Shown here: piece by piece, positions 1-64,000 of the stretch
Layout: each line of letters opens with the position of its first letter
Position numbering within the stretch: the first letter of the stretch is position 1
NCBI GenBank assembly: GCA_022750055.1
Contig: JAKIWL010000001.1
Coordinates: 310,001-374,000 of the forward strand
From: Thermoplasmata archaeon
GTDB taxonomy: Archaea > Thermoplasmatota > Thermoplasmata > Lutacidiplasmatales > UBA184
DNA: 64,000 nt
Direction: 5' to 3'
The notes under the pieces: generated by a model
The model's input: only the letters and a program-made list of their open reading frames with translations
Databases searched by the model: none
Told to the model about the DNA's origin: nothing
Translations under genes and position numbers: made by a program

Positions 1-200
1 CGACGACCCCACAGAACCTGTCGTATTTCCTGCGGCGGCTCGAGACCGTCGGGGTCATCCTGCGAGAGGGAACCGGGTCCGAACGCCGGGTGCGACTCGT
101 CGACCCGAAGCGGGTCCACACGCTCCTGCTGCGCTTTCCCCCTCTGCCCGAGGACGTCGTCGACCGATTCATCCGGTTCTGGTCCGAGTTACATCCGTGA
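1..200 (+). CDS. winged-helix transcriptional regulator, C-terminal fragment
   Basis: The gene enters the window from the left; the reading frame runs from base 3 to the TGA at 198-200 (about 65 codons). The visible part contains NLSYFLRRLETVGVILRE followed by a charged wing-like stretch (GSERRVRLVD), which matches the recognition helix and wing of ArsR/MarR-type winged-helix DNA-binding domains. A helical tail (PEDVVDRFIRFWSELHP) follows and may serve dimerisation. Family and target cannot be fixed because the N-terminus is missing. It sits just upstream of a secreted protein gene on the same strand, but that gene appears to have its own TATA box. Confidence 0.55.
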   Translation, partial: TTPQNLSYFLRRLETVGVILREGTGSERRVRLVDPKRVHTLLLRFPPLPEDVVDRFIRFWSELHP

Positions 201-221
201 ACGTTCAAGGCCTGTTCGGGA

Positions 222-231
222 ATGGTTATAG
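222..231 (+). promoter_or_regulatory. TATA-like box for the secreted protein gene
   Basis: An AT-rich patch (ggttata) stands out in GC-rich sequence about 38 bases before the ATG at 266. The spacing suits an archaeal TATA box followed by a leader of roughly ten bases, and it argues for the ATG at 266 over the GTG at 197, which lies upstream of the box. Confidence 0.4.
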
Positions 232-265
232 ACCCGTGTCCCGGGTCGACCGGTCGGGTTCTTCA

Positions 266-1309
266 ATGACTCATGGCCCGCTCGGCCGCCGCTGGAACTG
301 GCGGTCCATTGGCCGTCTCGTTGGGTGGGGTGCGGCCCTCCTCTCCCTGTTCGTGGCCTCCGCCTCGGCGGGGGCGGAGACTCCCGCGGCCGCCCCGCTC
401 GCCTCGGCCGTTCCGGCGACGATCGCCGTGAACTTCCCGTCCGCCTATCCAGACGTGACCCTGAGCGAGGTCGGTAATCGAACCACCACGACCTCTCTCT
501 CCGTGGACCAGATCCTGGAAGCCACCCCCTCGGCCTCGGCCCCCCAGATCGTGGCGGTCGCGCTCCCTTCGAACATCGTGGTGACGAGCGGTTCGAGCGG
601 GTCGAGCTCGCTGCCGTTCGACCTGACCGCGACCCTGACCGTCTACCAGGCCAACGCGGGCCTCTGGCAGGGCCCGAACGACCTCGTTCAGGCCGACGGC
701 TCACCGCTCGGGACCGCGCACCTCTCCATCGACTATGCCTTGAACGCGCCGGCGGACCCGTCGCAGGGGGTCGGTACTCATTGGGTCGTCAGCGGTTGGC
801 CGTGGGTCGCTTCGAGCGACCTCCTCGGGATCCAGATGAGCCTCTCGACGCCTCTCGCCCATAGCTTCGTCGCCTGTACCGGATCGGAGGCCTCGGTCGA
901 TCAGGTCGGATGCCCGGGGGCGACGCTCGTGGACGGGACGAGCCAGTGGACGGTTGGAGTCCTAGGGATCCAGGGAAACGTCCCCGGCGGGCCCACCTCG
1001 ATCGTCCGATGGGACCGGGCGTTCGGTTCCTCCTCCGCCCCGTCCAATCCTTCTGTCTCGGTCGGGGTGCTCGTCTCCTCCCCAGCCCTGAGCCACCTGC
1101 TCGTGGCAGCGCCTGGGGAGGGGGCTGGGACGCTCAGTGGCAACCTCTCGTTCTCCTTGCTGACCCCCATCCCCGGCCTCCCCGCTCCCCAGGTCCTCCA
1201 CGGACAGCTCGGTTGGTTCATCGCTGGGGGTGGGGCTTCCGCGGCCGCCGGGATCGTGGGCATCCTCGCCTTCCGATCGCGGCAACGCGGAATCGAGCGG
1301 GAACTCTAG
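266..1309 (+). CDS. secreted, C-terminally membrane-anchored protein of unknown function
   Basis: About 347 residues. The N-terminus has basic residues followed by a hydrophobic segment (VGWGAALLSLFVASASAGA), typical of a Sec signal peptide. The body is rich in Ser, Thr, Ala and Val, as in extracellular beta-rich archaeal surface proteins. Near the C-terminus a hydrophobic segment (GWFIAGGGASAAAGIVGILAF) ends in a basic cluster (RSRQRGIER), the signature of a single membrane anchor with a short cytoplasmic tail. No enzyme motif is visible. An upstream GTG at 197 would extend the frame but lies before the TATA-like box, so the ATG at 266 was chosen. The gene is convergent with lysS, with stops one base apart. 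Confidence 0.6.
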   Translation: MTHGPLGRRWNWRSIGRLVGWGAALLSLFVASASAGAETPAAAPLASAVPATIAVNFPSAYPDVTLSEVGNRTTTTSLSVDQILEATPSASAPQIVAVALPSNIVVTSGSSGSSSLPFDLTATLTVYQANAGLWQGPNDLVQADGSPLGTAHLSIDYALNAPADPSQGVGTHWVVSGWPWVASSDLLGIQMSLSTPLAHSFVACTGSEASVDQVGCPGATLVDGTSQWTVGVLGIQGNVPGGPTSIVRWDRAFGSSSAPSNPSVSVGVLVSSPALSHLLVAAPGEGAGTLSGNLSFSLLTPIPGLPAPQVLHGQLGWFIAGGGASAAAGIVGILAFRSRQRGIEREL

Positions 1310-1310
1310 A

Positions 1311-2795
1311 CTAACCGGGCGAGCGCTCTCGCGTCGGCAGGAAGAGGATCACGTCCTTGATGGACGCGGTCCCCGTCAGGGCCATCACCATCCGGTCGAT
1401 CCCGATCCCGAGTCCGGTGGCCGGCGGCATCCCGAACCGAAGCGCCTCAACAAAGTCGGAATCGTAGGCGTAGTGGTCCTCGCCCCGGGAGGAGAGCTGT
1501 TCCCGGAATCGCCGCTCCTGCTCGTCGGGGTCGTTGAGTTCGGTGTACGCGTTCCCGAGCTCGATCCCACGGGCGAACAGCTCGAAACGCTCCACGCGGC
1601 CGGGTCGGCTGCGGTGGCGCTTGGCGAGAGGGGTCGTCGACTCCGGGAAATCGAGGACGAAGGTCGGCCGGTCCAGGGTCGGCTCGACGTAGTGCTCGAA
1701 AAGCTTGTCGAGGAACTTCCCCGGGGGCGAATCCTCCGGGACGGTCGCTCCCGCCGAGCGAGCGAGGGCTCGCAACTCCTCCCGGCTCTTTCCGAGGAGG
1801 TCGCGGATCCCGCTGCGGCGTTCGAGCTCCTCGACAAAATCGACCGTCGGGAAGGGGGCTCGGAACCGTGCGGGGGCTTCCTGAGCCGCGGGCGATCCAG
1901 GGAGCAGTTTCGCCACCTCCAGCGCGAGGGAGCCATAGAGACCTTCCAGAAGCCCGCGCATGTCCGTGTAGTCGGCGTACGCCCAGTAGAGCTCCATCAT
2001 CGTGAACTCCGGCGCGTGCGTCGAATCCATGTCCTCGTTCCGGAAGACGTGTCCGACCTCGTAGACGCGTTCGAGACCACCGACCAGGAGTCGCTTGAGC
2101 GGGAGCTCGAGGGCGATCCGCAGCTGGAGCTCACGGTCGAGGTAGCGGGAGCGGGTCGTGAACGGCTGGGCCGCCGCCCCGCTCGCGATCGGGACGAGGG
2201 TCGGGGTCTCCACTTCGAGGAACCCAAGGCCATCTAGGTGCCTGCGGAGGGCCCGAGTGAGCAGGGAGCGCGTCCGGAAGCGGGCCCGGCTCTCCGGCGA
2301 AGCGAGGAGGTCGACGTACCGCCGGCGGATCCGCTCCTCCGGGTCCTGGAGACCATGATATTTTTCCGGCGGCGGATTCAGCGCCTTGGCGAGGATCTCG
2401 AACGCCGTGACCCGCAGCGAGGGCTCGCCCCGCCGGGTCACGACGGGCACCCCGTCGGCGCCGAGGAGGTCGCCCGGGTCGGTGTCGGCGAGCAGCCTCG
2501 CCAACCCATTCTCACCGAGCTCGTCCACGCGGGCGTAGAGCTGGAGCGAACCGGACAGGTCATCCAGGTCGAGGAACGCGCTCCTGCCGTGGCCGCGGAC
2601 CGCTCGGATCCGTCCGGCGACGCGGAACGACCGAGTAGGATCCGCCTCCCCCTGGGCGATCGACTTGCAGGCGTTTGCTACCGCCTCGGTGGGCACGCGG
2701 CCGGGGAACGCCCAGGGGAACGGTTCTCGTCCTTCCGCTCGGAGTCGAAGGGCCTTCGCCCGACGCTCCTTCACTAGCGTCGGATCATCGTCCAT
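1311..2795 (-). CDS. lysS: lysyl-tRNA synthetase, class II
   Basis: Charges tRNA-Lys with lysine in the cytoplasm. The 494 residues show an N-terminal OB-fold anticodon-binding domain (about 55-135) and a class II catalytic core: motif 1 near 190-205 (GFLEVETPTL), motif 2 near 250-270 (FRNEDMDSTHAPEF, diagnostic for the LysRS/AspRS/AsnRS subclass and closest to LysRS) and motif 3 near the C-terminus (GLGIGIDRMVM). Length is normal for the bacterial-type class II enzyme. Many other archaea use class I LysRS, so the class II type is a lineage feature. The ATG at 2795 starts a typical N-terminus (MDDDPTLVKERR). The gene is monocistronic or first in its unit. Confidence 0.95.
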   Translation of the reverse strand: MDDDPTLVKERRAKALRLRAEGREPFPWAFPGRVPTEAVANACKSIAQGEADPTRSFRVAGRIRAVRGHGRSAFLDLDDLSGSLQLYARVDELGENGLARLLADTDPGDLLGADGVPVVTRRGEPSLRVTAFEILAKALNPPPEKYHGLQDPEERIRRRYVDLLASPESRARFRTRSLLTRALRRHLDGLGFLEVETPTLVPIASGAAAQPFTTRSRYLDRELQLRIALELPLKRLLVGGLERVYEVGHVFRNEDMDSTHAPEFTMMELYWAYADYTDMRGLLEGLYGSLALEVAKLLPGSPAAQEAPARFRAPFPTVDFVEELERRSGIRDLLGKSREELRALARSAGATVPEDSPPGKFLDKLFEHYVEPTLDRPTFVLDFPESTTPLAKRHRSRPGRVERFELFARGIELGNAYTELNDPDEQERRFREQLSSRGEDHYAYDSDFVEALRFGMPPATGLGIGIDRMVMALTGTASIKDVILFLPTRERSPG

Positions 2796-2911
2796 CGTCG
2801 GGTCCGGGATGCCTCCGGAGGAAAAAGGTGCCGCGTCCCAGGGTCGGACCCGTTGGGGCGGGGCCGCAGGACAGTCCGGTCGGGCGTCTCGGAGGGTCCC
2901 GTCGGTATGGA

Positions 2912-3298
2912 TTAGGAGGCGACCGAATCGAGAGGAAAGCGTTCGGTTCCCCCGGTGCGCTGCAGGAGGATCTCCTCCGGCGAACCATTCTTGCTCGCCT
3001 CATGGAGTACGAGGAAGGTGCCGAAGAAGAACTCGGCCGTCGCATCGCCCCCGCCGATCCCATAGCTGACGTAGTCGGAGAAGTAGACGTGGACCTGGCC
3101 CGAATGGTGCTTGCGGACCGCTTCGATGAACGATTTGAGCGTCTCTGGGCCCTGGCGTTGCAGTTCCTCGATCAGGTCGCGGAGCATCGCCCGCTGGGAG
3201 AGTCCCGCGAGTCCATCGTAGGCGAGGTAGATCGCGGGGCGAGGGTCGAGCGTGACCACGTCCAGGCGAAGGACCCCCTCGACGGGCTTGGTTCGCAT
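2912..3298 (-). CDS. conserved-looking small protein, function unknown
   Basis: A 128-residue protein with an orderly globular composition: alternating beta-like stretches (GVLRLDVVTLDPRPAIYLAY), a long helix (RDLIEELQRQGPETLKSFIEAVRKHH) and a beta-rich second half (GQVHVYFSDYVSYGIGGG, EFFFGTFLVLHE). No catalytic motif, signal peptide or membrane segment is seen. It lies between the thermosome gene and lysS on the same strand, with roughly 90 bases to the thermosome stop, so it could be in the same transcript. I do not recognise the family. Codon use matches the core genes, which supports it being real. Confidence 0.55.
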   Translation of the reverse strand: MRTKPVEGVLRLDVVTLDPRPAIYLAYDGLAGLSQRAMLRDLIEELQRQGPETLKSFIEAVRKHHSGQVHVYFSDYVSYGIGGGDATAEFFFGTFLVLHEASKNGSPEEILLQRTGGTERFPLDSVAS

Positions 3299-3389
3299 GG
3301 TGGAGCGCGCCTACCCGATGACCGATAAGAAGACTTCGGAGCAGGCACGGCGCCCCAGGGGCGGAATGGGTTAGGGTCCGGGCGCGGCG

Positions 3390-5015
3390 CTAGTGGTCGT
3401 GTCCACCGGCCCCGCCGGGTGGACCGGCCGAGGTCTTCTTGGAGGCGATGATATCGTCGATCCGAAGGACCATGTTCGCGACCTCGACGGCCGAGGTGAG
3501 GGCCTGGCGCTTGACGCGCAACGGCTCGACCACGTGCATCTTCCACATGTCCGCCGCCTTGCCGTCGCCGAGGTTGACTCCGACGTTTCGATTCGCCGAT
3601 GGGCCATCGTGCGCTCCCCGAAGCTCGATCAGGGTGTTGATCGCGTCGTAACCGCCGTTCTCCGCGAGGGCCCAGGGGACGGATTCGAGGGACTGGGCGA
3701 ACGCCTCGACCGCCAGCTGCTCCCGGCCACCGACGGACGGGGCGAACTTCCGTAGCTTGACCGACAGGTCGATCTCGGTCGCGCCACCACCGGGACAGAT
3801 GACCCCATCCTCGATGACGCTCGCGACGACCTTGAGGGCGTCGTGGATCGAGCGGTCCACTTCCTGGGTGACGTGCTCGGTGCCGCCGCGGATGAGGATC
3901 GAGACCGACCGGGGGTTGGCGCAACCCGTCACGTAGGTCATGTCCTCGTCGCCGACCTTCTTCTCCTCGACCAGTTGTGCCGCTCCAAGATCCGAGGAGG
4001 AGAGCTCCTTGAGCCCCGTGACGATCTTTCCGCCGGTCGCCCTCGCGAGCTTCTGCATGTCGGACTCCTTGACCTGCTTGAGCGCGAAGACCCCTTCCTT
4101 GGCCAGGTAGTGCAGGACGACGTCGTCGATCCCCTTCTGGGTGATCAGGACGTTCGCCCCCGAGGCCTTGACCTGCTCGGCCATCCGCCGGAAGGTCTTG
4201 TCCTCCTCGTCGAGGAAGCTCTGGATCTGGTTGACGCTCTTGATGTTGATCTTGCTCTCGATCTCCGTCTTCTTGATCTCGAGGGCCGAGTTGACGAGCG
4301 CGATCTTCGCACCCTTCACCATGCGGGGCATCCTCGGATGACCGCGCTCCTTGTCGAGAATGATGCCGTCGATGAGCTCGGTATCGCCGATCGTGCCCCC
4401 GTGGCGCTTCTCGACCTTGATCTGGTCGACGTCGGCCACGACTCGGTCCCCGCGCTTCTCGACGATCTTTCGGACCGCGTGGACGGCAATCTTGGCGAGC
4501 TCATCCCGGGAGCCGAAGACCCCCTTCGACCCCATCGCCGTTGTGGCGCAATCGATGAGCATCTTCTCATCGTCGATCTTGACGGTGGTCCCGATCTCCT
4601 TCTCGAGGAGTCGTTGGCCCTCTTGGAGGGCGATCTGATAGCCGCGCGTGATGACGGTAGGATGGATGTTCTGTTCCAGGAGCGCCTCGGCGCGCTTCAA
4701 TAGCTCGCCGGCCAGTACGACCGCGGTGGTCGTCCCGTCGCCGCACTGCTGATCCTGGGTCTTGGCCACCTCGACGATCATCTTGGCGGCCGGGTGTTCG
4801 ACGTCGACCTCCTTGAGGATCGTGACGCCGTCGTTCGTGATCGTGATGTCTCCCATCGAATCCACGAGCATCTTGTCCATGCCTCGGGGGCCGAGGGTCG
4901 AGCGGACCGCGTCCGCGATGGCTCTGGCCGCGGCGATGTTATTCTGTGTCGCGCTCTTTCCTCTCTCGCGCTCGGTGCCTTCCTTGAGGACGAGGATGGG
5001 GGTTCCCTGCAGCAT
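3390..5015 (-). CDS. thsA: thermosome subunit (group II chaperonin)
   Basis: ATP-driven protein-folding chaperonin that forms double-ring complexes in the cytoplasm. About 541 residues, normal for the family. Diagnostic features are the N-terminal ATPase segment ([19 protein letters not shown], then [11 protein letters not shown]), the GDGTTT nucleotide-binding motif, and a [10 protein letters not shown] motif in the C-terminal equatorial domain. It ends in a Gly/His-rich tail (GGAGGHDH), a common chaperonin ending. A TTG at 5027 could add four residues, but the ATG at 5015 sits about 36 bases from a clear TATA box (5046-5057), so it is the preferred start. Only one subunit gene is in this window; others may exist elsewhere. 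Confidence 0.95.
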
Positions 5016-5045
5016 GGCTTTCTCCAACTCGGGGAACCATGCGCT

Positions 5046-5057
5046 TGTATATGAAAG
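5046..5057 (-). promoter_or_regulatory. TATA box of the thermosome gene
   Basis: Read on the minus strand the sequence is ctttcatatac, an obvious TATA-like element in GC-rich surroundings. It lies about 36 bases upstream of the ATG at 5015, giving a predicted leader of roughly ten bases. Confidence 0.6.
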
Positions 5058-5061
5058 CAGT

Positions 5062-5089
5062 GGGTGGTCCGGGCTTTGGGATTTTTCTC
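5062..5089 (+). repeat. left copy of island-flanking direct repeat
   Basis: These 28 bases match 19568-19594 in the same orientation except for one G (ggg versus gg in the middle). The match starts at gggtggtcc and ends in a T-rich tract (ttgggatttttctc). Sequence on either side is unrelated. The two copies bracket the low-GC accessory region. At this copy the left arm of the hairpin seen at the other copy is absent. It may be an attachment-site-like repeat, an element end, or a shared regulatory sequence. Confidence 0.6.
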
Positions 5090-5132
5090 GCCACCGAGAC
5101 TCCCTTGGGATTGTTCTAGACCGATTGGGATT
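5076..5132. repeat. three TTGGGATT repeats upstream of the thermosome promoter
   Basis: The octamer TTGGGATT occurs at 5076-5083, 5105-5112 and 5125-5132, each followed by a T-rich stretch. They lie 20 to 80 bases upstream of the thermosome TATA box, where archaeal activator or repressor sites are often found. The first copy overlaps the island-flanking repeat. Whether a heat-shock regulator binds them is unknown. Confidence 0.45.
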
Positions 5133-5189
5133 TTTTGGTCTGAGGGTGTCGTTTTCCCGTCGCAGGGGGCTAAGCCATCTTGTCCGGCA

Positions 5190-5199
5190 TCAATAATAC
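5190..5199 (+). promoter_or_regulatory. TATA-like box for the HEPN-like gene at 5221
   Basis: The AT patch caataatacc lies about 26 bases before the ATG at 5221, the spacing expected for a leaderless archaeal transcript. Confidence 0.5.
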
Positions 5200-5220
5200 C
5201 GAACACCGACCTCACCAGGC

Positions 5221-5958
5221 ATGCCTACTGACGTCAACCTTCCCTACGCATTAGAAATCCGGCTCCAGGGAGCAGCCGCGAAGGTTGCCTTCGACCGGCT
5301 GGAAGCCGAGCTCGCGGCACGGAGTCGCCTCGGAGAGGAAGTGCGCCGGATTCGTGACCAAGGCGGTCCCCCACCACTTCAGGCCGAACAAGAAGAGTAT
5401 GCGAGCTTGCTCAGGCAGATGGCGAACAAGGTCCCAAGGATTCTCGAAGCCTTGCAGTCCTTCCTGGCGGCGGCGGGGATCATCTCCATGACTCTCTGGC
5501 CGGACACGCGATCTCGACCAGGACTTTCCTCGGAGGATCTAGCGGCCCGCAAGAGCCGTGGGGAGCAGCTGCGGCAGCTGCTAGAGCTATCGGATGAGTC
5601 TCCGATTCACCTCCTTCGGCGCAAGGCCACTGATCCCAGAGGCGGGCTCCTCCACGTTGATGAGATGTTGGATGAGGTCACGATGGGTTCCGCGCCGGAT
5701 ACGGTGGTGACGTTCCAGGTTGGGAGGCTGTCAGATCGATCGGGCTGGGCTCCCGAGTCTACCGTAAGGTGGCTCGACGAGCAGACGCTCATCGTACACG
5801 TTAACGAGCGGGAAACGGGGCTGCGCCCGATCCTCGATGAGATTACCCGGATTGCTCGCCACATCCAGGTCACCGGAAAGGAAGCCCTCCTCTGGGGCAA
5901 TAGGCCCCGCGAGGACGGCGGCTTGCCCTTCGGGGTCACTCTCGACCTAAAGAAGTAA
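5221..5958 (+). CDS. HEPN-like helical protein, candidate RNase or sensor of a defence module
   Basis: A 245-residue, mostly helical, soluble protein with no signal peptide. Residues about 70-150 (FLAAAGIISMTLWP, then SRGEQLRQLLEL, then RGGLLHVDEMLDEV) resemble an uncharacterised bacterial/archaeal family whose core reads roughly RN-hydrophobics-H-x-DE. Here R140-x4-H145 fits the Rx4-6H active-site motif of HEPN ribonucleases, although the usual Asn after Arg is Gly. The start ATG at 5221 follows a TATA box by about 26 bases. It is the first gene of a same-strand run with a second HEPN-like protein, a zinc protein and a helicase-nuclease. The HEPN assignment is inference from motif and fold character; an inactive HEPN is also possible. 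Confidence 0.6.
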   Translation: MPTDVNLPYALEIRLQGAAAKVAFDRLEAELAARSRLGEEVRRIRDQGGPPPLQAEQEEYASLLRQMANKVPRILEALQSFLAAAGIISMTLWPDTRSRPGLSSEDLAARKSRGEQLRQLLELSDESPIHLLRRKATDPRGGLLHVDEMLDEVTMGSAPDTVVTFQVGRLSDRSGWAPESTVRWLDEQTLIVHVNERETGLRPILDEITRIARHIQVTGKEALLWGNRPREDGGLPFGVTLDLKK

Positions 5959-5998
5959 TGCCGAACGCTAGATTGTCCGAGTAGTTCCGGTAGTCCTT

Positions 5999-6844
5999 AT
6001 GGCATCCGACGCGAAGTCAGGCACCTCGGTAAAGGATGGTTCTCCACCTGAGCCGAGGGTCGCGGATTACCGTAGGAACGCGGCGAGGTCTTGGGAGATC
6101 TACCGCAACGAGAAGGGAATCGCTAACCTTCGAATTACGGCGGCGGACCACCTCGAACTTTATCGTTACCTTCTATTCAGGCTGGCTCATGCACTGCTAG
6201 TTTTCGATGAGCCAAGCACGTTTGATCAGATGCCTCTGGAGGCCTTAGTCGACCGCTTGGTGGCGAGGTTGCCTCTTCTGGATGAACGATGGTCGAAGTG
6301 CCTGCGAGGTCTGCGCGAATTGCGGAAAGAACTCTACCACCGCGAGCTCAGCGCCCCGAATCCGAAGTACGTTGAACATCTATCCTCTGATGCGGACGCC
6401 TTCCTAGCGTTCGTAGAATCCGAAGTTAGTGGCGTTGAGGCGATCCTACGTGCGAGGCAGTCCACGTTTGAGCAATGTCGCGAACTCTACAAGGAGGTCG
6501 ATCGATACGCGAATCTTGCTCAGGACGAGTTTCCAGATGAGAAAGTCAAGCCATTCGTCCAGAACTTGAAGTGGTTTCCATTGCTCGTGACTGAGAGTTC
6601 ACCTCCAGAGGCCCTCGAAGCGCTGAAGGGCCTCTTGCAGAATGAGGTCAACCGAATTAGCGCCCTCTACGTGTCTCGGTATGAGGTGTGTCCCAAGTGC
6701 GGGGGCCCAATCACCGAGAGAAACTACACGACATCATACGGCGGTACAGCGGACGACCCGGAACCGACACACTCGTACCAGCACTGGGAGCTAGGCTGCG
6801 CGAACTGTGGGCACAAAATCGAGAGCGACTCAGTGGAGATCTAG
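5999..6844 (+). CDS. HEPN-like protein with C-terminal zinc ribbon
   Basis: 281 residues. Residues about 45-165 are strongly helical and contain RELRKELYHRE, where R109-x4-H114 fits the Rx4-6H catalytic motif of HEPN RNases. The C-terminus has two CxxC knuckles (CPKCGG near 228 and CANCGH near 270) separated by about 40 residues, a classical zinc ribbon that could bind nucleic acid or a partner. There is no membrane segment. It starts 40 bases after the previous gene and is followed on the same strand by another zinc protein and a helicase-nuclease. A role as an RNase effector in an antiviral module is inferred. Codon use is less GC-biased than in the core genes, consistent with transfer. Confidence 0.6.
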   Translation: MASDAKSGTSVKDGSPPEPRVADYRRNAARSWEIYRNEKGIANLRITAADHLELYRYLLFRLAHALLVFDEPSTFDQMPLEALVDRLVARLPLLDERWSKCLRGLRELRKELYHRELSAPNPKYVEHLSSDADAFLAFVESEVSGVEAILRARQSTFEQCRELYKEVDRYANLAQDEFPDEKVKPFVQNLKWFPLLVTESSPPEALEALKGLLQNEVNRISALYVSRYEVCPKCGGPITERNYTTSYGGTADDPEPTHSYQHWELGCANCGHKIESDSVEI

Positions 6845-6897
6845 CGGGCCCTTGGCAATACAGGAGCCATTCTGGTTCGCGTAGCCATGCCCGAGTC

Positions 6898-6907
6898 CAT
6901 TTATCGC
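6898..6907 (+). promoter_or_regulatory. TATA-like box for the small zinc protein
   Basis: The patch catttatcgc lies about 24 bases before the GTG at 6926, suggesting an internal promoter for the small zinc protein and perhaps the helicase downstream. Confidence 0.4.
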
Positions 6908-6925
6908 TGTCCACATTGACCAGCT

Positions 6926-7246
6926 GTGGCTAGAAAAAAGGTCCCGGTCCCCGGCCGAATTCGGTCCATCCACCCATCCAGGTTCTGGCCTCGGATTAGC
7001 GGCTTTACCTGCTCCGAATGCGGACATTCCGTCGGCCGCCACAAGGCGGTCTGGCACGACGAGCGACGTTTCTCGGTGGAGCGACGACCCGGCCCGGGTG
7101 ATACATGCTGGGTAAAGTGTAGGTCGTGCCCGAAAGTCGGTGGTCGACTTGCCGTCTGCTTTGACCACGGCTGCGATGGAAGAAAGCCGGTCAACCATCG
7201 GCTTGAATCCGAGGTCCGTAGTCGAATCGTCCAAACGAGGCTTTGA
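6926..7246 (+). CDS. small Cys/His-rich, probably zinc-binding protein
   Basis: 106 residues starting at a GTG just downstream of a TATA-like patch. Metal ligands are clustered: CSECGH (C29, C32, H34) with further His at 39 and 44, then CWVKCRSC (C61, C65, C68) and CFDHGC (C78, H81, C83). This suits two zinc sites. The rest is basic, compatible with binding nucleic acid. I do not recognise the family. It lies between the HEPN-zinc-ribbon gene and the helicase-nuclease on the same strand, so it may be an adaptor or regulator of that module. Overlapping minus-strand frames lack such structured motifs and were discounted. Confidence 0.5.
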   Translation: MARKKVPVPGRIRSIHPSRFWPRISGFTCSECGHSVGRHKAVWHDERRFSVERRPGPGDTCWVKCRSCPKVGGRLAVCFDHGCDGRKPVNHRLESEVRSRIVQTRL

Positions 7247-7386
7247 AACTGAATTACCGTAAACGACCGGCCCGCGTCATCATCGTCCTCATCTCCATCT
7301 ATTCAGTCCGCCCCTCTTTCGACCGATTCCATTCGTTCCATCGCGGGACCGAAAAGCTCCTCAAACCGGGTGGCTCTCGGAGATTT

Positions 7387-10002
7387 GTGGCGAACACACC
7401 AAACCCATTCCGCCGGGTCCGGGTAAAGGCCACCCCCCCAGCCGATCCCGAGTCGCTTTTCAAGGAGCTACGGACCCGGTCGCCTGAGATTCGCGACTTG
7501 TTCTCACACCAAGCTGACATCCTACGCTCGTACGCGCAGAACCATATCGAGACCTCCGATGTTAGCCTTGAACTTCCAACCGGCTCCGGTAAGACCCTCG
7601 TGGGTCTCTTGATTGCCGAGTTCAGAAGGCGGATACGGCGGGAAAGAGCCCTCTACCTTTGCCCGACCAGGCAACTCGCGTTCCAAGTGGGAACCCAGGC
7701 GCATACATACGGAATCGAGGCAAAGGTGTTCGTCGGTCCGAAGAAGGACTTCGTGGTTGAGGACGTCACGAGTTACAGGGCAGGAAGGGTAATCGCAGTC
7801 TCCACATACGGTGGGTTCTTCAACGTTAGTCCAGGACTCTATGACCCTCAGACCATCATCCTAGATGACGCCCATGATGCCGAGTCGCATATCGCCAAGA
7901 TGTGGTCCGTTCTTGTCGATAGGAGCGAACGCAAGGAGTTGTACATGCAGCTCGTTTCTTTGTTCGAGCCGCGCCTACCGAAGCCGCTCGTGGCTTCACT
8001 GTACCGGGACTCACGCCCTGCCCGAGTGCCCCAACCTTGGATGATACCTTTCGGAGCCTTGAACCCGAATCTGGCTTCTCTTCGGGCGATTCTCGATGCT
8101 GCCGCACCCGGGCCCGACGACCCGGAGCTCTACTTTCCGTGGACCACCGTCCGTGACGGCCTTGCATCCTGTTGCGTCTACATCTCTTGGGATGGGGTCC
8201 TCATTCGCCCGTACATTCCACCCACACTGACCCACCCCCCTTTCGCTCGCGCTCTTCAGAGAGTATACATGTCTGCTACTCTCGGTTCCGGAGGTGAGCT
8301 TGAGAGATCCTCCGGCGTCCCTCAAATAAAGAGGATCCCAACGCCGAAGACTTACGCCTCCCACGGGGTTGGCCGTCGCCTCTTCATTTTTCCAGATTTC
8401 TTTCGAACCAGCGCGGACTATCAAACTTGGCTCGAATCCTGCCTAGTCCGGGAGCGGTCCCCCAGGACCCTTGTTCTGACACCTACTCTTCGTGGATCTA
8501 ACATCTTCAAGGAGCGCGTCGAAACTGCATTTCCGGGACGGCTCACGATCCTCAGCGCAGCCCAAGTCGAGAGCTCCCTCGACCCGTTCACCCAGGACGA
8601 GCACGCCGTTCTAGTCTTGAGCGGCAGGTACGATGGAATCGACTTGCCTCACGAAACCTGCCGCCAGATCATTCTCCTTGGCCTGCCCTCAGGAACGAAC
8701 CTACAGGAATCGTTCCTCGAACGAACCCTCGGCTTGGACGTACTCCTGAGGGAGAGAACCAAGACAAGAATCGCTCAAGGAACCGGTAGATGCACGCGAA
8801 GTGACACGGATTATGCTGTCGTAGTCATGGTTGGACGGCGCCTGCTCGACTTTTGCGTTAGGATCGAGAATCTCTTGTCTTTTCACCCAGAACTTCGAGC
8901 CGAACTACAATTTGCCCTTGACCAACGCCCGCGTTCGTTCGACGATCTTGACTCTATGGTGAATGCTTTCCTGACGCAAGACGAGAAGTGGGCCCAGGCG
9001 GAACAGGACATTCAGTCACTACGCTCCGAGGAACCTCCCCCGGACTCTCCGACCACCTCACAGCTCGCGGACAGCGTGAAAGATGAGGTCGATTACTCAT
9101 ACGCGATGTGGGCCGGAAATCATGGAAAGGGGGTACTCCACGCGAGGGCCGTCGTGGACCGGCTATCCGGGGTTCCTCTCGCGTCCTACCGCGCTTTCTG
9201 GTCGTATAATGTCGCTGGAGCAGCCACGTTGGCTGCCCAGGGAGTTGGCGAATTCGCCGACGTAAGTCACGAGTTCTTGAGACGGGCTTCGGAGGCTAGT
9301 CGTTTCGTTACCTGGTTCGCCTACGCGGCTGAAGCCGCCGGGGAATGGGACATTCAATCTCCGGTTTCCGATCAATTGTTAGGCCTTTCGGTCGAGGGGG
9401 TGACCAGTTTCATCCACGAAATCGGAACAGTCGGACCGACGTTTGTGAAGTACATGGACGAAACCGAGAGACTTCTCCACAGCCATGCCGCACCGGAATT
9501 CGATGTCGGCCTCGCTAGACTGGGCGGCCTCCTCGGTTTCGAAGGCTCGAAGCCCGAAGGGACTGGGAGTCCGGATGCCGTCTGGCAACTGGGTACCAAG
9601 TTAGCAGTCGTTTTCGAGGGGAAGGCTGGAGAAGCCCCGCACGAATCGGTTTCCATCAGGGATTGTACCCAAACAGCTGGACACCTCGATTGGGCGAAGT
9701 CGCAGCCCCGAATAAAGGAGATAGACAGCACCATAGCGATTCTCGTTACCCCTCGATCAAGAATCGCCCGTCAAGCGGTGACGCATGCTGATAGGATTCG
9801 CTTCTGGAGTCCAACTGACGCGCTGGCCCTTTTTACCGTCGCTCGGAGAACGCTCGAGTCTATTCGTTCGGCCATGGTGGAAAGTCGTGATGTCGATCAG
9901 AGGTCGATAGTTGCGAAGTTCCTGACCGAGTCCAAGATAGATCCCGAATCAATCCGCAGGGCCTTCCTTTCCCGAGACACGAGCTCTTTGGCAAGAGAGT
10001 GA
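7387..10002 (+). CDS. SF2-type helicase fused to a PD-(D/E)XK-like nuclease domain
   Basis: About 871 residues from the GTG at 7387. The N-terminal half is a superfamily 2 helicase: Walker A LPTGSGKT, a second-lobe-facing CPTRQLAFQV (motif Ia region), a Walker B variant LDDAHDAE, and an arginine-finger motif VI QGTGRCTRSDTDY. The DDAH form recalls helicases found in defence loci. Near the C-terminus SPDAVWQL is followed by VVFEGKAG, a D...E-x-K arrangement typical of PD-(D/E)XK nucleases. Together this suggests a translocating DNA or RNA nuclease. A TTG at 7243 overlapping the previous stop would add 48 residues that look non-native. It closes a four-gene same-strand run; immunity function is inferred. 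Confidence 0.8.
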   Translation: MANTPNPFRRVRVKATPPADPESLFKELRTRSPEIRDLFSHQADILRSYAQNHIETSDVSLELPTGSGKTLVGLLIAEFRRRIRRERALYLCPTRQLAFQVGTQAHTYGIEAKVFVGPKKDFVVEDVTSYRAGRVIAVSTYGGFFNVSPGLYDPQTIILDDAHDAESHIAKMWSVLVDRSERKELYMQLVSLFEPRLPKPLVASLYRDSRPARVPQPWMIPFGALNPNLASLRAILDAAAPGPDDPELYFPWTTVRDGLASCCVYISWDGVLIRPYIPPTLTHPPFARALQRVYMSATLGSGGELERSSGVPQIKRIPTPKTYASHGVGRRLFIFPDFFRTSADYQTWLESCLVRERSPRTLVLTPTLRGSNIFKERVETAFPGRLTILSAAQVESSLDPFTQDEHAVLVLSGRYDGIDLPHETCRQIILLGLPSGTNLQESFLERTLGLDVLLRERTKTRIAQGTGRCTRSDTDYAVVVMVGRRLLDFCVRIENLLSFHPELRAELQFALDQRPRSFDDLDSMVNAFLTQDEKWAQAEQDIQSLRSEEPPPDSPTTSQLADSVKDEVDYSYAMWAGNHGKGVLHARAVVDRLSGVPLASYRAFWSYNVAGAATLAAQGVGEFADVSHEFLRRASEASRFVTWFAYAAEAAGEWDIQSPVSDQLLGLSVEGVTSFIHEIGTVGPTFVKYMDETERLLHSHAAPEFDVGLARLGGLLGFEGSKPEGTGSPDAVWQLGTKLAVVFEGKAGEAPHESVSIRDCTQTAGHLDWAKSQPRIKEIDSTIAILVTPRSRIARQAVTHADRIRFWSPTDALALFTVARRTLESIRSAMVESRDVDQRSIVAKFLTESKIDPESIRRAFLSRDTSSLARE

Positions 10003-10168
10003 GGCGACGCAGCCGACTGCGTCCGTTCAGTCCCGAAGGTAGTTGGCATAGGTGGCAAGGATTCGAAATATCAACGTGACCCCTATCGTGGGAGTATGAA
10101 CCTCAGGATGTCCGAGGTCTCGCGAGCGAGCCCGCTCGACCGGTGGCTTCACCTGAGGAAGTTGGCCG

Positions 10169-10633
10169 CTAAGACGGGTTGGCGTGCGTTGAAGAGTAGG
10201 ACCAAGCCGCATCCCGGTGCGCTGTGGCTTCCTTCCGGCGCCATGGGGCACTGGATGGACTATCTGGGAACTCTCGCAGAGTGAAGAACCCGTCGCCCGG
10301 CAGCCCGTGCTTTGCGGAGACAATTACCGCCGAGAGGTAGAAGGCCAGTCCGAGTACGTGGTAGCCGTACTCACTGATGATTCCCAATGCGGTGGGAAGG
10401 CCATGCCCGATGCCACGAAGATTCAGGCCCCGACCACAGTTGTCATTGAACGGCTTGTACTCGATCACTCGCTTTTTGGCGGCGGCCTCCCAGAGGTGGC
10501 CCGCAAGTTCCGAGAGGGACCCGTGACCGGCTCCCCTCATCCAAGCCGAGTGCTTTTCGAACCACTCCTGATCTTCAGCCTGGTTCTCGGGCCAAGCGTC
10601 TGGGTTCGCCCTAGAGCGCGTGTAAGCGGTCAC
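10169..10633 (-). CDS. hypothetical protein, unknown family
   Basis: 154 residues from a GTG at 10633. The first half is well formed (AEDQEWFEKHSAWMRGAGH, then GHLWEAAAKKRVIEYKPFND) and the middle has a hydrophobic helix (YHVLGLAFYLSAVIVSA) that might be buried or membrane-associated. The frame has more natural amino-acid composition than the overlapping plus-strand frame at 10217-10645, so this strand was chosen. No motif is recognised. It stands alone between the helicase-nuclease (convergent) and the gene at 10760 on the same strand. Confidence 0.45.
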   Translation of the reverse strand: MTAYTRSRANPDAWPENQAEDQEWFEKHSAWMRGAGHGSLSELAGHLWEAAAKKRVIEYKPFNDNCGRGLNLRGIGHGLPTALGIISEYGYHVLGLAFYLSAVIVSAKHGLPGDGFFTLREFPDSPSSAPWRRKEATAHRDAAWSYSSTHANPS

Positions 10634-10759
10634 GATTCACTGTAGTGCCCCGTTCGTAACGACCTTTTCCCTGGAAACGTGCATTCGCCCGGACGGCTCG
10701 TTCTCCGAGCGGGTGCCATTATGGGAAGGGTTAATACTTGCGACCTCAGATTCTGCGGA

Positions 10760-11713
10760 CTAAGTCGCATCGCGCACTGGCTCCAAGGTTTCAACATGGA
10801 GTCTCTTCTTCTCAACGGTGCCTGTGACCATCACGAGCCGCTGAGAGGCGATGTGAACTAGGGCCTCTTCCTGCTGGGCCGCATCGATAGTGCATACTGT
10901 CCGTTTGCCCTCTTCGCCACTCACCTCAAATGTGTGCTTGTCAAGATCGATTTCTCGGAGGTGGCCGACGACCCGCTTCGCCTCCGGCTTCAAGGAACGC
11001 TCGGCAATTGCGTTCGCCTTTCGAAGGGTTTCAGTCGTCGCCCGGACCGGCGGTAGGCGTAGGGGCGAGACGCGACGCAGTTGAACCCACGATACGGGGC
11101 CGGCCGGGGTTGGCGAAAGCTTTCTGACCCCTGACAGGACAACCTTTCTGAGGTTTTCAGCCTCGAGCGACGCAGGTGGTTGGTTCGCCTCGCTATCCAC
11201 CCACCGTAGGCCGTCCTCCAAGGCCTGTAAGGATCGTTCGGCGAGGTCACGCATTCCCTCGCCGGCCTCTGCCGGAAGGGCCGGGTATTCAAGCTCGAGG
11301 TTGAAGCTGCCAGGGGACACCCCCACCACCCGCAGGTCGACGGCCCTTGCAATGTCCGCCTTCGGCCTTCCAATTTCTCGAACTGTACCCTCAAGTAGCG
11401 TCTCGGCGATGCTCGTAATGGCCCCTCTTAGAGAATTCACCGCTTCGCCCAAGGCGCTCAGAGTCGTGACGCCACTTGCTCCGTCCTTGGTTTCGAAACC
11501 TAGCTCGAGGGCTCCCGCCGGAAGACCTGAAACCCCGAGGAATTCATCCACTTCATGCTGGAGCTCACGTAACTGATGCTGGTAAAGACCGGCTAGGTTC
11601 TCCCGAGCATGGGGGCTCCCGGAGAACCTATGCCTTGCGGCGAGAATCGTCTGTTCTAGTTCCGCAATTCGAGCCTGCGTGAGCACTAGTTCCTCCCCCG
11701 AGCTAATGCTCAT
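10760..11713 (-). CDS. coiled-coil protein paired with an NTase-fold gene
   Basis: About 317 residues from the ATG at 11713. Residues 1-60 look like a coiled coil (LTQARIAELEQTILAARHRF, then QHQLRELQHEVDEF). The middle is mixed alpha/beta, and the last 70 residues are beta-rich (GHLREIDLDKHTFEVSGEEG, then RLVMVTGTVEKKRLHVETLEP), like a small barrel. The start overlaps the stop of the upstream NTase gene by four bases, so the two are translationally coupled. I do not recognise the family by name. A toxin-antitoxin or defence pair with the NTase is a reasonable inference from the coupling and location, but unproven. An in-frame start five codons upstream at 11728 is possible. Confidence 0.55.
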   Translation of the reverse strand: MSISSGEELVLTQARIAELEQTILAARHRFSGSPHARENLAGLYQHQLRELQHEVDEFLGVSGLPAGALELGFETKDGASGVTTLSALGEAVNSLRGAITSIAETLLEGTVREIGRPKADIARAVDLRVVGVSPGSFNLELEYPALPAEAGEGMRDLAERSLQALEDGLRWVDSEANQPPASLEAENLRKVVLSGVRKLSPTPAGPVSWVQLRRVSPLRLPPVRATTETLRKANAIAERSLKPEAKRVVGHLREIDLDKHTFEVSGEEGKRTVCTIDAAQQEEALVHIASQRLVMVTGTVEKKRLHVETLEPVRDAT

Positions 11714-12156
11714 AAGCCACCCCCCCATCCAGAGGTGACTTTGAGAATGCCTTTAGCAGTTCCGGCTCTGGTAAACCCGAACTGCCTAATCCAGTAGCCG
11801 CTGACGTCGATCTCGTCCGAAACGTACACGTCACAGCCATGAATCGCCCTGATAGATTCGTGCCGGCGCCTGACCCATCCGAGGAGAGTCCCTCCCGGGG
11901 ATTGGTCTACCATCGTGTCGACAACGAAGACGACGTCGATATCTCGCGGCTCGGGATGATCTTCAACGAAGCTCCCATCGATAAGGATGTACTGAACCGG
12001 TCCCAGGTCAGGAAGCATGCGGAGAGCTTCGAGGAAGCGCGCCCACAATCCCTTGCGACGGTCCGTGAATGCGAGTCTCCCTTCGACCTCTGACAATCGG
12101 CACTCATGGAGTCCCTCAGGTAACAGCCCATTGCCCAGAAAGCTAGGAATCGGCAA
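11710..12156 (-). CDS. minimal nucleotidyltransferase-fold protein (DUF6932-like)
   Basis: 148 residues. The segment ILIDGSFVEDHPEPRDIDVV contains the G-S and D-x-D signature of the polymerase-beta/MNT nucleotidyltransferase fold, and the N-terminal phrase GLLPEGLHECRLSEVEGRL matches what I know of the DUF6932 family. Such proteins may transfer nucleotides to RNA or protein partners; no substrate is known here. Its stop overlaps the start of the coiled-coil partner gene, implying co-expression. The AbrB-like gene at 12291-12482 lies upstream on the same strand and could regulate the pair. Family assignment is fairly confident, function is not. Confidence 0.7.
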   Translation of the reverse strand: MPIPSFLGNGLLPEGLHECRLSEVEGRLAFTDRRKGLWARFLEALRMLPDLGPVQYILIDGSFVEDHPEPRDIDVVFVVDTMVDQSPGGTLLGWVRRRHESIRAIHGCDVYVSDEIDVSGYWIRQFGFTRAGTAKGILKVTSGWGGGL

Positions 12157-12290
12157 GGTCTGTTCGTAGCGCAGGACCAGTATCGGGACGGAAATACCTT
12201 CGCGGACTGATGACCATGCTCCGAACCCAATCGTCCAATTCGCCTATCCCAGCCACCAACCTTCTTCGATGATTCGCGCCGGTGTAACCG

Positions 12291-12482
12291 CTATTCCGGA
12301 AACTGGAATCCCTCGCTCGCGGGCACGAGCACTGCTCGGTGCTTTTCTGAGTCAATGAAGAACACCACCTGCTCCCCCTCCTTGAGCCCGAGTCCTTCTC
12401 GGACCGCGTTCGGCAGATGCATCAGGCCCTTCTGGGAAACCGCCGCCACCGCCGGCACCAACTTTGCTTCAATTTGGGCCAT
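12291..12482 (-). CDS. AbrB/SpoVT-type DNA-binding regulator
   Basis: 63 residues with the typical swapped-hairpin AbrB pattern: an N-terminal strand (AKLVPAVAAVSQKGLMHLPNAVREGLGL) followed by KEGEQVVFFIDSEKHRAVLVP. Such proteins bind DNA as dimers and often act as antitoxins or local repressors. It faces the GIY-YIG cassette across a shared AT-rich intergenic region and lies upstream of the NTase pair, so it may control either. The ATG at 12482 is the only sensible start. Confidence 0.75.
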   Translation of the reverse strand: MAQIEAKLVPAVAAVSQKGLMHLPNAVREGLGLKEGEQVVFFIDSEKHRAVLVPASEGFQFPE

Positions 12483-12537
12483 ATCCCCATGTCCCCGCGG
12501 TTGCTAATCAATCCTCCGTATGTACAGAATGATGGAC

Positions 12538-12551
12538 GCATAATAAATACT
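12538..12551. promoter_or_regulatory. AT-rich divergent promoter between AbrB and the GIY-YIG cassette
   Basis: The sequence gcataataaatact holds a TATA-like box usable in both directions. Its centre is about 30 bases before the ATG at 12576 on the plus strand. Directly downstream is a tandem repeat (aatactg at 12547-12553 and again at 12556-12562) that could be an operator. Confidence 0.5.
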
Positions 12552-12575
12552 GGAAATACTGTCTTCCCTGGCGCG

Positions 12576-12824
12576 ATGTCGTTCCGACGCGAGTTGGCCA
12601 AAGCCCTCCTCTCCGAGGCAATTTCCGAGCTCGCCGCGTCCGAGGGGGACGAGCTTCGTCGATCGGCTCGTCGTTCGCCTCCCGGTTTGGGTCGCGACGC
12701 CCGTCGCACTCTTGCCAACGCCTCCGACGAGCTCGCACACAACCCCGAGCCGCTCGTCAAGGCGATCGAGGCCCTATGGGATCAGCCTCGGCGCCGGAAT
12801 GAGAGCCGCGGTGCTAACTGGTAG
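12576..12824 (+). CDS. small helical protein, first gene of GIY-YIG cassette
   Basis: 82 residues from an ATG placed about 30 bases after the TATA-like box. The sequence is helical and charged (RRELAKALLSEAISELAASEGDELRRSARR, summarised here in parts: a Leu/Ala-rich first helix, an Arg-rich linker, and a second helix ending in KAIEALWDQPRRR). No family is recognised. It ends five bases before the GIY-YIG gene, which suggests one transcript. It could be an immunity or DNA-binding partner, but there is no direct evidence. Longer in-frame extension upstream to 12417 would run through the promoter and the AbrB gene and was rejected. Confidence 0.5.
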   Translation: MSFRRELAKALLSEAISELAASEGDELRRSARRSPPGLGRDARRTLANASDELAHNPEPLVKAIEALWDQPRRRNESRGANW

Positions 12825-12829
12825 CCATC

Positions 12830-13093
12830 ATGGGATATTCGAGCCGTCGCGAGAAGGGAGACTACCGCTGGGTTCCGGACACCAGCGGCATCTACCGCCT
12901 GTACCACGGAGACACCATCGTATACGTCGGCCAGACGAACAACCTCTCGGCTCGCCTCCTGGAGCACGAGTCGAGCAAGTCCTACTGGGGATCGTTCGAC
13001 TACAAGTCCACCCGAGGGACTCCGACCGCGGAGCGGAAGCGTATGGAACGCCGGGCAATTGGCCGGAACTGGCCAACCCGGAACAAGACCTAG
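12830..13093 (+). CDS. compact GIY-YIG nuclease-domain protein
   Basis: 87 residues that are almost entirely a GIY-YIG domain: GIYRLY near residue 20, IVYVGQTNNLSARLLEHE with the conserved Tyr-Val-Gly and Arg, a Glu in AERKRMERRAI near 70, and a terminal Asn (NWPTRNKT). These match the catalytic Tyr, Arg, Glu and Asn of the UvrC/homing-endonuclease superfamily. No extra DNA-binding domain is present, so specificity may come from a partner. It is the middle gene of a tight three-gene run opposite an AbrB regulator. It could be a defence nuclease or a selfish element; both are inference. Confidence 0.8.
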   Translation: MGYSSRREKGDYRWVPDTSGIYRLYHGDTIVYVGQTNNLSARLLEHESSKSYWGSFDYKSTRGTPTAERKRMERRAIGRNWPTRNKT

Positions 13094-13107
13094 TCGAGTA
13101 GCCGAAC

Positions 13108-13404
13108 GTGATGGACTTCGAGGCCCTGCGAGATGTAGTGTACGCCCAGCCCCCCGGCGTGTCCATTGACGTCCCGAAGTCTGAGATGGCAGAACTCCCA
13201 CCGGAGTTCGAACCCACTGAACTCGGGACGCCGATTTGGATTGCGCATCCGGGAGCCACAAGCCAGTCGAGGGCACCCGGCGCCCTCCCCGCTTACGAGG
13301 TCGGCGACGCTTGGAAGGTGCATCGAGACCGGTTCGATCCAAAGAACGACCGGGGTGGGTTCCCTCCACACCTTAAGATCGCCATCGATTCTCGACGCTT
13401 CTAG
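13108..13404 (+). CDS. hypothetical protein, third gene of GIY-YIG cassette
   Basis: About 98 residues from the GTG at 13108, or 97 from the ATG at 13111. The composition is acidic and Pro-rich with short hydrophobic stretches (MDFEALRDVVYAQPPGVSI, then LGTPIWIAHPGA). It has no recognised motif. The 14-base gap from the GIY-YIG gene suggests co-transcription. Its stop directly abuts the stop of the convergent AlbA_2 gene. The frame has no competing sensible frame on the other strand. Confidence 0.45.
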   Translation: MMDFEALRDVVYAQPPGVSIDVPKSEMAELPPEFEPTELGTPIWIAHPGATSQSRAPGALPAYEVGDAWKVHRDRFDPKNDRGGFPPHLKIAIDSRRF

Positions 13405-14793
13405 CTACGCTTCGCTTAGTCCGCCAGGCTGTAGAGATTGAGCCGCAATCATCATGTCGAATCGTTGGGCATAATACCGGTACTGATAGGTCGACTTCCC
13501 CCTGGATTCTGCATCCAGCAGCTTTTCGAACATGGCTTGCGCTGCAAGGTGGTCCGAGATAAATTCTGAGTAGCGGTGGGTCTCTCCCTCAAAATTGAAG
13601 GACTTGATCGACGATTTGGAATATAGCACGAAACTCGACCGATCCGTGTCTGTGTACGCAAGAACCTTCTCTGCAATCCTAGCCGCCCGTCCACGTAGAG
13701 CACCCAGGTTCGGCCTGAGTAAGGAGTTCCGCTCGTTCCAAAAAAAGATACCAATCACGAGCGGTATTAGTTCTCTCACTCGATACTTCGGCGAATGAAT
13801 CTCACTCCTGCAGGCGGCTATCAATCGCTCTCGTGACATTACTGCCGCCCAAGACATCGGGTATCCGGATCCCTCCAACGCGGATACAAATGAGAGCTCG
13901 GCAGTGTCATCATCGAAGTTGATGCTCTTCCGACGTAGATACCACTTAGTCAATGTTTCACGAGACACGCGGTGGCGTGCGTCGGCCTGCCTCCAGAGAC
14001 GAACGTGATGAGTTATCTCGGCCCCAAGTGACCCGAATGGAACGCTGGTCGTGAGAATCTCAGTGATTGGGAGGCTGGCCTCGCCGCTCTCAGCATGTTT
14101 AAGCGACACCGGGACACCCCTGCCGCTTCCAGAGAGGACGTAACCCCTACCGTCAGTGGCCGGGTCCGTAGCAATGATTTCCGAATCGGGCGGGAGGTGG
14201 GCGACGCGTTCTATCCTTGATAGGAAGAGCCGGGTTCGCTGCTCTATCAAACGATTGACCAGTAGGTCGAGGTCCTGCTGAGATGCTGGGGAGTTGCCGC
14301 CGGGTATGCGTGTGTAGACAACCCCCTTATGAAATGCCTTCTTCGGGTGTCCTTCTTCATCGTTGAAGTCACCGTCAGAATCGAATACGACTAGGTGCCC
14401 TGGTGCTCTCACGATCAAGAAGGCAAACATGAGAGCCCCCTGGTACCCCTCCATGAAGTTCGTCGCTACCCTTGCTTCAGTCTTTCTGGAAAGTTTGTTC
14501 GAAACCTCGGCTGGATCCAGCTTCGATTGTAGGGAGTAAGGTAAGCCGATGCGACTGCCATCGTTTCCCACTCCAAAGCAGATGATCCCTCCCCCGTAGT
14601 TCGCCATTGAGGCGATATCCTTGAGCAATTCGGCCCATCCTCGTGTTGTTCCGTCGAAGTGCAACTTGAGCTCGAATTCTTGGAGTTCGCTCCGCGAATT
14701 GGGCGCCACAATCGAGTCGAGCAGGCCCAGGAGTTCCTCAATCGTTGGGGCTGTCTTCTGATCACAGATTTGCGAGACAGTTCGGTTCGCCAT
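13405..14793 (-). CDS. AlbA_2 / Schlafen-type ATP-binding domain protein
   Basis: 462 residues. Residues about 35-85 (QEFELKLHFDGTTRGWAELL, then KDIASMANYGGGIICFGVGNDGS) match the AlbA_2 domain (formerly divergent AAA-4), including the ExK near the start and the glycine-rich segment after the ASMAN motif. AlbA_2/Schlafen domains bind nucleotides or cleave RNA and recur in phage-defence genes. The remaining 350 residues are not recognised and are probably the system-specific part. It lies inside the accessory island and is divergent from the restriction endonuclease unit. Function in immunity is inferred from family and location. The ATG at 14793 gives a natural N-terminus. Confidence 0.75.
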   Translation of the reverse strand: MANRTVSQICDQKTAPTIEELLGLLDSIVAPNSRSELQEFELKLHFDGTTRGWAELLKDIASMANYGGGIICFGVGNDGSRIGLPYSLQSKLDPAEVSNKLSRKTEARVATNFMEGYQGALMFAFLIVRAPGHLVVFDSDGDFNDEEGHPKKAFHKGVVYTRIPGGNSPASQQDLDLLVNRLIEQRTRLFLSRIERVAHLPPDSEIIATDPATDGRGYVLSGSGRGVPVSLKHAESGEASLPITEILTTSVPFGSLGAEITHHVRLWRQADARHRVSRETLTKWYLRRKSINFDDDTAELSFVSALEGSGYPMSWAAVMSRERLIAACRSEIHSPKYRVRELIPLVIGIFFWNERNSLLRPNLGALRGRAARIAEKVLAYTDTDRSSFVLYSKSSIKSFNFEGETHRYSEFISDHLAAQAMFEKLLDAESRGKSTYQYRYYAQRFDMMIAAQSLQPGGLSEA

Positions 14794-14846
14794 GATTCCG
14801 GAAACGTCTATCGGGGCGGTCCGCTCCAGCGACCCTCCTCGACCTT

Positions 14847-15053
14847 ATGGAGCCCACGGCTAGTTTCTCAGACTACCTGATTGGTCTTCCTCAGCAGCCC
14901 TCCAAGCTCTTTACCGACCTGCTGGTGACGTCAAGCATGCCCGTTGAGGAGAAGTCGGCACCGGTGGGCGAGCGAACGATTGAGGTTGGACCGCGGATCA
15001 GGTCGGAAGACCTGGCCCAAAAGCTGGAAGCCATCCAATCCATCCCGGCCTGA
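14847..15053 (+). CDS. small protein upstream of restriction endonuclease
   Basis: 68 residues (MEPTASFSDYLIGLPQQP and onward) ending 25 bases before the endonuclease start on the same strand. It has an acidic, partly helical composition (IRSEDLAQKLEAIQ) and no helix-turn-helix, so it does not look like a standard controller protein. It may be a real small gene co-transcribed with the endonuclease, or a chance frame. No family is recognised. Confidence 0.35.
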   Translation: MEPTASFSDYLIGLPQQPSKLFTDLLVTSSMPVEEKSAPVGERTIEVGPRIRSEDLAQKLEAIQSIPA

Positions 15054-15078
15054 GCCTTAGGCCTGAAGAACAGACTCC

Positions 15079-15822
15079 ATGCCTCCGCGACCGGGAGAAG
15101 GCACGCCCCCGGAGATTGTTCAGCTACGGAACTCGGTTCCTACGACGCTACAAGTCCTAGCATCGGTCGTCAAAAATCTCGATTTCGAGGGGAGGCCTGT
15201 TGAATATTTCGATGCGAACTTCACTGCCTCCTTGGTTTCAATGATGGGTGAGGGATACCGACTCCTCCATGCCGAACAAAAGAGAATCCTCCCGCAGATC
15301 ATTTCGCTCTCCGACCAGTACATCGAATCTGACCCGGTCAGAGCTGATGCTCTGATGTGGTTCGGTATCAAGTCGCTGCAGAACCAGAGTCGGAAACGCG
15401 CTGGCGTCCACATGGAGAGGTGCGTATCGTGGCTTCTGACAAAGTGTGATATTCCAAATGCCAACGGCAAGCCGAGAACAGGGCGGAGTGACCTTGTATG
15501 TCCCGATTTGGAAACCTTTGATAACCATCAGGAACGGGCCATAGTCCTCGAGTTCAAGAGGACGATACGTGAACGCTGGAAGGAGGTCAGGGACGAGATT
15601 TCGAGATCGGGGAGGAATGTCTGGTTGCTCACCCTCGATGATAGTATCTCAAACAACAGCGTCCAATTGATGGCCGCTGCGAATATCACACTGTACGTTC
15701 GAACGGACGTCCAAGCAACCCTCGAACGGAACCCGCGGCACCTGCGGTCTTTGGACTCGTTGGTCGCAGATCTCCGCCACGTCGTCGGCAGAGCGAGCCA
15801 ACGCAAGCTTGTGGGCGTCTAG
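15079..15822 (+). CDS. type II restriction endonuclease, PD-(D/E)XK fold
   Basis: 247 residues. GRSDLVCPD near 140 supplies the catalytic Asp, and about 25 residues on IVLEFKRTIRERWKEV gives the E-x-K half of the PD-(D/E)XK site followed by the R-x-R-W-x-x-V helix. This ELKRT-x-RERW-like signature is known from EcoRII-type and related type II endonucleases. It should cut double-stranded DNA at a short site protected by the neighbouring methyltransferase. The gene is convergent with the methyltransferase, and the two stops share a four-base overlap around CTAG. Recognition sequence cannot be read from the protein. The ATG at 15079 precedes a flexible Pro-rich start. Confidence 0.8.
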   Translation: MPPRPGEGTPPEIVQLRNSVPTTLQVLASVVKNLDFEGRPVEYFDANFTASLVSMMGEGYRLLHAEQKRILPQIISLSDQYIESDPVRADALMWFGIKSLQNQSRKRAGVHMERCVSWLLTKCDIPNANGKPRTGRSDLVCPDLETFDNHQERAIVLEFKRTIRERWKEVRDEISRSGRNVWLLTLDDSISNNSVQLMAAANITLYVRTDVQATLERNPRHLRSLDSLVADLRHVVGRASQRKLVGV

Positions 15823-17186
15823 CCTTTTGAAAGGAGGACGACTTCCTCCTTGCCTATCGCTGGAGAATCTACGTCTCGCCCGCTTCGTCCAACCGGATTT
15901 ACTCGGTACGCACCTACCTTGAAAAAAATCCTACGCGAGAAAGTTTCGACATGGTGGAATCCAACGTTTTCGGCATCTTCTCTCAAGATCTGAGAATTGG
16001 GCACGGTTACCTCTCTCACGGTTCGATCGCCAATCACAATGCAGAGATGTCCGTTTGGGGTAACTGCATCGTAGAAGCGTTGGAGGCACCACTGCATGTC
16101 TCCAAAGAAACCCTCGACGACCTTTGCGCGATTGGGGTCCCTTGCCTGTATCGATTGGAGCACTGTGGCCAAAGTTTCCGACTTGCTCCTCGACCTGGGC
16201 CGTTCTGGGTTGCCGCCTACGCAGGTCTTGTCGATCGCCCGCCAATCCGAGTTGAGACTCGGCATCCACTCCATCATCAGGGAGGAGAACTGTCCGTAGG
16301 CCACAGTCGTCGTTGAGTCGCCGTAGGGAGGACTGGTGAGGACCAGGTCGACCTGCTGGTCAGGTGTGAATGTAGAACAATCTGCGCAAGAAATCTGCGG
16401 AGCTGGGGCCGATCGATAACCCGAGGAGAGCTCGTTGGACAAGCCCACCACCATTGTCCAGTTTCTTAGGAAATCCGAGATTACGTCAGGCTTGTGTCCC
16501 TTAGCCCGATCATCAGAAATTCGGTACCTCTTGAATTGGTTCTGACGTTGAAATGAAGTCCTCCTGACCGTTCGAGCGAACGCTACGTCGAGCAAGTCCT
16601 TCGAGGAACGAGAAGACCCTAAGGATTCAACCTCGTCCAGCTGCCGGCGGAGGAAGCCCAGGTCGCGGATTACTGCAGGCCCCCACCATCGTTCTACATC
16701 CAAGGTAAAATCATCCAAGTTGGGCCGGTAGGCCCGGCGTGCCGCATCCGCCGAAGAACCCCGCACCCTGGCGACAATTAGCTCGGTCCAGCGTCGAAGC
16801 TCTGCTGACTTGGTTCTTTGGGTCTTTGCTCGTGCGAGCAGGCATGCGAACGGATTGAGATCCGTCCCTTGGGAAGGGAATCCGTGAGTCATTGCTTCGA
16901 GCAGCACAGTCCCTGAGCCGCAGAACGGGTCCCAAACAGAGCTGCCTGGACTTGGGACGCTTTCCAGAACCTTTCGCGCGATTCTAGGCACCATCCTTGC
17001 TGGATATGGGTGAATTCCATGCGTCAATTCGGTCGTACTGTCATCCTTGAACGACCAATCCGCATGGACCATGCCTGCAACGGGATCTCTGACCATCTCT
17101 GCCTGGGTAATTGGGAACATGGACGGTCTCTTGAATTTCTCAGGAGCAGGACTCGAGAGGTACGACCGTGCTTGGGAGGGTGTCAT
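15819..17186 (-). CDS. DNA methyltransferase of the SPPY (N4-cytosine/N6-adenine) class
   Basis: 455 residues. The S-adenosylmethionine motif I is DPFCGSGTVLLEA near 85 and the catalytic motif IV is LTSPPYGDS near 280. Motif IV precedes or follows motif I in different subclasses; here motif I comes first among the two, as in gamma/alpha-type order with a permuted remainder. SPPY favours an exocyclic amino methyltransferase, often N4-cytosine. It protects host DNA from the convergent endonuclease, completing a type II restriction-modification system. HGIHPYPARMVP just before motif I is also typical of this group. A promoter is not obvious in the 160 bases upstream. Confidence 0.85.
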   Translation of the reverse strand: MTPSQARSYLSSPAPEKFKRPSMFPITQAEMVRDPVAGMVHADWSFKDDSTTELTHGIHPYPARMVPRIARKVLESVPSPGSSVWDPFCGSGTVLLEAMTHGFPSQGTDLNPFACLLARAKTQRTKSAELRRWTELIVARVRGSSADAARRAYRPNLDDFTLDVERWWGPAVIRDLGFLRRQLDEVESLGSSRSSKDLLDVAFARTVRRTSFQRQNQFKRYRISDDRAKGHKPDVISDFLRNWTMVVGLSNELSSGYRSAPAPQISCADCSTFTPDQQVDLVLTSPPYGDSTTTVAYGQFSSLMMEWMPSLNSDWRAIDKTCVGGNPERPRSRSKSETLATVLQSIQARDPNRAKVVEGFFGDMQWCLQRFYDAVTPNGHLCIVIGDRTVREVTVPNSQILREDAENVGFHHVETFSRRIFFKVGAYRVNPVGRSGRDVDSPAIGKEEVVLLSKG

Positions 17187-17348
17187 GGAACTGACCTCTT
17201 CCGAATCCTGGGTGAGTTGACCGCTTGCGGTGAGTCATCGCTCGGCGGACTAGCGTAGCAATACTTCAGGCGGGAGTAGGGGTCGGAAACGGTGCTACAC
17301 GCCTCCCGTTTCGATGGAATCGGGCTTTTCATTGGCGGTCGAAAGCGG

Positions 17349-17594
17349 TCATGCCTGCCTCCGATCCGCCTGCCTTCGGTCTCTGTACGCTGAAGGGTTG
17401 TCCCCCTCCATCAGCCTGCGAATCAGCTCATCCACGGCGTGAGACTCGCTCCGATAGCCGAGGCGGTCGAAATTCTGCTTAAGCCATTCTCTCCGCCTTG
17501 GATCGATGGAGTAGGAAGTCGATTTTCGATGCTCTTCGAGCGGCTTCCTGGGTGGCACTGCGTATCGAATCCGCACAACCCGTCTCCGGCTCAT
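17349..17594 (-). CDS. small RHH-like regulator or antitoxin
   Basis: About 81 residues from the ATG at 17594. The N-terminus is basic (MSRRRVVRIRYAVPPRK) and the middle holds a strand-helix-helix-like segment (TSYSIDPRRREWLKQNFDRL, then ESHAVDELIRRLMEG), reminiscent of ribbon-helix-helix repressors. The start lies immediately beside several palindromes (17599-17645), as expected for an autoregulated repressor. An in-frame ATG at 17600 and a longer frame to 17681 exist, but these would run through the putative operators. No toxin partner is adjacent. Family call is tentative. Confidence 0.5.
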   Translation of the reverse strand: MSRRRVVRIRYAVPPRKPLEEHRKSTSYSIDPRRREWLKQNFDRLGYRSESHAVDELIRRLMEGDNPSAYRDRRQADRRQA

Positions 17595-17598
17595 AGGC

Positions 17599-17645
17599 AT
17601 TCCTACTAGGAATGATGCATTATCATTCTTAAGCGTTACTAGTAA
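17599..17645. promoter_or_regulatory. cluster of palindromic operators upstream of RHH-like gene
   Basis: Three inverted repeats occur in 47 bases: attccta-c-taggaat at 17599-17613, aatgat-gcatt-atcatt at 17611-17627, and the perfect ttactagtaa at 17636-17645. They sit directly upstream of the regulator start in unusually AT-rich DNA, next to a TATA-like patch (tttaaacgtatt on the minus strand, about 17645-17657). Confidence 0.5.
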
Positions 17646-17699
17646 TAATACGTTTAAACAACGCATTACTACTGGAAACATTCACAAGATGACCGGTCG

Positions 17700-17812
17700 T
17701 TAGTGGTGATGGATGCCCGGGGAAACGCGAGAAACCGGGCAGCCACAGGGGTGGGTAGGTGAACTCTCTGACCAGATCCCGGTCTAAGTGTGGGCCCAAG
17801 TTTCCGGGCCTT
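17700..17812 (+). other. possible structured non-coding RNA or cruciform region
   Basis: This non-coding stretch has a two-part stem: gtgg 17703-17706 pairs with ccac 17743-17746, and inside it gcccgg 17715-17720 pairs with ccgggc 17735-17740, enclosing a purine-rich 14-base loop. A second hairpin pairs ggccc 17793-17797 with gggcc 17806-17810. It does not match tRNA, RNase P or SRP RNA as far as I can tell. It may be an untranslated regulatory region, an sRNA, or chance structure in GC-rich DNA. Confidence 0.25.
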
Positions 17813-17865
17813 TGGAGAATGCAGAATGATTAGTTGAGCAGTGCGCTTACGCGGGCTCTTCCTCG

Positions 17866-18060
17866 TCAGGCCCGCCTTGATGACTTCTCGGGGACCCTGC
17901 GCGAGACTGAGATCTTTCCGGTTCCAGGCTCGACTTCCCAGAGAATCGAGTCGCCAATTTCTAGCCCAAGTAAAGCGGCCACCGCTTCGGGAACCGTCGT
18001 CCGGATTGACGGCGAGTTCTCTACCGATCGGACTGCCTTCGACTCAAAGCTTCGCGGCAT
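17866..18060 (-). CDS. AbrB-type DNA-binding regulator
   Basis: 64 residues showing the AbrB pattern: SIRTTVPEAVAALLGLEIGDSILWEVEPGTGKISVSR. The phrase RTTVPEAVAALLGLEIGD is the typical loop-helix-loop core with the conserved Thr-Val-Pro. It probably binds the inverted repeats just upstream (18104-18148) and may repress itself or the transposase gene that diverges from it. It is distinct in sequence from the AbrB protein at 12291-12482. The ATG at 18060 is the natural start. Confidence 0.75.
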   Translation of the reverse strand: MPRSFESKAVRSVENSPSIRTTVPEAVAALLGLEIGDSILWEVEPGTGKISVSRRVPEKSSRRA

Positions 18061-18103
18061 CCGGCTTCCCGATGAGCCCGAGTACCCGGGGCCATATCAA
18101 TTC

Positions 18104-18148
18104 GTCCTAGACATAGGACTTGGTGTTGCCGAAACACCTAAGTATAGG
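18104..18148. promoter_or_regulatory. nested inverted repeats between AbrB and transposase genes
   Basis: Three adjacent inverted repeats are visible: gtccta-gaca-taggac at 18104-18119, ggtgtt-gccga-aacacc at 18122-18138, and ccta-agta-tagg at 18137-18148. The last includes a TATA-like core usable on either strand. A further gtccta copy follows at 18157-18162. They are good candidate binding sites for the adjacent AbrB protein. Confidence 0.45.
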
Positions 18149-18281
18149 CGAAGTGTTGTCCTAAACAAGGGACGAAGTAGGAGGGGGGGGCATGTTTGGG
18201 GGTAAGGGTGGGTCGGATGAAAGGAGCTGGCGGTCGCGCTCGCTCGACGCCGCATCTCCCGGGGCCGTTGCCCCCGTCGGC

Positions 18282-19538
18282 ATGATCGAATTCGAGGTGC
18301 GCTCGTTCACAAGGCCGAACGTCTCCTACAAGATCAGATTCGAAAACGGGAATTGGAAGTGCAACTGCCCGGCTTGGCTGGATCGCGAGGGCATTTGTAA
18401 GCACATCAAGAAGGCCGCCGCTGACCTGAACCCGTTCCGCCCACCCGCCACCGACGTCGCCACTCAGCAGGAGCTGAGGCCCACCTACGGGCAGGACTGG
18501 CCCGCGTACGATGCGGCCCGGCAGGCAATGCCGCTGATGTTCGACCAGCTACTCTGGGACTTGCTGGAGGGCGTGCCCGAGTCGCTTCAGCCGGTCGGAC
18601 GGGAGGGCCGCAAACCCCTACCACTTCGCCTCCAGCTCCTGATGGCTGTCAAGAAAGTCTACCTAACGACCGACAGCCGAACCGCCCGCGGTAGGATGAT
18701 CCTTGAGAGCGGCGGAAAGGGGATGATCAAGCAGGTCCCGAACTACGCTACTCCTTCCCGCCTCTTCAACCGAGAGGAGACCGCTGGAATCCTGCTGGAT
18801 CTGGTCGAGCGCTCCGCGCTCCCACTCAGGGACCTTGAGGACGGAGGGACGTTCGCGATCGACTCCTCCGGCTTCACCCCCACCTGTAGCAGTGCCTACT
18901 GCACGGAGAAGCACGACCCGACCAGGCGGCACCAATTCATCAAGGCACACACCCTCATCGGCTGCAAGACCGGAATCGTCGTCAGCGTGAAAATCACTGA
19001 CGATCACGGGGCCGACTGTCCCCAATTCATCCCGCTCCTGAGGCTCGCCGTAAGTCACGGGTTCCGACCGGCCAAGATCACCGGCGACAAGGCCTACCTT
19101 TCGCGCGCTAACCTGACGGAATCTGAGAGGCTGGGGATCGACCCGTTCATCCCGATGAAATCGAACTCGATTCGCGCGTCCAAGGGATGCCGAATGTGGA
19201 TCAAGAAGTTCCACGAGTTCCACGCAATGCGCGAGGAGTTCGACGCGAGCTACCATATGAGGAGCAACGTCGAGGCGGTATTCTCCTCGATCAAGCGAAG
19301 ACTAGGGGAGCGCCTCCTATCCAAGAACGGGTTATCCCGCCTGAATGAATTATTGGCCAAAATTCTTGTCCATAATATCTGCGTCATCATCCACGAGATC
19401 TACGAACACGGCATCGATCCCGGGGTCCCCGGGGCGCCCGCCTCGGTGCGGAAGTTGCCCCCGCCAGAGGGACCGAATGCCGCCGCCGACGGCGCAACGG
19501 CTCCTGGGATTAAACTACCTGCGGTGGGAGCAAACTAG
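18282..19538 (+). CDS. DDE transposase with N-terminal SWIM zinc finger
   Basis: About 418 residues from the ATG at 18282. Right after the start comes a SWIM-type finger: WKCNCPAW then ICKHIKKA, giving the CxC...CxH ligand set. The rest is an IS4/IS5-like DDE transposase with catalytic Asp in TFAIDSSGF, a second Asp in KITGDKAYLS, and Glu in SNVEAVFSSIKRRLGERL about 60 residues later. All three catalytic residues are present, so it may be active. The longer frame from 18192 adds 30 low-complexity residues that do not look native. No clear terminal inverted repeats or target duplication were found immediately around it; a strong terminator hairpin follows the stop. Confidence 0.8.
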   Translation: MIEFEVRSFTRPNVSYKIRFENGNWKCNCPAWLDREGICKHIKKAAADLNPFRPPATDVATQQELRPTYGQDWPAYDAARQAMPLMFDQLLWDLLEGVPESLQPVGREGRKPLPLRLQLLMAVKKVYLTTDSRTARGRMILESGGKGMIKQVPNYATPSRLFNREETAGILLDLVERSALPLRDLEDGGTFAIDSSGFTPTCSSAYCTEKHDPTRRHQFIKAHTLIGCKTGIVVSVKITDDHGADCPQFIPLLRLAVSHGFRPAKITGDKAYLSRANLTESERLGIDPFIPMKSNSIRASKGCRMWIKKFHEFHAMREEFDASYHMRSNVEAVFSSIKRRLGERLLSKNGLSRLNELLAKILVHNICVIIHEIYEHGIDPGVPGAPASVRKLPPPEGPNAAADGATAPGIKLPAVGAN

Positions 19539-19556
19539 GGGGGGTCAATGGGAATA

Positions 19557-19591
19557 ATCCCAAAGCCGGGTGGTCCGGCTTTGGGATTTTT
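19557..19591 (+). terminator. hairpin plus T-tract terminator after the transposase
   Basis: A 13-base-pair perfect stem (19557-19569 with 19575-19587) encloses the five-base loop gtggt and runs into TTTTT. It begins 18 bases after the transposase stop. Its loop, right arm and T-tract overlap the right copy of the island-flanking repeat. The remaining bases to 19847 hold nothing I recognise. Confidence 0.6.
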
Positions 19592-19594
19592 CTC
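19568..19594 (+). repeat. right copy of island-flanking direct repeat
   Basis: These 27 bases match 5062-5089 in the same orientation with a single one-base gap. Here the repeat forms the loop, right arm and T-tract of a terminator hairpin; at the left copy the pairing arm is missing. Confidence 0.6.
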
Positions 19595-19847
19595 TCTCGA
19601 CCGTCCCGTGGCCCACCTGGGGGGGCCCACGATGGCAGCCAAGGTAGGCTCACATCGGTCTACGGGGGATCCGGAAACGGAGACTCGCGAACGTGTCTGA
19701 GCCCCCGGAGGTCCTTGGAAGAACGGTCAGCTCCCGGGACGGACCCTCATCCAGCCTTGAACGACGCCGGGCCCGCTGGTGACCCCGGCGATATCGAGGG
19801 CCCCCTCCCGTGACGCATCGACCTGGTGGGTTCGTCAAGCCGATCCC

Positions 19848-20391
19848 GTGGAGACCGCGTTTCGCCTTCTCCTCGGCATCGCATGGCTGACCGATGGGAT
19901 CCTGAAATTCACTTCGGGTTTTGTCAGCAACTTTCTCGGCGTGGTCCAAACTGCCCAATCGAACGCTCCCGGTTGGCTTTCCGGTTGGTTTTCCTTCTGG
20001 GCGAACCAGGCCAACGGGCATTCCGCCACCATCATGGACACGGTGGGGGTCGTCGAAGTGGTCCTCGGGCTCGCCTTGCTGTTCGGCTTCTGGAGAGAGT
20101 TCGCCTATCTAGGCGGGGTCGTCCTCAGTCTCTTGATCTGGGCTGTGCCCGAGGGATTCGGGGGCCCGTACCAATCGGGGGGGAAGTGGAACTGACATCG
20201 GGACCGGGGTGATCTACGCGATTGCCTTCCTGGGGTTGATCTTGATCGACGCGACGTCTGGGCCCAGCCGCTACAGCCTCGGCTTTTACATCGAGCGCCG
20301 TTTCCCGCGGTGGGCTCGCCTCACGGAATTCGGTCCGGTTCCGCCGCCTCGACCCGACGGATCCGCCGGTCCGGCCGGCTCCGTGGGCTGA
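19848..20391 (+). pseudogene. DoxX-family membrane protein with a frameshift in a G7 run
   Basis: The first part (from the GTG at 19848, ETAFRLLLGIAWLTDGILKF and several membrane helices) ends at a TGA at 20193-20195. A second part continues the same family in another frame (SGTDIGTGVIYAIAFLGLILIDATSG) up to 20391. Removing one G from the G-run at 20177-20183 fuses the two into one DoxX/DoxD-like protein of about 180 residues with four membrane segments. These proteins relate to the small subunit of thiosulfate:quinone oxidoreductase. The lesion may be a true mutation, slippage-based, or an assembly error. An in-frame start at 19779 exists but its first 23 residues look non-native. Confidence 0.7.
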
Positions 20392-20514
20392 TCGTTCTGG
20401 GATCTCCCCTCCGCCCGTCGCCACCCTTCGGTATTCCGTCGACCTCCGAATGGGATACCCGGTCGATCGGGCGCAGCTCGCGAGAATCGTTGGGTCGGCT
20501 CCTCCCAATCCGGC

Positions 20515-21381
20515 CTACGCGCGAGAGTAGCGGGATTCCTTCCGTTGGGCTCCAGCGGCGATTCGAGCGCCCGAGCGCGCTCCCAAGGCGTTGGCCAAGC
20601 CGTAGAATGCTTCCGGGGGCAGGTCCTCAGGACGGCGGGTAGGCCATTCCGGGGGCCAGCCGGCCTCTTCCGCCAGACGCTCGGTGTCCGACGCGAGCCT
20701 CAGCAGGAGGTTGCCCAACTGCTTCCGACGGGAGGAGAACAAGGCATGGAGAACCTTCTCTAGGAGCTCGAAGGAGTCGACGGGAAGGGGTCCCGAACGA
20801 GCGGTGAACGCTACGATCTGGCTCGCAACCGCGGGCTCGGGCACGAAGGCCGCCGGGGGAACCACCTGGAACGGTTCGATCGATCCGAACAGACGCGCGA
20901 TGATCGTCAGTCTCCCGTAGGAGCGGGACCCGTAGCTCGCAGTGAGCCGGTCTGCCACCTCCCGCTGGACCATGGACACGACCCGGGGGATCCGAGCCGC
21001 GAACATCCGTACGAGGATAGGGGTCGCGACCGAGTACGGGAGGTTGCCGACCGCGGCCCGAACCTCGGGGATCGCTTCGGTCAGCGCGTCGCCCTCGACG
21101 ACCGTGATGCGCTCCCCGAAGGTGCGGCGCAGGTGCTCGGCCAGCCGTCGGTCCCGTTCGAGCACCGTGAGGGGAGCGATCCCCCTACGAAGAAGGGCCT
21201 CGGTGAGGATCCCGAGACCGCCCCCGACCTCGAGGACGGGCCCGGGGGGTTTGGTGCCGACGAGGGCCGCCTCCGAATCGGCGACGAATGGGTCGGCGAG
21301 GAACGACTGGCCGAGCCGGCGGTCCGGGCGCACGCCGAGCGCCTTCAGCTTCTGGAGGATCTCGGCGGGGCGCGTCGGCAC
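20515..21381 (-). CDS. ksgA: rRNA small subunit dimethyladenosine transferase
   Basis: Dimethylates two adjacent adenosines near the 3' end of 16S rRNA during ribosome assembly (KsgA/Dim1 family). The sequence has the expected N-terminal RRLGQSFLADPFV, the SAM-binding EVGGGLGILTEALL, the acidic ERDRRLAEHL after strand 2, and the catalytic NLPYSVATPI. Length of about 288 residues is normal. The GTG at 21381 lies 16 bases after the DUF655 stop and is preferred over a GTG at 21435 inside DUF655. It is the last gene of the pus10-rpl21e-rpo4-DUF655-ksgA cluster, an arrangement seen across archaea. Confidence 0.93.
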   Translation of the reverse strand: MPTRPAEILQKLKALGVRPDRRLGQSFLADPFVADSEAALVGTKPPGPVLEVGGGLGILTEALLRRGIAPLTVLERDRRLAEHLRRTFGERITVVEGDALTEAIPEVRAAVGNLPYSVATPILVRMFAARIPRVVSMVQREVADRLTASYGSRSYGRLTIIARLFGSIEPFQVVPPAAFVPEPAVASQIVAFTARSGPLPVDSFELLEKVLHALFSSRRKQLGNLLLRLASDTERLAEEAGWPPEWPTRRPEDLPPEAFYGLANALGARSGARIAAGAQRKESRYSRA

Positions 21382-21397
21382 CCGGGGGACCGGCCCG

Positions 21398-21928
21398 TCA
21401 GGGCGTGACGAAGAGTCGGTACTTGTCCGCGCCACCGCTCAGCTCCTGCTCGATCCGACCGACGATGAGCCGCTCGGGGCTCTTGAGGTGAAGGCGCTCC
21501 TCGATGTCGTGGAAGCTCGCGAACGGGGCGCGTCGGCGCTCCTCCACGATCGCCTGCATGGTCTTCTTCCCGATCCCGGGAAGGAGCTCGAGGAGGTGGA
21601 AGCGCCGGGAGACGGAGGGGGACTCGTTGAAGAATCGAAGGTACTTCGCGGGGTCAGCGAGGACGATCCGGGCGAGCGCCTCGGTGAGCTCCGTGCGGGA
21701 CGACGCGGTCAACTCCTCGTAGCCGATGCGACGACGGACGTGGTCGATGGGAGAGGGACCCCCGCCCGCCACCGGCACGATCGGGACCCGATCGCCCGGG
21801 GCGATCGGTACGCCCGGGCGCGGGACGAGCTCGAGGAGCTTTAGCTCCGATTCGCCAAGCGCGATGGCGATCGGTTCCCGGGTGTAGCCGCGCTCGGTCG
21901 CCCGCCCGTTCGGCAGGTAGTCGAGCAC
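21398..21928 (-). CDS. DUF655 helix-hairpin-helix protein
   Basis: 176 residues from a GTG. It starts with VLDYLPNG-like sequence (LDYLPNGRATERGYTREPIA) and carries a central helix-hairpin-helix (LELLPGIGKKTMQAIVEERRR), both hallmarks of archaeal DUF655. The family is probably nucleic-acid binding and is almost always found between rpo4 and ksgA, as here. It starts 34 bases after the rpo4 stop. No closer in-frame start is available. Confidence 0.9.
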   Translation of the reverse strand: MLDYLPNGRATERGYTREPIAIALGESELKLLELVPRPGVPIAPGDRVPIVPVAGGGPSPIDHVRRRIGYEELTASSRTELTEALARIVLADPAKYLRFFNESPSVSRRFHLLELLPGIGKKTMQAIVEERRRAPFASFHDIEERLHLKSPERLIVGRIEQELSGGADKYRLFVTP

Positions 21929-21962
21929 GCGTACGAACGTCTCCGTGGCCGTCCCCCCCGAT

Positions 21963-22277
21963 TCATCGGTGGTGGGCGACGATCTCGAGCAGGCTCGTGA
22001 TCTGAGCCTCGTCGAGCACCACCCGCTCCTTGGAGAAGATGAGTCGGACCTCCTCCGGGTACTGGGGGAGGGTATCAGCGATCTTGGTGGCGAGCGGCGT
22101 GTCGATGAACGGCAATCCCTTCAGCTCGACGATGAGCTTGCGGTTCGCCTCGGGTTCGAGGCGAGCGAAGATCTCCGCGTGCTGCTGGGCGAGCATCGCC
22201 TCCCTGGGGAGGGTCCGACGAGCGGCCTCCTCCGTCAGGAGGCGCTTGACCTCCGCGAGGGGCACGGGCTCGGGCAT
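21963..22277 (-). CDS. rpo4: DNA-directed RNA polymerase subunit Rpo4 (F)
   Basis: 104 residues. Rpo4 forms the polymerase stalk with Rpo7 and helps initiation and RNA contact. The N-terminal half (VPLAEVKRLLTEEAARRTLPREAMLAQQHAEIFARL) and the HRDC-like C-terminal half (LPQYPEEVRLIFSKERVVLDEAQITSLLEIV) match archaeal Rpo4. The gene abuts the rpl21e stop with no gap, so it is co-translated. The AUG context is internal to the conserved ribosomal/transcription cluster. Confidence 0.92.
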   Translation of the reverse strand: MPEPVPLAEVKRLLTEEAARRTLPREAMLAQQHAEIFARLEPEANRKLIVELKGLPFIDTPLATKIADTLPQYPEEVRLIFSKERVVLDEAQITSLLEIVAHHR

Positions 22278-22589
22278 CTACGGGCTCCCTAGTCGGACGC
22301 CGGCCCGGGCCAGGTGGATCGGGTGGGCGATGAGCACCTTGCGTTTCCCGCCGTCGAGGAATTCGACCTGATAGGAGCGGCCTACCTTCCGGATGACCGT
22401 GCAGACCCGTCCCTGGTAGCGCGGATGCGGCATGCCGTGAGGGTCGGAGGCCTCCAAGCGGACGATGACCTTGTCGCCGACCTCGAACGTCTTCAGGAAC
22501 TGCGTCACGGGAGGCATCCCCCGGTGTCGGACTGCCTTCGTTAGGACGCCGCGCGTGCGCGCGCGGGAACCCTTGGAGCTCTTGACCAT
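22278..22589 (-). CDS. rpl21e: 50S ribosomal protein L21e
   Basis: 103 residues, basic, normal size. The start MVKSSKGSRARTRGVLTK and the KOW-like SH3 barrel (FEVGDKVIVRLEAS, then RYQGRVCTVIRKVGRSYQVEF) are typical of archaeal and eukaryotic L21e, a large-subunit protein near the central protuberance. It starts three bases after the pus10 stop and is followed without a gap by rpo4. Confidence 0.94.
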   Translation of the reverse strand: MVKSSKGSRARTRGVLTKAVRHRGMPPVTQFLKTFEVGDKVIVRLEASDPHGMPHPRYQGRVCTVIRKVGRSYQVEFLDGGKRKVLIAHPIHLARAGVRLGSP

Positions 22590-22592
22590 CGT

Positions 22593-23852
22593 TTACTCCG
22601 TATCGTGGATCTCTAGCACGTCGAGGAATTCGACCGTGACGGGGGCGCCGATGAGACCGGCCAGGTTCGGCTCTGTTCGGCCCCCATCTCCTTCTGCCCA
22701 CTCCTTGATGTACGTGCCGGCCTCGGCGCGCAGGTCGAGCGTGAACCGTCCCTCGGACGCCTCCACGACTCGCGCGTGACGGATTCGCCGCGACCGGATG
22801 AGGTCGGACCGTCGGTGCGCGACGCGGGTCGGCGTCCGCTGGGCGATCGCTCGGCCCGTCACGAAGGACAGGGCCTCATTAATCTTTGCCACCGGCACGT
22901 CGGCCCGGACCCCCACCCGGTAGCTCTTCTCGGGGGTGGCCTCCTTCACTCGGAGGACGTCGGCGGGGCCCGCGAGAACGGGTTCGAGGATCTCGACGCG
23001 GCCCTCCGAGGCGACCTTCGCCCGCTCGCTGAGCGCGATGAGATCCAACGTCCGGACCCTCGGTCGCAGCACCTCCAGTACGAACGGACGCCCCCGGCCG
23101 AGCATGCGGGCATCGATGTCCTCCCGGCCCATCCCGTGGAACCGCGTCCCCTCCCCATGGGTCGTGGCTAGGAACGGGGCCGCGACGAGCTCCTCGACGC
23201 TGGTCGGGTAGGTCTTGCCGGTCCCGGCGCAATGCTCGCAGCCTCGTCCCTCGCACCGTCGGCAGGGCCACCGGGTCTGGGGGATCGACCGGTCGAGCTT
23301 GCGATAGCGGCCGCGCACGTAGATCGGGAGGATCGTGACCTCGACCCGACCGGCCGGGAGGTCCGCGAGCACGACGACCTCGGGATCGAGGGGCCCTCCG
23401 GGGATCCCCGTCGCCGCCTCGATGCGCTTGCCCCACTCCCGATTGAACGCGCCGCGCGCCGCTTCCGCGTGGGTCGCGCCGACCTCCGACCAGATCGTCT
23501 CTTCGCGAGCGAGGATCTCCGGGTCCCATCGCGACCCGCAGGCGAACCGACGGTATTCCAAACCCTCCGTCGCGCGCTGTCCCCTCGAGATCCAGGTCTC
23601 CCAGCGATCGAACGCGCCGCGGCACAGGGCGCACCCCTCCAGGGGGGTGGCCGGGATCGGGCTCCCGATCGCGTTCGCGATCCGTACGGCCCGTTCTGGG
23701 TTCGATAGCCCATGCCCGTGGCGTCCGAACAGCCGACCGAGACATTCTGGGCAAAGTCCGAGCGGCCACGCCTTGCGGGCCGACGCCTCGAGGGTCGCGT
23801 CGATCGGGAAGATCGGGACCCCGTCGGGCGCGGCGGGGGGTTCGACGGTCAT
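22593..23852 (-). CDS. pus10: tRNA pseudouridine synthase Pus10
   Basis: 419 residues. Makes pseudouridine 54 (and often 55) in archaeal tRNA. The N-terminus carries a zinc site (LCPECLGRLFGRHGHG, then EGCALCRGAF) and a second CxxC pair lies near 205-220 (PCRRCEGRGCEHCAGTGKTY). The catalytic Asp is in HGMGREDIDARMLGRGRPF, and the C-terminal AGTYIKEWAEGDGGRTEPNLAG is the conserved end of the synthase fold. First gene of the cluster; an AT-rich patch at 23927-23939 may serve as the promoter for this gene and its divergent neighbour. Confidence 0.93.
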   Translation of the reverse strand: MTVEPPAAPDGVPIFPIDATLEASARKAWPLGLCPECLGRLFGRHGHGLSNPERAVRIANAIGSPIPATPLEGCALCRGAFDRWETWISRGQRATEGLEYRRFACGSRWDPEILAREETIWSEVGATHAEAARGAFNREWGKRIEAATGIPGGPLDPEVVVLADLPAGRVEVTILPIYVRGRYRKLDRSIPQTRWPCRRCEGRGCEHCAGTGKTYPTSVEELVAAPFLATTHGEGTRFHGMGREDIDARMLGRGRPFVLEVLRPRVRTLDLIALSERAKVASEGRVEILEPVLAGPADVLRVKEATPEKSYRVGVRADVPVAKINEALSFVTGRAIAQRTPTRVAHRRSDLIRSRRIRHARVVEASEGRFTLDLRAEAGTYIKEWAEGDGGRTEPNLAGLIGAPVTVEFLDVLEIHDTE

Positions 23853-23926
23853 GGGGCGGGGTTCACCCCGCGCGGGAGATGAGGTTGCCCCCCCTCAGGC
23901 GGAAGCGGGTCGAGTGCGGGGAGCGA

Positions 23927-23939
23927 ATGTATTACGAGG
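23927..23939 (+). promoter_or_regulatory. TATA-like box for the DUF6015-like gene
   Basis: The patch gaatgtattacga lies about 31 bases before the GTG at 23964. Its reverse complement is also TATA-like and may serve pus10 with a longer leader. Confidence 0.45.
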
Positions 23940-23963
23940 TGCGGTTTTCCCTCTCGGGAGTCC

Positions 23964-24368
23964 GTGGCGCAGATCAAGGAGGAGGAACTCCGCCGCGCGA
24001 TCGAGCAGACCCTCGTCGCCCGGGGGAAGATCACCCCCGAGGAGGCCCCGGTCGTCTCCCGGATGGTCCTTGGGTACTTCGGTCTCCACGATAGCGTTCT
24101 CGACAACAAGCTGACGAGCGACGACCGCGACCAGTTCTACCGGTTGGAGGAGGAAGGACTCCTATCGAGCGAGGAGGAGGACGCCACCGTCTCGCGCGGG
24201 AAGACCTGGCGGATCCATTACTGGTTGCTGAAGAAGGACCGCATTCGCGAGGTCGGTCAGCACGGCCCCGCCCCCGCCCCGACCGGCGCCGACCAGGTCT
24301 ACAAGGACATGTCCGAGAGCGAGTGGCGTCGGGGGTCCCCTTCGACGGAATCGCCCCCGGCCCCCTGA
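23964..24368 (+). CDS. DUF6015-like protein
   Basis: 134 residues from a GTG. The N-terminal 100 residues look like a winged-helix-like domain (EEELRRAIEQTLVARGKIT, then VVSRMVLGYFGLHDSVLDNKL, then YRLEEEGLLSSEEEDATVSRGKTWRIHYWLL). The pattern matches the DUF6015 proteins I know from Thermoplasmata. Function is unknown, but the fold suggests a transcription-related role. The tail is Pro/Ser-rich and disordered. The TATA box about 31 bases upstream supports this GTG. Confidence 0.7.
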   Translation: MAQIKEEELRRAIEQTLVARGKITPEEAPVVSRMVLGYFGLHDSVLDNKLTSDDRDQFYRLEEEGLLSSEEEDATVSRGKTWRIHYWLLKKDRIREVGQHGPAPAPTGADQVYKDMSESEWRRGSPSTESPPAP

Positions 24369-24435
24369 CGGGGGAAGGGACTCGGCGGGTCCCCGGTGCG
24401 GAGGGAACGAGCGATCCCCGTCGCGCCCGGTCCGG

Positions 24436-25299
24436 TCAGCGGTTCCCTTGCGTGGCGCCGGGGGGAGGCCGACGGGCGATCGTCGGGGGCCGGTAGCGGG
24501 CCGGGGCGCCCCCCGCGCTCGGGAAGGTGCTCTGGTGGATCACCGTGACCACGTGGTTGATCGCCGCGATCGCGAAGACGACCGCGAGCACGAGTCCGAG
24601 CGCGTCGGCGTAGTTGCCCACTTGGCCCGAGTACCCGAGCGCGAGGGCGACCGAGCCGAGCGAAGCGAGGACGTTGAACGACGAATGCATCGCGACCGCC
24701 AGGAGGTAGTATCCGCCCGATGCCCCGGAGCGACCTTCGACCTTGGAGGCGGCGAACCCGTAGCCGAACATGGCCGTCGAGCTGCCGTGGAGCAGGACGC
24801 TCGAGATGCTCCGGATGAAGATGAGCGTCAGACCGGCCACGAGGCCCCCGACGAGGAACGCCCCGAGTCCATAGAGAAAGGTTTCGAAGAACCCAAACCC
24901 GAGACCGACCGACGCACCGAAGACCGGGCCGTCGGCCACGCTGCCGATCCGATCGCGGTATCGTGCGACGCCGACCGCCTTGAGTCCCTCTTCGACGAAC
25001 GGCGCGATCACGAGAACTAGAAAGAAGGTCCCGGCCGTGGAGTTGCCTTTCAGGAACGAGAACTCGGGCGCCGGATAGGACTTCGACGCGGCGTTGCCGG
25101 CGTCGACCAGGACGACCTCGAGGATCCCTGCGACGATCGTCGCCACGACGGCTCCGAAGGCGAAGAGGGAGAGGACCGTCCCCCACGAGGTTTGACGGTA
25201 GCGCTCGCTCGTGCGGATCCAGGACAGAAAGATGAGCGCCGGGACGAGCGAGGCGAGGATCAGGACGAGCAGGTCCTCGAGGGCGAGCGTCCCGTTCAC
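24436..25299 (-). CDS. PrsW-like intramembrane metalloprotease
   Basis: About 287 residues with eight or so membrane helices. APFVEEGLKAVG supplies the E-E-x-x-K motif, GFGFFETFLYGLG the second conserved Phe-x-x-x-Glu segment, and SSVLLHGSSTAMFGYG plus AVAMHSSFNVLA the His-containing helices, as in PrsW/CAAX-type proteases. Such enzymes cut membrane-embedded regulators or prenylated proteins; the substrate is unknown here. The GTG at 25299 overlaps the upstream dehydrogenase stop (GTGA), so translation is coupled. A longer frame to 25407 lies inside the dehydrogenase and was rejected. The C-terminal tail is Pro/Arg-rich. Confidence 0.8.
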   Translation of the reverse strand: MNGTLALEDLLVLILASLVPALIFLSWIRTSERYRQTSWGTVLSLFAFGAVVATIVAGILEVVLVDAGNAASKSYPAPEFSFLKGNSTAGTFFLVLVIAPFVEEGLKAVGVARYRDRIGSVADGPVFGASVGLGFGFFETFLYGLGAFLVGGLVAGLTLIFIRSISSVLLHGSSTAMFGYGFAASKVEGRSGASGGYYLLAVAMHSSFNVLASLGSVALALGYSGQVGNYADALGLVLAVVFAIAAINHVVTVIHQSTFPSAGGAPARYRPPTIARRPPPGATQGNR

Positions 25300-26225
25300 G
25301 GGGCCGGGCCCCCGTCCGGTCGGGCGCGGCCCGGGTAGGTGTAGAACCCTTCGCCGCTCTTCCGCCCGAGATGGCCCGCCTCCACCATGGAGCGTAGGAG
25401 CGGACACGCGCGGTACTTCGGGTCCTTGAACCCCTCCCAGAGGATGTCGAGGATGGACAGAGCGGTGTCGAGCCCGACCAGGTCGGCGAGCTCGAGCGGT
25501 CCCATCGGATGGTTGAAGCCGAGCTTGTAGGCCGCGTCGAGGTCTTCTTTCGTCGCGGTCCCCTCATAGAGCATCCACGCCGCCTCGTTCAGGAGCACGG
25601 CGAGGGCGCGTGTCGTCACGAACCCCGGAGTATCCCGGGACAGCACCACGGTCTTGCCTAGGCGCTCGGCGAACGAGCGGCCCCGCGCCACCACCTCCGG
25701 GCGCGTCGTGAGTCCCGGTATCAGCTCCACGAGTTGCATGCGCAGGACCGGATTGAAGAAGTGCAGTCCCACGGCACGCCCCGGATCCTTCAGGACTGCA
25801 GCGATGCTGGTGACCGGAAGGCTCGAGGTGTTCGTCGCCAGGATGGCGGTCGGGTTGACCGCCCCGTCGAGTTCTCGGAAGAGGTCGCGCTTGAGCGTGA
25901 GCTTCTCCGGAGCGGCCTCGATCACGATCTGGGCCGAATCGGCTCGTCGCAGGCCGATCGCGACGTCGATGTTGCGGAGGGCCTCCTCCCGGTCGGCCGA
26001 GCTGATCGCCTGGTGTTCGACCGCTCCATCGAGTGCGTGGCGCGCCCGTCCGAGACCCGCCTGCGCGAGCTCCTCCGTCACGTCTTCCAGGGTAACCGCG
26101 TACCCGTGCAGCGCGGCCTCCGCGGCGATCCCGCTCCCCATGATCCCGGCCCCGACGACGAAGACCCGTTCCCGGATCGAACGGCGCGGGTCGCTCGAGG
26201 CGCTCTCCGGAACGAGCCCGTTCAT
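25296..26225 (-). CDS. 3-hydroxyacyl-CoA dehydrogenase, NAD-dependent
   Basis: About 309 residues from the ATG at 26225. Oxidises or reduces 3-hydroxyacyl-CoA with NAD in fatty-acid or hydroxybutyryl-CoA metabolism. The Rossmann motif is VVGAGIMGSGIAAEAALHG, followed by TNTSSLPVT and the catalytic HFFNPVLRMQLVELI; the C-terminal domain has GFNHPMGPLELADLVGLDT. Size fits the stand-alone enzyme without a crotonase domain. The start overlaps the upstream thiolase-type gene stop (ATGA). The reading frame extends 83 codons further upstream, but that part is the thiolase gene in another frame. Confidence 0.92.
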   Translation of the reverse strand: MNGLVPESASSDPRRSIRERVFVVGAGIMGSGIAAEAALHGYAVTLEDVTEELAQAGLGRARHALDGAVEHQAISSADREEALRNIDVAIGLRRADSAQIVIEAAPEKLTLKRDLFRELDGAVNPTAILATNTSSLPVTSIAAVLKDPGRAVGLHFFNPVLRMQLVELIPGLTTRPEVVARGRSFAERLGKTVVLSRDTPGFVTTRALAVLLNEAAWMLYEGTATKEDLDAAYKLGFNHPMGPLELADLVGLDTALSILDILWEGFKDPKYRACPLLRSMVEAGHLGRKSGEGFYTYPGRARPDGGPAP

Positions 26226-27193
26226 GCGATCACGTCGAGCCCGGATCGGGCCGCCTCCCGACGGTACTCGCACGATCGGCAGAGTGCGTGAGCCGACGGC
26301 TCCCCGCAGGAGCGGCACCGACCGGGGGCGCCCTCCCCTCCGAAACCCTCCAGGAGGCCCGCGATCCGGTCCCGGGTCCTGAGCAGGGCCTGTCGGGTGC
26401 CTGGGCGAGCCTCCTCGAGCTCCCAGACGATCTCCCGAAACCGATTGCGCTCCGCGGCGTCCGCGTGGGGGCATTCAGAGTGGTCGAATGGAAGACCCGC
26501 CGCTTGGGCGAACGCGTAGACCTCTCGTTCCGGCACGGCAGCCAGGGGCGCGATCCGAGGAACGAGGCCGGGTTGCCTGTGTCGATGCGGGGCCATGCGA
26601 CCGAGTCGTTCCACCTCTCCGCGGGCGAGGTTCATCAGGACCGTCTGGGCAAGGTCGTCGAGGTTGAATCCCAGGACCAGGAGGTCGGCGGAGGCCGCCC
26701 GGGCCGCGCGGTTCAACAATCCGCGCCGCCATACCCCGCAAAAGGAACACGGGATCGTCGAGGGAAGTGCCCGAGCGGCGTCGTCGGTCGTCGTCCCCAG
26801 CTCCTCCCGGGCGTGGACGACCCGATGCTCGACTCCCAGTCGCTCGCAAAGTTCGGCCGCGCGGGCCAACGTGGAGGCTCGGTATCCGGCGATCCCCTCA
26901 TCGACGCTGACCGCGACCACGCGCACCGTCGGTCGGCGGGAAAAGTAGCGATGGGTCAGGGCCAGCGCGGCCGCGGAGTCCTTCCCGCCGGAGAGCGCCA
27001 CGGCGACGACGCCGCCCCGGAACCTCGGAGCCTGCCGGTGCAGTTCCCGGCGGCTACGGTCCCAGACGGTGTCGCCTAGATGCGCCTCGCACAGGTGGTC
27101 GTGCGCGTACGGTCGGTCAATGGCCGCCTCCTGAGGGCAGCGCGCGCATTGCATGCGACCCCGAAAACGGTCGGGTACCTTAGGAAATCGCAC
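26222..27193 (-). CDS. TtuA/Ncs6-type tRNA 2-thiolation enzyme
   Basis: 323 residues. This family activates a tRNA uridine with ATP and inserts sulfur (TtuA at U54, Ncs6 at U34). The PP-loop is ALSGGKDSAAAL near 66; CSFCGVWRR near 150 carries the catalytic Cys pair. Zinc knuckles occur at the N-terminus (CARCPQ with CEAHL) and C-terminus (CRSCGE with CRSCEY), as in TtuA. Which uridine is modified cannot be decided here. The GTG at 27193 lies 28 bases from the symmetrical promoter at 27215-27227, supporting a leaderless start; an ATG at 27154 is the alternative. First gene of a three-gene overlapping unit. Confidence 0.85.
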   Translation of the reverse strand: MRFPKVPDRFRGRMQCARCPQEAAIDRPYAHDHLCEAHLGDTVWDRSRRELHRQAPRFRGGVVAVALSGGKDSAAALALTHRYFSRRPTVRVVAVSVDEGIAGYRASTLARAAELCERLGVEHRVVHAREELGTTTDDAARALPSTIPCSFCGVWRRGLLNRAARAASADLLVLGFNLDDLAQTVLMNLARGEVERLGRMAPHRHRQPGLVPRIAPLAAVPEREVYAFAQAAGLPFDHSECPHADAAERNRFREIVWELEEARPGTRQALLRTRDRIAGLLEGFGGEGAPGRCRSCGEPSAHALCRSCEYRREAARSGLDVIA

Positions 27194-27214
27194 GGAGCGT
27201 GCCGATGAACCCCA

Positions 27215-27227
27215 CCCTTAATTAGGG
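27215..27227. promoter_or_regulatory. symmetrical bidirectional TATA element
   Basis: The near-palindrome ccc-ttaatta-ggg is the only AT-rich patch between two divergent genes. Its centre is 28 bases from the GTG at 27193 (minus) and 30 bases from the ATG at 27251 (plus), the spacing expected for leaderless transcripts in both directions. Confidence 0.65.
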
Positions 27228-27250
27228 CCATCCCGGCCCAGCGATAGCCG

Positions 27251-28168
27251 ATGGCCTCTTCGGCTCACCCACGGCTTCGCGGCAGCGTTTCGCTCCGCCC
27301 ACCGTCGTCGGGCGCGACCGATGGGGCGGGACCGCCTCCGTTCTCCGTCGACGCGGTGGTCGAGCGGTTCCAGCGCATGCTCCGGGCCAAGGAGCGAAGC
27401 CCGTGCACGGTCAAGCAATACGGGCACATCGCGCGCACCTTCCTCACGCACGCGAGAAAGCCGCTCGACGAGGTGAACCGGCGCGACCTCGAGGCGTTCC
27501 GGGAGTACCTCGTCCTCGAACGTCACTATTCGAAGAACTCGCTCTACATCACCGTCCGCGGGCTCACCTGCCTGTGTCGGAGTTTCGGCCTCGACGCGGC
27601 CGAGGGGTTCGAGGCACCGCGACGGCCCGAGCGCCTACCGCACTATCTCTCGGAGGAGGAGACCCACCGGCTCTTCGAGGTCGCCCGCAAGTCGCCGCGG
27701 GACAACGCGATCCTCCACGTTCTCGCGTTCGGGGGACTCCGGGTGAGCGAGCTCTGCCGGATCCAGCTCGAGGACGTCGAGTTCGACCGGAACGTCCTGC
27801 ACGTCCGCTCCGGGAAGGGCGACAAGGATCGCGAGGTCGTGATCGAGGACCGCACTCGGGGTGCCCTGGACCGATATCTCGCCGAACGGACCCTCGCCGG
27901 GGTGGGGAGCTCCCGCCTCTTCCCGATCGAGCCGGTCACGGTCGAACGGATGGTACGCAAGACCGCCGCCTCCGCCGAGATCGGGCGGAAGGTGACCCCG
28001 CACATGCTTCGGCACACGCTCGCCACCGCGCTCCTGAGCCGAGGATGTGATATTCGATACATCCAGAAGCTGCTCGGACACGCCTCGGTGGCGACGACGC
28101 AGATCTACACCCACGTCGACACCCAGGCGCTTCGGGAAGCCTACCAGCGGGCGAAGCCGGAGTATTAA
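27251..28168 (+). CDS. xerA: tyrosine recombinase, XerA-type
   Basis: 305 residues. Site-specific recombinase that resolves chromosome dimers in archaea. The N-terminal core-binding SAM-like domain covers about 30-120. The catalytic set is visible: Arg in GGLRVSELCR, Lys in SGKGDKDRE, HMLRHTLATALL (His-x-x-Arg), LGHASVATTQIYTHV (His and nucleophilic Tyr). Length and context (not beside attachment repeats or phage genes) favour the housekeeping XerA over an integrative element integrase. A leaderless start 30 bases from the bidirectional promoter supports the ATG at 27251. Confidence 0.9.
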   Translation: MASSAHPRLRGSVSLRPPSSGATDGAGPPPFSVDAVVERFQRMLRAKERSPCTVKQYGHIARTFLTHARKPLDEVNRRDLEAFREYLVLERHYSKNSLYITVRGLTCLCRSFGLDAAEGFEAPRRPERLPHYLSEEETHRLFEVARKSPRDNAILHVLAFGGLRVSELCRIQLEDVEFDRNVLHVRSGKGDKDREVVIEDRTRGALDRYLAERTLAGVGSSRLFPIEPVTVERMVRKTAASAEIGRKVTPHMLRHTLATALLSRGCDIRYIQKLLGHASVATTQIYTHVDTQALREAYQRAKPEY

Positions 28169-28191
28169 CAAGCGGACGGCCTCCTCGGCCT

Positions 28192-29379
28192 GTGTCGGCG
28201 AAGGCCGAGGTGCTGGTCCTCGGGGCCGGGATCGCGGGCTGTGCCCTCGCCCACCACCTGGTACTACGCAATGGGGGGCCGGTCGTCGTCTACGACCCCC
28301 GGACGCCCTCGGCGGGCGCCACCGGCCGAGCGGCTGGCATCGTCACCGAGCAGCTCTGGAACCGCTGGGATGTCGAGGTCACGCGCGAATCGAAGGAACA
28401 GTACGCCGCCCTTGCCGACCGAGGAGACCCGAGCGCCTACACCGTCAACGGATTCGTCCGATGGGCGCATCAGCCCGACGCGATCGCCTCGCTCGAGGCA
28501 TCGATCCGGCGATTGCGAAACTGGGGCGTCCAGATCGAGGAGCTCGACCCGGTCCGGTTGGCAGAACGGGTGCCGTGGGGCCGATTCGACGAGGGGGTCC
28601 GTTCGGTGTTCAGCCCGACCGATTCGATCGTGGACCCGAGTGCTCTGAACGATCTCTTCACCGCCTCCGCGCGGCGCGGAGGAGCCGAATTCGTGACGGG
28701 GGTGCCCATGCGCTCCCTTCGGTGGAGCTCGGGAGCCTGGGAGGCCATGGCGGGGTCGCAGCCCTTGCGCGGCCGTCGTCTCGTGGTCGCCGCCGGCGCG
28801 TGGTCGAAACGGATCCTCGAGGGGATAGACCATCCCCTTCCGTTGGCCCCCTACCGTACCCACGCCGCGTTGTTGCGTCCTCCCTCGGGGGTAGCCTCGT
28901 TCCCCTCCGTGCATGACATCGAGACCGACGTCTACGCCCGGCCGGAGTCGAACGGCCGCGTCCTCGCGGGGGACGGTACCCAGCTGGTGGAGGTCGACCC
29001 GGAGACGGTCCCGTCCGGCGCGGATCCAACCTTCGTCTCCGACCTGGCCGCGACGATCGAAGTCCGGTTCCCGGGTTGGGCCAACGCCGAGCTCCTACGG
29101 GCTTGGACGGGGGTATGCACGGCCACGCCGGACCGTCGCCCTCTCGTGGGGCCAGTCCCGGGGTCGGACGCCCTGTTGGTGTTGTCCGGGTTCAATGGAT
29201 TCGGCGTGATGCGAGCGGGAGGAGTGGCCCGTCGACTCGCCGAGTGGATGACCTCGGGCGGGGGCCGAGAGACCGAGCGGCTCGAGCCCGTCCTTCCCCG
29301 CCGGTTTCCGCAGGGAGCCCCGCCGTTCCGACCCCGTCCTGGATTCACCGTGGACGACGGGATCGCTCCCCGGTTCTGA
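28192..29379 (+). CDS. FAD-dependent amine/amino-acid oxidoreductase (DAO family)
   Basis: 395 residues from a GTG. The N-terminus has the FAD-binding VLVLGAGIAGCALAHHL and the second DAO-type motif SAGATGRAAGIVT. Near the C-terminus TPDRRPLVGPVPGSDALLVLSGFNGFGV is the conserved flavin-closing segment. Enzymes in this family oxidise glycine, sarcosine, proline or glycerol-3-phosphate; the substrate cannot be assigned. It lies 23 bases after xerA on the same strand and may be co-transcribed. Confidence 0.85.
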   Translation: MSAKAEVLVLGAGIAGCALAHHLVLRNGGPVVVYDPRTPSAGATGRAAGIVTEQLWNRWDVEVTRESKEQYAALADRGDPSAYTVNGFVRWAHQPDAIASLEASIRRLRNWGVQIEELDPVRLAERVPWGRFDEGVRSVFSPTDSIVDPSALNDLFTASARRGGAEFVTGVPMRSLRWSSGAWEAMAGSQPLRGRRLVVAAGAWSKRILEGIDHPLPLAPYRTHAALLRPPSGVASFPSVHDIETDVYARPESNGRVLAGDGTQLVEVDPETVPSGADPTFVSDLAATIEVRFPGWANAELLRAWTGVCTATPDRRPLVGPVPGSDALLVLSGFNGFGVMRAGGVARRLAEWMTSGGGRETERLEPVLPRRFPQGAPPFRPRPGFTVDDGIAPRF

Positions 29380-29425
29380 ATTCGGTCTTCCGAGAGCCTT
29401 CCGAAGCCGCACGCAGAAGAGGTGA

Positions 29426-30367
29426 CTAGCCGCGCCCTTCGGTCGAGACGGGGGAACGGATCCGTTCCAGCTTGGCCATGAACTCGACGCCCTCCCCGGT
29501 CTTCATCGGGCGGCCATCCTCCCGAGTCAGCGGAAGGCCCGCCTTGGCGCATGCCGTGACCGGGTCGGCGCCGTCCAGCAGAGCGCGGACCGCGATCCGT
29601 TCTGGGCGGCTCAGCGTCAGTCCCTCCAGCGCGAAGTCCTCGAACGCCTCGTACGCCACCGGGGCAACGGCTCGCGCCACCCCGGCCATGGCGGCGGCGT
29701 AGCGCCGTATCTCCTCCTGGGAGTGCGGGTCTAGGCGTAGGGACAGGAAGTGGAACAGGTTCCACAGGTCGATCTTCCAGTACCATTCGGTGTAGTAGGC
29801 GAGCGGAAGAAGGAGGCGGGCGGTCTCCCGGGCGATGCCTGCCTCCAACGCGGTCTGATAGGATCGGTAGGCTTCCTGGGAGATCCGGTCGAGGTCCGAG
29901 CGGAATCGGCCGGCCACCTCCGCGGGCACGGCGTCGCCCCTCCCCTGTCGGTTCGACGTCGATTGCTGTCGGATGTCCTCGATCGGCGGCAGGTCGAACT
30001 CCTCCGGAACGACGCTGAACCTGGCGCTGAATTCATTCAGGTTCGCCGTCCGGTGGCGGACCATCTGTCGGGCGACGTAGATCGGGAGCCGGATCAGGAA
30101 CTTGATCTCGACCATCTCGAACGGGGTGGTGTGCCGGTGGCGCATCAGGTAGCGAATCAGACCGCGGTCGTCCCGAATGCTCTTCGTGCCCTTTCCGTAG
30201 GAGACCCGGGCCGCCTGGACGATGGCCGAATCGTTCCCCATGTAATCGACCAGCACGACGAAACCATGGGAGAGGACCGGAATACGCACCCCGATCCGGC
30301 GATCGGCCTCGGGCACGGTGGGCCGTTCCATCGGCGCGGGTGGTTCCGCGAGGGGGACCGGGTCCAT
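29426..30367 (-). CDS. thyX: flavin-dependent thymidylate synthase
   Basis: 313 residues. Converts dUMP to dTMP using methylene-tetrahydrofolate, FAD and NADPH. The ThyX signature RHRTANLNEFSARF (RHRx7S) is intact near 100, preceded by RHRHTTPFEMVEIKF. The region ARLLLPLAYYTEWYWKIDLWNLFHFLSLRLDPHSQ is split here only to name its family-typical helix. Longer than minimal ThyX, with an extra C-terminal 80 residues ending in EFMAKLERIRSPV. Divergent from metG with 127 bases between starts. The ATG at 30367 is used; ATG at 30331 is possible. Confidence 0.93.
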   Translation of the reverse strand: MDPVPLAEPPAPMERPTVPEADRRIGVRIPVLSHGFVVLVDYMGNDSAIVQAARVSYGKGTKSIRDDRGLIRYLMRHRHTTPFEMVEIKFLIRLPIYVARQMVRHRTANLNEFSARFSVVPEEFDLPPIEDIRQQSTSNRQGRGDAVPAEVAGRFRSDLDRISQEAYRSYQTALEAGIARETARLLLPLAYYTEWYWKIDLWNLFHFLSLRLDPHSQEEIRRYAAAMAGVARAVAPVAYEAFEDFALEGLTLSRPERIAVRALLDGADPVTACAKAGLPLTREDGRPMKTGEGVEFMAKLERIRSPVSTEGRG

Positions 30368-30494
30368 CGAACCGGGAGCGGCGAGGCCGTTTAAACGAAG
30401 AGGGTCCGGGCGGCTCGACCGTCGTCTCGGAGCAGGGTTTCTTCCCGAGGCAACTGTTTTGGGCGCGACCCTGGTGAGCGGGCCCGGAGGAACG

Positions 30495-32771
30495 GTGCCC
30501 CGCTATTTCGTCGGCGTTGCGTGGCCGTACGCGAACGGACCGTTCCACATCGGTCACCTCGCCGGAGCGTACCTCCCCGGCGATGCGTTCGCGCGGTTCC
30601 ACCGACTCCGGGGGGACGAGGTCCTCATGGTCTCGGGGTCGGATATGCACGGCACCCCGATCCTCGTGCGGGCCGAGCGCGAGGGCACCACGCCCGAGGC
30701 GGTCGCGCGCCGCTTCGATGCCGTGAACCGGCAGGCCTTCGAGCGGCTGGGCTTCACCTTCGACCGATTCACCGACACGCACACCATCCTGCACGAGCGC
30801 ACCGTTCAGGAACTCTTCCTCCGCCTCCTCGAACGGGGATTCGTGGGCCGTCGGACGGAGGCGAACCCGTTCTGTCCGAAGCACCAGCGATTCCTCCCGG
30901 ACCGGTATCTGCTGGGCATCTGTCCGCACTGCGGGTATGACCGAGCCCGCGGCGACGAGTGTGAGAACTGCGGGAGGGCGCTCGAGGCGACCCAGTTGGG
31001 TTCGCCCAGATGCAGCCTATGCGGGACCCCGGCCGAATTCCGACCGTCGGAGCACTTCTACCTGCTGCTCGACCGACTCGCGCCGGAGCTTCGTCGGTAC
31101 GTCGACGAGCATCGCGAGTGGCGTCCCAGCGTCGCGAAGGTCGCCGCCAACTTCCTCAGCGAGGGCCTCCACCCGACGCCGATCACCCGCGACCTCGACT
31201 GGGGGATCCCGATCCCGCTTGAGGGGTACGAGTCCAAGCGTTTCTACGTCTGGTTCGACGCCCTGATCGGGTACCTGTCGGCCTCGAAGGAATGGGCGGT
31301 CCGTGCGGGACGGCCGGACGCCTGGAAGCGGTATTGGGACCCGAAGGAACGTACCCGACACTACTACTTCATCGGCAAGGACAACACCTTCCACCACGCG
31401 ATCCTCTGGCCCGGAATCCTGCTCGGCGTGGGCGACCTGCCGCTTCCCGACGAGGTCGCGGCCAACGAGTGGCTCGTCCTAGGGGGTCGGAAGCTCGCGA
31501 AATCCGGGGGTCCGGAGGAGGACGCGACCGTCCCCTCCCTGCTCGAGGAGTACCCGCCCGATCACATCCGCTTCTACGCCGCTCTCCTCGCTCCCCAGAA
31601 CCACGATACCGAGTTCAACGCGGAGGAGTTCCGACGGTTGTACGACGAGGTGTTGGCGAACCAGTTCGGCAACCTTGCCCAACGGCTCCTGATCCTGACG
31701 AGGGATCGACTCGGGGGGATCGTGCCCGCGGCCTCCGACGCGGCTGCCGTGGGACGAACGGGAGGGATCGGCGAGCGGATCCGCTCCGCCCACGAACGGA
31801 TCACCGCCGAGTTCGAGCGGGTCCATCTGAAGGAGGCGCTCGAGCTCTCGCTTGCGGAGGTTCGGGAAGGGAATCGACGCTTCCACGAGGCGAAGCCTTG
31901 GGAGGCATCCGACGAGGACCGCCGAGCGGCGGTCCAGGAGGGACTCTGGCTTCTCAAGGCGCTCACCGTCTGGCTCGCCCCCTTCCTTCCATTCGCTTCG
32001 GAGGCGCTGAATCGGATGCTCGGTGCCTCCGGGCCGCCCGGACCCGGAGACTGGGACCAGGTGCTGACGCCCCCCGAACCCGGACGCCACCTCGGAGAGA
32101 TCCGTCCCCTGTTCCCCCGCAAGGACCGACCCGAACCGGTTGGCGGGGCGACACCTCACCCGACGCGCCATGGGAGCCCGCCCGGGACCGAGGGTGAGGC
32201 CGTACTCGACATTCGGGCCGCCACGATCCGGGAGGCAGCTCCGCACCCTTCTGCGGACCGGTTATACGTCCTCACGATCGACGCCGGAGAACCGACGCCC
32301 CGGACCGTCGTAGCCGGCCTGCGCGCGTCCTACACGGTCGAAGAGCTCCGGGGGCGCCGCGTCGCTCTCCTCGCGAATCTCGAGCCGAGGCGGATCCGGA
32401 CGATCGAGAGCCAGGGCATGGTCCTCGCCGCCGAGTCCGAAGGTCGCGTGTCCCTTCTGATCCCGCCGGGTTCGGTGGCAGAAGGCGCTCGCATCCTCGG
32501 CGTGACCGCCGGCCGGGGACCCCTACGATACGAGACCTTCACCGGCGTGGATCTGCGCATCGGACGCGTGAAGGATCGGATCGGGATCGACCGGGTGCGC
32601 ATCGATGTGGGGGACCGGACGGTGGAGGCGGCCGGACCCTGGGAGGAGGGTACCGCCGTCGTGATCCGGGCCGATCCATCCGACCCCCAACGTGGAAGCG
32701 TGGTGGCCTTCGGACCGGGGCTCCCGCTCTCCGCAGGTCCGGATGCCCCGCCCGGGGCGAAGGTCCGGTGA
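30495..32771 (+). CDS. metG: methionyl-tRNA synthetase with C-terminal tRNA-binding domain
   Basis: About 758 residues from the GTG at 30495, which has ggagg four bases upstream. Class I signatures are GPFHIGHLAGAY (HIGH) and GGRKLAKSGGP, a KMSKS variant. Two zinc knuckles occur near 125-180 (CPKHQ..CPHCGY and CENCGR..CSLCGT). The last 150 residues form an EMAP/Trbp111-like OB domain (VLDIRAATIREAAPHPSADRLYV split here at the key HPSADRL) fused to the enzyme. After it comes an extra copy-like start (TGVDLRIGRVKDRIG). The long upstream frame to 30318 reaches into the thyX start and was rejected. Confidence 0.94.
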   Translation: MPRYFVGVAWPYANGPFHIGHLAGAYLPGDAFARFHRLRGDEVLMVSGSDMHGTPILVRAEREGTTPEAVARRFDAVNRQAFERLGFTFDRFTDTHTILHERTVQELFLRLLERGFVGRRTEANPFCPKHQRFLPDRYLLGICPHCGYDRARGDECENCGRALEATQLGSPRCSLCGTPAEFRPSEHFYLLLDRLAPELRRYVDEHREWRPSVAKVAANFLSEGLHPTPITRDLDWGIPIPLEGYESKRFYVWFDALIGYLSASKEWAVRAGRPDAWKRYWDPKERTRHYYFIGKDNTFHHAILWPGILLGVGDLPLPDEVAANEWLVLGGRKLAKSGGPEEDATVPSLLEEYPPDHIRFYAALLAPQNHDTEFNAEEFRRLYDEVLANQFGNLAQRLLILTRDRLGGIVPAASDAAAVGRTGGIGERIRSAHERITAEFERVHLKEALELSLAEVREGNRRFHEAKPWEASDEDRRAAVQEGLWLLKALTVWLAPFLPFASEALNRMLGASGPPGPGDWDQVLTPPEPGRHLGEIRPLFPRKDRPEPVGGATPHPTRHGSPPGTEGEAVLDIRAATIREAAPHPSADRLYVLTIDAGEPTPRTVVAGLRASYTVEELRGRRVALLANLEPRRIRTIESQGMVLAAESEGRVSLLIPPGSVAEGARILGVTAGRGPLRYETFTGVDLRIGRVKDRIGIDRVRIDVGDRTVEAAGPWEEGTAVVIRADPSDPQRGSVVAFGPGLPLSAGPDAPPGAKVR

Positions 32772-32780
32772 GCTCCTTCG

Positions 32781-33449
32781 ATGCGTCTCGACCTTCACGT
32801 CCATAGCGTTCGATCGCCCGACTCCGCCCTGCGACTCGCCGACATCATCGACCTCCTCGGGGTCCACGGACTCCAGGGGTTCGCGCTGACCGACCACAAC
32901 ACCATCGACGGTCACTCCGCCCTCCGGGAGGTCGCGGCCCGATTCCCCCAGTACCGGTTCATCCCCGGCGTCGAGGTGTCGACCGAGGAAGGTCACCTAC
33001 TCGTCTACGGGTGCTCGGAACTCCCTCCGATCCGTCGGCCGCTATCGGAGACGCTCGATTGGGCTCGGGACCGGGCCCTGGTGACCTCGCTCGCCCACCC
33101 GTTTCGGTGGACCCATGGCGTCGGCGGCCGGATCGCCCTGTCGGCGCCCAGCTCCGCGATCGAGACGATGAACGGGCACAACCGGGAAGTCCCGAACGCC
33201 AGGGCCGCCCTGTTGGCCTCCCGACGGGGCATCGGGGAGACCGGCGGGAGCGACGCGCACACCCGGTCCGATATCGGTCGGGCCTGGACCGAGTTCCGCG
33301 AGGACATGGTGGACATCCCCGACCTGCTTTCCGAGATCCCTCGCGGGCACACCCGGGCGCTGGGGCAATCCCGGACCGCCTCGGAGGGAGTCCGGCTGGC
33401 CTTGCAAAGCGGCCTGCGACGGGTCGCCCGCGGTTTTCGGTCGATCTAA
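32781..33449 (+). CDS. PHP-domain metal-dependent phosphoesterase
   Basis: 222 residues. All PHP metal motifs are present: LDLHVHS at the start, TDHNTIDGH, a Glu in PGVEVST, SLAHPFR and GSDAHTRSD. PHP proteins hydrolyse phosphoesters such as 3',5'-bisphosphates or histidinol phosphate; the substrate is unassigned. It begins nine bases after metG and is probably in the same transcript. Its stop overlaps that of the convergent DsbA-like gene by four bases. Confidence 0.88.
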   Translation: MRLDLHVHSVRSPDSALRLADIIDLLGVHGLQGFALTDHNTIDGHSALREVAARFPQYRFIPGVEVSTEEGHLLVYGCSELPPIRRPLSETLDWARDRALVTSLAHPFRWTHGVGGRIALSAPSSAIETMNGHNREVPNARAALLASRRGIGETGGSDAHTRSDIGRAWTEFREDMVDIPDLLSEIPRGHTRALGQSRTASEGVRLALQSGLRRVARGFRSI

Positions 33450-33985
33450 CGGGGAGGGGCCTTCTTCAGCGCGTCGAGCAAGGGTAGGAACTCGTACTCC
33501 CCGACCTGCAGGGTCCCGTTCACGAAGAACGTGGGCGTGTCTCCCACCCCGTCTTCGTCCGCCATCTCCACGTCCTCCGCGACCCGCCGCGCCGCTTCCC
33601 CCGAGGCGAGGTCGCGCTCGAACACGCTCATGTCGACGGGGAGGCCGCGAGCGATCTCGCGGAGCCGGCGGTCATCGAGCTCGCCCTGATGGTCGAGCAA
33701 GCGGTCATGCATCAGCCAGAACTTCCCCTGGAATCCGGCCGACTCTGCGGCCTCGGCGGCGGCCTGCGAGCGCGGGTGCCGCTTGGGTTGGGGGAAGTTG
33801 CGGAACGCCACGCATAGATCGTCCCCCAACTCCCGCACGATCTCCCGGACTGTCGCCATCGCGAGGCGGCACGCGCTCGATTCGTAGTCTCCGTACTCGA
33901 CCAGCTGGTAGCGAGCCGACCGCGGGCCAAGGAGGTGATCTCGTTCCTCGACGGGTAGGACCAATTCGGGAAACACCTTCTCCAT
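33446..33985 (-). CDS. DsbA-like thioredoxin-fold protein lacking the first active-site Cys
   Basis: About 179 residues. The fold is DsbA/NhaA-associated thioredoxin: LGPRSARYQLVEYGDYESSACRLA, then the helical insertion, then GDTPTFFVNGTLQVGEYEF with the cis-Pro after Thr. The usual CxxC is replaced by SSAC, so only the second Cys remains. It therefore cannot be a normal disulfide oxidase and may be a monothiol reductase, isomerase or binding protein. No signal peptide is seen. A TATA-like patch (34008-34018, minus strand) sits 28 bases upstream of the ATG at 33985; the much longer frame to 34762 overlaps the aquaporin and is spurious. Confidence 0.82.
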   Translation of the reverse strand: MEKVFPELVLPVEERDHLLGPRSARYQLVEYGDYESSACRLAMATVREIVRELGDDLCVAFRNFPQPKRHPRSQAAAEAAESAGFQGKFWLMHDRLLDHQGELDDRRLREIARGLPVDMSVFERDLASGEAARRVAEDVEMADEDGVGDTPTFFVNGTLQVGEYEFLPLLDALKKAPPR

Positions 33986-34199
33986 GGGCGGCGCGCGACG
34001 TGCGGCGTACACCTTTGACCCTTTCGCTCGCCGCGATCGACCCCAACCCTTCGAACGCGTCCGAGCGAGGTCGCCGTGGGCGAGGTCGAGGGACCTCGCG
34101 CCGGGCGTTCGAAAGGCGGATAATCCAGACCCCACCTTCGGGAGACCGTACGCACGACCCGACACGGCCGTCCATCGCATCTTGCCCTCGAACCGGGCG

Positions 34200-35153
34200 A
34201 TGGGCCAAGCCATGAACGCCCCCCTGGGTCCGGACCAGACGACCTCCCTGAAGGGGATGGGCTCCACGGGCTGGTTCGAGGTCAACCGCCGGGGGTTCGA
34301 CGACCCGCGACTCGAGTGGCGGAGACTGTTCGCCGAGGGGTTCGGGACGTTCTTCCTCGTTACGGTCGCCGCGGGGGCCGGCGTCGTCTCGGCGGTGGAA
34401 CCCGGTTCGGTGGGACGCGTCGCCTCCGTCGTGGCACCGGGCTTGATGGTGATGGCCATCATCCTGTTCATGGGCGCCGTCTCGGGGGCGCATCTCAACC
34501 CGGCGGTCAGCATCGCGTTCGCGGCACGGGGGGACTTTCCGTGGCGACGGGTTCCGGGGTACATCGTCGCCCAACTGATCGGAGCCAGCGCCGCGGGCGG
34601 CTTCCTCGCGCTCCTCTTCGGCCACGTCGGGATGTTGGGGGCGACCGAGCCGTCGGTGGGGATCAGCGACGTGCAGGCGGTGGTCCTGGAGATCGTGCTG
34701 ACCCTCGGGCTGGTGAGCACGATCCTCGGCACCGCTTCCAAGGCCCAGAACGTCGGGCCCATCGCGGCGCTCGCGGTCGGGGGCTACGTGGCGCTCGCGG
34801 GTCTCTGGGGTTCCCCGATCAGCGGCGCCTCTATGAACCCGGCTCGCTCGTTCGGCCCGGATCTTGTCCTCCTGAACTTCTCCCACTACTGGGTGTACGC
34901 GGTGGGACCCGTCACGGGCGCGTTGTTGGCGGTGGGCGTCGCGTTCATCCTCCGAGGCCCGGGGGGAGATGAGCCGGCGATCCAGGCAGCCCAGGGACGA
35001 CTCGAGGAGTTCCTTCCCCTTCCGGGGCGGCCCCCTGACGGGATCGGACCCTCGGGTAGGATCCGAGGCGGGTCTCCCGGACCGAACACGGACACGCCCC
35101 CAACCCCCGATCCGCGCAGACCCGGCGACCCGGCCCTACCCCCTTTCGGTTAG
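34200..35153 (+). CDS. aquaporin / glycerol facilitator (MIP family)
   Basis: About 317 residues from the ATG at 34200. Forms a membrane channel for water or small neutral solutes. The two pore half-helices carry the hallmark NPA motifs in SGAHLNPAVSIAF and SGASMNPARSFGPDL, and six membrane helices are visible. The Arg after the second NPA is the selectivity-filter Arg; the surrounding residues favour a water channel over a glycerol facilitator, but this is uncertain. The C-terminal 70 residues are Pro/Gly-rich and disordered. The frame extends upstream to 33984, but that part overlaps the DsbA-like gene region and lacks membrane character. Confidence 0.92.
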   Translation: MGQAMNAPLGPDQTTSLKGMGSTGWFEVNRRGFDDPRLEWRRLFAEGFGTFFLVTVAAGAGVVSAVEPGSVGRVASVVAPGLMVMAIILFMGAVSGAHLNPAVSIAFAARGDFPWRRVPGYIVAQLIGASAAGGFLALLFGHVGMLGATEPSVGISDVQAVVLEIVLTLGLVSTILGTASKAQNVGPIAALAVGGYVALAGLWGSPISGASMNPARSFGPDLVLLNFSHYWVYAVGPVTGALLAVGVAFILRGPGGDEPAIQAAQGRLEEFLPLPGRPPDGIGPSGRIRGGSPGPNTDTPPTPDPRRPGDPALPPFG

Positions 35154-35200
35154 GGCCCTCCCCTCACCCCCCCGGAGAGAAGGGCGCGAGGTCGGGAAGG

Positions 35201-35273
35201 AGCCGAGGGAGGGAATCGAACCCCCAGGAAACGGATCTGCAGTCCGTCGCATTAACCATTCTGCCACCTCGGC
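35201..35273 (-). tRNA. tRNA-Cys (GCA)
   Basis: On the minus strand the 73 bases fold as a cloverleaf: acceptor gccgagg with cctcggc, anticodon stem acgga with tccgt around loop ctgcaga (anticodon GCA), and T arm ggggg-ttcgatt-ccctc. No CCA is encoded and no intron is seen. The discriminator is U. Confidence 0.93.
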
Positions 35274-35296
35274 GCGGACCGCGCCACGCCCCTTGG

Positions 35297-35306
35297 GAAT
35301 ATAGAG
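35297..35306 (-). promoter_or_regulatory. TATA box of tRNA-Cys
   Basis: On the minus strand the patch reads ctctatattc and lies about 27 bases before the tRNA 5' end, ideal for an archaeal tRNA promoter. Confidence 0.6.
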
Positions 35307-35444
35307 TTCGGTGAGGTCGAAATCGTCCTCCCGACAGAGCGGCCTTCTGCGGACCGCAACGATCGAACGCGCCCCGCTCGATCGGTGGTGGCTATGGTCT
35401 CGGCGAGAGCGCAAGGATTTTTCCTTTCGCGTTCTCCCGCCGTT

Positions 35445-36623
35445 GTGGCGACGAGCGAGACCCCGGTGGTCGTGCTCGGGGCCGGCTACGCCGGCGTCAA
35501 GCTCGCCAACGAACTTTCCCGCAAGACCGACGGCCATGTCCCAATCCTGCTCGTCGACCGGCACCCCGTGCACGTCGTGCGGACCGAGCTCTACGAGCTC
35601 GGACAGCTGGCCGAGAAAGGGAGCGACGTCCGAAAGTGGGCGATCCCGATCCAGCGCGTCATCGGCCGGCGAGGCGTGGTCTACCGGGAGGGGACCGTGG
35701 AGGCGATCGACCTCGACCGTTCGGTCGTGACGGTCTCGGGTGAACAACAGCCCTACTCCGGTCTCGGGGTGTGCCTGGGCAACGTTCCCGCCTACTACGG
35801 AGTGGCCGGCGCGGAGTCGCTCTACCAGGTCTACCGCCTCTCCGGTGCGATGCGCCTCGCCCATGCGCTCCACCGGGCCGAGGCGGACTCTTCGGCCCTT
35901 CCGGCGGGGGAGCGGGTCCGGGTGGTGGTCGTCGGGGGAGGCTCGACGGGTACCGAGGTCGCCGCCGAGATCGCGACCACGGATTGGCGACGGTTGGTCG
36001 GCTCCTCGTCCCGTCCCCCTTCCGTTACCCTCGTCTGCGGAGCCCTCCCTTTCCTGAGCGGCCTATCGGGGGGTCTCGTGGAACACGCTCGAAGGCTCCT
36101 GCACGACGCCGGAGTCGTGGTCGACGAAGGACGCAACGTAACCGGGGTGCAGGGTTCGGAAATGACCCTCGCGGGCGGGGGTCGCCTCCGCTTCGACATC
36201 GGGGTGTGGGCGGCGGGAGTCGAGGCCCCCCCGTTGATCCGTGCGCTCCCGGTCCCCCACGGTCACGGCGGCCGCCTGGCCGTGGAACCCACCCTCCAGC
36301 TTCCCGGGCATCCTTCCGTGTTTGGCGTGGGCGACGTCATCGAGATGAAGGACCCTCGGTCCGGTGCGCTCATCCCGCAGACCGCTCAGGCGGCGGTGGC
36401 GGAGGCGCGCGTCGCAGCCGAGAACCTGTGGCGCCTGCGAGGAGGGCGATCCCTCCTTCCGTTCGAGTTCCATCAGAGAGGGATGATCGTGTCGCTCGGG
36501 CGCACGAAGGCGGCCGGCCGGGTCGCTCGCGTCACGATCTGGGGCTCTCCCGCCGCGCTGTTGAAATCGCTCGTCGAGGCCGAATACCGGGCCACCGCCC
36601 AATCCGGCCGGGGCGCTTCGTGA
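35445..36623 (+). CDS. type II NADH dehydrogenase-like FAD oxidoreductase
   Basis: About 392 residues from the GTG at 35445, which is 27 bases after a TATA-like patch (aaggatttttcc, 35413-35424). The FAD-binding motif is VVVLGAGYAGVKLANEL and the NAD(P)-binding motif is VVVVGGGSTGTEVAAEIA; VFGVGD near the end is the flavin-contacting GD motif. The order matches NDH-2 and sulfide:quinone reductase relatives. NDH-2 would pass electrons from NADH to quinone at the membrane surface. No SQR-type cysteines are seen, which favours NDH-2. Upstream starts at 35385 and 35394 lie before the TATA patch. Confidence 0.85.
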   Translation: MATSETPVVVLGAGYAGVKLANELSRKTDGHVPILLVDRHPVHVVRTELYELGQLAEKGSDVRKWAIPIQRVIGRRGVVYREGTVEAIDLDRSVVTVSGEQQPYSGLGVCLGNVPAYYGVAGAESLYQVYRLSGAMRLAHALHRAEADSSALPAGERVRVVVVGGGSTGTEVAAEIATTDWRRLVGSSSRPPSVTLVCGALPFLSGLSGGLVEHARRLLHDAGVVVDEGRNVTGVQGSEMTLAGGGRLRFDIGVWAAGVEAPPLIRALPVPHGHGGRLAVEPTLQLPGHPSVFGVGDVIEMKDPRSGALIPQTAQAAVAEARVAAENLWRLRGGRSLLPFEFHQRGMIVSLGRTKAAGRVARVTIWGSPAALLKSLVEAEYRATAQSGRGAS

Positions 36624-36684
36624 GGCGCGCACCCACCCTCGGTGCCACGGCTCCCGCCCTCCCTCGCTCTCCCCCGGGGGGTCG

Positions 36685-37659
36685 ATGAAAGCGCTCGTCC
36701 TGATCGGAGGATTCGGGACGCGATTGCGGCCGATCACGTACGAGGTTCCGAAGCAGTTGATCCCTATCGCCGGCAAGCCCCTCCTGTACCACTGCCTCGA
36801 CCTCCTTCCGAAGGAGGTCGACGGAGCGGCGTTCGCGACCGGGTACAAGGCCGACGCGATCGAACGGTTCGTGCGCGCCAACCCGCTGGGGTTCCCGGTC
36901 GAGACCATCGCCGAGGCCGACCCCCTCGGCAGCGGCGGGGGCATGAAGAACGCCGGCGGCGGGATGAGCGACCCGTTCCTCCTCATGAACTCCGACGTCA
37001 TCTCCGACATCGATGTGACGGCCCTCGTCGCCGCGCATCGGCGTCGCTCGGCGTTCGGTACGATGTACCTCACCGAGGTCGAGGATACGCGACCGTACGG
37101 CGTCGCGGGCCTCGAGCGCGACGATCGGATCGACCGGTTCGTCGAGAAACCGGAGCCGGCCGAATCCCCCTCGCGTTGGATCAACGCCGGGATCTCCATC
37201 TGGAAGCGCGCGGTCCTCGATGCGATCCCGGCCGGCCGTCCGGTGAGCTTCGAGCGGGAGATCCTCCCGGGCCTGCTCGACCGGGGGGTCTACGGCTTCC
37301 GGGGCCGGGGGTTCTGGGAGGACGCGGGGACCCCCGAGCGGCTCCTCCGGGCCCAGCGGCTCCTGTTCGAGGCTGGGCGGGCACCGCCCTCCGCGGTCCC
37401 TCCGGGCACGCGGTCGAGCCGGTACGTTTCCTTCGGCGCGAGGGACCGAGTGGCCGGCGCGACGCTCGGACCGTACGTCACCCTGGGGGAGGACGTGACG
37501 GTCGAACCCGAAGCCCACATCGAGGACTCGATCCTCATGGAAGGGTCGGTCGTCGGAAGGGGCGCCCGGGTGGTCGCCTCGATCCTCGGCCCCCGCACGG
37601 TCGTCGGAGCGGGCCACGACGTGGCTCGATCGGTCCTGGCCGAACGTTCCGGACCCTGA
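36685..37659 (+). CDS. nucleotide-sugar pyrophosphorylase (mannose-1-P guanylyltransferase-like)
   Basis: 324 residues. Transfers a nucleotidyl group to a sugar-1-phosphate. The signature LIGGFGTRLRPITYEVPKQLIPIAGKP holds the G-x-G-T-R-L and Pro-Lys residues; NSDVISDID binds the metal. The C-terminal third is a left-handed beta-helix of hexapeptide repeats (GATLGPYVTLGEDV, then EAHIEDSILMEGSVV). Among relatives, mannose-1-phosphate guanylyltransferase and glucose-1-phosphate thymidylyltransferase are hard to separate from sequence; the former is more common in archaea. It may feed S-layer or protein glycosylation, with the glycosyltransferases at 52950-55282 as possible users. Confidence 0.88.
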   Translation: MKALVLIGGFGTRLRPITYEVPKQLIPIAGKPLLYHCLDLLPKEVDGAAFATGYKADAIERFVRANPLGFPVETIAEADPLGSGGGMKNAGGGMSDPFLLMNSDVISDIDVTALVAAHRRRSAFGTMYLTEVEDTRPYGVAGLERDDRIDRFVEKPEPAESPSRWINAGISIWKRAVLDAIPAGRPVSFEREILPGLLDRGVYGFRGRGFWEDAGTPERLLRAQRLLFEAGRAPPSAVPPGTRSSRYVSFGARDRVAGATLGPYVTLGEDVTVEPEAHIEDSILMEGSVVGRGARVVASILGPRTVVGAGHDVARSVLAERSGP

Positions 37660-37674
37660 GCCCCTCCGGCGGGG

Positions 37675-38715
37675 TCAGCCAAACGAAGGGCCCGTCACGA
37701 CCACCTTGAGGGCCGTCTCGGGGGTGGAGGCGGTCCGGAACGCCTCCTCGATGCGGTCGAGCGGAAAGCGGTGGGTCACGAGGCCGCTCAGGTCCAGGCG
37801 GCCGCCGGTGAGCCGTTGATGGACCTCGGCGATATCCGCTTCGGTCGTCGCGTACGACGGAATGATCCGGATCCCGGACAGATAGAGCTCCTGCAGGTCT
37901 GCCTCGAGCCGACTTCCCCGTTCGGACAACCCGAACAGATTGACGGTGCCGCCGCGGCGCACCAGTCGAGGGGCAAGACGGACCGCCGGCGGAGCCCCGG
38001 TGGCGACCACCGCGAGGTCGACGCCCCGACCGGCCGTGGCGCTAGAAACCTGGGCCTCTACGGTCGCCGGGTCGGTCGGATCGACGACCAAGTCGGCTCC
38101 CCCATCGCGGGCCGCCCGTCGTCTTCGCTCCGAAAGCTCCGCCCCTCCGACCCAGGCCGCTCCCCAGGCTCGGGCGAGGCGGGCATACAGGAGGCCCACC
38201 GGACCTAGGCCGAGGATGAAAACGGAATCCCCCTCCCGGAATCCGACCCGCCGCAGCGCGGTCAGCGCGCAGGCCGCGGGTTCGAGCAAGGTCCCCACCT
38301 CCCACCCGACCGACGGGTCGAGCCGAAGGATCGCCCCCCGGGCGACGTTCTCCGATGGCACGCGGAACTGCTCGGCAAAGCCTCCGGGGTCGAGGTTCGT
38401 CGTGGCGTAGGAGGGACAGAAGGTGAGGTCGCCGCGTCGGCAGACCTCGCAGGACAGACACGGGACGTGGTGGTGGACGAACACCCGGTCCCCGATCGCG
38501 AGTCCTCCGACGCCCTCGCCCAGAGCCGCTACAGTCCCGACCGGTTCGTGGCCGATCCGTCCCTGCGTCTGGTAGCGCCCGCGCAGCTTCTCCAGGTCCG
38601 TCCCGCACACCCCGCACGCGGCGAGCTCCACGACGACCTCCCCCTCGCGGGGGCGGGGGGACGGTAGCTCGTCGAGGACCAGGGTTCCCGGCGACGCAAG
38701 CCGAGCGGCCTTCAT
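37675..38715 (-). CDS. zinc-dependent medium-chain alcohol dehydrogenase
   Basis: About 346 residues from the ATG at 38715. MDR family: catalytic zinc ligands in AACGVCGTDLEKLRG and GHEPVGTV, structural zinc cysteines in PCLSCEVCRRGDLTFC, and the NAD-binding LGLGPVGLLYARLARA. Substrate could be a sugar, sorbitol, threonine or alcohol. The start overlaps the upstream aminotransferase stop (ATGA), so both are made from one message and may act in one amino-acid or amino-sugar route. The longer frame to 39237 is inside the aminotransferase gene. Confidence 0.9.
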   Translation of the reverse strand: MKAARLASPGTLVLDELPSPRPREGEVVVELAACGVCGTDLEKLRGRYQTQGRIGHEPVGTVAALGEGVGGLAIGDRVFVHHHVPCLSCEVCRRGDLTFCPSYATTNLDPGGFAEQFRVPSENVARGAILRLDPSVGWEVGTLLEPAACALTALRRVGFREGDSVFILGLGPVGLLYARLARAWGAAWVGGAELSERRRRAARDGGADLVVDPTDPATVEAQVSSATAGRGVDLAVVATGAPPAVRLAPRLVRRGGTVNLFGLSERGSRLEADLQELYLSGIRIIPSYATTEADIAEVHQRLTGGRLDLSGLVTHRFPLDRIEEAFRTASTPETALKVVVTGPSFG

Positions 38716-40103
38716 CCGGCCCGGGCGGCCCGGATCGCCTGGTCGAGGACCTCGATCCCCTGGTCGATCTCGGCGTCTGTGATCACGAGGGGCGGGATGT
38801 ATCGGATGGCCGACTTCCCGCACGGCAGGACGAGCAGCCCGTGCTTGACCGCCGAGTCGATGACGCGGTCCCGGAAGGCGACCGCGGGCGAGCGGGCCTT
38901 GTCCGCCTCGACGAACTCCGTGGCCACCATCAGACCGAGTCCCCGAACGTCCCCGATCTCGGGGTTCGTCTCGGCGAGCTCGCGCAGCCGGGCCATGAGG
39001 TGGGCGCCGCGGTCTCGCGCGGCGCCGATGAGCTTCTCGCGCTCGATCACGTCGAGCGTCGCAAGGGCGCTCGCGACCGAGACGAGATTGCCCCCGAACG
39101 TGTTCGAGTGAGCTCCGGGGTAGGTGTAGTCGAGCTCCTTGCGGAACACGATCGCGCCGATGGGCAGCCCCCCGCCCAGCGCCTTCGCCGTGGCCACGAT
39201 GTCCGGGATGATGCCATGATGCTCGACCGCGAACCACTTGCCCGTTCGCCCGATCCCGGCCTGGACCTCGTCATCGATGAACAGGATCCCGTGCTCGTCG
39301 AGGATGGTCTTGATCGCCTGATGCCAGCCCTTGGGCGGGACGATGTAGCCCCCTTCGCCCAGGACCGGCTCGGCGATGAACGCGGCCACGTCCTCCGGTG
39401 GGATCGACGTCTCGAAGTAGAGCTCCTTGAGGATCTTCGCGCAGTAGACATCACAGCTCGGGTATTCGAGCTGGTAGGGGCAGCGGTAACAGTACGGCGC
39501 CGGGATGTGGTGGCCCCCTCCGGCGAACGCATCGAACCGGCGGCGCTGGCTCGGCTTCGACGCGGTCATGGTGAGCGCCCCCATCGACCGACCGTGGAAG
39601 CCCCCGAGGAGCCCGACGACGATCGGCCGCTGTCGGTTCCACTTCGCGATCTTGAGTGCGGCCTCGACGCTCTCGGTCCCGCTGTTCGTGAAGAAGACCT
39701 TCTTGTCGTGCTTCCCCGGGGTGATCTCGGTCAGGCGGGCGGCGAGCCGGTTCTGGGACTCGTAGTAGTAGTCGGTGCCGGCGAAGTGCATGAGCTTCGC
39801 GGCCTGGGCCTGGACCGCCCGAACGATGTCCGGGTGGCAGTGTCCGGTGTTGACGACGCCCACGCCGCTCGTGAAATCGAGGATCCGGTTCCCGTCGACG
39901 TCGGTGATCCAGACGCCCCGGGCGCTCGCAGCGGCGACGGGGGAGGTCTTGGTCCCCGTCATCAGGAGCCGGGTGTCCTCCTCGATGATCGGACGTGCCT
40001 TCGGTCCCGGTATCGGGATCCGGACGTCGACCTGTTCCGATTCGGTGGTTCGGGAGTTTGGGAGCGGGATGGACGCGCGTGGCTTCGGGCGAACCTCACT
40101 CAT
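38712..40103 (-). CDS. class III PLP-dependent aminotransferase or amino-acid racemase
   Basis: 463 residues from the ATG at 40103, which has a TATA-like patch 34 bases upstream (40132-40142, minus strand). The PLP fold is clear: TNSGTESVEAALKIA, the Asp in FIDDEVQAGIGRTG, and the Schiff-base Lys in TAKALGGGLPIGAIVF. A Cys-rich insertion (YCYRCPYQLEYPSCDVYCAK) resembles archaeal broad-specificity amino-acid racemases/4-aminobutyrate aminotransferases. Either function is possible. It is co-transcribed with the zinc dehydrogenase. The frame continues upstream to 40637 but that part is noncoding/antisense to 40190-41179. Confidence 0.9.
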   Translation of the reverse strand: MSEVRPKPRASIPLPNSRTTESEQVDVRIPIPGPKARPIIEEDTRLLMTGTKTSPVAAASARGVWITDVDGNRILDFTSGVGVVNTGHCHPDIVRAVQAQAAKLMHFAGTDYYYESQNRLAARLTEITPGKHDKKVFFTNSGTESVEAALKIAKWNRQRPIVVGLLGGFHGRSMGALTMTASKPSQRRRFDAFAGGGHHIPAPYCYRCPYQLEYPSCDVYCAKILKELYFETSIPPEDVAAFIAEPVLGEGGYIVPPKGWHQAIKTILDEHGILFIDDEVQAGIGRTGKWFAVEHHGIIPDIVATAKALGGGLPIGAIVFRKELDYTYPGAHSNTFGGNLVSVASALATLDVIEREKLIGAARDRGAHLMARLRELAETNPEIGDVRGLGLMVATEFVEADKARSPAVAFRDRVIDSAVKHGLLVLPCGKSAIRYIPPLVITDAEIDQGIEVLDQAIRAARAG

Positions 40104-40131
40104 GGTGCTCTTCGGACCGAGAGAGCGCACC

Positions 40132-40142
40132 GTTTGATAAGC
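40132..40142 (-). promoter_or_regulatory. TATA-like box of the class III aminotransferase
   Basis: On the minus strand the patch reads gcttatcaaac, about 34 bases before the ATG at 40103. Confidence 0.5.
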
Positions 40143-40189
40143 ATTCACGCCGCGTGAAGACCGAATCCGCCGACGATGTCCGATTTCGG

Positions 40190-41179
40190 CTAGTGGTCGG
40201 GGCGCAGTCGAAGATAGGCATCGAGGTCGTCCGGAAAACTGCGTCTTGTGAGGGTCAGCCGTAGCCCGCTCGCGTCGCCGAAGTACGAGCCCGGGCAAAC
40301 GAGCACGCCGGATTTGAGCATCCGTCGGGCGAGGCGGTCGCCGTTCCACCCTCCCCCTCCCCGGTCGAACCAAACGGGGCTGACCAGGTCCGCAACGCCC
40401 TCGACGTGTCTCCTCAAGTAGCGGGCGTTGGCGCGCAGGATTCCCCGCGCCTCCCCTAGGATCTCGGAACGATGAGCGAGGATCGCGAGCGCACCGGAGA
40501 CCGAGGCGGGGGGCAATCGGTCGAGCAAGAGTCCGTGGAGGCGAGCGAAGGGCTCGACCCGATCGGCCGGGGCGATCCCGTACCCGACCCGAAGGTCGTC
40601 CGCCCCGTAGACCTTCGTGAAGCTTCCGGTCAGCCACAGGTTGGAGAGCCCGGCTCGTGTCACGGCCGGGTCCCCACTGAACTCTCGGAACGTCTGATCG
40701 ACGAGCACGGGCCGTCGGCGTTCCGTCTGGGCCCGGATCTCGTCGATCGGGACACGCGTGCCGAGCGGATTGCGGGGGCTCGACAACGCGCTCGCGTCAG
40801 CTTTCTCCGCCCGCGAGGAGGTCCGGAACCCTACCTCGACGGCCGCATCGCGGATCGGAGGATACTCCGGAACCGGCGTGAACAGGCGGGGTCGGGCGTT
40901 CCCGGTACGGGCGGTCCGGGCCAGGTACAGGAGCACGAGCGCATTCGCTTCGGTCGCCCCATGGGTGAGGAAAACCCGTTCGGGTCGTACTCCGTGCAGT
41001 CGCGCGAGGCCGGCCTTGAGCGCCTCCACGTCCGGGGGTTTCACCGTCTCCAACGCGCGCGAAAGCGTGCGCAGCGAATCCTTCATCCCGCTGATGGCAA
41101 GATTGTGCGGGGCGTCGGCATGATCGAGGACCCAGTCCGCGAGCGGGAACGACACGGCGCCCGGGAGCCCTACGGTCAC
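40190..41179 (-). CDS. fold-type I PLP-dependent aminotransferase
   Basis: About 329 residues from the GTG at 41179. Relevant motifs are LTHGATEANALVLLYLAR (PLP phosphate-binding region), SSPRNPLGTRVP (Asn-Pro segment that holds PLP) and LTGSFTKVYGADDLRVGYG with the Schiff-base Lys and Arg. It is closest to histidinol-phosphate/aspartate aminotransferases but shorter at the N-terminus. The frame extends upstream to 41398, but that extension is low-complexity and overlaps the start of the divergent HNH gene, so the GTG at 41179 was chosen. Substrate unknown. Confidence 0.8.
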   Translation of the reverse strand: MTVGLPGAVSFPLADWVLDHADAPHNLAISGMKDSLRTLSRALETVKPPDVEALKAGLARLHGVRPERVFLTHGATEANALVLLYLARTARTGNARPRLFTPVPEYPPIRDAAVEVGFRTSSRAEKADASALSSPRNPLGTRVPIDEIRAQTERRRPVLVDQTFREFSGDPAVTRAGLSNLWLTGSFTKVYGADDLRVGYGIAPADRVEPFARLHGLLLDRLPPASVSGALAILAHRSEILGEARGILRANARYLRRHVEGVADLVSPVWFDRGGGGWNGDRLARRMLKSGVLVCPGSYFGDASGLRLTLTRRSFPDDLDAYLRLRPDH

Positions 41180-41400
41180 AAAGGGACGCTGGTCGCGCGC
41201 GCAACGTTTCCCGAGGTTTCCGTCCGTTGCTGCCCTGGAAGAGCGCGCACCCTCCCATCCGGCAGGACCGGTGGAATCGCGTTCGACGAAGGCGACCGTA
41301 CGTCGCACACGCCTGGGCGGGTCCGCCCCGCTTCCCTTCGAAGGAAACGTTGAAGGCCCGGCGGGAGGGAGCGTGGCTCGGCGGTGGCGCCGAGTCATCG

Positions 41401-41868
41401 ATGTCGTGGGAGGCTGCGCCCAAGCGAAGGATCGTTCGGGATTCCGAGGGGTGGTTCTCGGACGGCAGTCGTAAGAAGACCGAGGCCCGCCGTGCGCACC
41501 GGTGCGTGGAATGTCGAGCGCCGCTTTCGACGGGGCGAAGCCCGTACTGCGGCCGGGTCTGTCAGTGGCGGTTCCGAGGGAGGTACTTCTGGGATGCCGC
41601 CCGAACCTACGTGATCCACCGCGATCGGTTCACCTGTCAACACTGCCGAATCCGCCGTCGGGTCCGGGAACTCGATGTCGACCATATCGTCGAGATCGCT
41701 CGCGGTGGGCCCTCCCTATCCTACGAGAACCTCCAAACGCTCTGCCGCCCATGCCATCAGGCCAAGACACGCCGTTTTCTGAGGGCGCGCGGCTCCCGCG
41801 ACCGCTCGATCCCGCCCCTCTCCGCCGACCTTCCGACCGAGCCAACGCCCGAGTGGTTTCCGGCCTGA
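41401..41868 (+). CDS. HNH endonuclease with zinc knuckle
   Basis: About 155 residues from the ATG at 41401. A first Cys cluster (HRCVECRAPL then SPYCGRVCQWRF) forms a zinc site; the HNH motif follows as CQHCRIRRRVRELDVDHIVEIARGG with NLQTLCRPCHQAKT completing the His-Asn-His and the CxxC pair. HNH proteins nick or cut DNA and occur in repair, restriction and homing. It is not obviously inside a mobile element, so a repair or housekeeping role is possible. The long frame upstream to 41227 adds a non-native Arg-rich stretch. Confidence 0.85.
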   Translation: MSWEAAPKRRIVRDSEGWFSDGSRKKTEARRAHRCVECRAPLSTGRSPYCGRVCQWRFRGRYFWDAARTYVIHRDRFTCQHCRIRRRVRELDVDHIVEIARGGPSLSYENLQTLCRPCHQAKTRRFLRARGSRDRSIPPLSADLPTEPTPEWFPA

Positions 41869-41957
41869 ACCGTGTCCCGGAGTCCGCCCTCGCCCGGGCG
41901 ATTCGCAAGGCCCGAACCCTCACTCCCGAGGTCCCGGCTCGAAGCCCTGGAACCCGT

Positions 41958-41967
41958 GCTTATGTAG
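41958..41967 (+). promoter_or_regulatory. TATA-like box of the Kelch-type gene
   Basis: gcttatgtag is the AT-rich patch about 38 bases before the ATG at 42000; a purine-rich taggaggg at 41981-41988 may be a ribosome-binding site. Confidence 0.45.
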
Positions 41968-41999
41968 CCCCCCGATGTCCTAGGAGGGATACTCCCACT

Positions 42000-44702
42000 A
42001 TGCGCATCCACTCTCGGGGGCGGTCCCTCCTGTTCGCACTGGTCGCGGCGACGGCGGCCCTGATGGCCCTGCCGTTCGTCCATGCCCCTCTCGCATCCAA
42101 CGCTCCTGCACCCACGCCAGCATCGCACGCCCTTCCGAGCTCGATCGATCCCGTTCGACCGGCGGTGACCGTCTCCTCCCACTCGCCGGTTACGACCTCC
42201 CACGGTGTCCCCGTGACGATCGCCCATTACCGGGGAGCGCCCGGGCCGAGGTTTGGAGGAGCCCACTCGAGTCCTGCTTCGGGTCCGACTAGCCTCGCGG
42301 TCAAGAAGAAACCGCCCGCCTACGATTGGTCGTCCGCCTACATCTTCTACGGGCCCCCTCCGCCATCGGCCGACCTCCTGCTGGGCGAGGGGGCGGGGCT
42401 GGTGACGGACAACGCGCTCAATCGGACCGTCATGTTCGGCGGTCTAGGTCGAGGAGGGCTGAGCAATGTGACGTGGATCTACGGATACGCGTACAACGCG
42501 AGCGCTCCGGAGAATTCCGTCGAGTACGGCGGCTTCACCAACTCCACGAGCTTCCCGTCGTCGCGGACGAACGCCTCGTTCGGGGTCGACCAGGCCGACG
42601 GGGTGGCGGTGCTCTTCGGGGGCCTGACGAGCCTGCAGGATCAGACCACGGGCAACGATACCTGGCTGTACTATTTCGCGAATGACACCTGGGTCAACAT
42701 CACTCGGCCGAACGGCCCTCCGCCACGCGAGGAGGCTGCCTTCTCGGTCGACCAAAAGGATGGGGTCGGACTTCTCTTCGGAGGGATCGCCCCGGCCTAC
42801 ACGTCCCGAGGATCGACCGGGACGGTGATCTGGAAGGACACCTGGGAGTTCTCCTTCGCCACCAGTCGGTGGACCGAGATCACCTCGTCGACCACGCCGA
42901 CCGATCGGTTCGGGGCTTCGATGGTATGGGATTCGGTCTCGAACGAGTTCCTGCTGGTCGGAGGCTGCTCGTTCTCCTGCTCGATGGACGCCTGGGGGTT
43001 CGCTCCGGGGACCGGCACGTGGAGCTCGATCTCCGAGAGCGGCGACACGCCGCCCGCCCGCGCCGGGGCCTCGTTCGCCTGGGACCCGGGCGGTGGACAG
43101 GCGATCCTCTACGGGGGGTATTCCTTCGACCCGAACGGAAGCCAGCTCGTCTACTCCGATGCCTATGAGTTCCTCTCGAGCGGCCAGTGGATCCGATTCC
43201 TTCCCTCGGCGCCGGGGCCCCCCCCGCTCTACCAACCCGGTCCGATCTTCGATGCCTCGACCACGTGGTCGAACTTTCCCGGGTGCAACGCCATGTGGAT
43301 CATGGGCGGGAACCCGTCGCTCCAGGGTCCGCCGCAGTTCGTCTACGTTATCCAGCCCACGAACGACACCCCGGCCTGGCAGTGCTGGTCCTTCCTCAAT
43401 CAGGTTCAGGGGCCCCCAGGCGCTCCTCCTCCCTGTTCCCGGCAATCCCAGCTCGTGGTGACGGTCGAGAGCTCCGTCGGGAGCGCGCCGATCCCCAATG
43501 CGATCGTGGAGATCTCCGGCCAGTGCCTCCCTGCCACCCAGCGCACGGGCCTGGACGGAAGCACTCAGTTCACGACGAACACCCCCGACAACATCTCGAT
43601 CAACGTGTCGGCCGCCAACTTCCACGGCCACCAGCTGAACTACAACTACACGTACACGAACACCTCCGCGAACACCTCCCACGAGCTCATCCGCTACGTC
43701 CTGGTCACGCTGGTGCCGTATCCCTCGCTCAACGTTCAGGTGTTCGGCAATACGGGCGCCACGTTCTACGTTCCGGTACCCGGGGCGTCGGTCACGATCG
43801 ACAACTTCACCGTGGTCGCCGTGACGGGACGATCCGGCTGGGGCAACGACTCGGCGGTGGCTCAGTTCAACCAGACGGCGATCGTCAGCGCCTCGGCGAC
43901 CAACTACTCGACGTCGTGGAAATCGGTGTTCATCCCCTACGCGGGAGAGCTGAACGTGACCCTCGTCCTCCTGCGAGCGGGCGCGCTCACCGTGTCCGTC
44001 CGGGACTCGCGTAGCGGGGTCCCCATCCCGGGGGCGACCGGGGTGGTCACGCGGATCGATCCGGGGCTCCCGGCGCCGTTCCACTACGTGACGAACTCGC
44101 TCGGCCAGTACACCACGCAACTTCGGATGGGAAACTACTCGGCGAACGCCGCGGCGATCGGATACCTGACGAACGTCTCCGGGGGCTACGCGTTCCTACC
44201 TTGGATCACGGGCGCCACGATCACGATCCGCCTCGAACCGGCGTACGGGACCAACGAGTCCGTCCGGCTCGTCGATTCGATCTCGGGCGCGGCCATCGCA
44301 GGTGGCACGGTGACGTTCGGGGAGTACCGGCCGATCCGAACAAACGCAGCGGGTTGGGCGAACGGCACGGACCTGTTGCCACCGGGGCGTGCTCTCGTCC
44401 TCGGGCTCGCGACGGGCTACCTTCCCAATTCGACGATCGTGGTCCTCGGGTACAATACCGTCCTGCCTCCGGTGACGCTGCGGTTGCACCCCTCTTGCTT
44501 GACCGGTTGTCCGCTCGGTGGGAACGGGGCCGGAGCCGGTGGGTCTCCCTTCCTCCCCGTCGGTGGGTCCGCACTCCTCCTGTTGTTGACCGCCCCGGCC
44601 ATCCTCGTCATCATTGGCACCCTCTACGCCCTCGCCATCGGCGCGCGCACGGGCGGCCGGGGCCGACGGGCCCGGGGTCGCCCGTCGTCCGACGCGACCT
44701 AG
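42000..44702 (+). CDS. large Kelch-type surface protein with C-terminal membrane anchor
   Basis: About 900 residues. A signal peptide (SLLFALVAATAALMALPFVHA) leads into a Thr/Pro-rich linker. From about 100 to 420 Kelch-like blades repeat (VMFGGLGRGGLSNVTWIY, AVLFGGLTSLQDQTTGNDTWLYY, GLLFGGIAP, LVGGCSFSCSMDAWGF, AILYGGYSFDP). Residues about 450-850 contain carboxypeptidase-regulatory-like beta sandwiches (PGASVTIDNFTVVAV, PIPGATGVVTR). A single helix near the end (GGSALLLLLTAPAILVIIGTLYALAI, stated in parts) is followed by an Arg-rich tail. Many NxS/T sites suggest glycosylation. It should be an outward-facing adhesion or cell-envelope protein. The frame extends upstream through the HNH gene but the ATG at 42000 follows a TATA box. 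Confidence 0.85.
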   Translation: MRIHSRGRSLLFALVAATAALMALPFVHAPLASNAPAPTPASHALPSSIDPVRPAVTVSSHSPVTTSHGVPVTIAHYRGAPGPRFGGAHSSPASGPTSLAVKKKPPAYDWSSAYIFYGPPPPSADLLLGEGAGLVTDNALNRTVMFGGLGRGGLSNVTWIYGYAYNASAPENSVEYGGFTNSTSFPSSRTNASFGVDQADGVAVLFGGLTSLQDQTTGNDTWLYYFANDTWVNITRPNGPPPREEAAFSVDQKDGVGLLFGGIAPAYTSRGSTGTVIWKDTWEFSFATSRWTEITSSTTPTDRFGASMVWDSVSNEFLLVGGCSFSCSMDAWGFAPGTGTWSSISESGDTPPARAGASFAWDPGGGQAILYGGYSFDPNGSQLVYSDAYEFLSSGQWIRFLPSAPGPPPLYQPGPIFDASTTWSNFPGCNAMWIMGGNPSLQGPPQFVYVIQPTNDTPAWQCWSFLNQVQGPPGAPPPCSRQSQLVVTVESSVGSAPIPNAIVEISGQCLPATQRTGLDGSTQFTTNTPDNISINVSAANFHGHQLNYNYTYTNTSANTSHELIRYVLVTLVPYPSLNVQVFGNTGATFYVPVPGASVTIDNFTVVAVTGRSGWGNDSAVAQFNQTAIVSASATNYSTSWKSVFIPYAGELNVTLVLLRAGALTVSVRDSRSGVPIPGATGVVTRIDPGLPAPFHYVTNSLGQYTTQLRMGNYSANAAAIGYLTNVSGGYAFLPWITGATITIRLEPAYGTNESVRLVDSISGAAIAGGTVTFGEYRPIRTNAAGWANGTDLLPPGRALVLGLATGYLPNSTIVVLGYNTVLPPVTLRLHPSCLTGCPLGGNGAGAGGSPFLPVGGSALLLLLTAPAILVIIGTLYALAIGARTGGRGRRARGRPSSDAT

Positions 44703-44726
44703 GGCGAGGGGATGGGAACGGGGCGG

Positions 44727-44737
44727 AAGTTTAAGCC
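44727..44737 (+). promoter_or_regulatory. TATA-like box of the MoxR/DUF58 operon
   Basis: aagtttaagcc is AT-rich within GC-rich DNA and lies 66 bases before the ATG at 44798; a purine-rich ggagg at 44786-44790 may aid translation. Confidence 0.45.
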
Positions 44738-44797
44738 TCGGCCCCGGATGGGGCCGCCGGCCATGACCCGCTCCGGAACGAAGGGAGGAGCCGCCCC

Positions 44798-45262
44798 ATG
44801 AATCCCTGGTGGCGCAAGCCGCAGCCGGTCTCTCGGGAGATCGTCGAGCAGATCACGGCCGTCGAGATCCCTGTGATCACGGAGGTCAACCGGCGGCTGG
44901 CCAAGGGGGACTACGGGGGCGCGATCCGATTTGCCTATCCGAAGGCCGCCGAGGACCTCGCCCGGGCCTTTCAGGTATCGTTCCCGATCGGGATGACGCA
45001 CGAAGAGTTCCTGCGCACCGCCGCCCTCCCCAAGATGGGCCACCTCCCGGAGTTCTTCCAGCGGTTCTACGACCTCTATGCTCCCCTGCGCTACGGCCCA
45101 CCCGGCGCAAGGGAGGAGCCTGCGACGCTCGTTTCCCTCCTGAAGAGCATCTACGCGCCGCGCCCGATGTGGCAGCTCTACCTGCAGCCGAAGGACCTCG
45201 AGGCCCACCGCTCGAGGACCGCGGCCACCCGGGCGGACCCCGCCCCCGAGCCGGCGCCATGA
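44798..45262 (+). CDS. small protein of the MoxR/DUF58 operon (DUF4129-like)
   Basis: 154 residues, soluble, helical. The stretch FYDLYAPLRYGPPGAREEPATL followed by LLKSIYAPRPMWQ resembles the C-terminal part of DUF4129/transglutaminase-associated proteins that accompany MoxR and DUF58 genes. No membrane segment. It is the first of five genes with overlapping starts and stops (next start overlaps this stop as ATGA). Function unknown; probably part of a membrane-linked assembly system. Confidence 0.7.
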   Translation: MNPWWRKPQPVSREIVEQITAVEIPVITEVNRRLAKGDYGGAIRFAYPKAAEDLARAFQVSFPIGMTHEEFLRTAALPKMGHLPEFFQRFYDLYAPLRYGPPGAREEPATLVSLLKSIYAPRPMWQLYLQPKDLEAHRSRTAATRADPAPEPAP

Positions 45263-45774
45263 ACCTCCTCGCTCTCCTCGAGACCCCGGAGCTCGCGCTC
45301 CCGACCATCCTGCTCGCCGGATCGTTCGTGGTCTGGGCCGCAGGGAACATCCGCGACCCGGCCGTCGCCATCGTCCGCGCGACGCTCCGACCGGTCCCGG
45401 ACCGGGACCCGGTCTCCCGGGCCTACCACGCCTTCGAGTCCGGCGCGTTCACCGACGTCCTCGCCCGAGCGGCCGCCCGGCTCGACCGGTCGAGCGCGCA
45501 GCGGTTCGGGCGCCCGGCCACCCGGTTGCCGTCGACCCGATGGGGAGCGAGACGCCTCCAACCGGCCCGGGCGACGGAGGTCATCGCCCTGAGCCGATTG
45601 GCCCGCCGCATCGAGTCGATGCACGACGTTGCCCAGCGTCGGGAGGCTGGGGTGTGGCTGCGCCTCGCCTTCTGGCGTAGCCGCGCGGAGCTTCGGGCGA
45701 GGTTCCACGCCCGTCTCGTCCCGGTCCTGGATGAGGTCGCTCGCGTGTCGACTCCCGCTGGGGGACCGGCGTGA
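45259..45774 (+). CDS. membrane-anchored protein of the MoxR/DUF58 operon
   Basis: 171 residues from the ATG at 45259, which overlaps the previous stop. An N-terminal hydrophobic helix (LALPTILLAGSFVVWAAG) is followed by an Arg-rich helical cytoplasmic or extracytoplasmic part (LARRIESMHDVAQRREAGVWLRLAFWRSRAELR, given in pieces: EVIALSRLARRIESMH). No family is recognised. The stop overlaps the MoxR start (GTGA). The long upstream frame to 44809 is the shadow of the previous gene. Confidence 0.65.
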   Translation: MNLLALLETPELALPTILLAGSFVVWAAGNIRDPAVAIVRATLRPVPDRDPVSRAYHAFESGAFTDVLARAAARLDRSSAQRFGRPATRLPSTRWGARRLQPARATEVIALSRLARRIESMHDVAQRREAGVWLRLAFWRSRAELRARFHARLVPVLDEVARVSTPAGGPA

Positions 45775-46853
45775 CAGCCCCCGGCCCAGCCGTCGAGCAC
45801 GGCAAGCCTGCGGCGGCGGCCTCCGTTCCGGCCTCTCTCTCCCGACCGACGGGGATGGCGTCGAGTGCCCCGACCTTCATCGGCCCGAGCGGCCTAGCTC
45901 CCCCCGATGCTCTCCGCTCCCTCCAGGAGTCGGTCGCGCTCACGGTCATCGGCTACGAGGAGATCGTCCGCCTCCTCGCGATCGCCCTGGTCTCGGAGGG
46001 CCACGTCCTCCTCGAGGGAGCGCCGGGGATCGCGAAGACCTTCCTGGTTCGGCGCTTCGCCGACAGCCTGAGGCTCTCGTTCAAGCGGATCCAGTTCACC
46101 CCGGACATGCTCCCCTCCGACATCGTCGGAGCGGTGGTCCTAAACCCATCGTCGGGGGCGTTCGAGTACCGCCCGGGGCCGATCTTCGCGAACGTGATCC
46201 TGGCCGATGAGATCAACCGGGCCCCCCCGAAGGTGCAGTCCGCCCTCCTCGAGGCGATGCAGGAGCACCAGGTGACCGTCGACGGGGTCGCCCACCCGGT
46301 GCCGAGTCCGTTCATTGTGATCGCGACGCAGAACCCGATCGAGCAGGAGGGGACCTATCCGCTCCCCGAGGCCGAGCTCGACCGGCTCCTGTTCCGGATC
46401 CTCATCGGGTATCCGGGAGAGAACGACGAACGAACGGTTGTCAGCCAGCATTCGAAGGCCCCCGCGACCCACTTGCCCCCGCCGGCGCTCGAGGCGGCGG
46501 ACCTCGTGACGTTTCGGGACGCGGCGTTCACCATCCACCTCGCCGAGGACGTCCTCGATTACGTGGTCTCGATCATTCGCGAGACGCGCCACGACCCGAG
46601 CATCATGATCGGCGCCTCGCCCAGGGCCGGGGTCCAGTTCGCGCGCGCGGCCAAGGCGGAGGCGCTCTTCGCGGGCCGATCCTACGTCACGCCCGACGAC
46701 GTCAAGTCCGTCGCCTTCTGGGTCCTGAACCATCGGATCGCCCTCCAACCCGAGCTCGTCGCCGCGGCCTACTCCGAGGGCACCGGTGGATTGGAGCCGA
46801 TCCTTCGCAAGGTGCTGTCGGAAGGACTCGAGCGTCGAGCCGTCCCGCGATGA
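45771..46853 (+). CDS. MoxR-family AAA+ ATPase
   Basis: 360 residues from a GTG. AAA+ ATPase acting as a chaperone or metal-insertion factor for VWA-domain partners. Walker A is LLEGAPGIAKTFL, Walker B is VILADEINRAPPKVQ, sensor 1 lies in FIVIATQNPIEQEGTYPLPEAELDR (named in parts), and the arginine-finger/sensor 2 region is SPRAGVQFARAAKAEAL. The first 40 residues are Ala/Pro-rich and disordered. Couples to the DUF58 protein downstream, the normal MoxR partner. Confidence 0.93.
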   Translation: MTAPGPAVEHGKPAAAASVPASLSRPTGMASSAPTFIGPSGLAPPDALRSLQESVALTVIGYEEIVRLLAIALVSEGHVLLEGAPGIAKTFLVRRFADSLRLSFKRIQFTPDMLPSDIVGAVVLNPSSGAFEYRPGPIFANVILADEINRAPPKVQSALLEAMQEHQVTVDGVAHPVPSPFIVIATQNPIEQEGTYPLPEAELDRLLFRILIGYPGENDERTVVSQHSKAPATHLPPPALEAADLVTFRDAAFTIHLAEDVLDYVVSIIRETRHDPSIMIGASPRAGVQFARAAKAEALFAGRSYVTPDDVKSVAFWVLNHRIALQPELVAAAYSEGTGGLEPILRKVLSEGLERRAVPR

Positions 46854-46899
46854 CCGCCGGAGCCCGAGGGCGCAGGGAGCGCTCGGGAGGGCGAGGGGC

Positions 46900-48213
46900 T
46901 TGATCACCCATCGGGGTTGGGAGTCTCTCTTGGCGGCCCTGGCGGCGCTGCTCCTCACCCTGTACCTCGTCCACTACTTGCTCATCCTCCTCGCTCTGAG
47001 CGCATTCACCTTCCTCGCGGCCGAGGTCGTCCTGTTCCACGTCGATACTCTCGCGCTGTCACCGTCGGCGTTCGTGACCGAACGACGGTCCACCTCCAGC
47101 CGCCATGCGGTCGGGACGCCGGGGCGAACGGAGGTCACCGTCCGATACACCGGCCCGTCGGGTCTCGTCGCGGAGCTCTTCGACACGCTCCCCGACGGGT
47201 TGGCCGTCACGGGGCCCCTTCCGAGGCTCGGCGGGTGGTGGGCGCCGGAGGAGGAACGCTCCCTGAGCACGGAGTTCCGAGCCCGGGTCCGGGGGAGCTA
47301 CCTGCTCGGTCCGACGTTCGTGCGGGTCCGCAGCCGCCTGGGGCTCGCCGAGCGGCGGATCTCCCTGCCGACCGAGCGCCCGATCCAGGTGGTGCCGGAG
47401 AATCCGATCCGCAAGCCCGGCTCGCTGCGCCGCCGCATCTTCACCCGGGTGCAGGGCCGCATGCAGCTACGCCATCGTGGGTACGGGACGGAGTTCCGGG
47501 CCTTGCGACCGTACCAGTACTCCGATGACATCCGACACGTGGCCTGGCGTCGCTCCACCGCGAAGCAGCTCGTCGTTAGGGAGTTCGACCAGGAGAGCCG
47601 GCAGGACGTCCTCTTGGTCGTCGACGTGAGCCCGGCGATGTCGGCGGGCCCGGCGGGTGAGAACGTGCTCGACCGGACGTGCGAGGCGGCGACGATGATC
47701 GCCGGCTACGCCCAGCGTAGCGGCGAGGACCGCCTCGGTCTGCTCACGTACTCCGGCAAGGTCCAGCAATACCTTCGTCCCTCCCGAGGTCCCGGGCACT
47801 TCCGCCGCCTGTACGAGAACGTCGGGATCTTAGGGGTCCGACCGGGAAATTTCGACGTCGGGCCTGCCCTCGACGCCGTGGGGTCGAGGCTTCGGCATGG
47901 CGCCCACGTCCTCCTTTTCAGTACCCTCGACCGGCCCCTCGGGGCCCTGGAGCGGGCCTACGCCCATTTCAAGGCGCGAGGGCACCATCTCTACGTCTTC
48001 CTGCCGGACCTCGCCACGTTCTATTCCCCTGGAGAGGACCCGGCGTTTCGCTACGCCCTACAGTGGGCGACCGAGGAGGATCGCCTGCGCCTCCATCGGG
48101 TGATGGCCGAGCTTCGGGCGGACGCGATCCCGACGTACCTGTTCGACCGTCGTGGCGCGGCCACGAAGGTCATCACCGCCTACGGTCAGATGCGGGCCTG
48201 GGGGGCCGGATGA
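46900..48213 (+). CDS. DUF58 protein with VWA-like domain
   Basis: About 437 residues from a TTG at 46900 with a purine-rich gggagggcgagggg upstream. Two N-terminal membrane helices (LAALAALLLTLYLVHYLLILLAL in parts) precede a beta-rich domain, the DUF58 core (RRHGYGTEFRALRPYQ-like segment with YQYSDDIRHVAWRRSTAKQLV) and a VWA-like fold with the metal-site VVDVSPAMS. It is the usual partner of MoxR and may respond to envelope stress or assemble surface structures. Overlaps the next gene (ATGA). The frame extends upstream to 46786 inside moxR, so the TTG is preferred. Confidence 0.85.
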   Translation: MITHRGWESLLAALAALLLTLYLVHYLLILLALSAFTFLAAEVVLFHVDTLALSPSAFVTERRSTSSRHAVGTPGRTEVTVRYTGPSGLVAELFDTLPDGLAVTGPLPRLGGWWAPEEERSLSTEFRARVRGSYLLGPTFVRVRSRLGLAERRISLPTERPIQVVPENPIRKPGSLRRRIFTRVQGRMQLRHRGYGTEFRALRPYQYSDDIRHVAWRRSTAKQLVVREFDQESRQDVLLVVDVSPAMSAGPAGENVLDRTCEAATMIAGYAQRSGEDRLGLLTYSGKVQQYLRPSRGPGHFRRLYENVGILGVRPGNFDVGPALDAVGSRLRHGAHVLLFSTLDRPLGALERAYAHFKARGHHLYVFLPDLATFYSPGEDPAFRYALQWATEEDRLRLHRVMAELRADAIPTYLFDRRGAATKVITAYGQMRAWGAG

Positions 48214-49106
48214 AGGTCGCCGACGCACGGGGGCTGCTCATCGTCCCCGTGTTCCTATACACGACCGCGCTCGGCCTCCTCCGATTCTCAGGCTGGGACC
48301 TGCCGGTCGCCCTCGTCACGGTCGCGATGGCCCTCCCGTTGATCGAGGTCCTGACGAGAGGGAGTCGGGGCCGATGGTTCGTGCCCGCCTGGGTCCTGGC
48401 GATGATCGGCGGGGTCGGCATGGCCTTCTCCAACGGGGCCCCCACCGGGCTCTGGGCCGACGTCGGAGCGGGGGTTCTCCTCGGGGCGCCCCTCGCGATC
48501 CTCGCGGGTCTGCTCGTCTGGCGGGAGTCGAGGCTGGTCACCTTGATCGGCGTCGAGGCCGGCCTCGGGGCCCTCATCGTCCTGATCGCGACCGGTTCGG
48601 CCGCCATCCTTCCCGGAGCACCCAGCGGTTCGGCCGGCTGGCTCGTCGCGTTCTCGCGGGTCAACACTCAGCAGGTCAACGTCCTCGCCCAGTGGTTCGC
48701 GGGGAACCCTCCGATCGTTCCTCCCCCCCTGACGGCCGTGGCGGACCCGGCGTTCATCGGACTCGGCGTGCTCGCCGTGCTCGCGGTCGTCCTGGCGCTG
48801 CTGGAGCGCCCGGTCCATGCGGGAGTCGGGCCCGACCCGTGGGACCCGCATTTCTCCCGCAGCTCCGGCGTCGTGCCCCTGGTGGCGGCGATGATCGCCG
48901 GCCTTGCGTTCGAATGGACTGCCGCGGTGGAACCGAACTATGCGCTGCTCGGGGTCGCGGTAGGGGTCATCGCAGCCCTCGGATTGATCGTGGGCCTCGC
49001 GGTGTTCACGGCGCGTCGGAGGGACCGGACGACGCCCACTCGATCGGGACCTTCTCGAGCTCTGATCGCACAGAATCCGACCCCCTCGGGGCCGTCCGGG
49101 TCTTAG
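48210..49106 (+). CDS. polytopic membrane protein of the MoxR/DUF58 operon
   Basis: About 298 residues from the ATG at 48210. Seven or eight hydrophobic helices fill the sequence (LLIVPVFLYTTALGLLRF, ALVTVAMALPLIEVL, GVLLGAPLAILAGLLVW, VEAGLGALIVLIATGSAAIL, VLAVLAVVLALLE, VVPLVAAMIAGLAFEW, GVIAALGLIVGLAVF). A short basic tail follows. No transporter signature is recognised. Its overlap with the DUF58 gene puts it in the same operon, where a membrane platform or lipid/sugar-handling role is plausible. Confidence 0.75.
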   Translation: MKVADARGLLIVPVFLYTTALGLLRFSGWDLPVALVTVAMALPLIEVLTRGSRGRWFVPAWVLAMIGGVGMAFSNGAPTGLWADVGAGVLLGAPLAILAGLLVWRESRLVTLIGVEAGLGALIVLIATGSAAILPGAPSGSAGWLVAFSRVNTQQVNVLAQWFAGNPPIVPPPLTAVADPAFIGLGVLAVLAVVLALLERPVHAGVGPDPWDPHFSRSSGVVPLVAAMIAGLAFEWTAAVEPNYALLGVAVGVIAALGLIVGLAVFTARRRDRTTPTRSGPSRALIAQNPTPSGPSGS

Positions 49107-49227
49107 GATCGGGGGGAACGTCACGGGACGCCGCGACCCGATGTGGGAGCGGGGGGGGGTCGAACATCGGGGGCCTCGGGCTCGAGAGGGTCTCTCCCGT
49201 CGTCGGGCCGAGGGGTCCTACACCGAG

Positions 49228-49300
49228 TGGGCTCGGCCGGATTTGAACCGGCGATCTTCGCTGTGTGAGAGCGACGTCTTAACCGCTGGACTACGAGCCC
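49228..49300 (-). tRNA. tRNA-Val (CAC)
   Basis: Minus strand, 73 bases: acceptor gggctcg with cgagccc, anticodon stem tcgct with agcga around loop ctcacac (anticodon CAC), T arm gccgg-ttcaaat-ccggc. Discriminator A; no CCA encoded; no intron. A TATA-like ggttttagcc (about 49327-49337, minus strand) lies roughly 30 bases upstream and overlaps the end of the LysO gene. Confidence 0.93.
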
Positions 49301-49328
49301 GCCGTGCCCGGAGGGGACCGGGCGCGGG

Positions 49329-50216
49329 CTAAAACCCCAACCCCCCGACGCCGAGGAGGAAGGGGACGAGAACGCTCGCCGCGAGGGTCAGGAGGAGCCC
49401 GCTCGATAGGGCAAGGACCCCTGAGTCCTCGCCCCCGTAGCGGGTGATGAAGTAGAGCGTGGTGTCCAGCGAGGTCGCTCCCCCCATCGCGGTCAGCCCA
49501 TCGCCCTTCAGCCGTCGTCCGACGAGCGGTGCGGTCAGCATCGTCAGGTTCTCTCGGAGGAAATTCGTCAGGAATCCGAGCAACCCTGCCATCGGACCGA
49601 GTCCCTGGGTGAGGAGCGGGCCGGCCAGGGAGTACCAGCCGAAGGCGAAGGAGGTCGAAAGGGTCCAACGCAGGGGCAGGCCGAGCGCGAAGGAAAACCA
49701 CCCCGCCGAGACGAAGGCGCCGATCAGGCAGGAGACCGTGGGGATCGCGACCGCTCGCACCGAGGCGATACGCACCTTGAGATCGAACCCAACGAGGAAG
49801 AGCAGCAAGTAAAGGGCCCCAGTCAGCAGGGTTGGGCCCGGCAGCGAAACACGCGGGCCGAGGGCCAGCCCGACGGTGAGGGCAACGAGAAGGGCCGGAG
49901 GGAACCACAGCTGCCTCCGGGCCTCGCTGGGGGGTGGGGGCGCCCCGGCAGGGGGGGTTCCTCGCAGCCGACGGACCCAGACCTGTTCGACGGCCACCGT
50001 TGCGCCCAGGATCGTCGCGGCGAAGGCGAGCGCGACCGGTACGGCCTCGAGGAGGCGAGCCGGCGGGATGGTGCTGAGGATGAGCCCTAGCGCCCCGACC
50101 AGGAGGAGGACGGTGGCCATCGAGAGGCGCCCCACCCACGCGCCCGGGTGGGGAAGGAACCGGCCGGCGAGGAACCCGAGGCCCAAGGAGACGAAGAGTA
50201 CGAGGTCGACTCCCAC
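49329..50216 (-). CDS. lysO: LysO-family lysine exporter
   Basis: 295 residues, eight or more membrane helices. The C-terminal half matches the LysO/DUF340 pattern: FGWYSLAGPLLTQGLGPMAG, GFLTNFLRENLTMLTAPLV and GGATSLDTTLYFITRY, which carry the conserved acidic and polar residues in membrane. LysO exports lysine or its toxic analogue thialysine. Here the N- and C-terminal parts are joined in one chain, as in most LysO proteins. Monocistronic, or in a unit with purA upstream (24 bases apart). Confidence 0.85.
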   Translation of the reverse strand: MGVDLVLFVSLGLGFLAGRFLPHPGAWVGRLSMATVLLLVGALGLILSTIPPARLLEAVPVALAFAATILGATVAVEQVWVRRLRGTPPAGAPPPPSEARRQLWFPPALLVALTVGLALGPRVSLPGPTLLTGALYLLLFLVGFDLKVRIASVRAVAIPTVSCLIGAFVSAGWFSFALGLPLRWTLSTSFAFGWYSLAGPLLTQGLGPMAGLLGFLTNFLRENLTMLTAPLVGRRLKGDGLTAMGGATSLDTTLYFITRYGGEDSGVLALSSGLLLTLAASVLVPFLLGVGGLGF

Positions 50217-50240
50217 CGCCCGCCACCCGTCAGCGGACTT

Positions 50241-51581
50241 CTACCCGGACCATTCAGAGAGCTCGGGACCGAGGTGCGTGGGGGCCCCGCGGCCCAACCA
50301 GAGGGTCTCGTCTCGGCGGGGCCCGTAGCTGACCCACTCGACCGGCACCCGGGTCTGCTCGGAGATGAAACCGAGGAAGCGCTTGAGGGCCGGAGGCAGG
50401 GCATGAACTCCCTCCCGCCGGATCCGCTCCTTGAGCCGCTCGGTGAACGCCGGCCAGACCGGGAACCGTTCGTAGACCGGAGTGACCCGGGCGAGGTCAT
50501 CCGCCGACGAGGGGGGAAAGAGCGTCAGGGTCTCCCCCGATGGGGTCAGGTACTGGGTGCAGACGGGAACCTCCTCGAGGCCCCCGAGCACGTCGACCTT
50601 GGTGATCGCGAGCGAGGTGAATCCGTTGAGTCGGGTCGCGTATCGCAAGAGGAGCAGGTCGAGCCACCCGCAGCGTCGAGGTCGGCCGGTCGTCGCGCCG
50701 CGTTCCGCGCCCTCCCGACGCAGGTAGTCGCCGATCTCGCCCTCGACCTCGGTCGGGAACGGGCCCGCGCCCACTCGCGTCGCGTACGCCTTCGAGACCC
50801 CGATCACCTGATCGAGCTCGGCGGGAGGGATGCCGCTTCCGACGAGCGCTCCGGCGCTCGTGGGGTGGGAGCTCGTCACGTACGGGTAGGTCCCGAAATC
50901 CACGTCGAGGAGGGCGCTCTGGGCCCCTTCGAGGAGGATCGGCTCGTCCCGGTCGATCGCGCCCCAAAGGATCGGTTCGGTGGGCCGGATCAGCGGAGCG
51001 AGGCGGCCACCGAGTTCTGTGAGCGATCGCTGCAGGTCCGCGCGTTCTGGAAGCCCGGGCAGGTGCGCCTTTCGGGCATAGAGCATCTCGAGGCGGCTCG
51101 CGAGGTCGTTCGGTCGGACCAGGTCCGCGAGGCGGATCCCCCACCGTCCGTAGCGATCGGCGTAGGCGGGTCCGATGCCGCGTCGCGTCGTCCCTAGCGC
51201 CGAGTCGCGGGCGAGGGAGGACCGCAGCGCCTCCTCCCAGCCGTCCTCGATCTCGTGGAGCGGAAGAAGGAGGTGGGCGCGGTCGGACAACACCACGTCG
51301 CCTTTCAGGAGGTTGCGCTCGCGCAGATCCTGGAGCTCGGCCTCGAGCCCGAACGGGTTGACGACCATCCCCGGACCGCTGATCCCCGTGACGCCCTTCC
51401 GGAGGACGCCGCAGGCGAGCTGGTGCAGGACGACGTTGCCCTCGGGCAGGTGAACGGAGTGACCCGCGTTCGGGCCGCCGCCGGTGCGGACCACGTATCG
51501 GTAGTTCGCGGCGAGGTAATCGGAGATCTTGCCCTTCGCCTCGTCGCCGAACTGGGCCCCGATGACCACCGCGACCGACAC
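50241..51581 (-). CDS. purA: adenylosuccinate synthetase
   Basis: About 446 residues. Couples GTP hydrolysis to formation of adenylosuccinate from IMP and aspartate in AMP synthesis. The P-loop GAQFGDEAKGKISDYL and the GGGPNAGHSV segment are diagnostic; GTTRRGIGPAYADR binds IMP, and TTGRPRRCGWLDLLLL with SLAITKVDVL completes the active site. The GTG at 51581 is preceded by a purine-rich ggaggaagga and a TATA-like patch (51613-51623, minus strand). The longer frame to 51680 adds non-native residues beyond the promoter. Confidence 0.94.
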   Translation of the reverse strand: MSVAVVIGAQFGDEAKGKISDYLAANYRYVVRTGGGPNAGHSVHLPEGNVVLHQLACGVLRKGVTGISGPGMVVNPFGLEAELQDLRERNLLKGDVVLSDRAHLLLPLHEIEDGWEEALRSSLARDSALGTTRRGIGPAYADRYGRWGIRLADLVRPNDLASRLEMLYARKAHLPGLPERADLQRSLTELGGRLAPLIRPTEPILWGAIDRDEPILLEGAQSALLDVDFGTYPYVTSSHPTSAGALVGSGIPPAELDQVIGVSKAYATRVGAGPFPTEVEGEIGDYLRREGAERGATTGRPRRCGWLDLLLLRYATRLNGFTSLAITKVDVLGGLEEVPVCTQYLTPSGETLTLFPPSSADDLARVTPVYERFPVWPAFTERLKERIRREGVHALPPALKRFLGFISEQTRVPVEWVSYGPRRDETLWLGRGAPTHLGPELSEWSG

Positions 51582-51612
51582 TCCTTCCTCCCGGGACTCC
51601 CGGAGGGACCGA

Positions 51613-51623
51613 GGTAAAAAGTC
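51613..51623 (-). promoter_or_regulatory. TATA-like box of purA
   Basis: Minus-strand gactttttacc lies about 37 bases before the GTG at 51581. Confidence 0.5.
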
Positions 51624-51712
51624 CTCCCCCACCGATCGCTCCGCGTCAACGCCCAGAGGCCGGTCGCCGGGCCGGCACAACTCTAAAGAAGGGTCACCCA
51701 GTTTCTCTCGAG

Positions 51713-52843
51713 GTGGTCGCTCAGCGGACCCGCGACGTCGAGATCTCCGGCATCCGCAAGATGTTCGAGGGAGCGCCCCCGAACGCCATCAACCTCGGTC
51801 TCGGCGAGCCGGACTTCGACCCACCGAAGGTGGTCCTCGACGCATTGTGCCACGCCGTGCGCACGGGCAAGAACCATTACGGCCCCTCGGCCGGGAGGAC
51901 CGACCTCCGGGCGAAGGTCGCCGAACTCTACCGCGATCGCGACGAGAGCACGTCGGTCGAGAACGTGATCATCACGGCGGGCGGATCGGAGGCCCTGATG
52001 TCGATCGCGCTATCGCTCTACGACCCCGGCGACGAGGTGCTCGTCCCGGACCCGGGGTTCGTTCTGTATGCCCCCCACGCTCGACTCGCCGGGGCGACCC
52101 CCGTTCCGTACGACCTCGCCGAGTCACGGGGGTTCTGCCCTGACCTCGACGCCCTCGAGGCCCTCGTGACCCCGAGGACGAAGGCGATCGTCGTGAACAG
52201 CCCGTCGAATCCGACCGGGGGGGTCTTCGACTCGGCCCTCGTGGATCGCCTCGTGGCGTTCGCCGACGCCCACGACCTATACCTCCTTTCCGATGAAGTG
52301 TACGATGGCCTCGTCTACCGGGGGCGGTTCGCCTCGTTCTGGGGACGCAGCGATCGGGTCGTCGTAGCGAACTCCTTCTCGAAGAGACTCGCCATGACCG
52401 GCTGGAGGCTCGGGTTCCTGGTCGCTCCGAGGAACCTCGCCGTGGACATCAACAAGATCCACTATCACGTCACGGCATGCCCGTCGACGCCGGCGCAGAT
52501 CGCCGCGCTCGCCGGTCTCGAGGCCGGCCCGTCGATCGTTCAGCCGATGGTCCAGGAGTTCCATGCGCGCCGGAGGCTGGTCGTGCGGGAGCTCAACCGG
52601 ATCCCCGGTCTCACGTGCGTTCCGCCCGCGGGCGCGTTCTATGCGTTCCCGAGGTTCGATTGGCCCGGGACGTCGACCGAGGTGGCCCATGCGCTCCTGG
52701 GCCGCGGCCTCATCACGACGCCGGGGGACGCCTTCGGACACTTGGGGGCCTCCCATCTGAGGCTGTCGTTCGCCGCCTCCCGGGACGCGCTCCAGCGGGG
52801 ACTCTCGATCCTGCGCACGTACGCCCGCGAGGTAGCCGGTTGA
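51713..52843 (+). CDS. aspartate-type aminotransferase, class I
   Basis: 376 residues from a GTG 29 bases after a TATA-like patch (caactctaaag, 51677-51687). PLP-binding motifs are TAGGSEALMSIAL, VVNSPSNPTGGVF, LLSDEVYDGLVY and the Schiff-base segment ANSFSKRLAMTGWRLG. The fold and motifs match archaeal aspartate/alanine/aromatic aminotransferases; exact substrate is not set by sequence. Divergent from purA. AspAT would supply aspartate, which PurA also uses. Confidence 0.92.
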   Translation: MVAQRTRDVEISGIRKMFEGAPPNAINLGLGEPDFDPPKVVLDALCHAVRTGKNHYGPSAGRTDLRAKVAELYRDRDESTSVENVIITAGGSEALMSIALSLYDPGDEVLVPDPGFVLYAPHARLAGATPVPYDLAESRGFCPDLDALEALVTPRTKAIVVNSPSNPTGGVFDSALVDRLVAFADAHDLYLLSDEVYDGLVYRGRFASFWGRSDRVVVANSFSKRLAMTGWRLGFLVAPRNLAVDINKIHYHVTACPSTPAQIAALAGLEAGPSIVQPMVQEFHARRRLVVRELNRIPGLTCVPPAGAFYAFPRFDWPGTSTEVAHALLGRGLITTPGDAFGHLGASHLRLSFAASRDALQRGLSILRTYAREVAG

Positions 52844-52949
52844 TCGAACGATGGGCCGGCTGGGCTCTGATCCTTGCGTCGAAGTTCCAACGGGGCCCGG
52901 AGCGGACGGAACTCGAACGCCTAGGCGAAGAGGTCCGTCGTTCGGGCCG

Positions 52950-54104
52950 TCAGCCGGTGCCTGTGCACTCCCGATAGACGGCACGGTGGGCCTCGACCGC
53001 GCGCTCCCAATCGAACGCCCGCACTCGCTCTAGCCCCGCGGCGCGCAGGCGCTCGCGGAGGGATGGATCGCCCGCGACCGTTTCGATCGCACCCGCGAGG
53101 GCGTCGAGGTCCCGGGGGGGAACGAGGAGCCCCGCCTTCCCGCCTTCGAGCACTTCCGGAACCCCCCCGACCGCCGTGGCGATGACCGGCACGCCCGAAG
53201 CCATCGCTTCGAGGAGGACGAGGCCGAATGCCTCGTACTCCGAGGGGAGGACGAACGCGACCCCCCCCCGGAACGCCGCCCGATACTGCCCCGGGTCCGC
53301 CACGTGTCCCGTGAAGATCGGGGGGTCCAACCCCAGTTCCCGGCACCGACGTTCGACGTCCGACCTCGTACCCCAGTCCCGGCCCATGAGTACGAGGGGA
53401 AGCCGCCGGGAGGCGGGGATGCGACCCATCGCCGCCACCAGGTCCGTGAGTCCCTTGTTCGGCGCCACGCGACCCGCGTAGAGAAGGTAGCGCTCCGGCA
53501 AGCCGGCGGGGGGCCGGTCCTCGGGTCGGGCGGGCCAGGCGGTCAGGTCGATCCCCGGCGGGATCACCCGGATCCGAGACCTGGGGGCGAATTCGGAGAC
53601 CCGCTTCGCCTCCTGCTCCGTCTCGACGATGAGGGCCCGCGCCACTCGATAGGCGCTCATCCCGAACAGGTGGTCCTGCAGCCTCAGGAGGCTCTTCTTC
53701 GCCCGCGGCTCCGACGGATGCGCGGGGTGGTAGTGGGTCGACACGACAAGGGGCAGGCGCTGGGCGTGGGCCACCAGCGCGGACTCGAGGACGTGGCCGT
53801 ACCGGTGAGAGTGCGCGTGGATGACGTCGGGTCGGTCGTGAGCGAGGGAATCCACGAGGCCCACGAAGAGCGGCATCGTCAACCCGGGGAGGAGGCGTTT
53901 GTAGACCCGGAAGCGATGGACCGGCACGCCGTCGACGGCGGGGGGAAAATCGAGTCGACGTTCCCAGCTCGCCTCATCCAGGAGATCGCTCGCGTAGACC
54001 TCGACCGACTCGCCCTTCGAGCGCAATCGGGAAGAGAGCTCCCGGACCGTCGTCTCGACGCCGCCGGGGGCGTCGAATCGAAGGGTGACCTGGGCGACCC
54101 TCAT
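52950..54104 (-). CDS. GT4-family glycosyltransferase
   Basis: 384 residues. GT-B fold. The N-terminus has RFDAPGGVETTVRELS; the sugar-nucleotide domain has YAGRVAPNKGLTDLVAAM and the retaining GT4 E-x7-E motif in PSEYEAFGLVLLEAMASGVPV. GT4 enzymes add sugars to lipids or glycans at the membrane. Its start overlaps the stop of the second GT4 (ATGA), so the two are co-expressed. Likely role in surface glycan or glycolipid synthesis. Confidence 0.93.
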   Translation of the reverse strand: MRVAQVTLRFDAPGGVETTVRELSSRLRSKGESVEVYASDLLDEASWERRLDFPPAVDGVPVHRFRVYKRLLPGLTMPLFVGLVDSLAHDRPDVIHAHSHRYGHVLESALVAHAQRLPLVVSTHYHPAHPSEPRAKKSLLRLQDHLFGMSAYRVARALIVETEQEAKRVSEFAPRSRIRVIPPGIDLTAWPARPEDRPPAGLPERYLLYAGRVAPNKGLTDLVAAMGRIPASRRLPLVLMGRDWGTRSDVERRCRELGLDPPIFTGHVADPGQYRAAFRGGVAFVLPSEYEAFGLVLLEAMASGVPVIATAVGGVPEVLEGGKAGLLVPPRDLDALAGAIETVAGDPSLRERLRAAGLERVRAFDWERAVEAHRAVYRECTGTG

Positions 54105-55282
54105 CGGCCGACGACGTCCTCGAACACGGCGTGCAACCGGCCGACGACTCCCTCCCAGGAGTAGCGTGGAACCACCTGGGTCCGTCCATATTCACCCAGG
54201 CGATGCCGCCGCTCCGGGTCGTCCCACAACGCCAGCAGGGCCTCGGAGAGCGCCTTCGGGTCGCCCGGCGGGACGAGGAGGCCGGCCCGCTGGTCCTCGA
54301 TGAATTCGGGGATCCCGCCGACCCGTGAGGCCACGACGGGGGTCCCCTGGGCGAGCGCTTCCAACAGGACGAGTCCGAACGCCTCGTACTCGCTCGCCAG
54401 GACGAAGACTCGCGCCTCTCGAAAGGCCGCGGCGAGACGCGCCTCGTCCTCCACATGGCCGACGATCCGCACTCGGGCCTCCATCCCGAGCTCGCGGGCC
54501 GTCCTCTCGATGAGGGGGCGCTGGCCGCCATCGGCGCCCACCAGCACCAGCGAGGCGCTCGGGTCGTGACGGCTCAGCCTAGCGAACGCCGGCAGGAGGG
54601 CGCCGAACCCCTTGTTCGATGCCAGTCGCCCGACGAAGAGCAGGAAGGGACCCGGAAGGTCGAGCGAGGCGGCGAACGGGCGGTCCCCCGATGGGGGCGG
54701 CGGAAGGGGCGTGTATCCCGGCGGGATCCGCACGACCGTCGGAAGCGGAAACCCATTCGCGCGGATCAGGCGTTCTTCCTCTTCGCTCTGCACGATGACG
54801 GCCCGTGCGGAAGCCATCACCGGGGCCGCCAGGACGCGGTCGTAGAAGCCGCGGATCCGGTGTCGTACCCACCCGCCCTCGATCGACCAGATCGGGTGGT
54901 AGTGGGCGGTGATGACGTAGGGCGTCGCCGTCCGCTTCGAATACCGTCGGGCGATCGCCGCTTGGTTCGTCCCGTAAGTGTGGACGTGGACGATCTCGGG
55001 ACGGTCGCGGCGAAGGGCCGTTGCGAGGCCGCGGACGAACGGGTAGTGGAACTCCCCCGGCAGGGAGATCGCCCGGAGCCGGTGGATGGATACCCCGTCG
55101 CGGACCTCCTCCCGGGGGACGGAGCGGTCGAGGCGCCGCCAAGGGTATTCCCGCTCGAGCTCCGTCGTGTAGACCCCGACGGAATCCCCTCCCTGGGCGA
55201 GCCGGACCGCGATCTCTCGCACGTGTCGCTCGACCCCGCCGGGGCCCGGCGGGTAGCGGGTCGACAGCTCGGCGATCTTCAC
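54101..55282 (-). CDS. GT4-family glycosyltransferase
   Basis: 393 residues. Similar to the next gene: RYPPGPGGVERHVREIAVRL at the N-terminus, VGRLASNKGFGALLPAF for nucleotide-sugar binding, and ASEYEAFGLVLLEALAQGTPVVAS as the E-x7-E motif. The pair may have arisen by duplication. It starts nine bases after the M20 peptidase stop on the same strand. Acceptor and donor sugar are unknown. Confidence 0.93.
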   Translation of the reverse strand: MKIAELSTRYPPGPGGVERHVREIAVRLAQGGDSVGVYTTELEREYPWRRLDRSVPREEVRDGVSIHRLRAISLPGEFHYPFVRGLATALRRDRPEIVHVHTYGTNQAAIARRYSKRTATPYVITAHYHPIWSIEGGWVRHRIRGFYDRVLAAPVMASARAVIVQSEEEERLIRANGFPLPTVVRIPPGYTPLPPPPSGDRPFAASLDLPGPFLLFVGRLASNKGFGALLPAFARLSRHDPSASLVLVGADGGQRPLIERTARELGMEARVRIVGHVEDEARLAAAFREARVFVLASEYEAFGLVLLEALAQGTPVVASRVGGIPEFIEDQRAGLLVPPGDPKALSEALLALWDDPERRHRLGEYGRTQVVPRYSWEGVVGRLHAVFEDVVGR

Positions 55283-55291
55283 GGGCCGGGC

Positions 55292-56368
55292 CTACCCGGC
55301 CCTCGGTTGGCTCAGCCGGAGGGCGTACTTCTTGTAGACCTCGGCCGCGCGCGCCACGGCCTCGATCTTGACGTACTCGTTCGCCTGATGGGAGAGCTCC
55401 TCCTCGCCGGCCCCGAAGATCACGACCCGGGGATTGACCTGCGCGTAGCTGACGGCCTCGGAGGCGTGGACCAGGACGGCGGACTCTGCGCCGGCGACCT
55501 CCCGAAGGATACGGACGTGGTCGGCGTTCGGGTCGATCTGCACCGAGGGCATCGACAGGATTCGGCGCAGTGTGAACGGGGTCTTGATCCGCCGCAGATG
55601 CTCTTCGATCTCCCGGTAGAGCACATCGGGGGAGTACGGCGGCGGGAACCGGATGTCGACCTCCGCGGTGGCTCGGTTGGGTACGACGTTGATCCGGGTC
55701 CCTCCGTTCAAGGTGCCGATGTTGATCGTCACGGAGCCGAGCTCGGGGTGGGCGATCCGGCCCTTGAACCCCTCGAGACCGCGCAAGATGCGCATCATCT
55801 TCGAGACGGCGTTCTCGCCGAGGTGGGGCATCGCGCCGTGGGCGGCCTTCCCCCGGGTCTCGATGGCGAGGTCGAGCACGCCCTTTTCGGCGTAGGCGAC
55901 CTTGAGACCGGTCGGCTCCCCGACGACGATCGCCTTCGCCCGGCGCATCGGCAGGGTCTTGGCGAGCGCCATTGCGCCTTGCATGGTGGTCTCCTCGTCG
56001 GTCGTGAGCGCGAGGACGATGGGGACCTTTCGGGCCACCAGGTCCTGCGCTGCTTGCATCATCGCGATGACGGTGCCCTTCATGTCGGCCGTGCCCCGGC
56101 CGTACATTCGGCCCGAGGCGAGCTGGCTCTGGGAGAAGCTCCAATAGTCCCCGATCGGAGGCGTGTCGAGGTGTCCGGAGAGGACGACGCCGCTCTGTCC
56201 GTACTCCGCGAGCAGAGCCGGAGCCTGGGGGTCGCCGAACAGGGTGTTGCGCATCCGGATCTGGTCGGTGAACGACTGGACGTAGTCGAGGACCTCCTGC
56301 TTGTCGGCGAAGGGATCGCTCGGGATCTTGACGAGGTCCGCGAGCATGTCCACCATCTGGCGCTTCAA
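55292..56368 (-). CDS. M20-family metallopeptidase/deacylase (ArgE/DapE-like)
   Basis: 358 residues. The two-metal site is visible: GHLDTPPIGD, GRGTADMKGTV, TTDEETTMQ and GEPTGLKVAY. A dimerisation domain interrupts the catalytic domain. Relatives remove acyl or succinyl groups (ArgE, DapE, LysK) or cut dipeptides. Archaeal lysine or arginine biosynthesis is a possible role, but no pathway genes are adjacent. Upstream of the two glycosyltransferases. The ATG at 56368 is natural (MKRQMVDMLADLVKIPS). Confidence 0.88.
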   Translation of the reverse strand: MKRQMVDMLADLVKIPSDPFADKQEVLDYVQSFTDQIRMRNTLFGDPQAPALLAEYGQSGVVLSGHLDTPPIGDYWSFSQSQLASGRMYGRGTADMKGTVIAMMQAAQDLVARKVPIVLALTTDEETTMQGAMALAKTLPMRRAKAIVVGEPTGLKVAYAEKGVLDLAIETRGKAAHGAMPHLGENAVSKMMRILRGLEGFKGRIAHPELGSVTINIGTLNGGTRINVVPNRATAEVDIRFPPPYSPDVLYREIEEHLRRIKTPFTLRRILSMPSVQIDPNADHVRILREVAGAESAVLVHASEAVSYAQVNPRVVIFGAGEEELSHQANEYVKIEAVARAAEVYKKYALRLSQPRAG

Positions 56369-56552
56369 CGGTTGACGGGTCCTCCCCTACAGGCGCACCG
56401 CCCGTCAAGGGGGTGGCGGTCGACAGTAGTGCCTCCGGAGTTTAATCCCTCCGATTTGCGCTGGCTCGCCGCGTAGCGACCTCGTCGGGGCGGCGCCCGG
56501 CCCCCTTGGGCGCCGCGCTTCCCTCCGGCCGCACTGCTCCCCGCGACGCCGG

Positions 56553-56562
56553 CTTTATCTTA
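56553..56562 (+). promoter_or_regulatory. TATA-like box of the PAC2 gene
   Basis: ctttatctta lies about 31 bases before the ATG at 56589, indicating a leaderless start. Confidence 0.55.
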
Positions 56563-56588
56563 GGAGGCCCCAATTGGACCGGTCGAGG

Positions 56589-57371
56589 ATGGCAGTCTCG
56601 GCCGAGGAGATCCGGATCGTCGATACCCGCGACGAGCCCCTGCAGGGGGCGATGATGGTCATCGGGTTTCCCACCCATGGCCTCGTGGGGTCCGTCGCGG
56701 CTTCCTATCTCGTGCATGCCCTCGACATGACGAGCGTAGCGTACATGACGAGCGAGCGGTTCCCGCCCACGGTCATCATGGAGGAGGGCGTGGTCAGCGC
56801 CCCGGTCCGGTTCTACGTCAGCAAGCTAGTGTGCGGGGTCGACCGGTCCTGCCAGCAGCTCCTGGTCGCGATCTCCGACATCCAGCCCCCGCCCGAGCTC
56901 CTCCCGGCCCTGTCCCGTCGGCTCCTCGACTGGGCGGAGACGAAAGGGGTGCAGTTGCTCGTCGTCGTGGAGGGACAGCCCGTGGACGAGCAGGTTCACG
57001 GCGACGCTCGGGTCGTGGCGATGGCGAACCGCGCCGCCGCCCCCCTGCTCGCGAAGTACTCCTTCGAGCCGGCCAACGGGGTCGTCACGGGGTTCGCCGG
57101 AGGCCTCTTGTTGTCCGCGATCGGCCGGCAGCTGCCGGTCCTCTGTCTCGTCGCGCAGGCCCACAAGGACTTTCCGGACGCCCGAGCGGCGGCCAAAGTG
57201 ATCGAGTCGATCAACCCGCTCGTCCCCCTGATGGTCCTCGACACCAAACCCCTGCGAGAGAAGGCCGAGGAGATCGAGGCGGAGGTTCGCCAGACGTTGA
57301 AGCAATCGGAAAAATCGCTCTCGGGGATGCGGCCCCCCGACGTGGGCGGGCCGGGTGAGATGTATCGCTGA
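56589..57371 (+). CDS. PAC2-family protein (proteasome assembly chaperone-like)
   Basis: About 260 residues. PAC2 proteins are related to eukaryotic proteasome assembly chaperones; archaeal ones may help 20S proteasome assembly or have other roles. The sequence has the typical MVIGFPTHGLVGSVAASYLV start, VCGVDRSCQQLLVAISD-like central strand and TGFAGGLLLSAIGRQ. The C-terminal tail is helical (LREKAEEIEAEVRQTLKQ) and may dock on a partner. A TTG at 56574 would add five residues but the ATG at 56589 fits the promoter. Confidence 0.88.
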   Translation: MAVSAEEIRIVDTRDEPLQGAMMVIGFPTHGLVGSVAASYLVHALDMTSVAYMTSERFPPTVIMEEGVVSAPVRFYVSKLVCGVDRSCQQLLVAISDIQPPPELLPALSRRLLDWAETKGVQLLVVVEGQPVDEQVHGDARVVAMANRAAAPLLAKYSFEPANGVVTGFAGGLLLSAIGRQLPVLCLVAQAHKDFPDARAAAKVIESINPLVPLMVLDTKPLREKAEEIEAEVRQTLKQSEKSLSGMRPPDVGGPGEMYR

Positions 57372-57894
57372 GACCGCCTTGCGCCCTACCGGCTCGGTGG
57401 TCGCGAGCGAGCCCGGTCCGGTCCTCCTCCGACTCTTCCAGGGGCGGGACGTCTCCGAGATCAGCCGGATCGTCGCCGAATCCCTCCACGAACACTACGA
57501 CCCATCGTTGTACTTCTCCCTCAGCCAGGCCTGGCCCGACGGCTTCCTCATCGCCTCCGATACGATGGACCGGCCCGTCGGCTTCCTGCTCGGCGTGAGC
57601 CAAGTTCCCGGCGAGGCGCGCGTCCTGATGTTCGCGGTGGACCGGAACTATCGGATCCGCGGGGTCGGGACCCGGCTCATGGACGCGTTCCTGGAGCGCT
57701 GCCGGACGAAGCTCCTGCGGCGAGCGACCCTGGAGGTCCGGGTCAGCAACGCGACCGCCATCCGATTCTACACGCGCTTTGCGTTCTCGGTGACCGACCT
57801 CCTTCGGGGGTACTACTCCGATGGGGAGAACGGCTACCAGATGGCCCGGGAGGTCGCCGAGCGCCCCCCCGGGTCCGGTGGGCTCGGGGCTTGA
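57355..57894 (+). CDS. GNAT-family N-acetyltransferase (RimI-like)
   Basis: Up to 179 residues. Acetyl-CoA-binding motif A is VDRNYRIRGVGTRLMDAFLE, and LRRATLEVRVSNATAIRFYTRFAF is the typical motif B, seen in RimI/Nat protein acetyltransferases. The GTG at 57355 overlaps PAC2; a TTG at 57379 or GTG at 57397 are equally plausible and would give a shorter, cleaner N-terminus. May acetylate protein N-termini or a ribosomal protein. Confidence 0.82.
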   Translation: MRCIAETALRPTGSVVASEPGPVLLRLFQGRDVSEISRIVAESLHEHYDPSLYFSLSQAWPDGFLIASDTMDRPVGFLLGVSQVPGEARVLMFAVDRNYRIRGVGTRLMDAFLERCRTKLLRRATLEVRVSNATAIRFYTRFAFSVTDLLRGYYSDGENGYQMAREVAERPPGSGGLGA

Positions 57895-57932
57895 GAAACC
57901 CCTTTACACCGCTCGGGCTCGCGGGGCCATCC

Positions 57933-59174
57933 ATGTCGAACCCGTGGCCGACCGCCCGCGAGCTGATGACCCCCAAGCCGATCACTCTCTCGACGGACGC
58001 CCCTCTGTCGCGCGCCCTCGGCCTCATGCGCACGAACGGGATCCACGAGATCCCGATCCTGCGCAACGGTCGCCTGACCGGCATGATCACGTTCGATTCG
58101 ATCGCTCGGCACACCAACCTCGCCTTGTCGATGAAGGTCGAACACCTGATGGTCCTGCCCCCGGTCATCACTCCGTCGGCCGAGTATCCCGAGCTCGCCG
58201 AGCAGCTGCTCTCCGTCGGGCTCCGGGCGGCGCCCGTGGTGGGGAAGCGAGGGGAGCTCGTGGGCGTCGTCTCCCGGACCGACCTCGTCCGGGTCCTTCC
58301 GAACCTGCCTGCCCTTGCCCAACATCGGGTCGAGGAGATCGCGAACCCCGTGAACCTGATCCTATCGGAGAACGACCCGTGCTCCCAGCTCTTCAATCAG
58401 GTTCGACTGCTCGAAGAGCACCCGCTCCCGGTGGCCGACCGGGCTGGCCACCTCGTCGGGGCGGTCGGACTGGCCGACCTGGGGCAAGTGCTCTGGAAGC
58501 CCCTGCTGCCCGGCAAGCGGGACCGTCGGGGACCCGGCCGGATCGGCGACATCACCATCGGGACGGTGATGCACACACCGGCTCTCACGGTCGAGGCCGG
58601 GTCTTCGTCGGGGGCGGCCGCGCTCGCCATGTCGCGGGCCAAGGTGTCGAGCGCGTTCCTCGTGGAGAGGGGCGTCCCGGTCGGGATCGTCTCCCAGGCG
58701 TCGCTGCTGGGCCTCGCCGTGGGGCTCGCCGAAAGCCTGACCCCGACCAAGCTGAGCGACGTCTATGTCCAGATCCACGGTCTGCGAGGCTCGGGCGATC
58801 CCGAGACCCTCTCGGAGATCGACCAGCTCGTGGCGAAGGGACTGCGACGCATCGCCCATCACGCCCGGCCCACCCTGCTTTCCCTCGACGTCTCACCGCA
58901 CTCGGCTCGCGCCGGGGACGCGACCGTCCACGTCCGAGTCCAGACCGACGAGGGGATCTACTATGCGACCGTCACGGACTGGAGCTTCTTCGCCTCGGTG
59001 ACCTCGGCGCTCGACGACATCGAGGGGCAGGCCCGTCGTGCCCACGAGACGAAAGAGCGCCGTCACCGCCGCGCCCCCGGCCGCAAGGCCTCCCTGACCG
59101 AGGACTCCCCGGTCACCGAGGAGGTCGAGGCGAAGATCCGGGCCGCGACCGGCGACCGGGACGAGGACGAGTGA
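57933..59174 (+). CDS. multi-CBS-domain protein with hibernation-factor-like C-terminus
   Basis: About 413 residues from the ATG at 57933, 28 bases after a TATA-like patch (cctttacacc, 57901-57910). Four CBS modules follow one another (PTARELMTPKPITLSTDAP, VEHLMVLPPVITPSAE, VEEIANPVNLILSEND, IGTVMHTPALTVEAG), able to sense adenine nucleotides. The last 110 residues (DVYVQIHGLRGSGDPE, then VHVRVQTDEGIYYATVTDW, then ALDDIEGQARRAHETKERR) resemble the S30AE/HPF ribosome-hibernation fold. This suggests an energy-sensing ribosome-associated factor, which I infer; NAC follows directly. Confidence 0.82.
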   Translation: MSNPWPTARELMTPKPITLSTDAPLSRALGLMRTNGIHEIPILRNGRLTGMITFDSIARHTNLALSMKVEHLMVLPPVITPSAEYPELAEQLLSVGLRAAPVVGKRGELVGVVSRTDLVRVLPNLPALAQHRVEEIANPVNLILSENDPCSQLFNQVRLLEEHPLPVADRAGHLVGAVGLADLGQVLWKPLLPGKRDRRGPGRIGDITIGTVMHTPALTVEAGSSSGAAALAMSRAKVSSAFLVERGVPVGIVSQASLLGLAVGLAESLTPTKLSDVYVQIHGLRGSGDPETLSEIDQLVAKGLRRIAHHARPTLLSLDVSPHSARAGDATVHVRVQTDEGIYYATVTDWSFFASVTSALDDIEGQARRAHETKERRHRRAPGRKASLTEDSPVTEEVEAKIRAATGDRDEDE

Positions 59175-59214
59175 TCGCGGCCAGAGGCCTGCGGTCGGGA
59201 AGGGAGATTCGAAC

Positions 59215-59625
59215 ATGATGCCGGGAGGTCCGAGGAACGCTCGGCAGATGCAGATGATGATGCGACGGCTGGGTATGACCACCGAGCCCCTCGACGGGGT
59301 GGAGGAGGTCATCGTCCGGACGAAAAAGGAAGAGCACGTCTTCCGCGCGCCCGAGGTCACCGTCGTGTCCGTCCAGGGGGTGACGACCTACCAGGTCGTC
59401 GGCCAACCCGAGGTCCGGCCCCGAACGACCGCGGGCCCGCCGTCGCCCGGACACCCGACGTCCGTCCCTCTCCCGTTGGGCCCGCCGGAGGAGGACATCC
59501 AGCTCGTGATGGAGCAAGGGGGCGTCCCCCGACCCGAGGCGATGGCCGCGCTGGCGGCGACGAACGGGGAACCGGCCGAAGCGATCTTACGGCTGCTCGC
59601 GCGGCGGGGCCCGGGTGACGGGTAG
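59215..59625 (+). CDS. nac: nascent polypeptide-associated complex protein
   Basis: 136 residues. Ribosome-bound chaperone contacting nascent chains. The NAC domain is seen in GMTTEPLDGVEEVIVRTKKEEHV plus VFRAPEVTVVSVQGVTTYQVVG (given in parts), and the UBA domain at the C-terminus in EEDIQLVMEQGGVPRPEAMAALAATNGEPAEAILRLL (parts). A Pro-rich linker joins them. Starts at the first of two adjacent ATGs (59215 or 59218). Gene follows the CBS protein and overlaps the Nudix gene by 11 bases. Confidence 0.93.
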   Translation: MMPGGPRNARQMQMMMRRLGMTTEPLDGVEEVIVRTKKEEHVFRAPEVTVVSVQGVTTYQVVGQPEVRPRTTAGPPSPGHPTSVPLPLGPPEEDIQLVMEQGGVPRPEAMAALAATNGEPAEAILRLLARRGPGDG

Positions 59626-60076
59626 GGTCCCGTCCCCGGTCCAAGAGTGCGTCGAGGGGTACCTCTTCCACGGCCGGCCCCCCCGATTCCTGATCCTCCG
59701 TCGCCCCCCCGAGCGGGACCGGATCTGGGTGCCCGTGAGCGGCAAGGTCGAGCCATCCGACCGGGATTTCGAATCGGCGCTCCGCCGCGAGCTCGTGGAG
59801 GAGACGGGGGTGGCCGACCCGACGCGCGTCTTCCCGCTGGACTGGGAGGTCGAATTCGACGGCCCGGACGGACGCCGGTGGCGGCTGCATGGATTCGGGG
59901 TCGAACTGCCACGGGAAGCGATCCCCCGGCTCTCTCGCGAGCACGAGGACTTCGCCTGGCTGGGGGTCCGGGAGGCGGTCTCCCGACTCCACTACCCGGA
60001 CAACCGGGAGGCCATCGAACGACTCGTGCGCTTTCTCGAGAAAGAGGCGGCTCCCTCCTCGCCCCCAAACCTTTAG
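59615..60076 (+). CDS. Nudix hydrolase, Ap4A-hydrolase-like
   Basis: 153 residues from a GTG overlapping the NAC end. The Nudix box GKVEPSDRDFESALRRELVEETGV has the core R-E-L-x-E-E-x-G but one extra residue in the spacing and Asp in place of the first Glu, close to the diadenosine-tetraphosphate hydrolase type. It should cleave a nucleoside diphosphate linked to another moiety. Position beside translation genes may reflect cleaning of Ap4A made by tRNA synthetases, but that is inference. Confidence 0.85.
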   Translation: MTGRVPSPVQECVEGYLFHGRPPRFLILRRPPERDRIWVPVSGKVEPSDRDFESALRRELVEETGVADPTRVFPLDWEVEFDGPDGRRWRLHGFGVELPREAIPRLSREHEDFAWLGVREAVSRLHYPDNREAIERLVRFLEKEAAPSSPPNL

Positions 60077-60109
60077 CGATTCTCTATCCGTTCAACCCCG
60101 GGGAGGAGG

Positions 60110-61192
60110 ATGGGCGTGACCGACGAGCCGGTGAGCGGATCCTCAGGCCTAAGCTTCCTCGACCCTGCCAGTCCGGAGATCTCCCGGGATCCGCCCTCCA
60201 TCGTTCTCCCTCGATTCGACCGGGCCCTGTTCGAGGCGGTTCGCCGGGCGGGTCACTCCAAGGTGGCCCTCCAGGTGCCGGCGGGCCTCGTTCGGAACGC
60301 CCACGATCTGGCGGCCGAGCTGGGACGGGAGGCCGGAGTCTCGGTAGAGCTGGTGGTCCGCGCCTGCTTTGGAGCGTGCGACTTCCCCGGCCCATCGGAG
60401 GTACCCGACGCCGACGCGCTCGTGGTGTTGGGCCACTCCCCGATCCCGAATGTGCCCCGGATCCTGCCGACCTATTTCGTCGAGATGCGATACCCCGTGT
60501 CGGGAGTGGGGTCGCTCGCCGAGACCATCGTACAGGGAGGAGTTCCGAGCCGTCTCGGTCTGGTGGCATCGGTCCAGCACCTCGACCTAGTCGACCCGCT
60601 CCGGCGGGCGCTCGCCGAGCGGGGGGTGGCCCTGGAGGTCGGTAGGGGGGACCGTCGGCTCGCCTACGCGGCCCAGGCGCTCGGGTGCAATTACACGAGC
60701 GCCCAATCGCTTCGCGAGTCCGTCGACGCCTACCTCTTCCTCGGCACCGGTCGCTTTCATCCGATCGGACTCGCCTTCGCCGTGAACCGACCGGTCTGGA
60801 GCCTCGATCCGTTGCAGGGGGCGCTCGAGCCCCCGATCGACCGCGCCTCCCTCGTCCGCGGGCGTCAGATGATGGTCGCCCGCGCCATGGACGCCCGACG
60901 GTTCGGGGTCCTGGTCTCCTCGTTCGCCGGCCAGAACCGCAGCGGCATGGCGACGACGCTCGTCGAACGGGCTCGGCGACGGGGCCGGGAGGCGGAGATC
61001 CTACGGTTCGCGCGGCTGGAGCCGGCCGACCTCGAGGGGCGGGACCTGGACGCGTACGTGAACACGGCGTGTCCGCGGATCGCCCTCGATGACTCGGCCC
61101 TGTACGCGAGACCCATGCTGACCCCTCCGGAATTCCTCATGGCCCTAGGGGAGCTCCCGCTCGATCCGTACCGGTTCGACACCTACCACTGA
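60110..61192 (+). CDS. dph2: diphthamide biosynthesis enzyme Dph2
   Basis: 360 residues. Adds the 3-amino-3-carboxypropyl group from SAM to the histidine of elongation factor 2, using a 4Fe-4S cluster. Three cluster cysteines are at C86/C90 (RACFGACD), about 193 (LGCNYTSA) and about 322 (NTACPRIALDD). In archaea Dph2 works as a homodimer. A TATA-like patch (acctttagcg, 60069-60078) and purine-rich gggaggagg precede the ATG at 60110. Confidence 0.95.
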   Translation: MGVTDEPVSGSSGLSFLDPASPEISRDPPSIVLPRFDRALFEAVRRAGHSKVALQVPAGLVRNAHDLAAELGREAGVSVELVVRACFGACDFPGPSEVPDADALVVLGHSPIPNVPRILPTYFVEMRYPVSGVGSLAETIVQGGVPSRLGLVASVQHLDLVDPLRRALAERGVALEVGRGDRRLAYAAQALGCNYTSAQSLRESVDAYLFLGTGRFHPIGLAFAVNRPVWSLDPLQGALEPPIDRASLVRGRQMMVARAMDARRFGVLVSSFAGQNRSGMATTLVERARRRGREAEILRFARLEPADLEGRDLDAYVNTACPRIALDDSALYARPMLTPPEFLMALGELPLDPYRFDTYH

Positions 61193-61354
61193 GGGGGAGC
61201 TCCGGAGGCTACCCGACGGCGCCCTGGGCACAAGGGTGGGTAGGAATCCCCCGGGTCGGATCCGTCCCGGGACCGGGTCACCCATCCGGGGACCAACTAG
61301 CACGCCTCCGGGACACAATCGGTAAGAAATCGCCCTCCCTGACTCCCCTCAAGC

Positions 61355-61765
61355 ATGCAGGTCTTGCGGGCCGTCGGGGTGGCGCTGGTGCTTCTCGGGA
61401 TCGGATCGATCTCGATATCGCTCGCGGGCGGCTCCTCGCACCTGTACCTCCTCCTGGTCATCCCCGTCGTGACGGGTAGTTCGGCCTGGTTCCTCGGCGG
61501 CACGGCGTCGCTCTCCGTAGGACTGATCTTGTTCGCCGTCGGCTACCCGGCAGACCGGTCCGAGGGCCGGCGCCCGGACGAGGGCGACGAGGAAGGTCCC
61601 GATAGGGATCGGGCCGGTTCCTCTGGCGGTGGCGTCGTGCTGATCGGTCCGATCCCGATCTTCTTCGGCGGAGCTCGCCAGTTCGCCGACCGATACTACT
61701 GGCTCGCGCTCGGGGCGGGCGTGGCGACCTTCGCCGCGGTGCTCGTCGTCCTCTACCTCGCCTGA
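61355..61765 (+). CDS. DUF131 membrane protein
   Basis: 136 residues with three to four membrane helices. VVLIGPIPIFFGGA is the hallmark of archaeal DUF131. Function unknown. The insertion of charged residues (DRSEGRRPDEGDEEGPDRDR) before the motif is unusually long. A TATA-like patch (ggtaagaaatc, about 61321-61331) lies 30 bases upstream. Its end overlaps the convergent pdxT by 13 bases. The 160 bases before it hold no recognised feature. Confidence 0.85.
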   Translation: MQVLRAVGVALVLLGIGSISISLAGGSSHLYLLLVIPVVTGSSAWFLGGTASLSVGLILFAVGYPADRSEGRRPDEGDEEGPDRDRAGSSGGGVVLIGPIPIFFGGARQFADRYYWLALGAGVATFAAVLVVLYLA

Positions 61766-62355
61766 TCCCAGCCGAGGGTCTCCTTCAGGAACTGCTCGTG
61801 GATCCGGGGGTCGCCGGACAGCTCCGGGTGGAACGAAAGACCCCAGAGGGGACCGGATCGGACGCCCACTACCTCCTCGCCCCGACGGGCGAACGCGGTC
61901 GTGGACCCCTGGACGTGCAGGATCCGGGGGGCCCGGATGAAGATACCGGGGAAGGGCGGTCCCGAGAGTCCGTCGACGGTGACGTTCGCCTCGAAGGACT
62001 CCCGCTGGCGGCCGTGGTCGTTTCGGCGTACCGTGATGTCCAGCATGGGGATCGGGGTCGGGTCCCGCCCTCCGGGGACCGGATCGAGCTGGCGGCTTAG
62101 GAGGATCAATCCGGCGCACGTGGCGAGGACCGGAAGTCCCGCGCCGATCCGGGCCGTCAAGGGGCCCCGCAACGCCGCTTCATCGAGAAGGTTCGACAGG
62201 GTAGTGCTCTCCCCTCCTGGAATCGAGAGGGCGGACACCGCCGCCAGGCCGTCGCGGTCCCGGACGAGCACGACCGACCCGGGTCCGAGCAGGTGCTCGA
62301 ACGCGCTACGGTGTTCGGGAACGTCCCCCTGCAGCGCGAGAACGCCGACCTTCAC
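61753..62355 (-). CDS. pdxT: pyridoxal 5'-phosphate synthase glutaminase subunit
   Basis: About 200 residues from a GTG overlapping the HMG-CoA reductase stop. Glutaminase that feeds ammonia to PdxS in vitamin B6 synthesis. VGVLALQGDVPEHRSAF and SIPGGESTTLSNLL are typical; the catalytic triad is Cys in LATCAGLILLS and His-Glu in LSFHPELSGDP. No pdxS is in this window. The frame extends upstream through the reductase gene, so the GTG at 62355 was chosen. Confidence 0.94.
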   Translation of the reverse strand: MKVGVLALQGDVPEHRSAFEHLLGPGSVVLVRDRDGLAAVSALSIPGGESTTLSNLLDEAALRGPLTARIGAGLPVLATCAGLILLSRQLDPVPGGRDPTPIPMLDITVRRNDHGRQRESFEANVTVDGLSGPPFPGIFIRAPRILHVQGSTTAFARRGEEVVGVRSGPLWGLSFHPELSGDPRIHEQFLKETLGWDQAR

Positions 62356-63659
62356 GGGAGGACGGGTCGGCGTAACGCCTCCAGGACCTCGCGCGCCCGG
62401 TCGATCCGGATCGCGTGCTCTTCGATGAGGCGCGCCACGACCGCATCGACCTCCTCGGGCCGGGCCCCCGCCGTGGTCGCGATGTTGCGGGCGTGTAGCT
62501 CCATGTGACCGCGCTGGATCCCCTCCGTGGCGAGGGCGCGCAGGGCAGCAAAGTTCTGCGCCAGGCCCACGGAGGCGAGGACCTGGGCGAGTTCCTGGGC
62601 CCCTTTCACACCGAGCAGTTTCACGCAGGCCTTCGCCGTCGGGTGGACCGCCGTGGCTCCCCCGATGAGGCCCACGGCGGTCGGGAGCTCGATCGTCCCG
62701 ACCAGATTCCCCTCCGGATCCTTCTCGTAGGTGGTCAGCGGGCGGACGACGCCACCGTCCCGGGCGAGGAAGGCGGCGTACGTGTGCGCCCCGCTCTCGA
62801 TGGCACGGAAATCGTTGCCGGTCGCGACCACGACCGCGGAGACCCCGTTCATGATCCCCTTGTTGTGCGTCGCACACCGATAGGGATCCACGAGCGCGAG
62901 GGTGTAGGCGTCGAGGATCGCGTCGACGACCTGAGGGCCCGTCGCCGTCTCGGTCTTCAACAGGTCGACGGGGAACGTCGCCGTCGCGCGGGCGAGTCGC
63001 TGTACGGCGAGGTTAGAGATGATCCGCAGGACGGCCCGACCCCGGGCGAGCCGGGCGAGCTCGGGGGCGAGGGCCTCGCACATGGTGTTCACCGCGTTCA
63101 TCCCCCCCGCGTCGCGGGCGTCGACGAGGAGGTGCACGACCACCATCGTACCCCTCGGGGTGGGGATGATCCGGACCTCGAGGTCCCGGGCCCCGCCCCC
63201 GAACTTCACGAGCATCGGGTCTTTGGCGTTGGCCCTGGCGAGCAGGTCATCGCGCGCGCTCAGGATGCGGACGCGGGAGGCCGCCGGGTCGACCACATCC
63301 AGGAGCTGGATCTGCCCGATCATCACTGGGGCGGTGGTCTGTGCGTGGAATCCTCCGGCGGCTCTAGCCACCTTGGCCGCGTTCGAGGCCGCGGCCACGA
63401 CGCTTGGCTCCTCGATCGCCATCGGGACGAGGTAGTCACGGCCGTTGATCCGGAAGTTCGTGGCGACCCCCACGGGGAGAGGGAAGGAGCCGATCACGTT
63501 CTCGATCATGCGGCTGAGCAGTCCGCCGTCGACGCCGGGTGGAAACTCGAAGGCGCGGGCCTCCTCCTCGGTGAGGCCCGCCCACTCCTGGACGAACTTT
63601 CGGCGATCTACGACGGACAGCTTGTAGAAACCGGACAGTTCGGAGGATCGAGCGTTCAT
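62352..63659 (-). CDS. hmgA: HMG-CoA reductase, class II
   Basis: 435 residues. Makes mevalonate from HMG-CoA for isoprenoid lipids. ENVIGSFPLPVGVATNF, the catalytic Glu region, DAGGMNAVNT (cofactor-binding), HNKGIMNGVSAVVVATGND with the catalytic Lys, and HMELHARNIATTAG with the catalytic His mark the class II enzyme, used by Thermoplasma and Archaeoglobus relatives and probably acquired from bacteria. The ATG at 63659 is preferred over a longer frame. Co-transcribed with pdxT downstream. Confidence 0.93.
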   Translation of the reverse strand: MNARSSELSGFYKLSVVDRRKFVQEWAGLTEEEARAFEFPPGVDGGLLSRMIENVIGSFPLPVGVATNFRINGRDYLVPMAIEEPSVVAAASNAAKVARAAGGFHAQTTAPVMIGQIQLLDVVDPAASRVRILSARDDLLARANAKDPMLVKFGGGARDLEVRIIPTPRGTMVVVHLLVDARDAGGMNAVNTMCEALAPELARLARGRAVLRIISNLAVQRLARATATFPVDLLKTETATGPQVVDAILDAYTLALVDPYRCATHNKGIMNGVSAVVVATGNDFRAIESGAHTYAAFLARDGGVVRPLTTYEKDPEGNLVGTIELPTAVGLIGGATAVHPTAKACVKLLGVKGAQELAQVLASVGLAQNFAALRALATEGIQRGHMELHARNIATTAGARPEEVDAVVARLIEEHAIRIDRAREVLEALRRPVLP

Positions 63660-63669
63660 CCCTCCTCCC

Positions 63670-64000
63670 TCACTCGGACGGGGCTTCGTGGGAGAGGCGC
63701 GCCGTCGTTTGGGCCACGGCCACCCCCTCACCAGGAGGGGGTGGGGGCGGCCGGGCGACCAAGACCTTCGCCGGTCTCAGGAGTCGTCCACGGAATCGAA
63801 AGCCCTGTTGGACGACCTCGGCCACCGTTCCCGGCGGGTGACGCGAGCCCGGTTCGGCCTCCCCGACCACCTCGTGCTCGTCGGCGTTGAAACGGACTCC
63901 GACCCGGGCCACCGGCTCGATCCCTTCCTGCCTCAGGAATCCGTCCCATTCGCGGCCGAGGAGCTCCAAGCCCTTTCGAATGGGATCCGCAGGCGGCGCC
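63670..64000 (-). CDS. grpE: GrpE-like nucleotide exchange factor, C-terminal part
   Basis: The gene runs off the right edge; the 5' end is missing. About 110 residues are visible, ending at the TGA near 63670. IRKGLELLGREWDGFLRQEGIEP is the long helix/hinge, followed by the beta-domain VARVGVRFNADEHEVVGEAEP and VVQQGFRFRGRLLRPAKVLVARP, matching GrpE. GrpE releases ADP from DnaK. Its stop lies just upstream of the hmgA start on the same strand. The first residues visible are not the true start. Confidence 0.82.
   Translation of the reverse strand, partial: APPADPIRKGLELLGREWDGFLRQEGIEPVARVGVRFNADEHEVVGEAEPGSRHPPGTVAEVVQQGFRFRGRLLRPAKVLVARPPPPPPGEGVAVAQTTARLSHEAPSE

Follow-up and report, generated by a model that had tools for sequence, protein, structure and literature searches.

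The gene at 7387-10002 of the window (the whole 64,000-nucleotide stretch of DNA analysed here) encodes an archaeal protein that, judged by its sequence, is related to Hna, a helicase-nuclease already described as acting against phages on its own. Most probably it is a solo Hna-type antiviral effector, located on an archaeal chromosome in a variable island of defence type alongside unrelated genes. This reading draws on its family membership, its intact catalytic residues, the lack of genes 1-3 in the flanks compared at 15 other Hna loci and the variable site in which it lies. The three small genes ahead of it, which the initial annotation had combined with it into a candidate undescribed defence module, look like unrelated island neighbours and not parts of a new defence system. 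The features are as follows.

3390-5027, - strand: thermosome gene, left border of the island
5028-20514: variable island of 15,487 bp, about 0.35 kb in relative G248 (tblastn of window genes to relatives)
5221-5958, + strand: gene 1, 245 aa, small HEPN-like family with the motif R[N/D]xxxHxDE, here RGGLLHVDE (alignment of 11 members)
5999-6844, + strand: gene 2, 281 aa, an orphan with a predicted helical N-terminal part carrying RKELYH and a C-terminal zinc ribbon (CPKC...CANC)
6926-7246, + strand: gene 3, 106 aa, Cys-rich small protein with a relative in the same genus
7387-10002, + strand: Hna-family SF2 helicase with PD-(D/E)XK nuclease, 871 aa (homology, motifs and choice of start)
20515-21435, - strand: ksgA, right border of the island

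The thermosome gene and ksgA adjoin in G248, and the reading of the site as variable is based on the five of eight relatives that showed both flanks. Codon use in the four genes is of the island type, with a GC3 of 0.63-0.71 compared to 0.88 in the thermosome gene, and the island also carries R-M and further defence-type genes (Pfam, PADLOC). A defence character had been proposed for the four genes, and it agrees with both the type of the helicase-nuclease and these surroundings.

Start codon and family of the helicase-nuclease

The four same-strand open reading frames exist as first described, at 5221-5958, 5999-6844, 6926-7246 and 7243-10002, though we have corrected the start of the last. 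Its mechanical reading frame (7243-10002, + strand) opens at TTG 7243 and encodes 919 aa. Among the 40 plasmid matches listed from tblastn, alignments begin at residues 44-79 of this frame, save for one partial plasmid gene whose alignment begins beyond residue 79, and the two that begin at residues 44 and 47 lie just ahead of residue 49. This residue corresponds to GTG 7387, the sole further in-frame ATG, GTG or TTG within 7243-7460, which has GGAG 4 nt upstream and gives a protein of 871 aa, where 12 relatives span 858-875 aa. The gene therefore probably starts at GTG 7387. With this start the 4-nt overlap between gene 3 and the helicase frame is probably an artefact, the gap there becomes 140 nt, and the overlap was dropped as a sign of an operon.

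The SF2 helicase motifs pointed out by the initial annotation (PTGSGKT, DDAH and QGTGRCTR) are present, as is the PD-(D/E)XK site fused to them (PDAVW...FEGK), and the fusion is further supported by the match to Hna. Using phmmer against the solved Hna structure (10uj/9ykj/9yhn, of which 10UJ and 9YKJ are given as Hna deposits in PMC13381803), the protein matched 10uj_A at E 4.1e-39, and a second stretch, insignificant by itself (i-Evalue 8), aligned FEGK with Hna FECK, the lysine being residue 729. A family profile (A1) built from 13 members and 869 positions long matched 10uj_A at E 3.4e-85 over positions 9-854, corresponding to Hna residues 12-834, and the next best structure chain reached only 5.8e-14. 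Hna was the only structure for which the match spanned helicase and nuclease together, with two SF2 helicase domains and the C-terminal PD-(D/E)XK in a single chain of about 850-870 aa in both proteins.

The tested catalytic residues, nuclease lysine included, are the same as in Hna. Walker A residues G68, K69 and T70, D160-D161-x-H163 and Q464-G467-R468 are kept in all 15 aligned Hna-family members, as are the other motif residues tested save for the nuclease lysine. The nuclease residues here are D730, E744 and K746, with K746 aligning to Hna K729, a position where the change K729A abolishes nuclease activity (PMC13381803). That lysine is kept in 12/15 members, including the window protein, and replaced by H or Y in the other three, which means that not every member of this family sample has an active nuclease.

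Both PADLOC PDC-S28 models match the helicase-nuclease over most of its length (E 2.2e-104 and 6.5e-104), and the same two models match Hna at its published locus on S. meliloti pSymA (E 0 and 7.6e-120), which we recognised through two Hna segments printed in the literature, as well as a protein of genome G320. Since the same models match all three proteins, PDC-S28, itself only a candidate label, and Hna are one family. The view that the set was unnamed is thus overturned for its largest member, which matches a named single-gene system. Other systems that share the SF2 helicase core (type IV CRISPR DinG, Hachiman HamB and Cas3), the latter two also resembling it in helicase plus nuclease logic, were matched by helicase parts only and far more weakly than PDC-S28 (DinG E 1.2e-13, Cas3b E 2.8e-4, HamB E 0.003). 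Phrog_16128, a phage family of 827 positions and unknown function, also matches the helicase part (residues 72-558, E 1.5e-27).

Hna-family genes are patchy, occurring in 3 of 103 family genomes including the genome studied. At E 1e-3 a PADLOC model matched in 183/284 phylum genomes and 8/14 control genomes, and the bulk of these were taken as cross-matches of the helicase core; only G000, G239 and G154 (E ≤4e-39) were kept, the next match being at 6e-12. Locus L083 matched the profile at E 8e-10 and was rejected as Hna, its protein being a 532-aa DEAH helicase. A single-protein pattern scan of genome contigs found no relative of the helicase, a type of scan that reaches close relatives only and missed many. 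On plasmids, tblastn matched 229 records, 34 of which cover at least 80% of the query.

This distribution also bears on whether the protein could be a housekeeping DNA-repair helicase of the XPD, DinG or ExoDinG type with no role in defence. Its helicase motifs are common to the XPD and DinG families, and the type IV CRISPR DinG model does match it, but the match from helicase to nuclease is to Hna only, its relatives are few and often on plasmids, and the gene sits among R-M and other defence-type genes; we consider a repair role highly improbable.

By homology the 871-aa protein joins an SF2 helicase to a PD-(D/E)XK nuclease at its C-terminus. S. meliloti Hna is described as a 3'-5' ssDNA exonuclease with ATP auto-inhibition, an SSB trigger and an abortive infection outcome (PMC13381803), and bacterial Hna is reported to work as a single gene (PMC13381803; PMC12445080). 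By analogy, the archaeal protein would be held at rest as ATP-bound auto-inhibited dimers until a viral replication signal, which in S. meliloti is a phage-encoded SSB, releases the auto-inhibition, and the released enzyme would then degrade single-stranded DNA 3'-5' and bring the infection to an abortive end. We infer its biochemical activity, its trigger and its action against archaeal viruses from this comparison. The window protein is only about 21% identical to S. meliloti Hna, comes from an archaeal host and falls outside a well-supported pair of the S. meliloti and G320 proteins in the tree, so its trigger and regulation could differ.

The three small genes

Genes 1 and 2 had both been read as HEPN-like from an Rx4H motif (R140-H145 and R109-H114, respectively). 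Both motifs are present; however, an Rx4-6H motif occurred at least once in 70% of 1000 shuffles of gene 1 and in 82% of 1000 shuffles of gene 2, so a HEPN call from the motif alone is at chance level. An N, D or H after the R is typical, not absolute, of the HEPN Rx4-6H motif (PMC3710099), and neither gene 1 nor gene 2 has one. For gene 1 the call was partly reinstated by a family alignment of 11 members, in which R140 is kept in 11/11 and H145 in 10/11, and the residue after R is N or D in 10/11, with G141 in the window copy. This conservation makes a HEPN-like site credible despite the G found here. Gene 1 thus resembles the HEPN superfamily RNases in its conserved R-x4-H and the N/D after R of its relatives, and differs from them in that G, in a 5-residue insert ahead of the motif and in the lack of a match to HEPN models of Pfam.

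Pfam as a whole and PADLOC gave no match to gene 1 either, and a single-protein pattern scan of viral contigs, which reaches close relatives only, found no relative. Weak matches that we set aside link gene 1 with a NADH-dehydrogenase model of NCBIfam (E 0.017), one family member with JetA (E 0.019) and the gene 1 family profile (A2) with PDB chains at E 1.8 and 3.8. The single-sequence AF2 model of gene 1 was poor (pLDDT 41). Members of the family were found in 4 of 103 family genomes, the genome studied included, and in 2 more among 276 phylum genomes, with weak relatives on bacterial plasmids. The family occurs alone and, in one case, fused to a GNAT acetyltransferase. Gene 1 is best read as a separate HEPN-like gene and possible RNase, probably independent of Hna.

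Gene 2 and gene 3 are best described from their sequences as separate zinc-binding candidates. The zinc ribbon assigned to gene 2 stands as far as its two C-terminal CxxC pairs, while the zinc-ribbon Pfam matches were weak and all below cut-offs; its HEPN motif stays at chance level. Searched against 292 genomes of the phylum and 103 of the family, gene 2 matched only itself, and there was no match among plasmids, phages, viral contigs or genome contigs, where the contig scans reach close relatives only. A weak match to a CARF7 model (E 0.054) was set aside, and its single-sequence AF2 model was poor as well (pLDDT 53 overall and below 50 over residues 1-136). Gene 3 is a Cys-rich small protein as first described, with 7 Cys, and all seven are kept in a 52% identical relative from the same genus (G216, locus L051), a locus with no match to the helicase gene.

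Co-occurrence of the four genes

The four genes lie on one strand and are separated by 40, 81 and 140 nt (using the GTG 7387 start), so co-transcription is possible. A sigma-70-type scan gave 2 promoter-like sites where 1.4 were expected, with a consensus of a type that is uninformative for an archaeon, and there were 9 terminator-like sites where 4.9 were expected.

Conserved co-occurrence of the set was not borne out in the flanks compared. Six-frame translations around 15 other Hna loci, covering 0.1-8.4 kb of flank to one side and 1.2-13.2 kb to the other, showed no relative of genes 1-3 and no flank gene in common with the window. Flank matches between different Hna loci came to 16 scattered frame pairs, none with the window, and the named or recognisable shared genes were mostly recombinases or transposases. 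The Hna profile found no Hna at any of 10 gene 1 family loci, four of which have a flank of less than 1.5 kb on one side, and the one clear relative of gene 3 is likewise without Hna. With no co-occurrence at these loci, a four-gene module was rejected.

It is conceivable that the window holds a local, recently assembled variant, read as one transcript, in which sensing or degrading viral DNA falls to the Hna-like protein, and gene 1, with the zinc protein of gene 2, serves as an extra RNA-cleaving abortive effector. The shared strand and short gaps, the island-type codon use of all four genes and the conserved motif of gene 1 are consistent with this, but the lack of co-occurrence in the flanks compared at the 15 other Hna loci and 10 gene 1 loci, the want of a detected relative of gene 2, the probable artefact behind the overlap and the single-gene action of bacterial Hna make it quite unlikely. 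We regard as very unlikely the further reading that, in this lineage, an Hna-type helicase-nuclease, a HEPN-like RNase and zinc proteins share one transcript and make up an abortive system with two arms, DNA and RNA, seen in one genome so far. Genes 1 and 2 could instead be a small HEPN toxin-antitoxin or defence pair of their own, independent of Hna, given their 40-nt gap, common strand and the conserved gene 1 motif; this is unlikely, as no gene 2 relative was found at the 10 gene 1 family loci and gene 2 is an orphan in the family and phylum genomes, plasmids, phages and viral contigs searched.

With the helicase-nuclease, genes of the Hna family are placed in archaea, and a single archaeal genus has two that differ considerably, the S. 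meliloti-like one of G320 and the divergent one here. The PADLOC PDC-S28 models are shown to describe the Hna family. Gene 1 draws attention to a small family that carries a HEPN-like motif and is found alone or, once, as a fusion. An archaeal Hna also offers a way to test whether the SSB trigger of Hna extends to the SSB/RPA proteins of archaeal viruses.

The helicase gene and the Hna family

The initial annotation had proposed an undescribed four-gene HEPN/helicase-nuclease defence module, and its four reading frames are present as given among the open reading frames of the window (archaeal contig segment G000:C1:310001-374000). The contig also carries what we take, by eye, to be thermosome, Pus10 and similar genes.

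5221-5958 (+): gene 1, 245 aa
5999-6844 (+): gene 2, 281 aa
6926-7246 (+): gene 3, 106 aa
7243-10002 (+): helicase gene, 919-aa frame

As listed from TTG 7243, the helicase frame overlaps gene 3 by 4 nt. Apart from CTG 7249, GTG 7387 is the sole alternative in frame as far as 7460, with GGAG upstream and 4 nt between. This start gives a protein of 871 aa (12 relatives are 858–875 aa) and drops most of the N-terminal stretch unmatched by any family model, the PADLOC family-model match beginning at residue 62–63 of the 919-aa frame; 2 of the 40 listed plasmid tblastn matches begin earlier, at residues 44 and 47. Since the GGAG, the length of relatives and model coverage favour GTG 7387, most likely a 140-nt gap, and no overlap, lies upstream of the helicase gene.

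Judged by its sequence, the protein belongs to the family of Hna, the single-gene anti-phage helicase-nuclease of S. meliloti pSymA. A phmmer search against solved structures found one strong relative, chain 10uj_A (also 9ykj and 9yhn; E 4.1e-39), and the 10UJ and 9YKJ deposits are Hna according to excerpts of PMC13381803. The significant stretch is the helicase part, while a second stretch, by itself non-significant, aligned PDAVW...FEGK with PDNLW...FECK, reaching lysine 729 of 10uj_A; the same excerpts state that K729A abolishes the Hna nuclease. With the A1 profile, built from an alignment of 13 helicase-nuclease members, Hna scored E 3.4e-85 (5.8e-14 for the next best structure) along profile positions 9-854 of 869, bearing out the idea that a helicase and a PD-(D/E)XK-like nuclease site sit in one protein. 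All 15 aligned members share the tested helicase residues as well as the D and E of the nuclease; the nuclease lysine position is K in 12/15 and H or Y in 3/15.

Two models of the PADLOC candidate system PDC-S28 also match the window protein (E 2.2e-104 and 6.5e-104), as they do the S. meliloti pSymA locus (E 0 and 7.6e-120), where both looked-up Hna segments are present. The helicase-nuclease matches a named system, Hna (PADLOC candidate PDC-S28), and an undescribed four-gene module is not supported. With tblastn, 229 plasmid records had a match, in 34 of them with query coverage of 80% or more, and the best was from Paenibacillus larvae (37.5% identity). Identity is 30–36% to 11 bacterial plasmid relatives, 23% to the archaeal relative in genome G239 and ~21% to S. 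meliloti Hna, whereas an 853-aa protein from the same archaeal genus (G320) is much closer to the latter, at 38%. At locus L096 (8396-10957), from the same genus, a resolvase-type recombinase gene lies close to the S. meliloti-like Hna of 853 aa (E 6e-264 to PDC-S28), and relatives of that recombinase frame are found near Hna in loci L037 and L044.

Genes 1–3 and the flanks of other Hna loci

For the twelve plasmid Hna loci, flanks of up to 6 kb were taken; the pSymA record is unannotated. Fourteen Hna loci, two of them archaeal and twelve from plasmids, were translated in six frames, and no match to the gene 1 profile or to genes 2 and 3 appeared at E 0.1; L096, the 15th, gave the same result. 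Flanks, some ended by contig or record, spanned 0.1–8.4 kb left and 1.2–13.2 kb right, and in G154 the Hna gene runs off the contig end, with the upstream side covered. The expected conserved co-occurrence of the four genes did not hold up: genes 1–3 are in 0/15 other Hna loci within the flanks covered. When every flank frame of the window and the 15 loci was compared, 16 pairs matched at E 1e-5; the window figures in none of them, and several are recombinase or transposase genes. The P. larvae plasmid and pKAZ2 (L035 and L039) have related ATPase and helicase gene pairs near Hna (E 2e-29 and 5e-11), possibly a second defence system travelling with it.

Searched as a single sequence, gene 1 had no match but itself among 284 phylum genomes and none in plasmids, phages or viral contigs; 103 family genomes held 4 other relatives. 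The A2 profile of these five sequences found 2 further relatives among 276 phylum genomes, and one member used as query found 7 plasmid records (E 3e-4 to 8e-2). We examined 4 of these records and 6 archaeal loci, and A2 recovers all 10 at E 4e-10 or better in this small database, 4/10 having been in the profile. In an 11-member alignment R140 is invariant, H145 is kept in 10 members and replaced by Q in one, and D and E follow the R...H motif in all 11. As this motif agrees with the HEPN signature given in PMC3710099, an RNase-type HEPN site is likely in the family. The residue after R140 is N or D in every member except the window copy (G), whose HEPN-like site may be weakened. A HEPN-like site in gene 1 is credible from the conserved R140 and H145, and a HEPN fold is putative; searches of Pfam, PADLOC and PDB gave no noteworthy match. 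Hna is absent from 10/10 gene 1-family loci, 4 of them with <1.5 kb on one side. In one relative (L091:6802-7905) a GNAT acetyltransferase (Pfam E 2e-9) forms the N-terminal part of a fusion, and a GNAT gene adjoins the Rhodococcus relative (L087), so an acetyltransferase is possibly paired with the HEPN-like protein.

For gene 2, no relative appeared among 292 genomes of the phylum and 103 of the family, or in plasmids, phages, viral contigs and genome contigs, at the sensitivities used. Its Rx4H, read earlier as a HEPN motif, occurs at chance frequency. The C-terminal CPKC...CANC, with weak zinc-ribbon Pfam matches (E 1e-3, below cut-offs), makes a zinc ribbon there credible. A single clear relative of gene 3, at 52% identity and with all 7 Cys conserved, is present in G216, and G152 has a weak match (E 2.4e-4; not recovered by tblastn at 1e-4); the flanks of both lack a helicase-gene match.

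The thermosome–ksgA interval

Thermosome and ksgA bound the same spot in relatives, both being seen in 5/8, and the remaining 3/8 segments stop short of ksgA. The interval is ~0.35 kb in G248, ~9 kb in G313 and 15,487 bp in the window (5028-20514); with loci L069, L071, L072, L074 and L075, it shows that insertions at this site vary within the archaeal genus. GC3 of likely island genes in the window is 0.60–0.82 versus 0.88 for the thermosome gene. Other island features are:

10760-12156 (-): DUF6932 gene, candidate PDC-M63A (PADLOC E 3e-19), and an unassigned 322-aa gene, overlapping by 19 nt
13405-14793 (-): SLFN/AlbA_2-domain (AlbA/Schlafen-type) protein (Pfam E 3e-6)
15079-17186 (convergent, 4-nt overlap): EcoRII-C-type endonuclease and N4/N6 DNA methyltransferase (Pfam and PADLOC matches)
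18192-19538: transposase-like gene encoding a CxC...CxH zinc motif at the N-terminus

The endonuclease and methyltransferase are likely a type II restriction-modification pair, and we take GSF...DID in the DUF6932 protein as nucleotidyltransferase-like. The transposase-like gene, its CxC...CxH motif presumably SWIM-like, is 49.5% identical to L068:11861-13627 beside the thermosome gene of G312, and may be a mobile element using the same site. In G313 the interval holds GmrSD_N/NsnA-type, RiboL-PSP HEPN and TIR-effector-like genes. At a site this variable, the mere fact that genes are neighbours says little in favour of a module.

Single-protein Hna-type defence is the best reading of the helicase gene. 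Family membership, the residues and solo occurrence come from this analysis; for its activity, its trigger and its target, S. meliloti Hna serves as the model from which they are inferred. On that model the protein would be auto-inhibited by ATP at rest, a viral replication protein would release it, and 3′ single strands would then be degraded and infection aborted. Excerpts of PMC12445080 speak of Hna homologues across the bacterial domain, and the whole word Hna was not found in the main text of an archaeal defence survey (PMC12988326). The window helicase-nuclease is an archaeal member of an already known family.
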